IMG/VR virus record: IMGVR_UViG_3300044716_000676
Location: 1-25,453 of that record
Reading direction: 5' to 3' (one strand)
Length of the DNA stretch: 25,453 bases
Source of the DNA: a virus
The position numbers and the translations under genes were made by a program. The number at the start of each line of letters is the position of its first letter. The first letter of the stretch is position 1. The notes below the pieces were generated by a model that was not told the DNA's origin, did not search any database, and saw only the letters and a list, made by a program, of their open reading frames with translations. Below are positions 1-25,453 of the stretch, piece by piece.

Positions 1-1
1 A

Positions 2-541
2 AGTACACCAACTAGCACTCCTACATCAACACCCACTAATACTCCAACAAGTACTCCAACCAGTACTCCTACATCAACACCAACTAGCACTCCAACTAGC
101 ACTCCAACCGATACTCCAACAAGTACACCAACTAGCACTCCAACCGATACTCCAACCAGCACTCCAACCAGCACTCCTACATCAACACCCACTAATACTC
201 CAACAAGTACTCCAACTTCAACTCCTACTTCAACACCAACTGACACTCCTACAAGTACACCAACCAGTACACCAACTTCAACACCTACCGATACGCCAAC
301 CAGTACTCCTACTTCAACACCAACCTCAACACCAACGAGTACACCAACTTCAACACCAACAAGTACACCAACAAGTACACCAACAAGTACACCAACAAGT
401 ACACCAACTTCAACACCTACCGATACACCAACCAGTACTCCTACCAGTACACCGACTACCACTCCAACAACAACTCCAACCAGTACTCCAACAACAACTC
501 CAACCAGTACTCCAACAAGCACTCCAACAGATACACCTACT
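2..541 (+). repeat. 12-bp tandem repeat (45 in-frame units) coding X-T-P-T
   Basis: Forty-five consecutive 12-bp units stay in perfect 12-bp phase, with no indel that I can see. Each unit is one codon (mostly AGT, AGC or TCA; sometimes GAT, GAC, AAT, ACC or ACA) followed by ACN CCN ACN. Third positions vary between units while the peptide is kept, so the array is conserved at protein level. It continues beyond the left edge. Because the unit is a multiple of three, copy-number change would alter stalk length without breaking the frame. Confidence 0.97.
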
Positions 542-1666
542 AATCAAAAAATAGCTTTTTCACCTGGGTATATAGAATTTAGTGAAGAAGTTGGTTTGCC
601 TCTTCACGATCCACCCAAGTTTTATTATAAAAAAAGAATTACAGAGTTTTGGGATTGGTCAAATACTAGAAGAGTATGGTTTTGGGAAGCAAAAATTGAT
701 TTGAGTGGTACTATAGATTCTGTAGTCACTGATGTATATGGAAATGCATTAATAAATACGACAGGAAATGGAATATACGAGGAGCAATGGTATGGTGGAC
801 CGGGTACTTGGAACAAAAAAGCTAACTGCAATGTTGCTGGAACATATACTGAAAGTGGTAATGGTTGTTTAAATGGTCAATTGACTTATACTATTACAAA
901 TAATGTAGTAGGAGATAATCAAGGATCTGTTTTTTATCCAACTTGGAATCAAACTGTAGATACTCGAAGCACAGCATCATGTCCTACCGAGTGGCCTAAT
1001 CCGGTTCCTCATTATGAAGTATCTTATGGCAATGGTTGGGCAATAAACATGGGGATGATGAGGAGTATATATAACTTTGGAGGGTTTTCTTATCCAAAAT
1101 ATACTGGTAATATGTGGAGTTCCACTTTTACGCAAAAAACAAACACATCAATTAAAGAAACTAGAATTCCAGCTGTTTATTATATCGATGGATACGGTAG
1201 ACAATATTTTGACGGATCTGGAACTGCTTATCTCTTAACCGAACTTGTCGATGAGATTCCTTTGATATGGGAAACAAATTGGTCGCCTGATCCATCAGAA
1301 ATATGTTTGGGACAAGAATTTACTCAAACAAAAAATACATTAAACAGTTCTACGTGGACTCATGTTGCAAATAGACAGGCAATAGGAACTAAAGCTGATT
1401 CTTTAGGATGTACAGATCCGTGTGCATCGAATTTTAACCCAAATGCAACGTGTGATAATGGATCTTGTGTAAATATCAGCGAAGGCTGTACAAATGAGTG
1501 TTCATCCAATTACAACCCATCGGCATGTAGAGATGATGGATCTTGTAATTACGATTACGGAAATTGTCCTTGGGCTTTTGGATGTACTGATTATTGTTCA
1601 TCAAATTACGACCCAAATGCATTTTTAGATGATGGATCTTGTTTATATGACAATGCTAATTGTTAA
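2..1666 (+). CDS. Thr/Ser/Pro-repeat stalk protein with C-terminal Cys repeats (5'-partial)
   Basis: The frame is open from the left edge to the TAA at 1664-1666, giving 554 residues in the window; the true start lies upstream. A TTG at 596 is inside the frame and is not a start. Residues 1-180 are 45 uninterrupted tetrapeptides X-T-P-T (X is Ser 34 times, Asp 6, Thr 3, Asn 2), an extended mucin-like stalk. Residues about 181-467 form a Trp/Tyr/Gly-rich domain that I do not recognise. The C-terminus carries three 21-residue Cys motifs beginning GCT and ending GSC, a motif familiar from secreted Bacteroidota proteins and some phage proteins. The layout suggests a surface-exposed stalked binding protein such as a fibre or adhesin. 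The role is inferred from architecture and neighbouring virion genes. The 3' end overlaps convergent gene B by 11 nt. Confidence 0.85.
   Translation, partial: STPTSTPTSTPTNTPTSTPTSTPTSTPTSTPTSTPTDTPTSTPTSTPTDTPTSTPTSTPTSTPTNTPTSTPTSTPTSTPTDTPTSTPTSTPTSTPTDTPTSTPTSTPTSTPTSTPTSTPTSTPTSTPTSTPTSTPTSTPTDTPTSTPTSTPTTTPTTTPTSTPTTTPTSTPTSTPTDTPTNQKIAFSPGYIEFSEEVGLPLHDPPKFYYKKRITEFWDWSNTRRVWFWEAKIDLSGTIDSVVTDVYGNALINTTGNGIYEEQWYGGPGTWNKKANCNVAGTYTESGNGCLNGQLTYTITNNVVGDNQGSVFYPTWNQTVDTRSTASCPTEWPNPVPHYEVSYGNGWAINMGMMRSIYNFGGFSYPKYTGNMWSSTFTQKTNTSIKETRIPAVYYIDGYGRQYFDGSGTAYLLTELVDEIPLIWETNWSPDPSEICLGQEFTQTKNTLNSSTWTHVANRQAIGTKADSLGCTDPCASNFNPNATCDNGSCVNISEGCTNECSSNYNPSACRDDGSCNYDYGNCPWAFGCTDYCSSNYDPNAFLDDGSCLYDNANC
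1406..1642 (+). repeat. Three Cys-rich GCTD...DDGSC protein repeats
   Basis: Three 21-residue motifs start at 1406, 1484 and 1580 (63 nt each). The consensus is GCT-(D/N)-x-C-(A/S)-S-N-(F/Y)-(N/D)-P-x-A, followed by D-(N/D)-G-S-C. Copies 1 and 2 have four cysteines; copy 3 lacks the third and has three. The unit resembles the GCTDPxAxNYxPxAxxDDGSC repeats of Bacteroidota surface proteins, but with Cys at the sixth position. Linkers are 5 and 11 residues. Confidence 0.85.
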
Positions 1667-1949
1667 TAATTTTAAAATAAATCTTGTATAAGAAACAAGC
1701 AAACAAATGAACCGACAATCCACAAAAAGGATATGAATAATATCCTAATGTATTAAAAAGTGGATTGTAAAATAAACTTGTCAATATCCCCATCCAAAAA
1801 CTACTGCATTCCGGACATATTAACGGTCTTCTTATATATGGAATTTTTGCCACTAAATTTCTAACCGGAGAAAATATTTCAGAAAAACTCCACATAAAAC
1901 TAACACCCAAACTTAGTATTATGTATGTTAAAAATTCAAAAAATATCAT
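1656..1949 (-). CDS. DUF1360-like small membrane protein
   Basis: A 97-residue hydrophobic protein. Likely membrane segments lie at residues 3-20, about 50-61 and about 72-92. The central CPEC (45-48) followed by FW at 51-52 and M-G-I matches the CxxC-x2-FWxG core of DUF1360, a family of unknown function found in phages and bacteria. Its ATG overlaps the TGA of the upstream gene C (ATGA), so the two are probably translationally coupled. The stop (TAG at 1656-1658) runs 11 nt into the convergent stalk-protein gene. The cysteine pair may bind metal or a thiol partner. Family assignment is by motif only. Confidence 0.72.
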   Translation of the reverse strand: MIFFEFLTYIILSLGVSFMWSFSEIFSPVRNLVAKIPYIRRPLICPECSSFWMGILTSLFYNPLFNTLGYYSYPFCGLSVHLFACFLYKIYFKIINN

Positions 1950-2362
1950 AAAAAGAAAACATCAACATATTCATCATCTACTTTCAAAAGAGAAAATTGT
2001 CTATACATTGCTCTATCATTATTTAATTTTTGAGAAAAATTGTTCCATTCAGTAACCTTTACTCTTTCTACTTTTCCATTATAAATTACGAATTTATATT
2101 TTTCTTCAATATCTCGTAAATTGATCAAAGCTTTAATTTCTGGCGAAGATTCATTTAAAAACTTTCCACACTTTTCTCTGTTAGAGTTTACATAATTTTC
2201 TACTTTACCTCTACAAGAACAATTTGGGTTTGTTGAGGCAGATTCTATATCGGCATAAATTTCTGGAGCCAATGTTTGAAATGATGTTTTAAAATCATTA
2301 TTTAATGTTAAAAGTTCTAAAAATATTTTAGATAAATGTTGGTAATTTGGATCAATATTCAT
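1946..2362 (-). CDS. Hypothetical protein with CxC motif
   Basis: A 138-residue soluble-looking protein that I do not recognise. The N-terminal 35 residues look helical (LSKIFLELLTL). A short NPNCSCRGKVENYV stretch follows at about 45-58, with cysteines at 48, 50 and 65. The C-terminal half is mixed charged and ends in an acidic/aromatic tail (DDEYVDVFFL). No signal peptide is evident. It is the first gene of a two-gene minus-strand unit with the DUF1360-like gene, joined by a 4-nt ATGA overlap. The clustered cysteines could be a small metal site, but that is a guess. The start ATG is the first in frame after the AT-rich divergent spacer. Confidence 0.7.
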   Translation of the reverse strand: MNIDPNYQHLSKIFLELLTLNNDFKTSFQTLAPEIYADIESASTNPNCSCRGKVENYVNSNREKCGKFLNESSPEIKALINLRDIEEKYKFVIYNGKVERVKVTEWNNFSQKLNNDRAMYRQFSLLKVDDEYVDVFFL

Positions 2363-2369
2363 ATATTAT

Positions 2370-2397
2370 ATATTACATAAACAAATATAAATGTCAA
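2370..2397 (-). promoter_or_regulatory. Candidate sigma70-like promoter for gene C
   Basis: On the minus strand TTGACA (2397-2392) is followed after 16 nt by TAATAT (2375-2370), within the 77-bp divergent spacer. The -35 matches consensus exactly and the -10 is close. The -10 box ends 7 nt before the ATG at 2362, so transcripts would start at or very near the start codon. The same stretch contains TATATTTG, resembling the Bacteroidota -7 element, but without a well-spaced upstream TTTG. Confidence 0.35.
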
Positions 2398-2405
2398 ATA
2401 TTTTA

Positions 2406-2431
2406 TTGAAAAATTTTATTTTTTTTATAAT
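2406..2431 (+). promoter_or_regulatory. Candidate promoter for the D-E-F operon
   Basis: TATAAT (2426-2431) lies 8 nt before the ATG at 2440. TTGAAA (2406-2411) is upstream, but the spacing of 14 nt is shorter than the usual 16-18. The base composition is so AT-rich that chance matches are likely. Position in the divergent spacer is the main support. Confidence 0.3.
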
Positions 2432-2439
2432 TAGTTTAA

Positions 2440-2913
2440 ATGAATAATGTAAACATAACTATAATTTCATCTCAAGATGGAATAGAAAATTCTTTGGATT
2501 CAACTAGATCATTTGGCTTATTTTTAAATAAATCTTTATCTATTATTAAAATGTGCCATTGGTATACGGAAAATTACGATGCTCATAACATACTAGGAAA
2601 CTTGTACAGTTCATTAAGTGATTCTTTTGATGATCTACAAGAAGAAATAATTGGTACATGTAAACAACAATCAAAACAATTTCCTCATATATCAAATGAT
2701 ATCAATTTTGACGATATACAATTGTATGTGGATTGTGAAGGTTCAATATTAAAAACATATTATGATGTTTGTGGATCAATTTGTTCATCATTAAATTCTC
2801 CGGAACTTGATTCATACATAAGTTCTGTTGTGTCGGGATTAAATAATACAAAAGAAGAAATATTGTCTGCTTTAAATAAAGCAAATTATTTGCTTTCATT
2901 AGTTAAAATTTAA
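2440..2913 (+). CDS. DUF5856-like ferritin-fold protein
   Basis: A 157-residue all-helical protein. Residues 33-72 hold a helix with MCHWYTENYDAHNILGNLY (38-56), followed by an Asp/Glu-rich stretch. This is the HW-x-T-x-x-Y-x-x-H-x-x-L pattern of DUF5856 and other Dps/ferritin-like phage proteins. Helices continue at about 90-120 and 125-155. Five cysteines (39, 74, 99, 111, 115) are unusual for the family. Known ferritin-like proteins bind or oxidise iron, but the phage DUF5856 group has no established function and I cannot confirm a complete metal site. It is the first gene of a tight operon, with its TAA one nucleotide before the ATG of the GlcNAc transferase. No Shine-Dalgarno is visible. 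Confidence 0.7.
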   Translation: MNNVNITIISSQDGIENSLDSTRSFGLFLNKSLSIIKMCHWYTENYDAHNILGNLYSSLSDSFDDLQEEIIGTCKQQSKQFPHISNDINFDDIQLYVDCEGSILKTYYDVCGSICSSLNSPELDSYISSVVSGLNNTKEEILSALNKANYLLSLVKI

Positions 2914-2914
2914 T

Positions 2915-4135
2915 ATGGACAATTTAATTTTTGTACAAATTGCATCATATAGAGATCCCGAATTAATTAAAACAATTGAGGACTGTATATCAAAAGCAAA
3001 AAATCCTGAAAAATTAAGATTTGGAATAGCATGGCAACACGACGAAAATGAAAATTTAAATGATTTCATAAATAATGAAAAATTTAAAATATTAGATATA
3101 CCATACAAAGAAAGCAAAGGTGTATGTTGGGCTAGAAACAAAGTAAACTTGTTATATTCCAATGAAGAATATACATTACAAATAGACTCTCATACTAGAT
3201 TTATACAAAACTGGGACGAGGAAATTATAAATCTATGGAAAGAATTGAAAAATGATAAGGCTATTTTGACATCATATCCACCGGAATATTATCCAGATAA
3301 ACCAGAAAATCAATGGAGTCAATCTTTGCATGTTATTCACACACATTCATTCAAAAATGGTCAAACGGAACAAAGACCAAGAACTCCATCGAATTGGCAA
3401 AATAGAACAACTCCATATAAAGCAATTCATGTTGCAGCTGGATTTATATTTGGAAAAGGTTCATATATAAAGGATGTCACATATGATCCAGAATTTTATT
3501 TTAGTGGAGAAGAAACAGCATTGGCAGTTAGGTTTTATACACATGGATATGATTTATACCATCCTCATAAAATAATAATATGGCATTATTATACTAGAAA
3601 AAATAATAAAAAACATTGGGATGATTGTTCAGAATGGGGAAAATATTCTATAAAAGCAACCGATAGATTAAATTGTTTATTGAATAGAAATAAAAATTAC
3701 AATTTAGGAATATATGGATTGGGAAATGTAAGAACACTGGAAGATTTTCAAAATTATTCTGGCATAGACTTTAAAAGAAACATATTACATTTAGATACAA
3801 AGGAAGGAAAAGAACCTCCGGTAGATTTAAATGATAAATATAAATGGTCTTATATTATTAAAAAATACAAGTATACCGCAAAATGGAACTGGAATGAAAT
3901 AGATCACAGCAAGGAATTGAGATTTATGGCATTCATTTTTAAAGATAAAAATGATCAGGAAATATATAGAAAAGATATAGATCAAAAAGAATGTTCTGAT
4001 ATTTTAAATGGTACAAAAACAGAATGTGATTTTGAATTTGAATATAATAGTCCAGAACAAGAACCAAAAATTCTTATAATTTGGCCATATAGCAAAGATT
4101 TAAATTGGTTAAATTTAACAAAAAAAGAAATTTAA
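2915..4135 (+). CDS. GlcNAc glycosyltransferase (PF11397-type)
   Basis: A 406-residue GT-A-type glycosyltransferase. The N-terminus FVQIASYRDPELIKTIEDC (6-24) followed by A-x-x-P-E-x-L-x-F-G-I is the signature of the GlcNAc family PF11397, which includes the Skp1 hydroxyproline GlcNAc transferase of Dictyostelium. The DxH metal motif is in DSHTRF (91-96). An FSGEE acceptor/catalytic motif is at 196-200, followed by the HP...WHYY stretch (216-226) typical of the family. Residues about 310-406 form an extra C-terminal domain that I cannot name. By family it would transfer GlcNAc from UDP-GlcNAc in the cytoplasm; acceptor and exact sugar are not shown by the sequence. Gaps of 1 nt on both sides place it in one operon with D and F. 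Confidence 0.85.
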   Translation: MDNLIFVQIASYRDPELIKTIEDCISKAKNPEKLRFGIAWQHDENENLNDFINNEKFKILDIPYKESKGVCWARNKVNLLYSNEEYTLQIDSHTRFIQNWDEEIINLWKELKNDKAILTSYPPEYYPDKPENQWSQSLHVIHTHSFKNGQTEQRPRTPSNWQNRTTPYKAIHVAAGFIFGKGSYIKDVTYDPEFYFSGEETALAVRFYTHGYDLYHPHKIIIWHYYTRKNNKKHWDDCSEWGKYSIKATDRLNCLLNRNKNYNLGIYGLGNVRTLEDFQNYSGIDFKRNILHLDTKEGKEPPVDLNDKYKWSYIIKKYKYTAKWNWNEIDHSKELRFMAFIFKDKNDQEIYRKDIDQKECSDILNGTKTECDFEFEYNSPEQEPKILIIWPYSKDLNWLNLTKKEI

Positions 4136-4136
4136 A

Positions 4137-5618
4137 ATGGAAAAACTAAAAAAGGACATGTTAATTGTTGTTCCTTATAGGAACAGAGAAAGAGACTTGG
4201 AAAAATTTTTAGAAAAAACTCCGGAATATTTCAATAAACAAAATTTAACATATGATATTTTAATATGTGAATTGGAACAAGATTGTTCTTGGAATGCAGG
4301 TATGCCCTGTAATTCATTGATAGACTTTATAAAAGATAAAGAATATGAATGGTTATATATTCATCATGTTGATATAACTCCAATAGAAGGTGAATGGAAA
4401 TTTCCAAATGCAAATGAAGTATATCACAATCTTGGTGATTACGGTAGCTGTTTAATGAAAATGGAAGTGTTTTTAAAAGTTGGCGGCTATTCAAATTCAT
4501 TTTGGGGATGGGGAGCAGAAGATAATGATCTATATGATAAACTAAGAAAACAAAATTTTAAAGTTGTAACATTAAATGAGTCTCATAGTGTAAAATATGA
4601 TACAGGATATCAAAATCATTCAAGAAATTTTGATGGAATAAATTATGCCAATAATCTTAAAACATTATATGTAATACCGGAAAATCAAAAAACTAATATA
4701 TATGATTTTTATAAAAATGCATATGTTAAAAATCTTACAACAATATCACCTAACATTTATAAACAAACGATTTTTCCTAAAATATTGTGTCCAAAAAAAC
4801 ATAAAAACGAAAACCTTTTAATCAGTTATTTAAAAAATCAAACCGATCCAAAAAACATGATGTCTTTTATTAAAAGTGCCATGATTTATTCTGGATATAG
4901 TTATGATTTAGTTATATGTGTAGCCGATAAAGATCCAGATAAATATCTTATAAATCAAATAGAAGCATTTGGAGCAAAGGTTTATTATCATGAAATAAAA
5001 CATGATAATATTTTTATAGATCGTTATCATGCATATAGAAATTTTTTAAATGATAACAAACATTATAAAAAAGTTTTGCACACGGATTGTCTGGATGTGA
5101 TATTTCAGTCTGATCCATTTATTCATATAAAAAATAATTTGATTATAAGTTCCGAAGAAATTTTAATTAAAAATGAAACATGGAATACTAATATATTTAA
5201 AGGAATTTATGCACAAAATATATATGACGAAATAAAAGAAAATTCGGTATTATGTGGTGGTGCTATAGGTGGAACATCAGATGCTTTTATTAATTTGTGT
5301 GATTCTATTATAGAAGAAAGTAAAAAATTAAAATTAAATGGAAATTATGGTTACGATCAACCAATTTTACAAAAATTAATATATTTGGATAAATTTGAAA
5401 TTGATGTTAAAAATTTTAACGATGGTTTTTGTTGCAATCTTCATGTATATTTTCATAATAAAGAAAAATTTAAAAATAAAATAACAATAAATAATGATTC
5501 TAAATTTTTTAATGAAAATAATAAAAAATTTTCAATAGTTCATCAATACAATAGAGATATAAAAATATATTCTAAAATATATAATCATTTTAACACCTAC
5601 TATTATCCTTTTTTTTAA
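4137..5618 (+). CDS. Two-domain glycosyltransferase: beta-1,4-GalT-like plus second GT
   Basis: A 493-residue fusion. Residues 1-180 match the beta-1,4-galactosyltransferase family (PF13733/PF02709): VVPYRNRERDL (11-21), a metal-site region HHVDITP (76-82), GDYGSCLMKMEVF with GGYSNSFWGWGAEDND (116-131), the diagnostic WGWGxEDxD block. The usual D-V-D is H-V-D here, so Asp79 would be the metal ligand. Residues about 225-445 are a second GT-A-like domain with VLHTDCLDVIFQSDPF (313-328), GGAIGGT (374-380) and GYDQP (405-409), as in bacterial and eukaryotic GTs carrying the TDxxDVxFQxDPF motif. With gene E it could build a Gal-GlcNAc type disaccharide and extend it; that pathway is inferred. Its stop lies 4 nt from the stop of convergent gene G, with no GC-rich terminator hairpin between them. 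Confidence 0.82.
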   Translation: MEKLKKDMLIVVPYRNRERDLEKFLEKTPEYFNKQNLTYDILICELEQDCSWNAGMPCNSLIDFIKDKEYEWLYIHHVDITPIEGEWKFPNANEVYHNLGDYGSCLMKMEVFLKVGGYSNSFWGWGAEDNDLYDKLRKQNFKVVTLNESHSVKYDTGYQNHSRNFDGINYANNLKTLYVIPENQKTNIYDFYKNAYVKNLTTISPNIYKQTIFPKILCPKKHKNENLLISYLKNQTDPKNMMSFIKSAMIYSGYSYDLVICVADKDPDKYLINQIEAFGAKVYYHEIKHDNIFIDRYHAYRNFLNDNKHYKKVLHTDCLDVIFQSDPFIHIKNNLIISSEEILIKNETWNTNIFKGIYAQNIYDEIKENSVLCGGAIGGTSDAFINLCDSIIEESKKLKLNGNYGYDQPILQKLIYLDKFEIDVKNFNDGFCCNLHVYFHNKEKFKNKITINNDSKFFNENNKKFSIVHQYNRDIKIYSKIYNHFNTYYYPFF

Positions 5619-5622
5619 AAAA

Positions 5623-8600
5623 TTATTCTCTAGTTGAATCGAACCAATTTATTTTATATAAATCGGTGTGAGCAGGAGTAATCTTCTTAATATTGCTTCT
5701 TATAGAATCTTCTATTAATTTTTTAACACTATCGTCTGCTTTTAAATTATGGATATTAATATTATAATATTTGCTCTTACTTGTTGGTAATTGCATTTGA
5801 AACCAATGTTTTATTTCTTCCACATAGTTTCTTTCTCCTATTGGAATATTCCACTTTAATGGACCTTTATCTATAGATAAATCGGATGCAAAATATATTT
5901 GTGAGATTTCTCCCTGTGTTAAAGATTTATTGTACATTAAAATTTGACCAATATCTCCAATTAGTTTATATGCATCCTCAACCTGAATTAAATCATTTAA
6001 TGTAGTATTTTTTATGTTTGATGCACCTACCAATAAGGATGATTTATAATCGTATTGTATTTGATATTTTGCTTTATCGAATTTTTCATCAGCTACTAAA
6101 ATAGTATCTATGTAATATTTTGCAGTACCATTTGTTGAATCAAAATTAAAAACAAAGTTATGCCAGCCCGGTGGAAGATCTTTAACATCATATGTCAATT
6201 TCAATAATCTTCCTTCTTTTCCATTTGCTGTTGCAATTTTAAATTTCCAACTTAAATTTTTATCTAATGATCCAAATTTTCTTAAAAATTGATAACTGCT
6301 AAAATCACCTAATGCTTTGAAATTATGGTTTTCTTTTACTGTTGCTAAATCTACTGTTAATAATCCATATAAACTTAATCTAGAAACTAATGCTCCTTCG
6401 GAATTTATTAGGTATGCTATTTTATCAGAATCATCAATTAATATAGCCAAGTCTTCGGTTTTATCAGATGTTTCCACGCATACTTTGCTTATTTTAGGTG
6501 TCTTGATAAAGTTTAAAAATCTAAACTGACCATTATATTCAAAACAATCTTCATCTATCAAAGCATTTTTTCCTATGCTTTTTGTAAATTCAAACCTGTC
6601 TTCGGTTATATTAAATTTTGTTATTTTATCTTTTTGATGAACCAACCATAAATTATTTTTAGCATCACAGCTTATTTGTTGCATTGGTCCTAGATTTGCA
6701 TATATCTGTTGGTCTTTATATAAATTTCCACCTATAACTTCCCATAAACTATTTTGATTATCGATACATGAAGTATTACCATAAGAGTATTTTAGATTAT
6801 CATCTAAATCTATTTCAATTCTTTTGTATTCTTTTGTGAGTATATTAGTTGATAATAAATTTCCTTCGGAATTAAGTTTTACTACTTTTTTATCTTTTAC
6901 ACAATATAGGTATAAATTTTCTTGAGAATCTATTTCTAGTTGATCTATATATGTTATATCGCTTAATTCTGTTACATCAACAGTTTTTTCAATTTTTCCT
7001 TCTATATTATATTTTCTTAGTATTCTATTATATGAATCTACCACCCAATAGCCGAAATCTATCAATCTTTGTATTATATTATTTTGACTATTTGGTTTAT
7101 ATGGAATAGATATATTATCTATATGAGAAAGTTTAAAATTTAAATTGAAAATATTTCCTGATGTGGAATCAACAACAGTAAAAAGAGGCGATGTTAAGGA
7201 AGATTCATTTATAAATCCAAATCCACTATCATAATAATTTCCTATTATTTGATCTCCGTTTATATTACCCCAATCTTCAACTCTTAACCATAAGGAAAGT
7301 GTTAAATGATTTTTTTCTAATAATACATTTTTAGCAGGAAATACTATATGGTTTTTTCCATTTAAATTTAAATATTCTCCTTTAAAATTTGAATCTTCGT
7401 TTCCAACTATGAAACCATCGTTTTTATATGGTGTATTGTCTATTAATGGTGAACTGGTAAAATTTGATATGTCCAATACTTTAGATCCTAGTGGATTGTA
7501 AAAATCTGAACTCAAATATGTCAAAAATGTTTTAGAATTTTCTTGTCCAGAACGGAAGTATATATACTGCCCACCGGGTTCAAAAAATAAAGACGATGGT
7601 TGATCCCAAACTTCAAAATCAACATCTGGATTTAACTTTTCGTTGTATAATAAATCAGTTGCGGCTAATGCTTTATCGGTTGTATAATAAGCGGAATTGA
7701 AATATCTATCCATCCACTTCTTTTGACCCATTGTATTTCCCGATAACCATGTACACAACCATGTTCCATCTAATCTAGGCATAGACGGAGGTTGTGGAAC
7801 ATTTGGCGTTAGCTCCTCGTATGATATCTGTCTAGTATATATTCTATCTGACACATAAGGCAATTCTCCATAATATGCCCCATCTTCGATCAATCCTGCA
7901 TCTTGTACCGATATTCTTTGAGTTGTTGGTGGAAAGTAAAAAACTGTGTTTCTATCAGTTTCAAATTTTTTTAAATATGTATTTGTAGTAAACCCTAAAT
8001 ATATATTTTCCAATCCATTTTCTTGATTGGTTCCAGAGAATATATTATTATATACTCTTCTAATCGATGGATAATCACCAATATAATCAACACCTCTAGA
8101 ATAATTGTATTCCGGTGTTTGATAATTTTTTAATCCATGTATTTGTAAATCATAATCTACCGTTTCGGTGATATCGTCAAATTTTGGATTTTTATATGGA
8201 AAAAATGATAAAAAATTTTGTTTATAATTTTCTTTTAAACTTTCTTCGGTTGGTATTAAATCTTTTTGGGATAATAATGGACTAGATTCATATATACAAA
8301 AATAACTATTTTTAATGCTATCGGATAACAAATTATTTCTTTTATATGATATAAAGTTTAATATATTAGAGTTTCCTAAAGAAGAATTTAAATTATATGA
8401 TACATTAGTAAGTGACAATATTCTATTTGAATTTATAGTTACTGCTTTTGTATAGTTACTATCATATGAAAATAATACTATGTTATCTTCACCCAAAAAA
8501 TAATTGAATTTTTGTGTATTTGAAGGCGGTGATATTCTAGATGAAAAAAATAAATTATTAGAATTATCGTAAGTTAAAACATTTCCGTTATATGATTCGA

Positions 8601-9003
8601 TTGAAATTGTATCATCATCGAATATTATTTTCATGGTATCTAAATATGAAAAGCTATTATTGTATGATTTATATAATATGTTTTTATTTTGATATGTTGA
8701 AAGTGTTAAAACAAAAGAATCTGTTGTTTTTAAAGGAGTTTCTATCTTAGAAAGATTTGTTAAAATCTCCGGAGAATTTTTGTCTTCAAACATATCTTGT
8801 CCTGATAAAAAATTAGTCAAAACAATTCCGGTTTTTTTATTTATTTTTATATCATTTGGATCTTTTAAAAATTCATATATATTTGATTTAAATCCATTAT
8901 TAAAAACAAAATATGTTTTTTTCATATTGATTTTATTACCCATTAAATTAAAATTAATGGGATACCAATATATATCTGATATTTTTTTTGAAGATAGTTC
9001 CAT
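5623..9003 (-). CDS. Large virion protein with LamG lectin fold interrupted by a beta-propeller
   Basis: 1126 residues and no signal peptide. Residues 1-500 are beta-rich and unrecognised. Residues about 505-625 look like the first half of a LamG/concanavalin-type domain (GEYLNLNGKNHIVFPA, LTLSLWLRVEDW). Residues about 640-900 then carry NHL-like blades (GYWVVDSYNRILRKYN; DSQENLYLYCVKDKKVVKLN; DAKNNLWLVHQKDKITKFN). The LamG pattern resumes at about 940-1040 (PPGWHNFVFNFDSTNGTAKYYID; GDIGQILMYNKSLTQGEI). The last 85 residues are a charged helical tail, perhaps for assembly. It is the last gene of the minus-strand virion run, 9 nt after gene H. The role as a carbohydrate-binding tail or baseplate component is inferred from fold and context; I cannot assign a T4 homologue. 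Confidence 0.78.
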   Translation of the reverse strand: MELSSKKISDIYWYPINFNLMGNKINMKKTYFVFNNGFKSNIYEFLKDPNDIKINKKTGIVLTNFLSGQDMFEDKNSPEILTNLSKIETPLKTTDSFVLTLSTYQNKNILYKSYNNSFSYLDTMKIIFDDDTISIESYNGNVLTYDNSNNLFFSSRISPPSNTQKFNYFLGEDNIVLFSYDSNYTKAVTINSNRILSLTNVSYNLNSSLGNSNILNFISYKRNNLLSDSIKNSYFCIYESSPLLSQKDLIPTEESLKENYKQNFLSFFPYKNPKFDDITETVDYDLQIHGLKNYQTPEYNYSRGVDYIGDYPSIRRVYNNIFSGTNQENGLENIYLGFTTNTYLKKFETDRNTVFYFPPTTQRISVQDAGLIEDGAYYGELPYVSDRIYTRQISYEELTPNVPQPPSMPRLDGTWLCTWLSGNTMGQKKWMDRYFNSAYYTTDKALAATDLLYNEKLNPDVDFEVWDQPSSLFFEPGGQYIYFRSGQENSKTFLTYLSSDFYNPLGSKVLDISNFTSSPLIDNTPYKNDGFIVGNEDSNFKGEYLNLNGKNHIVFPAKNVLLEKNHLTLSLWLRVEDWGNINGDQIIGNYYDSGFGFINESSLTSPLFTVVDSTSGNIFNLNFKLSHIDNISIPYKPNSQNNIIQRLIDFGYWVVDSYNRILRKYNIEGKIEKTVDVTELSDITYIDQLEIDSQENLYLYCVKDKKVVKLNSEGNLLSTNILTKEYKRIEIDLDDNLKYSYGNTSCIDNQNSLWEVIGGNLYKDQQIYANLGPMQQISCDAKNNLWLVHQKDKITKFNITEDRFEFTKSIGKNALIDEDCFEYNGQFRFLNFIKTPKISKVCVETSDKTEDLAILIDDSDKIAYLINSEGALVSRLSLYGLLTVDLATVKENHNFKALGDFSSYQFLRKFGSLDKNLSWKFKIATANGKEGRLLKLTYDVKDLPPGWHNFVFNFDSTNGTAKYYIDTILVADEKFDKAKYQIQYDYKSSLLVGASNIKNTTLNDLIQVEDAYKLIGDIGQILMYNKSLTQGEISQIYFASDLSIDKGPLKWNIPIGERNYVEEIKHWFQMQLPTSKSKYYNINIHNLKADDSVKKLIEDSIRSNIKKITPAHTDLYKINWFDSTRE

Positions 9004-9007
9004 TTAT

Positions 9008-9015
9008 AATACTTA
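9008..9015 (-). promoter_or_regulatory. TAAGTATT element before gene G start
   Basis: On the minus strand TAAGTATT sits 4 nt upstream of the ATG of G, and its TAA is the stop codon of gene H. The same 8-mer recurs at three other starts in this run. It is in ribosome-binding-site position but only TAAG could pair with the 16S 3' end. Confidence 0.45.
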
Positions 9016-9729
9016 ACTGTAAAAATCAGTTTCTAATAATTTATCTACTAATACCTCCGAGTTTATTTCTTGTACTGTTGTGTATGGTAATAAACAATTT
9101 ATATTATTTATTACTAAATTTTGATTCTTTTTTAATGTACTGCTAATTAAACCAAATTCTTCAGCATTTCCTCGTAATATAAAAGATACATTAAAACATC
9201 TGGTATCAAGATTATATGATATTTTACATGGTTCTATTGTTGGTTTTTTTGTAATAGTATTACTATAAATTAACTCTATATCATAAGAAAATTTTGTAGA
9301 ATATAAATTTTTTGTTATATCAAATTGTTTAATTTTTACGTTTATTTTAACTGATACAGAAGTCCAATATTTTATTTCATTATCAACGACATATATTTTT
9401 TTATTTATCTCATCCAACCAATAATCTGGATTAGATTCCATATTTGGTTTTAGTGTTAATCTATTATCATTATTTTCTGGTATTAATACATTTTCATTTT
9501 TTGATAATTTATCAAAAATATATCCTGATGCAGTTTCTATAAAAATAACATCATAAAAAAAGTCAAATCTTTTTATTTCATTATTAATCAATTCAAAATG
9601 AAAATCTGGATTTATAGTACTATATTTTAAATTTAAGGCTGATAATGCGTCAGTAGATGGTAAAATTTTACCACTAGGAGTTCTCATCCATATTTCACCG
9701 GATGTTTGATTCTCTATTAATTTATTCAT
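9013..9729 (-). CDS. Hypothetical structural protein (238 aa)
   Basis: I do not recognise this protein. It has no signal peptide or membrane segment. The N-terminus (GEIWMRTPSGKILPSTDALSAL) precedes alternating beta-type sequence, with SVSVKINVKIKQFDI and FNVSFILRGNAEEFGLI as the clearest strands. Two cysteines are present. It starts 2 nt after the stop of the 224-residue gene upstream and ends 9 nt before gene G, so all three are probably co-translated. Position between adhesins and a giant virion protein suggests a small tail or baseplate component or an adaptor that joins fibres to the tail. That role is context only. Confidence 0.7.
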   Translation of the reverse strand: MNKLIENQTSGEIWMRTPSGKILPSTDALSALNLKYSTINPDFHFELINNEIKRFDFFYDVIFIETASGYIFDKLSKNENVLIPENNDNRLTLKPNMESNPDYWLDEINKKIYVVDNEIKYWTSVSVKINVKIKQFDITKNLYSTKFSYDIELIYSNTITKKPTIEPCKISYNLDTRCFNVSFILRGNAEEFGLISSTLKKNQNLVINNINCLLPYTTVQEINSEVLVDKLLETDFYS

Positions 9730-9731
9730 AA

Positions 9732-10406
9732 CTATTTACAATCAGGATAATTTGGATTATTTTCAACTTCTTTTTGTTTATCGACAAAATCTATATTATA
9801 TGGATTTTCCACATTTTGATTTTGAAATGGTTTGAGTATATTATATGCTCTTCTAGATTTAGAAGAAAGGTCAACAATTGGTTCTATTACTGGTTTATTA
9901 TTCCAATTAACCACAACCGGAATGTAATAATTTGGATTTACCGATTCAAAAACATATAATATGTCGTTATTTACACCGAACATTCTTGTATATAGCAATT
10001 GTACTCTATCAAAAAATGCATTTGAATTTGTACCATCCATTATTGGAGCATTTAAATTTAATTTAAATTCAATTTTAGTAGGATTCGTTACTCCTAACTG
10101 ATAAACATTTGCACTAATTCCAAAAACTTGTGATGTGGCGGTTGATGTAATATAAAAAGTCTTATTGCATTTATAATTTCTTGGATCACCTATTTCATTT
10201 GGAAATGGTAGTGTTTCGGTTGTTGTTGATTTATAAAATAAATTTTGTGTCTTAATTTCATCATCAAATATATATTCAATTTTATATATTTTTTTAGAAA
10301 CAATTAATGACGATGGATTTATAGTTAATGATAATGGTGCATAATTACTTATCGTAGTGTTATGCAAAGAGGTTGTTAAATTTATTGTTTTTTCAAAATT
10401 TAGCAT
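9732..10406 (-). CDS. Hypothetical structural protein (224 aa)
   Basis: This is an unrecognised beta-rich protein. Residues 1-60 (MLNFEKTINLTT...; IYKIEYIFDDEIKTQNLFY) resemble an Ig/PKD-like strand pattern. The middle (about 80-165) continues in strands with VQLLYTRMFGVNNDILYVFE. The C-terminus is polar (KQKEVENNPNYPDCK). Its first 11 codons and their upstream leader are duplicated upstream of gene I (12446-12505), which makes the start at 10406 credible and shows that this gene lay next to the adhesin when the duplication occurred. TAAGTATT sits 6 nt before the ATG. The stop TAG is 2 nt from the next gene. A fibre-attachment or tail role is inferred from context. Confidence 0.72.
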   Translation of the reverse strand: MLNFEKTINLTTSLHNTTISNYAPLSLTINPSSLIVSKKIYKIEYIFDDEIKTQNLFYKSTTTETLPFPNEIGDPRNYKCNKTFYITSTATSQVFGISANVYQLGVTNPTKIEFKLNLNAPIMDGTNSNAFFDRVQLLYTRMFGVNNDILYVFESVNPNYYIPVVVNWNNKPVIEPIVDLSSKSRRAYNILKPFQNQNVENPYNIDFVDKQKEVENNPNYPDCK

Positions 10407-10435
10407 TTATATAATACTTAATAATAAGTGTTAAA
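10375..10435 (-). repeat. Duplicated leader plus 5' coding block, copy 1
   Basis: This 61-bp block covers the first 11 codons of the 224-residue gene plus about 29 nt of leader. It matches 12446-12505 with one substitution and a 1-nt indel. It is the native copy, because the coding sequence continues intact. Confidence 0.92.
10413..10420 (-). promoter_or_regulatory. TAAGTATT element before the 224-aa gene
   Basis: On the minus strand TAAGTATT sits 6 nt before the ATG at 10406. It overlaps a small inverted repeat, ACTTA-TTAT-TAAGT (10416-10429), so it could lie on one arm of a weak hairpin. Confidence 0.45.
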
Positions 10436-10447
10436 TTTTCTATTTTA

Positions 10448-12421
10448 TTATGTTAATGTTCTTGATACGGTTGTTTGATAACCACAATAACTATACGTAT
10501 TACCACTTCGACCACAAAAACATCCACCAAAGCATGGATCGCCATTAAATCCAGGTGGACAACCATCGGTAGGAGTATTGTCAGTACAAGTACAGTTAAC
10601 AATTCCGTTACAACCTGTTGATGTTGTTGTAACAATAATAACAGATATAGAAGTAGAACAGGTTGCATCGTTTATAGTAATTGTCATGATTTTAGTTCCT
10701 GCTGTTGATGTGGTGACAGTAAATGCTTGTGTTCCATATCCTTTGTATAAAACAAAATTTCCGGTTAAACTTGCTCCATTTATTTCACCTGTTGTAACTC
10801 CTGTTATAGTATATGATATATTTCCATCTCCTAATAATGATGTATCCAATCCAAAAGTCACAGTTGATCCATTTATAGTTTTAGTTAAACTATATAAGGT
10901 TGGATAAACTCTCCAATCTTTATTTTTTGCAATAATCCAATTACATGAACATGTTCCTGTATTATTATCTACATAAATGCTCCATTCTGGTGTTATGCTT
11001 GGTGGTTTTTGTGGAAGTTGATTAAATATGTCATTTAAATTTGTTGCTGACATATTGTTGTTTTTTATTACTATTGTTCTTGTTGTATTTTGTGTTAAAG
11101 AAATATTAGATAATCCACTTAAATTTCCACCTATATTATTAGATTCTAAATTTAATGTTTCCAATGATACACAAGAAGACACATTCAAACTACTTAAATT
11201 ATTAGCATAAAAATTGAGTGTTTTTAAACTAGAACAATTAGTCAAATTCAATGATACTACAGATTTTTTGATGCATGTCATTGTTTGTAACAATCTACAA
11301 TTTGATAAATCTATAGCACCACCAATATTGTTTGGTAAATTTACTATTATAGTAGTTAATGCCTGTCTAGGTTCTATATAAAGATCATTTGATTGTGTAG
11401 TAATTGTTACACCAGAACCATCCGATGGGGTAGTTGTTATAGAAGGCTGTGAACTCCATCCAGACCATAATACTGGCAATGTACCAGATCCGCTACTAGT
11501 ACATTGATAACCTCTCTCATCATTATTGATTTGAATTGTTGTAAAATCTGAACCATCTATCCAACATCCCCCTTGTCCACCATTACCAAAGCTGGTAGTT
11601 GAACCTTCTATACCATCTTCACCATCTTGTCCCCATGCTCCTCCGTCTCCACCGCTTCCGGTAAATATAGAAGCTCCATATATTACACCAGCTATACCCA
11701 AAGTTGGAACCGAACCATAACCTTGTCCGTTTCCTCCCTTTCCACCAGTGTATGTTGTACATTCTCTATATTTGGTATTGCATGTACCAACAGTTGAACC
11801 ATTACAAGCAGAAGCATTGGTATAATATTGACAAGAAGAACCACAAGCTGCTCCAACTGTACAGTCATTTGGAGTTGAGCAATAATTTCTTCCTTGACAA
11901 TTGAGTATGCAACATTTACCACAAAAAGAGGCTCCTCCACAATTTGTAGATGATGTTAATACTTCTGTTTTATATGCTCCACCACCACCGCCGCCTCCAC
12001 CGCCTCCACCATATATATTTCCATTATTGGTTATAATAAGGTTTCTTCTAGTGTATATAGCAGTTCCTCCTTTTCCACCATCAAAACCAGCAGTACTACC
12101 GCCTCCTATTGCACCAACTCCAGCTGCTCCTAATATTGAACCATTGTTAATTATTATAACCTGATCATATGATCTAAATGTACTTGCACTATCGGCTGGA
12201 ATAGTTATGGCTGGTGTTAATGGATTATTGGAATATACATTCACCCCTGAATTAATTGTGATTATACCTCTTAATTTTTTCCCACCGTTTCTATTCCAAT
12301 TAAATCTACTAGCTGCTCTAGTACTTATATATGTCCATAAATTTAAATTTTGTTGATCAGTAGTTATTGTATCAACTACTGTTAACCAACTACCATAATA
12401 TCCTAGTCCAAGAGATGCCAT
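10448..12421 (-). CDS. Polyglycine adhesin with Cys loop and leucine-rich repeats
   Basis: 657 residues. The N-terminus MASLGLGYYGSW is shared with paralogue J. Residues about 85-300 form a glycine-rich module: INNGSILGAAG, then YG(11) at 137-148, a loop of about 77 residues with 12 cysteines (161-221), GGKGGNGQGYG, GGDGGAWGQDG, and GGCWIDGSD with a Cys pair at 286/307. Such glycine motifs build the polyglycine-II sandwich of gp38-type phage adhesins (Salmonella phage S16), which form the receptor-binding tip. Residues about 366-442 are leucine-rich repeats (LNLTNCSSLKTLNFYANNL), about 508-586 an Ig/Calx-beta-like domain, and 603-646 a second Cys-rich tail with eight cysteines. It has the clearest Shine-Dalgarno in the window. 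It is probably a host-receptor binding protein; the receptor is unknown. Confidence 0.83.
   Translation of the reverse strand: MASLGLGYYGSWLTVVDTITTDQQNLNLWTYISTRAASRFNWNRNGGKKLRGIITINSGVNVYSNNPLTPAITIPADSASTFRSYDQVIIINNGSILGAAGVGAIGGGSTAGFDGGKGGTAIYTRRNLIITNNGNIYGGGGGGGGGGGAYKTEVLTSSTNCGGASFCGKCCILNCQGRNYCSTPNDCTVGAACGSSCQYYTNASACNGSTVGTCNTKYRECTTYTGGKGGNGQGYGSVPTLGIAGVIYGASIFTGSGGDGGAWGQDGEDGIEGSTTSFGNGGQGGCWIDGSDFTTIQINNDERGYQCTSSGSGTLPVLWSGWSSQPSITTTPSDGSGVTITTQSNDLYIEPRQALTTIIVNLPNNIGGAIDLSNCRLLQTMTCIKKSVVSLNLTNCSSLKTLNFYANNLSSLNVSSCVSLETLNLESNNIGGNLSGLSNISLTQNTTRTIVIKNNNMSATNLNDIFNQLPQKPPSITPEWSIYVDNNTGTCSCNWIIAKNKDWRVYPTLYSLTKTINGSTVTFGLDTSLLGDGNISYTITGVTTGEINGASLTGNFVLYKGYGTQAFTVTTSTAGTKIMTITINDATCSTSISVIIVTTTSTGCNGIVNCTCTDNTPTDGCPPGFNGDPCFGGCFCGRSGNTYSYCGYQTTVSRTLT
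12385..12421 (-). repeat. Conserved 37-bp 5' end shared by adhesins (copy in I)
   Basis: The first 37 nt of gene I match those of gene J (14604-14640) at 36 of 37 positions, coding MASLGLGYY(G/S)SW. The proteins diverge soon after. This is a plausible recombination anchor or a strongly conserved attachment segment. Confidence 0.9.
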
Positions 12422-12477
12422 TATGTTTCACCTCTTAAAATATTAGTTAAATTTATCGTTTTTTCAAAATTTAGCAT
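12421..12477 (-). pseudogene. 18-codon fragment of the 224-aa gene, coupled to gene I
   Basis: This mini-ORF reads MLNFEKTINLTNILRGET. Its first 11 codons copy the start of the 224-residue gene at 9732-10406, and its own leader is copied too. It ends in TAA that shares one base with the ATG of gene I (TAATG), so if it is translated it would couple to I. The Shine-Dalgarno of I lies inside it. It is best read as the scar of a tandem duplication; it could also act as a leader peptide. Confidence 0.7.
12429..12436 (-). promoter_or_regulatory. Strong Shine-Dalgarno of gene I
   Basis: AAGAGGTG lies 7 nt before the ATG at 12421. It is the only convincing Shine-Dalgarno I see at a start in this window; the other genes have A/T-rich leaders or TAAGTATT. 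Confidence 0.7.
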
Positions 12478-12505
12478 TTATTAATACTTAATAATAAGTG
12501 TTAAA
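12446..12505 (-). repeat. Duplicated leader plus 5' coding block, copy 2
   Basis: This 60-bp block nearly matches 10375-10435 but is followed by unrelated sequence after the 11th codon. It carries the same TAAGTATT and ACTTA-TTAT-TAAGT inverted repeat (12486-12499). It marks the junction between adhesins J and I. Confidence 0.92.
12483..12490 (-). promoter_or_regulatory. TAAGTATT element before the 18-codon fragment
   Basis: On the minus strand TAAGTATT sits 5 nt before the ATG at 12477. It was carried along with the duplicated leader block. Confidence 0.4.
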
Positions 12506-12516
12506 AGTTCTATAAA

Positions 12517-14640
12517 TTATCCAACTCTTCCTGCTACCGATGATCCGGATTGAGCATTAATTACATATGTTGCATCCGATAATAATTTTAAATAATATCC
12601 AGCAAGTCCAAAATTACCTCCTGTAACAGTTGCACTATAATTTCCTCCATTCGATCCATCTGTACCAAATGCTCCACCATTACCGCCAATTGTTGTGCTT
12701 CCACCAGTAGTTCCAGAACCAGAAAGGTTACCAGAACCTTGTCCTCTTCCACCATTTCCACCGTTGTAATCATCTCCTGTAATGGTACAGTTGCAAGTTT
12801 GTTGATAATGCCAAGTACATCTCCGATCACTCCAGCATTGCTTACCATCGTGTTCCCCTCTTCGGCAATAATTGTTGGCTCCTGTACCGGCAGTACACGT
12901 CCCTGTTTGACAGGATCCTCCAGTGGACCAACCTGCCCAACAGTCAGGTGCGCTGTTGCATTTGTCTTTATCGCAAGAATCTAAGCCCACACCATAACAT
13001 CCACCCCAGCTACAAGAAGTACTTTTAGTGCTATATCCACCGCCACCGCCACCTCCACCTCCACCGCCTTTTATGTTTCCATAGTTATTTAATGTTATGG
13101 GTGTTCCTGATGATATAGCAGTTCCACCATCTGAACCATTTGCGCCATTACCTGTTGTACCACTTCCACCCGATCCACCCGCACCATATATATTTCCGTA
13201 ATTTATTAGTGTTACTTTACTTCCTGTTGGCAATGCAGGTATTGTTAAAGCAGGATTTGATTCTGATGTAGAACCAACAGTTACACCGGAATTAACTGTT
13301 ATTATTAAATTCACCTTTTTAACTCCTTTCCAACCATTGGAGGTTAAAAATGTGTTTACACTGTTATAGTTATTGGTATCGGATGAAATTGTAATATTAA
13401 CAATATCATTTATAACTACACTAGCAGAAAGATTCTCTACAGTAGTTAATACTAATGTCTCAGTATCTTCGACTAAAGTATCAGTTGCTATATTTAATAT
13501 TAATGATGCCGTATTATTATTTATAGTAAAATTACCAAGTGAATTAGCACCATTTATATCTTGAGATGTTACACCAGAAATTGAATATGGTATTAATGTA
13601 CCATTTGCTACATTCGTTGTATTTAATGTGAATGTAACAGTAGAACCTTCATCTACATTTGATACACTTCTAGTTAAATTGTATGTCGGTACAAGAACCG
13701 GAGGTTTCGGTTTCGGTATTTGCACAACTTGATTGGACGAAGTACAAGCACCACCCAATTCAATATTTAATGATTTTATTGTTAAATATTCCGATCCATT
13801 AACCCAACATCCCCCTGTTCCTGCTATACCAGCATTTTTAGCATTACCATTAGTTCCAGCCTGACCAGCTTGACCCCATGTTCCCCCATTTCCTCCCTTT
13901 CCCCCGCCACCTATTCCGTTAGCCCCGATTCCATTAGATTGACCATAACCTTGACCATCTCCCCCATCTCCACCTTTGTTATTTATCCATGTTTTGGTTT
14001 TACATTGAACATATACCCCATTCAATCCTGTTGTGGGTGGATCACAGCAAGGTGGATTACAAAATCCTGTGCAACTATTACTAGAATAATAACAATGAAA
14101 ACCTCTGGTGTTGAACCATTGAGTTCCACATAAATTAACCGGACAGTCATCACAATTGCTTGCATCACAACATTGACAAACTACACTTGATCCGACTGTA
14201 TATGTTTCTATTCCGCCACCACCGCCACCACCGCCACCACCGCCACCATATATGTATCCATTATTTGTTAATATCACTCTGTTTCTAGTATATAAACCAG
14301 TTCCTCCGTTTATACCATCTTCTCCTTCGGTGGGTGTTTGATCTCCTTCTCCACCTGTTCCCTTTGCTCCACCCGCTCCTGCTATTATTCCATTATTTAT
14401 CAAATAAATTTCGTCATAAGAACGAAAAGATGCGGGAACACTTAATGCGGGTATCAATGGATTCGTTGAATAAACAGTATATCCCGCTGGTATAGTTATA
14501 AATGCTCTTAATTTTTTACTAGTATTGTTCCATCCACTATTAGATGTTATAAAATTATATAGATTGACATTGGCTTGAGTAGTTAGATTTAAAACAACAT
14601 TATACCAACTACTATAATATCCTAGTCCAAGAGATGCCAT
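12517..14640 (-). CDS. Adhesin with two polyglycine sandwich modules
   Basis: 707 residues, paralogous to gene I over the N-terminus. Module 1 (about 75-300) has G(12) at 132-143, a 79-residue loop with 12 cysteines (155-213), GGDGGDGQGYG, GGNGGTWGQAG, and GGCWVNGSE with Cys 278/299 spaced 21 apart as in I. Residues about 319-412 are an Ig/Calx-beta-like domain related to that of I. Module 2 (about 440-707) repeats the plan: LINYGNIYGAGG, G(11) at 525-535, a 91-residue loop with 12 cysteines (543-618), GGNGGRGQGSG, GGNGGAFGTDG. By analogy with gp38-type adhesins the glycine motifs form a polyglycine-II core and the loops contact the receptor. The start is 4 nt after the tail-fibre stop. A GGAG 18 nt upstream is too distant to be a convincing ribosome site. 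Confidence 0.85.
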   Translation of the reverse strand: MASLGLGYYSSWYNVVLNLTTQANVNLYNFITSNSGWNNTSKKLRAFITIPAGYTVYSTNPLIPALSVPASFRSYDEIYLINNGIIAGAGGAKGTGGEGDQTPTEGEDGINGGTGLYTRNRVILTNNGYIYGGGGGGGGGGGGIETYTVGSSVVCQCCDASNCDDCPVNLCGTQWFNTRGFHCYYSSNSCTGFCNPPCCDPPTTGLNGVYVQCKTKTWINNKGGDGGDGQGYGQSNGIGANGIGGGGKGGNGGTWGQAGQAGTNGNAKNAGIAGTGGCWVNGSEYLTIKSLNIELGGACTSSNQVVQIPKPKPPVLVPTYNLTRSVSNVDEGSTVTFTLNTTNVANGTLIPYSISGVTSQDINGANSLGNFTINNNTASLILNIATDTLVEDTETLVLTTVENLSASVVINDIVNITISSDTNNYNSVNTFLTSNGWKGVKKVNLIITVNSGVTVGSTSESNPALTIPALPTGSKVTLINYGNIYGAGGSGGSGTTGNGANGSDGGTAISSGTPITLNNYGNIKGGGGGGGGGGGYSTKSTSCSWGGCYGVGLDSCDKDKCNSAPDCWAGWSTGGSCQTGTCTAGTGANNYCRRGEHDGKQCWSDRRCTWHYQQTCNCTITGDDYNGGNGGRGQGSGNLSGSGTTGGSTTIGGNGGAFGTDGSNGGNYSATVTGGNFGLAGYYLKLLSDATYVINAQSGSSVAGRVG
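14604..14640 (-). repeat. Conserved 37-bp 5' end shared by adhesins (copy in J)
   Basis: Partner of 12385-12421; the copies differ at one base. The near-identity extends through the ATG and first codons but not into the upstream sequence. Confidence 0.9.
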
Positions 14641-14644
14641 ATCA

Positions 14645-16726
14645 TTATGATAATAAATCTCCTACAAGATACCAAGATGTACCAGTCCAATATGCACTTG
14701 CCGCTGAATTTGTAAATGCTAATTTTTTAAAATCGTTATTTGGTGTTGATAATATAGTAGGAAGGGGGGAACCTGCTGCTGCAAATTGTACAGTGGCAGC
14801 ACCTACTCTTATTACCGAAACTTGTGTTCCTGCTTTTAGACCAGTTGGTAATTGGATATTTATAGTAGTTGTTGCATGATCTGCCAAAATTGTTTTATCG
14901 TGATCATCTTGTGTTATCTGATAAGTTGCTGTTTTTGTTATAGGTGCATTTGGATCATTTTTTATTGTTCCGTTAACTACAAAAGAACCTGTTGTAGACA
15001 ATGTACCAAATACTGTAACGGCGTTAGCATCCGCTCTTAATTTTTCAACATTGTTTGCGAATAGTGATACTATACCATTTCCTGCTCCACCAGTTCCTAT
15101 TGGACTAAATAAACCAGTATCACCATCAGATCCAAAAGCATAACCATTGGTTGATGAATCAACATTAGATGGTGAACCTTGATTTGATCTAAATCCAGTA
15201 GCCGAAACTCTTCCATTTACTGTTAATTTTTCGGATGGTGTAGTAATTCCAATACCAACATTTCCAGAAGGAGCTATTCGCATCGCCTCTTGTTCTGTTG
15301 ATACTAAAAATTGTATATCCGCATTAGCATGATTTGTTGCCAGTTTTAAATCTAAATTATCATGATTCCAACTTAAATAAGAACCATAAGGATTTGTTGG
15401 TCCTCCCATTACAACACCAGCATAATTTGAATTTGGGGATAATAATGATATATAACAATTAGCATTATTTTCAAATACTCCAACACTATTAGCCTGTGCT
15501 GTTACCGTACCCGCTGAACCATTTTTTACGTGTAATAATCCTTCTGGTGATGTTTCCCCAATTCCAACCTTTCCATCACACAATATACGCATCTTTTCTG
15601 TTGCATTAGTTCTAAAAATTATTGGATTACAATTTTGTTGATCTATTATAAATGAACCACCAAATGATCTAATCCAATTATCAGCTGCTCCATTTCTAAT
15701 AAATTCTAAAGCATTTACTCCTGTGCCAAGAGCTATTCTAACATCTCCAGTAGTCGTTCCATCAGTAACATGTAATTTTTGAGATGGTGACATTGTTCCT
15801 ATTCCAACAAAACCATTATCATTAAAAACTATATCGTCACCATTTGCATCTATAAAATGAGCAATTGGTTCTGATCCGGATTGAGTAACTTTTAATGCAG
15901 GACCAGTTCCGGTATTTTCAATTGTCATTGCGGATGTAACTTGTACTTTGGTATCCAAATATGTATATGCTCCCAATACAGTTAAATCTTTTGCGATTGT
16001 TACACTGCCACATACATTTAAATTTTTTGCAATACCAACACCACCATCAACTACCAATGCACCTGTTGTACAAGATGTGCTTTCTGTGTCATTGTTTAAA
16101 TCTAATCGCCCACAAATATTAAGATTTTTTGCAATACCAACACCACCATCAACTACCAATGCGCCAGTTGTACAAGAAGTGCTTTCTTCTGTTCCATTTA
16201 TATTAACAGTGCTAGTGTCAGCAGTACTACCAATTTCTATATTTGTAGCATTTCCACCGAAATGAATAGTTGTGGTTGGTGATGTGTTTAAAAGATAAAA
16301 AGTCGATGTAGAAGCTGTTAAATCTCCACCGTCTATTTCCACATCACCCGTAACATTTAAATTTCCATTCAAATTTGTATTTCCCAATACATCCAAAACA
16401 TAAGTAGGGGTTATAGAATTTGTATTTATACCAACTGTACCGTGCATTATGTTTTTACCAAATGCAGTAGAAAGAGGAGTATTAAAACTAAATGCAGCTA
16501 AACCAATTTCTCCACCAATAGTACGAATACCTGTTTTTGATGAATAAAAATATCCCGCATATGCACTTGCTGGTGCTACTGCGCACAATGCGCCTTGTAA
16601 TGAAAAATCTCCAAGAAACGGTTGATCTGGACTTGCTATCGGATCATGTGAAGCATCCGGATTGGTAGGATTTCCGTATGTGTGATGGTTTTTTCTGTGA
16701 TATTTCGAGTGAAATCTATTGCTCAT
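14645..16726 (-). CDS. Phage tail fibre protein (VGIGT-repeat type)
   Basis: 693 residues. The His/Pro-rich N-terminus (HRKNHHTYG; NPDASHDPIASPDQPFLGDF) resembles the attachment end of marine phage fibres. Shaft repeats follow: TVGINTNSITPTYVLDV (97-113), FVGIGTMSPSQKLHV (306-320), KVGIGETSPEGLLHV (386-400) and NVGIGITTPSEKLTV (489-503). Two copies of STSCTTGALVVDGGVGIAKN sit 34 residues apart, at 182 and 216. These TGALVV-GGVGI and VGIG-T-SP motifs are classic for trimeric beta-structured phage tail fibres. The C-terminus (TATYQITQDDHDKTIL...AYWTGTSWYLVG) is a common fibre end; no endosialidase chaperone domain is present. It precedes the adhesins J and I, which could sit at its tip as gp38 does on gp37. 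TAAGTATT lies 7 nt before the ATG. Confidence 0.9.
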   Translation of the reverse strand: MSNRFHSKYHRKNHHTYGNPTNPDASHDPIASPDQPFLGDFSLQGALCAVAPASAYAGYFYSSKTGIRTIGGEIGLAAFSFNTPLSTAFGKNIMHGTVGINTNSITPTYVLDVLGNTNLNGNLNVTGDVEIDGGDLTASTSTFYLLNTSPTTTIHFGGNATNIEIGSTADTSTVNINGTEESTSCTTGALVVDGGVGIAKNLNICGRLDLNNDTESTSCTTGALVVDGGVGIAKNLNVCGSVTIAKDLTVLGAYTYLDTKVQVTSAMTIENTGTGPALKVTQSGSEPIAHFIDANGDDIVFNDNGFVGIGTMSPSQKLHVTDGTTTGDVRIALGTGVNALEFIRNGAADNWIRSFGGSFIIDQQNCNPIIFRTNATEKMRILCDGKVGIGETSPEGLLHVKNGSAGTVTAQANSVGVFENNANCYISLLSPNSNYAGVVMGGPTNPYGSYLSWNHDNLDLKLATNHANADIQFLVSTEQEAMRIAPSGNVGIGITTPSEKLTVNGRVSATGFRSNQGSPSNVDSSTNGYAFGSDGDTGLFSPIGTGGAGNGIVSLFANNVEKLRADANAVTVFGTLSTTGSFVVNGTIKNDPNAPITKTATYQITQDDHDKTILADHATTTINIQLPTGLKAGTQVSVIRVGAATVQFAAAGSPLPTILSTPNNDFKKLAFTNSAASAYWTGTSWYLVGDLLS
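16022..16085 (-). repeat. 64-bp direct repeat in tail fibre, copy 1
   Basis: Near-identical to 16124-16187, offset 102 bp (34 codons), encoding TSCTTGALVVDGGVGIAKN. Only a few bases differ, so the duplication is recent or homogenised. Confidence 0.9.
16124..16187 (-). repeat. 64-bp direct repeat in tail fibre, copy 2
   Basis: Second copy of the in-frame 34-codon shaft repeat unit; see 16022-16085. Confidence 0.9.
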
Positions 16727-16733
16727 ATTTTTA

Positions 16734-16741
16734 AATACTTA
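16734..16741 (-). promoter_or_regulatory. TAAGTATT element before tail fibre start
   Basis: On the minus strand TAAGTATT sits 7 nt before the ATG at 16726. Its TAA is the stop codon of gene L, the same arrangement as at the H/G junction. Confidence 0.45.
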
Positions 16742-19700
16742 TGTTAATGGTGATGTATATTCATTACAACAATTTGATGTTGCATCTTTCCAAAGTTTTG
16801 TCGGTGCATAATTAACAGGAAACGTGTTCATTAATTCTGCATATGTTATCGGATTTATGTTACAAAGTCTTATTAACGGTAGAGACAAGTCATAACACGA
16901 CATTGCTTTCCAAGACCAACAGAAATCTCCTCCACATTTTGATTTTTCTCCGTCTAAATTTGATGATGAACTATCAGAAAATGAAACGTCCAAATTTTCC
17001 CTCAAACTTATTTGAGAATCGTGTAATTTTTTCAATTCTCTATTGACTACATCGGGAATATAAAATTCATTTACTCCAATTTTTAATTTTTCATTTTCTA
17101 CATCTGAACCAAATTTAACATTATCTTCTTTTAGTATTGGTATTAATGAAAAATATGTTGCTGATCCTCTGGCTGTTTGTTCTGATACTAAAACAAATTT
17201 TCCATTTAATGAATTTCTAAATGTTTTTAAATTTTGAGCGGTTCTATTTAATGCCAAATTATAGTTTATATCTGTTGCAAATTCTTCTTTCTTTAATAAT
17301 ATTTGATCCAAAGACCAGTATTTAGAATCTAATCCATCTCCTATTTTAAACAAGTCAACAAAGTCTTGGAATTTTAAAATTGATTTGTTGGTCGAGACAT
17401 ACAATTCTCTATTTGAAGAATGTTTACACGATGTAAATTTCAATCCATTTATATTTGGTAAATTAAATGTTGTTAAAAATTCACCAACAGAAGAGTATTT
17501 AAAAACATTTCCGGTAGTTGTTATGTATAAAAATTCTCCATTTTCATCAAATTCCATTTTAACTATTTCAGATTCTCCGATCTGAGCAACATCAAATGTG
17601 GAATATACGGATTTTGCTAACTCATCGAATATATGAACTTTTAAATTTTTAGTTACTGCATATATTAATCCACTTTCATGGACTGTAAAATTCAATATTT
17701 GATCATTTTTTAAAACATCATCATAGTATGTATGTATCCAAGATAAAGATCCACTATATTGTTTTATGCAATTGTTGTTATAATCTAAAACAAATACATT
17801 ATCATTCCATAGGAATATTTCAGATGGGAAATCGAACCTGCTATTATCATTTAGTCCACCCAAGGTTCCAACAGTTAAAACCAATCCAAATAAAGGATTT
17901 TGTAAATCACTAAAATCAAAATCAAATCTGTATATTTTATGCCTAATTGAATCTGCCACATATATGGATGTTTCATCTTCGTTTACGGTTATTGATTGTG
18001 GATTAAAAAACAAATCATCCATATCAGATGCTTTTAAAAATTTTATTTCTTTACAATTTTTATCTTTTTCAAAAAGTCTGAATCTTTTATCATCTAACAC
18101 GTATATGTATTTTCCTATATGTATATCTTTTATGTCTGTGAAATATGATGTTCCCTCTGATATTGCATAATTAGGAGTCTCATAAAACTCAGAACCATAG
18201 CTTGGGGTATACCATCTTATACCATCCGATCTATTATCTTGATTTGAACCCATCCATCCATAGTAATATGACGGAGCATTACTATTAATTGTTTGAATAT
18301 TGTTTTTTAAATAATTTAAATTTTCATCAATTCTGGTTAAACATGTATTGAATATATCCGCATCACCAAATTCATTTGGTTGTATGGAAATATCATTTAA
18401 ACTATATGGCAATTCTAAATTTGCCTCACTTATAATTCTTATACTTTCTTTGTTATATTCATCCCAATTTTTTTTGACAACAAATGGTGTTTTTTCTGTG
18501 AATACTTTTTTAGAATTGTCCGAATATATCGCACTATATGTTATATAAAAAGTTCCTAATGTTTTATATGTATTATAAAAAGTTTCGTTTTTATTTTTTT
18601 CTTGTATATTTCCTTCTCCAAAATTTACAGCATATTTTATGATTGGATTTTTTGTATATTCCGGTGTATTAAATTCTACAAATACTTGATTTCCAGATAA
18701 AGTATAAGCAGTATTTAAAAATATTTCCGGTTGTGTTGATGTAGTATATGCCTGTAGAGTTTGCCAATTTGCTCTTTGTGGTATTGTTATGTTTTTAGTA
18801 TTCCAAAAATCTCCACCATTAGACAATCCTACTGTAGTAAACGTAGATTCTGGTATTTTTATATTTAAATTTGAACTCGCATTTAAATATAGAGTATTAA
18901 GTGTTGTATTTTTGACTCTAAGTGGTGACAAATCATCACCGGGTCTTATGGTAAACACCGTATATGTACCATCAACAGCTGGAATTTCTTTCTTTGCTAT
19001 CCATTTCGGTGCGGACAATATATATGTAATAGTAGATTGTTCAGATTGTATTTTTGCTGGAGTATTTAAAGGATTTGTATTGAACTTTTGTCTTACTATT
19101 ATACTTCTATTAACATCTAAATCAAAAGATGTCACGGTAGCACTAAAAGTATTAGTTATTCCATTATAGTCCATCAATTTTGGATTCTGGAAAAATAGTA
19201 AATTACTCGGTGTACTAGCATTATATGGTATTGATTCTGCTACTATATTATAACTTCTTGTAACTAATGAACCCCCTTCTAATGATTTATAATATAGTGG
19301 GGTATTTGATGGAAAATATTCATTAAATGCCGATAGATATAATTTAGTTCCAACCGAAGATAAAAATTCATCAGTATATTTTAATGTTAATGTATTAACA
19401 CCATCATTTGTTGTATCTAGTAATGTATCTCTACTTGATCCTTGTTGATAAACATATCTATCAAAATTTCCATTTGCTGAAACATAAAATACTTCTGTAT
19501 TAGATTTTTTATATTCGTATGCAGTAGTTCCAGCAGCTATTGTATTATAATTAGAAGGTGTTAATATCGATACTTGATCACTATTTTTCCATGCATATTG
19601 TGGATATGAAATAAATTTTAATTGTTTATCAAAAACACTACTATCTAAACTATAAATTGTTGCGTTTTGTTCGACCGTATGTGTAGTATTCCATCCCGCA

Positions 19701-22429
19701 ACAGTTGCACCTGATATTTTTAAATTTACATAATATCTCCAACTACCAGTGGCATTGAGATCAATTGTATTACCTGTTCCTGTTGTTACTGTTCCAGAAG
19801 CATTAGTTATAGTCCAAGTTAATGTTGGAGTATTTGTTAAAGTTGAAATAATATCAGGTTCAACTGTTAATGTATATTTTGCATTTGTATCATTCCTTCT
19901 GGTTAATACATATCCACCATTTCTTGTTTCTAATAATTTAACATTATTATTAGGAGATTGATATGTTATATAAAAATCAGCATTAAAAATATTGTCACTT
20001 GGAAAACTATTTAAATTTAAAATATAAGTACCTTTGTATTGTTCTAATGTATCAGAAGTAAACACATTTATTTCCATATTATTAGAAACGAATTTTTTAT
20101 CTGTTTTACTTGGTTTTATAAAAAATTGTAAAGTATCGACATTATTTGCCAGTTCATTATTAAATGCAGAATAATATCCTGTAGATTTTACATATTTTGC
20201 TGTTATTGGTGTAGTTTCATTGTATACATTATTATATTTCCATGTCCAATAGATAACATTGTTTGATGGTATATTGTATAGTCTATCTTTAAATGGTACA
20301 TATGCACTCAATGTTATTGTTCTTATTTCATTTTCATTATTTAAATTTACGGTCGGTGTTACTAATAATTTTTTATCATTATAAAAATCAAAATAAGTGT
20401 TATCTGTTGAAATAGAAACTATACTATCATATTTTTCGGAAGAAAGAGTTATTGTTGTTGTATTTGGACCATAACCAGATAATCTAACCGCCCAACTATT
20501 ACTGTTATATGGTATTTTTGTATTGGGTTGTATAAAATTGTTAGTCGGTATGTATGTGTTATTTTGTTTTTGTAAAGAAGTTATTTTTACCGTTGGGTTA
20601 ATTGGAAGATTCAACCTCCATTGTATATTAGAATTAATTAAATCAATAAAAGGAAATGTTGTTGAATTGTTTAAATTTTCAATACTCAAATCTATATAAT
20701 CATTACCTTCTTTTATAGTTTTAATTTCTAAATTATATTTTTGACTTTTATATAATCCTTTAATTGGTATTATTGATACCCTTGGTGCAGCATTAATTCC
20801 ACTATAAATATTATTTAAAATTGGTCTTATAGATAAATTTGTATAACCTTCTCTACTGTCGGGATAACTTACTTCTAATACTGTATTAGAACTTGCATTT
20901 AACCATGTAGGATTTTTTAAATCATATGATACTCTATTTGTGTTTGTTCCAACTTTCACTTGAATTTCATCCAATAATGATGTATCAAATAAAAAATCTG
21001 GTTTATACATTATTTGATCAAAAATACCGTATGTTTCTAAATCTAAATCAACTTTACCAAATTCATCTCTTAAATAAGATGATATTAAAACCGAACTAGT
21101 TGAAACCATATCGGAATGCATAAGTTCTCTATATGCAACCGATGTTAATGTAAACGATGAGCAATATTCATCTATTGGTGTTGTTATCTCCGGTGGAGAG
21201 ATTAATGATATTTCATACGAATAATAATGCGGAGGATATTTTGTTATATATGTTACTGTATTATGTCCAGATTTTGTTGATGGTATAGCCGAAACTAATG
21301 GTATATCTGTTCCATTTATTCTGAACGATGTAACGGTATCCTGTACTCGTTCATCTCCATTTATCATGTTTGCCGAATCAACAATATAAGAAACTTTAAA
21401 ACTCGTATCATAATTTCCGGTTATTATATTTCTACCGGATTTTTGTTTACAGTTATAACTTAATAAAGTAGAATTTAAATTTAAATTTGAGCTAAGTACA
21501 CAATTTTGAGTACTTTGTAATAGTAAATTTACATTTACGGCACTTTGAATAAAAAGAAAAGTTTGATCATTAGCAGTTTCGTTAATAAAATTTATAGGTA
21601 TAGATAGAGATGGATTACATCTAAAATCATCCGGATGATAATTCGTGAAAGATAAAGATTTTACATCCGTACGTGCTTGTAGGTCTATGTAATTTACTCC
21701 AAATTCAAAAAACGTTCTATCCTTTCTTATTCTTTTAAAATATGTATTATTCTCTAATACTGTAAAAAAATTACTTGGTTGATTTACTGTTGTATAATTT
21801 ATTATACTTTTTCCTACCACCGATTTTGTTGCTGATATACTATATAAAAAACTACAAGAATTGTTAATATCTGTTGGATAATCAATTATTGTTTTATTGT
21901 CTGATTTTATATAGTTATCATGTAATAAAGGACATCCATCGCGTCTTTCTGGTGTATCATCTTTAAAAAATATAGAATTTCTTTGTAATATACCAGCTTT
22001 TAATGTTATACTATATGAATTATTATTAATTTTAGATACCGATACTGGAGTTAATACTAATTGTTCCGGATAAAATAAGTATCCGTAATTTGTAAAATCC
22101 CCACTTTCCTCGACTCCTACTTTAAAAAAGTTTACAATATAACCAAAATCTATAGATTTTCTAGCTTCTAATGCATTGAATGTAAGTTTACCATTAGTTT
22201 GATAATCTATTGTCCATTCGCTTCTATTTAATGTTGCGTTAGTAGCTGTTACGTAAGAAGTGCCTTCTAATTTATATAACCATAGCAAAGGTTGTCTGGA
22301 ATAAAAGCATAAAAAATCACACGGCAATTTCGGTAAAGCTGCTGGTATTACGCTTGTTATTGGAGCAAAATCGTAACTTTCCTTTGGAAAATTTCCTATT
22401 TTTGTTATTGTAAATGCTGTATCGGCCAT
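16739..22429 (-). CDS. Giant virion protein with beta domains and C-terminal NHL-like propeller
   Basis: 1896 residues, and the largest gene here. The N-terminal 1200 residues are a long series of beta-rich stretches with Ig-like strand patterns (YTLTVEPDIISTLTNTPTLT; TLKYTDEFLSSVGTKLYLSA). A PKD-like domain lies at about 1240-1325 (IKYAVNFGEGN...YKTLGTFYITYSAIY). Residues about 1425-1685 contain NHL-like blades: KYIYVLDDKRFRLFEKD, ETSIYVADSIRHKIYRFD, NVFVLDYNNNCIKQYSG, EFLYITTTGNVFKYSS. The last 210 residues are helical/polar and include a Cys-rich end (CGGDFCWSWKAMSCYD; NCCNEY). There is no signal peptide. Size, repeats and location next to the fibre genes suggest a tail or baseplate spoke, but I cannot assign it to a known T4 gene product. 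Its start is preceded by a hairpin and not by a Shine-Dalgarno. Confidence 0.8.
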   Translation of the reverse strand: MADTAFTITKIGNFPKESYDFAPITSVIPAALPKLPCDFLCFYSRQPLLWLYKLEGTSYVTATNATLNRSEWTIDYQTNGKLTFNALEARKSIDFGYIVNFFKVGVEESGDFTNYGYLFYPEQLVLTPVSVSKINNNSYSITLKAGILQRNSIFFKDDTPERRDGCPLLHDNYIKSDNKTIIDYPTDINNSCSFLYSISATKSVVGKSIINYTTVNQPSNFFTVLENNTYFKRIRKDRTFFEFGVNYIDLQARTDVKSLSFTNYHPDDFRCNPSLSIPINFINETANDQTFLFIQSAVNVNLLLQSTQNCVLSSNLNLNSTLLSYNCKQKSGRNIITGNYDTSFKVSYIVDSANMINGDERVQDTVTSFRINGTDIPLVSAIPSTKSGHNTVTYITKYPPHYYSYEISLISPPEITTPIDEYCSSFTLTSVAYRELMHSDMVSTSSVLISSYLRDEFGKVDLDLETYGIFDQIMYKPDFLFDTSLLDEIQVKVGTNTNRVSYDLKNPTWLNASSNTVLEVSYPDSREGYTNLSIRPILNNIYSGINAAPRVSIIPIKGLYKSQKYNLEIKTIKEGNDYIDLSIENLNNSTTFPFIDLINSNIQWRLNLPINPTVKITSLQKQNNTYIPTNNFIQPNTKIPYNSNSWAVRLSGYGPNTTTITLSSEKYDSIVSISTDNTYFDFYNDKKLLVTPTVNLNNENEIRTITLSAYVPFKDRLYNIPSNNVIYWTWKYNNVYNETTPITAKYVKSTGYYSAFNNELANNVDTLQFFIKPSKTDKKFVSNNMEINVFTSDTLEQYKGTYILNLNSFPSDNIFNADFYITYQSPNNNVKLLETRNGGYVLTRRNDTNAKYTLTVEPDIISTLTNTPTLTWTITNASGTVTTGTGNTIDLNATGSWRYYVNLKISGATVAGWNTTHTVEQNATIYSLDSSVFDKQLKFISYPQYAWKNSDQVSILTPSNYNTIAAGTTAYEYKKSNTEVFYVSANGNFDRYVYQQGSSRDTLLDTTNDGVNTLTLKYTDEFLSSVGTKLYLSAFNEYFPSNTPLYYKSLEGGSLVTRSYNIVAESIPYNASTPSNLLFFQNPKLMDYNGITNTFSATVTSFDLDVNRSIIVRQKFNTNPLNTPAKIQSEQSTITYILSAPKWIAKKEIPAVDGTYTVFTIRPGDDLSPLRVKNTTLNTLYLNASSNLNIKIPESTFTTVGLSNGGDFWNTKNITIPQRANWQTLQAYTTSTQPEIFLNTAYTLSGNQVFVEFNTPEYTKNPIIKYAVNFGEGNIQEKNKNETFYNTYKTLGTFYITYSAIYSDNSKKVFTEKTPFVVKKNWDEYNKESIRIISEANLELPYSLNDISIQPNEFGDADIFNTCLTRIDENLNYLKNNIQTINSNAPSYYYGWMGSNQDNRSDGIRWYTPSYGSEFYETPNYAISEGTSYFTDIKDIHIGKYIYVLDDKRFRLFEKDKNCKEIKFLKASDMDDLFFNPQSITVNEDETSIYVADSIRHKIYRFDFDFSDLQNPLFGLVLTVGTLGGLNDNSRFDFPSEIFLWNDNVFVLDYNNNCIKQYSGSLSWIHTYYDDVLKNDQILNFTVHESGLIYAVTKNLKVHIFDELAKSVYSTFDVAQIGESEIVKMEFDENGEFLYITTTGNVFKYSSVGEFLTTFNLPNINGLKFTSCKHSSNRELYVSTNKSILKFQDFVDLFKIGDGLDSKYWSLDQILLKKEEFATDINYNLALNRTAQNLKTFRNSLNGKFVLVSEQTARGSATYFSLIPILKEDNVKFGSDVENEKLKIGVNEFYIPDVVNRELKKLHDSQISLRENLDVSFSDSSSSNLDGEKSKCGGDFCWSWKAMSCYDLSLPLIRLCNINPITYAELMNTFPVNYAPTKLWKDATSNCCNEYTSPLT

Positions 22430-22432
22430 TAT

Positions 22433-22449
22433 TCTAAATAATATTTAGA
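22433..22449 (-). promoter_or_regulatory. Hairpin immediately upstream of gene L
   Basis: A perfect inverted repeat, TCTAAAT-ATT-ATTTAGA, has a 7-bp stem and 3-nt loop and ends 3 nt before the ATG at 22429. Only two of the pairs are G-C. It occupies the ribosome-binding position in a 36-nt intergenic gap, so it could tune translation, be a processing site, or be chance in AT-rich DNA. Confidence 0.45.
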
Positions 22450-22465
22450 TTAAAAACTCATTTTA

Positions 22466-25453
22466 TCAATCATCTAATAATCCTAACCCTTTATATAACT
22501 CATAATTGAAAAATATATCCAACAAACCCTCATCTTTATACCAGTCGTCATTTGTTGATAGGTTTCTACTAATAGTAGTTTGATCGCTATTCCAATCTAT
22601 TAAATTTTCTATTATTCCCCCGTTCCAATATGGTACGTATTCATAAAATTCATAATATTGTGTCCAATCTTGTCCCAACCCTATGGAAGTTGCTAAAATA
22701 TTTACCGTATATTTTGTAGTATCATTAACTATTCCTGTTGGTATTAGTCTATAATCATTTATAGATTTTGTTTTAAGAACTAAAGGTGTTCCTGCCGTTA
22801 CTGTATATGTTGTGGTATTTATTAAATTTCCACGATTGTTCTTTTTTTCTTTTTTGCAATATGGACATACTTCCACTTTAGCACAATCATTGTGTCTTTC
22901 AAAAGAAACACCACAATTACATTCTGTTCCTATTAATTTTGAGAGATTTATACTCGCAAATCCCATTATTCTTTTTATAGTTGGTGGATAATTTAATTGC
23001 AAATCTTCTGATTCAGAATTTATCATTTGTGCTAGATTATACAATTGTGGTATTTCGCATGTTTCTGGATCAGAACTATTAGAAACAAAATTTGCTATTT
23101 TTTCATATGCCACTACCGCCAAATCATCTTGGTAAAATGGTTCTTTACCAAAAATATTACCTAAAAATTGATCAAAGAAAAATTCACTTTTTTGCAATGC
23201 AGGAATATGCGCAAATTGCTTCATATTTTCTGCCAAATTAAAATCTTCATTTATTTTAAATGCTGTATAAACAGATCGGTCATAAAAATTTAGTTTATCA
23301 GATATTCCGGTTATATAAAATGATTTACTAGTAGTGGTAAAATATGGCAAATAATTTTCTCCATATTTATTAACCCAACGGGAACCTGTCCAATCACCAG
23401 TGGCTTGTAATGATTTACTCCACTCGTAATATTCCATTTTAGTTGGTTTTTCTTGATCTTCTGGATAAAATAAAAACCCTTGCGGTGATATATAAAAATT
23501 ATCTATTGTTTTCTTTTGAACTGTATCAAAAACATATACCATGTTTTCTATTGAATTTATAACATATAGATAATTTCTCATATCACATGCAATACCTTCT
23601 ATTGCAGTTTCATCAACATTTTCATTTTCATTAAACCATGGAGTTTTACTAGGATATTTATTTGAAAATGCTATATTAGATTTTGGATAATCTGCATATA
23701 TGTTATCTGCTAAACATAGAGTAGTTCCAGATATTGTGTATGTTAATGTTGTTCCGCTGATATTATTAATATATCCTATTTTATTATATCCATAAGAGAA
23801 CCATAGATTTTGGTCCATATCCAAGGTTAAATAATTAGGACTTCTTATGCCCTTAAAGGTACTTAATAATGTGCCAGTGGATGTTCTCTTTTGAATAGAC
23901 CCAAAAGAACCCCAAATGTTTCCATTGTTACATATCCAAACATTTCCTTCATTATCAGATATTACTTCTTGTGGACATGAACAAACCGGAGAACTTATTG
24001 TTAAAAGTAAATTTCCATTTTTATCTATTTTTGTTACAAATCCACTTAAATAATTTGAATAGGAAACCCATAAATTATTATCTTTGTCTGTTTCTATTCC
24101 AGTAGGTTCTATTAATCTTTGATCATAATCATCAGTAGTAGTTGGATAATAAGAATTTTGTATAAACCAATCATATACACCAGTTGGTAAACTTTCTTTT
24201 ATTTTTATTGGAGTTGTAGCAAATAAAAAATCGCCAATTGGATTAAATTTCAAAACCGATAATGTATCGTGTAAAGAAACCCATATATTTCTTTCGCCAT
24301 CTAAACTTATATGAGAAGGACTTAATACATTGGGAATAGAATATCCTAATTTTTTTGTTTTTACCACTTGGTTTAAATCAACAGAGCATAATATTTGACC
24401 CATTGTTGATACCCTATACAACATACTCATTTCCGAGTCACACAACCATGCATGATAGTTTGGTGCAGGTAAAGATGCTACCGAATATATACCATTAAAT
24501 CCGGTTAATGCCATTGAATCAGTTTCAAAATCAACCGTATCTATTACTGGCATTTCAAAAGTTTTAACCTGTGCATTTTGTAAATTTAAAGTATCAATTT
24601 GTTCAAAATCTGAATTATTGTTTTTGTAATATTGAGCTACTGATACGGTTCCCGCATTAGGATTTGGTAACCAAATATGTGGATTAAAATAAGATGCTAA
24701 TGTAGATCCGGTATTAATATTTGCAGCTGCTGTTATGTTTGTACTAAAAGCATAGGGAGTAGAAGGATCAACATAAAATGATCCCTTATAATAACCCCCA
24801 ACCTTATATGTTGTATCATCTATCCATTGAAAACGAGGAGTTGGTGTAAAGTTTGTGCTTAGATTTAGTACACCCGCACTAAAATAAATGTCGGGTTGCT
24901 CTAATGGTATATATTTTGAAAATGGAGTGTATAACATTATACCATTTCCATCAACCCAATCGTCGGGAAAACTATCATTGAATCCTGCTTCTATTATAAC
25001 TGGTTGAACCGAACCTGTCCATCTTGGATTTGAATGTGGACGCAAACCATTTTCGGTTATTAATAATTTTTCTGGAAATCTTTTTAACACAATGTAAGGG
25101 GCAAATGCCCTAGCCGTGCTATTAGCAAAGCCTGGTAGTGTCAGATCGGCATTAAAACTATCGCTCACTACTCTTCTTCCACTAGTTTGAAGAGTTGCCC
25201 ACAATGTTGTATAGTTATCTCCATTAAAAGCTAGATCATTGTTATATATGTCATCAACAAAATAAAATTCTGCAAAACCAGAAACACCAACCGTAGTTCC
25301 GTTTATTTGATCTACTACACCATCTGCTGTTATTTTCAGTGGTGAATCGGTAGTTTTAATATTCCATATTTGATTTCCATCTAAATCCAAAAATCTCCAT
25401 TGTGGTTTTAAAAAAGACCATTTATTTTGTGGTTCTTGGTATGGATAGGATCT
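22466..25453 (-). CDS. Large virion protein with NHL-like propeller and Zn-ribbon-like motif (5'-partial)
   Basis: The frame is open to the right edge, giving 995 residues in the window; a TTG at 25390 is internal and not a start. The N-terminal part is beta-rich. Residues about 335-650 carry at least five NHL-like blades (LDGERNIWVSLHDTLSVLKF; DKDNNLWVSYSNYLSGFV; DNEGNVWICNNG; DMDQNLWFSYGYNKIGYI; DMRNYLYVINSIENMVYVFD), ending in a six-blade-like propeller pattern. Cysteines 845, 847, 857, 863 and 866 (ECNCG...CPYCKK) resemble a zinc ribbon. The C-terminus (WTQYYEFYEYVPYWNGG; NYELYKGLGLLDD) is aromatic and acidic. It is 36 nt upstream of gene L in the same orientation. It is probably a tail or baseplate structural protein; the propeller could mediate protein or glycan contacts. 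Confidence 0.8.
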   Translation of the reverse strand, partial: RSYPYQEPQNKWSFLKPQWRFLDLDGNQIWNIKTTDSPLKITADGVVDQINGTTVGVSGFAEFYFVDDIYNNDLAFNGDNYTTLWATLQTSGRRVVSDSFNADLTLPGFANSTARAFAPYIVLKRFPEKLLITENGLRPHSNPRWTGSVQPVIIEAGFNDSFPDDWVDGNGIMLYTPFSKYIPLEQPDIYFSAGVLNLSTNFTPTPRFQWIDDTTYKVGGYYKGSFYVDPSTPYAFSTNITAAANINTGSTLASYFNPHIWLPNPNAGTVSVAQYYKNNNSDFEQIDTLNLQNAQVKTFEMPVIDTVDFETDSMALTGFNGIYSVASLPAPNYHAWLCDSEMSMLYRVSTMGQILCSVDLNQVVKTKKLGYSIPNVLSPSHISLDGERNIWVSLHDTLSVLKFNPIGDFLFATTPIKIKESLPTGVYDWFIQNSYYPTTTDDYDQRLIEPTGIETDKDNNLWVSYSNYLSGFVTKIDKNGNLLLTISSPVCSCPQEVISDNEGNVWICNNGNIWGSFGSIQKRTSTGTLLSTFKGIRSPNYLTLDMDQNLWFSYGYNKIGYINNISGTTLTYTISGTTLCLADNIYADYPKSNIAFSNKYPSKTPWFNENENVDETAIEGIACDMRNYLYVINSIENMVYVFDTVQKKTIDNFYISPQGFLFYPEDQEKPTKMEYYEWSKSLQATGDWTGSRWVNKYGENYLPYFTTTSKSFYITGISDKLNFYDRSVYTAFKINEDFNLAENMKQFAHIPALQKSEFFFDQFLGNIFGKEPFYQDDLAVVAYEKIANFVSNSSDPETCEIPQLYNLAQMINSESEDLQLNYPPTIKRIMGFASINLSKLIGTECNCGVSFERHNDCAKVEVCPYCKKEKKNNRGNLINTTTYTVTAGTPLVLKTKSINDYRLIPTGIVNDTTKYTVNILATSIGLGQDWTQYYEFYEYVPYWNGGIIENLIDWNSDQTTISRNLSTNDDWYKDEGLLDIFFNYELYKGLGLLDD

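Follow-up and report, generated by a model that had tools for sequence, protein, structure and literature searches.

A stranded gene head marks a recombination joint between two adhesin genes in a putative tail-fibre tip locus of a T4-like phage

Introduction

The gp38 receptor-binding adhesins of T2/S16-type phages are characterized by glycine-rich motifs and a PGII sandwich (PMC12892980). Duplications of adhesin domains in T4 change host range (Tetart 1996, as cited in PMC2248197); tandem duplications of 1.8 kb were described in the tail fibre of phage EfV12-phi1 (PMC6365445), and Alteromonas phages are reported to share host recognition modules (PMC10579305).

The locus considered here resembles the gp38 system of T2/S16-type phages in several respects: an adhesin gene immediately follows that for a distal fibre, there are polyglycine runs, the first adhesin, J, matches the Pfam family GP38, and the T4-type capsid protein Gp23 is encoded in longer related contigs of this locus. 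It differs from that system in having two successive adhesin genes in place of one, in the presence of two gp38-like modules in J, in the score of the second adhesin, I, which is under the Pfam cut-off, and in the gene that comes next in order, g224. Between J and I there is a short fragment that an earlier sequence-only reading of the same DNA had interpreted as the scar of a tandem adhesin duplication. The fragment is a recombination joint carrying the stranded head of g224; its likely history is the subject of this paper.

Results

The locus and its genes

The stretch of DNA analysed, called the window below, is a complete virus record of 25,453 bp. The genes of interest lie on the minus strand in the order g974, g1896, g693 (fibre), J (707 aa), I (657 aa), g224, g238 and g1126; all features described below are on this strand unless marked otherwise. 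Gene g693 (14645–16726), upstream of the adhesins, codes for a distal tail-fibre protein: among the PHROG families it matched two for tail fibres, phrog_9942 (4.5e-15) and phrog_18345 (1.8e-14), and tblastn with g693 matched tail fibres of cyanophage and Pelagibacter phage. J starts 4 nt after the end of g693, directly after the fibre gene as in the gp38 gene order, with g693 as the putative gp37-type gene. T4-type major capsid protein Gp23 was found encoded in four of the six relatives' contigs searched (E < 1e-90). Given this, together with the GP38 and tail-fibre matches, we interpret the locus as the region for the tip of the tail fibre in an uncultured T4-like phage. Named phages did not match the region in DNA searches, nor J or g224 in protein searches.

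J (12517–14640), the adhesin of slot 1, has two gp38-like polyglycine modules and, between them, a putatively Calx-beta-like linker, a name that does not come from a family match. J matched Pfam GP38 (PF05268) in two stretches with 38 bits (cut-off 25, E 2.1e-9) as well as phrog_2056 'tail fiber protein; host specificity'; a search of solved structures with the J sequence returned no adhesin and nothing useful. I (10448–12421), the adhesin of slot 2, has a gp38-like polyglycine module and an exchangeable C-terminus. It is related to J and matched phrog_10745 (6.2e-21) and also phrog_2056; its GP38 score, 22.1 bits, is under the cut-off of 25, and we class I as gp38-like only. All adhesins of the group start with MASLGLG(Y/F)Y (VASLGLG in one). 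At the DNA level the first 27 nt of I (12395–12421) exactly repeat the first 27 nt of J (14614–14640); this identity would permit exchange of a slot, and also a deletion of the kind that one relative, L010, appears to show. The C-terminus of I (10448–10650 in the window; compared with L006, L007, L009 and L010) occurs in at least three types, just before the near-constant g224 leader.

Gene g224 (9732–10406) stands directly after the last adhesin and codes for a conserved protein, with relatives at 36–94% identity; it has no Pfam or PHROG match, and the genome contigs searched for g224 relatives contained none. Further downstream, g1126 carries a C-terminal extension in L006 (11410–15633) and L010 (11405–14947), with segments 46–55% identical to the J linker (∼residues 299–412); thus, a Calx-beta-like module would be common to an adhesin and another tail gene.

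At the other end of the window, on the plus strand, positions 1–1666 code for a protein cut by the contig edge, of which the listed ORF (596–1666) is the end; it has ∼180 residues of (S/T/D/N)TPT repeats, after which comes a tail that is rich in cysteine and includes repeats such as GCTDPCASNFNPNATCDNGSC. Between this gene and the tail genes there are two glycosyltransferase genes (2915–5618, plus strand; Pfam GlcNAc 9e-73, Glyco_transf_7C 7e-13), whose products perhaps decorate the Thr/Pro-repeat protein or the host surface.

A copy of the g224 head between J and I

The intergenic region between J and I (12422–12516) has 95 bases and contains the joint. The earlier reading had stated that the leader of g224 recurs here together with the first 11 codons, and we saw that the repeat is real: positions 12446–12513 align with the parent copy, 10375–10443, with 65 identities in 68 aligned bases, one 1-nt gap and a local score of 60, against a maximum of 30 in 1000 shuffles. 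The copy extends to 12513, beyond the end at 12505 assigned to it before. The core ATGCTAAATTTTGAAAAAACNATAAATTTAAC occurred in the window at two sites only, namely in the two repeat copies; the reversed control pattern gave 0 occurrences.

With the core at these two sites only and an alignment score far over the shuffles, a chance repeat was rejected. An assembly error was rejected as well, because two further contigs, L006 and L013, have the same order of J, fragment and I. We also rejected the idea that the fragment is a regulatory cassette repeated through the genome: the complete leader is found only at g224 and in the fragment (one to two copies per relative), and only its TAAGTATT core recurs.

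The fragment forms an ORF of 18 codons, MLNFEKTINLTNILRGET plus stop (12421–12477), whose TAA overlaps the ATG of I (TAATG), as had been reported. All 57 bases of the ORF are identical in L006; over the whole 95-nt region L006 differs by one substitution and one short indel.

Origin of the ORF tail

The ORF had been described as formed by the start of g224. This holds for its first 11 codons; the last seven do not come from g224. Past codon 11, the ORF agrees with the continuation of g224 at 8–9 of 24 bases (shuffle p 0.18–0.36), on par with shuffles, and a g224 origin of the tail was therefore rejected. The 3′ part, TNILRGET followed by the stop (12421–12447), is apparently homologous to the last eight codons and stop of a short slot-1 adhesin of 307 aa, J′, which ends in TNVLGGQS. 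Compared with J′ ends (TNVLGGQS or TNILGGQS, each with its stop) the tail scored 25–26 with BLOSUM62; the next best of 105 distinct C-termini scored 12. Nucleotide identity to the J′ end is 16–17 of 24 (shuffle p 2.5e-5 to 1e-4, or 0.002–0.006 if the GAGG letters are left out). Since unrelated 24-mers in these AT-rich sequences also reach 16–17 of 24 by chance, it is the frame, the position and the stop overlap with I that argue for a J′ origin; all of them agree with the J′ end, as does the GAGG (12431–12434), a predicted Shine–Dalgarno-like site for I located in the same place as in J′.

Thus, the ORF is probably a chimera of a g224 head and a J′-type tail, the two sides of the joint having three bases, AAC, in common. 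The J′ origin of the tail appears well supported, although on eight codons. The part derived from g224 is ∼95% identical to its parent and the tail ∼70% identical to known J′ ends; hence the source of the tail would be a J′ allele more distant than these, or the J′ assignment is mistaken. A pattern scan of viral contigs found no full adhesin ending in TNILRGET.

Three states of the locus in relatives

A scan with g224 gave close relatives (L003–L010), two distant ones (L011, L012) and a partial contig (L013); a scan with g693 added an outgroup, L020, ∼70% identical. The locus was seen in three states. The first, in L010, is g693–I–g224, with a single adhesin and without the fragment; it appears to have arisen by deletion between adhesin starts. 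The second, g693–J′–I–g224, with a J′ of 306–307 aa and again without the fragment, is present in L003, L004, L005, L007, L008, L009 and L020; the stop of J′ overlaps the start of I as TAATG (TAGTG in L020). The six relatives in this state represent at least four distinct sequences, to which L020 is added; L003, L004 and L005 look alike here, so the number of independent cases is below seven. The third state, g693–long J–fragment–I–g224, was observed in the window, L006 and L013. As the last two are identical in slot 1, there are two distinct fragment sequences in all.

The sequence-only reading had predicted that relatives would be found in which an adhesin is directly followed by g224, and that a single-adhesin locus would not have the fragment; both predictions were borne out, the latter by L010. 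Pattern scans for the ORF matched, beyond the window, only L006 and L013, both with long J; conservation as an independent small gene, outside the duplication context, was not seen in these scans. The fragment follows the long-J allele of slot 1 and not the two-adhesin state. In the distant contigs L033 and L034 g224 comes immediately after a fibre-like gene, and the polyglycine adhesins are absent from between the two (in L033, a 177-kb contig, at 6203–10654).

A tree of the N-terminal 310–330 aa of the adhesins, in which several inner forks are open and from which we used the grouping alone, placed J′ (with its L020 member), I (with its L020 member) and long J in three separate groups. By this grouping J, J′ and I are three old lineages; the split between J′ and I predates L020, because each of the two groups includes an L020 protein. 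With the tree, and with the pair present in the outgroup L020 without the fragment, the two-adhesin pair is older than the fragment.

The kinship of slot 1 conflicts with that of its neighbours. In slot 1 the window shares 94% identity with L006 and 69% with L003, whereas the values for I are 95% with L003 and 88% with L006, and those for g1126 98% with L003 and 90% with L006. Nucleotide identity between J and the J′ of L003 is 97% over the first 30 alignment columns and falls to ∼62% by columns 60–90. The behaviour of slot 1 is therefore that of an allele which can be exchanged and carries its joint along.

Discussion

The sequences show the repeat, its restriction to long-J loci, the older two-adhesin state that was free of it and the conflict of kinship between slot 1 and its neighbours. 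We consider it probable that a J-bearing piece ending in the head of g224 was joined to a J′-type tail ahead of I, and that the product spread as an allele. J, or at least its 3′ half, would most likely have come from a phage with J as the last adhesin, directly before g224, since the homology to g224 begins within a few bases of the J stop. At least three C-terminal types of I, the adhesin of the last slot, precede the same g224 leader. The piece ending in this leader and 11 codons would have been joined, with AAC as the shared bases, to the final eight codons of a J′-type gene directly before I. The resulting ORF would consist of MLNFEKTINLT from g224 and TNILRGET plus stop from the old slot-1 adhesin, with the Thr at the joint belonging to both; the old lead-in to I, its GAGG and overlapping TAATG included, would have been kept. 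Long J and its joint are now inherited and exchanged as one slot-1 allele, alternating with the short J′ allele. The donor order, with J directly before g224, and the sequence of events are what we infer; a donor of this kind was not found among 2.9 million viral contigs.

A joint of this structure, linking the right end of a unit (the g224 head) to its left end (the J′-type tail) directly before I, is what a tandem duplication or an unequal crossover makes, and to this extent the duplication scar proposed earlier stands. In a corrected form of that proposal, a phage with J′–I–g224 would have duplicated in situ a segment that began in the final codons of J′, included I and stopped at codon 11 of g224. 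The resulting order would be J′–I1–joint–I2–g224, and long J would have arisen later through fusion or replacement of J′ and I1. Such a history would leave the same joint, and J does have a J′-like start, a first module with an I-like end (CW..GS...CTSS) and a Calx-beta-like segment in common with I (33–44% identity); L010, too, resembles a deletion between adhesin starts. We still find this route unlikely: most of I1 would have had to be replaced after the doubling, the N-terminal 310 aa of J do not group with the I lineage, and nothing in the C-terminal half of I corresponds to the second gp38-like module of J. Duplication of an adhesin with the start of g224 as the very origin of the two-adhesin state, followed by divergence of J and I, is highly improbable, even though the single-adhesin L010 has its adhesin directly before g224 and is free of the fragment, as such an ancestor should be. 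The fragment is no marker of how the pair arose: it is absent from seven two-adhesin loci (six relatives and L020), and the split between J′ and I is older than L020. That the two copies then diverged does not fit either: the J and I proteins are 43% identical, yet the stranded DNA still agrees with g224 at 65 of 68 bases, so that the flanking adhesins, members of separate old lineages in the tree, are not mutual copies as young as the joint, nor is J a diverged copy of I.

What the fragment does at present is a separate matter, compatible with its origin in the recombination that joined long J to the J′-type tail. Its leader includes one of four copies of the motif TAAGTATT in the window (16734–16741, 12483–12490, 10413–10420 and 9008–9015), each just before a start codon, of g693, the ORF, g224 and g1126, respectively, and none elsewhere. 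The motif may signal a start or a promoter in this phage group, and the fragment could be maintained because it works: TAAGTATT and the ATG would start translation of the ORF, and ribosomes would restart on I through TAATG. The 57 nt of the ORF are unchanged in L006, while J differs at 38 of 351 fourfold sites (dS 0.14); for the two changes in the 95-base region, P from a Poisson estimate made by hand is low with the fourfold rate (∼0.002) but not with the overall J rate (∼0.08). On the other hand, two distinct fragment sequences are too few for the claim of a working ORF, the enrichment of TAAGTATT in a 114-kb relative is modest (10 TAAGTATT-N(0–10)-ATG sites versus 3 for the control), and a hairpin over the start of I in the window is not kept in L006 (z 0.13), for which reason a conserved hairpin hiding this start was rejected. 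A working role is doubtful. One could speculate, with slightly less confidence again, that the scar turned into a translated lead-in setting the amount of I relative to J, and that g224 leaders serve as portable boundaries for tail-tip swaps. The genes that follow the TAAGTATT copies have no obvious Shine–Dalgarno site.

Adhesin genes diverge fast and joints of their rearrangements are usually unreadable; here the constant neighbour g224 left a readable label. It allows partial reconstruction of the order of events in the tail-tip cassette of an uncultured T4-like family: a fibre gene followed by g224 without an adhesin (L033), J′–I pairs, the apparent loss of one adhesin (L010) and the import of a two-module adhesin. 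The locus also shows that the two-gene adhesin array is older than one would conclude from the fragment and that slot 1 can be exchanged; the joint is a record of how this phage family swaps its host-recognition genes. In a small sample of the literature on exchange of receptor-binding genes we found no stranded 5′ end of a neighbour gene forming a chimeric mini-ORF.

In comparison with the T4 and EfV12-phi1 duplications, the locus is alike in having a duplication-type joint at host-recognition genes. Those duplications affect domains or segments within one gene and were seen in host-range mutants or coevolution experiments, whereas the joint described here is intergenic, unites unlike alleles and is inherited as an allele. 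It shares with modular exchange of receptor-binding genes, as in the Alteromonas phages, the conflict in kinship between slot 1 and its neighbours and the swapping of C-termini before a constant leader. The case is thus a tail-tip rearrangement of a known kind, ordinary for phages, with an unusually clear joint.

Follow-up and report, generated by a model that had tools for sequence, protein, structure and literature searches.

The window analysed here, a 25,453-base virus record from IMG/VR, raises the question of what a stretch of leucine-rich repeats (LRRs) does within gene I, a candidate phage adhesin, and where that stretch came from. The ORF called in the initial annotation exists with exactly those boundaries and lies on the minus strand (Table 1), plus-strand coding of 10448-12421 being ruled out by stops throughout. 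It belongs to a minus-strand cluster (M, L, K, J, I, H, H0 and G) in which J starts 4 bases behind the tail-fibre gene K. The gene I product runs from a gp38-like polyglycine (PG) module through an LRR domain and an Ig-like domain to a Cys-rich tail, and so brings known building blocks together in a new arrangement.

Table 1. Features of gene I and its neighbours in the window (residue numbers refer to the gene product)
Feature	Residues	Position	Strand	Evidence or remark
Gene I	1-657	10448..12421	-	ORF and 10 IMG/VR relatives; multi-module fibre-tip adhesin candidate
N-terminal anchor MASLGLGYYGSW		12386..12421	-	common to I and J; putative fibre attachment
gp38-like PG module	1-310	11492..12421	-	Pfam GP38 below cut-off, PHROG 10745/2056; Cys-rich insert at 150-225
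LRR domain	345-507	10901..11389	-	profiles and predicted model; nested 21-residue class, C-terminal part helical
Core LRR repeats	378-440	11102..11290	-	repeat pattern and model strands; R1 378-398, R2 399-419, R3 420-440
Ig-like domain	508-600	10622..10900	-	type a allele; begins at the exchange boundary; identity drop and homology
Cys-rich tail	601-657	10451..10621	-	unrelated longer domain in its place in L007-L009
Scar between J and I		12446..12513	-	repeats, over 68 bases, the I-H spacer (upstream region of H) with the opening codons of H
Gene J	1-707	12517..14640	-	paralogue, PG-Ig-PG; Pfam GP38
J, PG1		13711-14640	-
J, Ig		13405-13689	-
J, PG2		12520-13404	-
Gene K		14645..16726	-	PHROG 9942 and 18345 tail fiber, cyanophage tail-fibre matches; candidate fibre bearing the adhesins, upstream of J
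Gene H		9732..10406	-	conserved downstream neighbour, behind I in 7/7 distinct loci inspected

Modules of gene I

LRR units had been proposed to lie between a gp38-like module and an Ig-like domain, and both profile searches and a predicted solenoid bear this out. Judged from these, the segment is a real LRR domain, if a short one of about three predicted repeats; its extent, put at residues 366-442 in the initial annotation, is longer (about 345-507) and takes in a helical C-terminal part. A regular expression picks out two complete nested repeats of 21 residues (378-398 and 399-419), and none of 20,000 shuffled LRR segments contained two, a result that is indicative only because the expression was composed after the sequence was seen. 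The repeats, LQTMTCIKKSVVSLNLTNCSS and LKTLNFYANNLSSLNVSSCVS, fit the consensus that Matsushima 2010 (PMC2946307) gives for nested IRREKO repeats, with two deviations, Cys instead of Asn at position 19 and Lys at the N position of R1, and are of the 21-residue LxxLx(L/C)xxNxLxxLDLxxx type with strands at 10/11-residue offsets. PHROG 7816 matches inside the LRR in all eight orthologues and Pfam LRR_4 in seven of the eight at E<=0.1, the window's own LRR_4 match (16 bits) falling below the Pfam cut-off of 27. A profile of seven orthologous LRR segments matched LGR4 (5.6e-5) and internalin-J (1.4e-4) in the PDB.

The AlphaFold model of full-length gene I is poor overall (pLDDT 49), with the LRR and Ig parts better, and most of the listed structures that it resembles are LRR proteins. 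The sub-model of residues 316-657 is a solenoid, with pLDDT mostly 73-89 over 366-485; its strands (65-69, 86-90 and 107-111 of the sub-model) are spaced by 21 residues, with short nested strands in between. The LRR claim had been made to depend on structure prediction giving a solenoid, and a solenoid with this spacing is what was predicted, so the claim stands. The best structural match to the sub-model is FSHR (Z 11.2, rmsd 3.3, 163 aligned), followed by TSHR (Z 10.9), LIC12234 (10.7), InlA (10.2), InlC (10.0) and InlB (9.8); nearly all top matches are LRR proteins, several of them LRR-Ig proteins. A structure search of BFVD gave two matches at E<=1e-3 with weak TM-scores (0.25 and 0.21), and an LRR-cap query gave nothing at E<=0.01. 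NCBIfam returned weak XopL-LRR similarity alone (10.5-11.9 bits, where the cut-off is 500), and a XopL identity was set aside as generic LRR similarity.

Gene I shares with the IRREKO proteins (Bacteroidota, Listeria internalin-J and others) the 21-residue pattern LxxLx(C/L)xxNxLxxLxLxxCxx in alternating 10/11-residue units and, in its model, strands on both faces, but it has only about three repeats and carries them within a phage adhesin. It also resembles the internalins InlA, InlB and InlC (Z 9.4-10.2), in which a capped LRR is followed directly by an Ig-like domain; LRR-Ig order and predicted fold are alike, sequence identity is 13-18% among the matches listed, and an internalin-type N-cap, surface anchor or secretion signal was not seen in gene I. 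The one viral IRREKO case in the available text of Matsushima 2010 (PMC2946307) is from an entomopoxvirus. Vibrio jumbo phage pir03 likewise has an annotated LRR surface-type protein (PMC7765460), but this is of the DUF285/BspA type, and an adhesin context is absent from the available part of its description. Among the openly licensed papers (CC0, CC BY, CC BY-SA) that literature searches listed, no title or abstract describes an LRR in a phage fibre.

The gp38-like nature of the N-terminal PG module is likewise supported. Residues 1-310 match PHROG 10745 (6e-21) and PHROG 2056, 'tail fiber; host specificity' (4e-7), and the Pfam GP38 match (PF05268; E 1.5e-4, 22.1 bits) is under the curated gathering cut-off of 25, which the paralogue J exceeds (E 2.1e-9, 38 bits, in two stretches). 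A profile of the module found glycine-run proteins alone in the PDB (E>=0.037), solved gp38 not being among the matches, and AlphaFold gave no usable model of the region (pLDDT about 21-30). In PP01, gp38 forms a polyglycine-II (PGII) sandwich with hypervariable loops and attaches to gp37 through its N-terminus (PMC12892980). Like the T-even gp38 proteins (T2, S16, PP01), I has glycine-rich motifs alternating with variable segments, a position behind a fibre gene and Pfam GP38 similarity; unlike them, it is much longer, has a Cys-rich insert and added LRR, Ig and tail modules, and its gp38 fold is putative.

The domain that follows the LRR had been described as Ig/Calx-beta. Its Ig-like character holds on the model (pLDDT about 70-85 in the full model, about 39-62 in the sub-model) and on homology to the Ig domain of J (39% over 69 residues). 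The Calx-beta label gains no support from Pfam, whose Calx-beta family had zero matches at E<=0.5 in the Ig domain of J or in that of either type of I; the name therefore goes back to a motif. The J segment spanning the Ig domain matches cyanophage baseplate proteins at about 40%.

Exchange among related viruses

Gene I occurs in ten IMG/VR contigs (L001-L010), all of which keep both PG and LRR (10/10). Scanning with the LRR alignment, with the complete alignment and with the N-terminal anchor returned 9, 10 and 10 loci and zero additional contigs, and a pattern scan for MASLGLGYYGSW found only the ten contigs already known to carry I. Because the I genes of L001, L002 and L003 are identical, as are those of L005 and L006, there are eight distinct I sequences including the window; the anchor is invariant in all eight and nearly identical in J. 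One relative, L010 (locus L021), is divergent, with an LRR identity of 64%; its I begins with GTG at 4924, overlapping the stop of a short J.

Two C-terminal types of I, type a (window) and type b (L007, L008 and L009), part at about residue 508-509. Amino-acid identity between the window and L007-L009 falls from 94-98% over 461-508 to 62-64% over 509-550, 58% over 551-600 and 13-19% over 601-657; the type a and type b Ig domains are 59% identical, and the type b end is a 130-residue domain confined to these three contigs. The LRR itself has two alleles at residues 384-386, IKK or NTQ. IKK is joined to type a in the window and to type b in L007, and NTQ to type a in L001/L004/L005 and to type b in L008/L009, so all four combinations are seen and the four-gamete test fails. 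Of 73 informative sites up to codon 508, 52 fail the same test against C-terminal type.

Gene J varies as well. A long J is found in the window, L005 and L006 and a short one (306-307 aa) in L001-L004 and L008-L010, while L007 lacks J. Behind the long J stands the scar of H, in place of which the short J runs directly into I, its stop overlapping the I start. The simplest account is that the long J formerly stood directly before H, or arrived with that flank by recombination. J had been said to carry a second polyglycine module instead of the LRR. The second module is present, but it sits after the Ig domain: I is PG-LRR-Ig-tail and J is PG-Ig-PG, and an alignment anchored on Ig sets the LRR against nothing upstream and the tail against PG2 downstream. 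As the two genes differ on both sides of Ig, the earlier wording is inexact. The locus is mosaic, with end pieces of I and the neighbouring gene J exchanged among related viruses. The swappable architecture proposed earlier thus survives as homologous exchange, but what is seen to move is the Ig domain of I together with its C-terminus, and J as a whole, the LRR being retained throughout.

In seven close sequences with low pS (divergent L010 excluded), pN/pS is highest in I at LRR residues 366-440 (0.49), against 0.11-0.34 in six other regions. The PG module is conserved across orthologues (0.11-0.30), its Cys-rich segment 151-225 varying moderately (0.30) and below the LRR value; the loops of T-even gp38 are hypervariable, whereas the PG loops of I seem not to be, among these orthologues. 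In the LRR, variable sites are found at 14 of the 28 positions outside the core and at 2 of the 14 core positions (Fisher p 0.04), a marginal value and one expected for any buried core. These few sequences hint that the LRR surface is under change.

Origin of the LRR and the phage group

It had been suggested that the LRR could be horizontally acquired from host surface proteins, to be checked against bacterial and phage sequences; the searches made, limited in reach, turned up no such relative. In genome_contigs (84,980 species), a pattern-limited scan with the LRR alignment confirmed 0 of 199 pattern matches and one with whole I 0 of 42, the bacterial LRR scan consisting of two short peptide patterns that diverged LRRs would escape. 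Plasmids gave zero relatives of the LRR at E<=1, and isolated phages had no match to whole I at 1e-3 or to the LRR at E<=10. Given these limits, the absence weighs little. A generic nested-LRR query against phages matched 12 records, 9 labelled Listeria phage and 3 unverified faecal scaffolds. Two of these scaffolds, labelled 'Bacteriophage sp.', are probably mislabelled: in L051 (MT836352.1), a two-component system and genes for long surface proteins mark the sequence as bacterial DNA, while L052 (MT836314.1) looks like bacterial or mobile-element DNA.

We give a nearly even chance to the LRR being an ancient part of the phage lineage and not a recent gain. Its presence in all ten contigs, the divergent L010 included, would fit this, as would the failure of the genome_contigs and plasmid scans to find a bacterial relative, although the former would miss diverged LRRs. 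The synonymous diversity points the other way: pS is 0.08-0.12 over residues 311-508 against 0.18-0.21 over 1-310, and the lower value suggests a recent spread of the block. A bacterial origin is still plausible, since the IRREKO class is common among Bacteroidota surface proteins, as the initial annotation had noted of LRRs of this style and in agreement with Matsushima 2010 (PMC2946307).

On a related contig of 114 kb, G007, there is a terminase match, and the gp23-type capsid protein encoded there shows 33-35% identity to T4-like cyanophages among the matches listed; these place the phage group as T4-like. With the first ATG of each ORF taken as its start, a Shine-Dalgarno-like 4-mer lies upstream of 12 of 101 G007 ORFs, against 11% at random positions; such sites precede 4 of 73 in Flavobacterium phage FCL-2 (random 19%) and 17 of 52 in cyanophage S-PM2 (random 20%). 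This sequence pattern would be consistent with a host that makes no use of Shine-Dalgarno sites, for example one of the Bacteroidota, among which the phage host possibly lies. Part of the same contig (L026, G007:40001-60000) holds a run of glycosyltransferase-like ORFs, as judged by their starts, and window ORFs E and F are also glycosyltransferase-like on inspection. ORF A (window 2-1666, plus strand) has a long STPTSTPT repeat, then GCTDPCASNFNPNATCDNGSC-type Cys repeats, a motif known from Bacteroidota and marine phage proteins.

Proposed role of the LRR-Ig pair

We favour, with some confidence, the view that I is a receptor-binding adhesin at the tail-fibre tip of a T4-like phage, with the LRR-Ig pair as a second surface and with recombined ends. 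I would sit at the tip of a fibre that is probably the K product, a location suggested by its gp38-like module and gene position, and the conserved anchor at its N-terminus, together with the beta region, would fasten it there. The PG module may fold as a gp38-like polyglycine-II sandwich from which Cys-rich loops project; the short nested LRR solenoid, presumably capped, would make an internalin-like pair with the Ig-like domain behind it and offer a second, protein-binding surface, and the C-terminal domain would be an exchangeable end piece. J would be a paralogous adhesin occupying the same slot. Diversity could arise by homologous recombination between conserved blocks (the anchor, the LRR/Ig border and the I-H spacer), with substitutions on the surface of the LRR as a further source. 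The LRR is a probable candidate for a protein-binding module; receptor binding by I and a partner for the LRR are roles that we infer. More tentatively, the fibre-tip LRR-Ig could be a second receptor head beside the gp38-like PG head, binding a host surface protein, with recombined LRR alleles and end domains shifting host range.

It is rather unlikely, we think, that LRR-Ig is a structural spacer or chaperone-like fibre element, with the host bound by the PG loops alone. LRR and Ig domains can act as rigid spacers, PG and LRR always co-occur across the contigs and the exchanged portion is the C-terminal piece, all as such a spacer would predict; against this, the LRR pN/pS exceeds that of every other region of I, with changes mostly off the core. 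That I is instead a secreted or displayed phage product and not a virion protein, serving for example in superinfection exclusion or host-surface modification, is improbable: members of this LRR class are in many cases extracellular proteins of bacteria (PMC2946307), but I shares its anchor with J, belongs to a cluster that follows immediately on a tail-fibre gene, contains a gp38-like module and has a start, MASLGLGYYGSW, that on inspection is unlike a signal peptide.

If the LRR of this adhesin does bind a receptor, recognition by LRR solenoids, as practised by bacteria, plants and animals, would extend to tailed phages; if it does not, gene I would be an ordinary, if neat, case of a mosaic phage adhesin. 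The four natural combinations of LRR allele and C-terminus offer a ready test for the module that governs host range.

Other members of the cluster have features of their own. Genes L (16739-22429) and M (22466-25453), both on the minus strand, are very large and have NHL/Vgb-lyase propeller-like matches; L had zero relatives among isolated phages at E<=1e-3. Gene K has an internal duplication, ESTSCTTGALVVDGGVGIAKNLN occurring twice (16008-16085 and 16110-16187). Gene G (5623-9003, minus strand) has a weak pentraxin-like match near its C-terminus (E 0.0013, below the Pfam cut-off) and is possibly another carbohydrate-binding fibre part.
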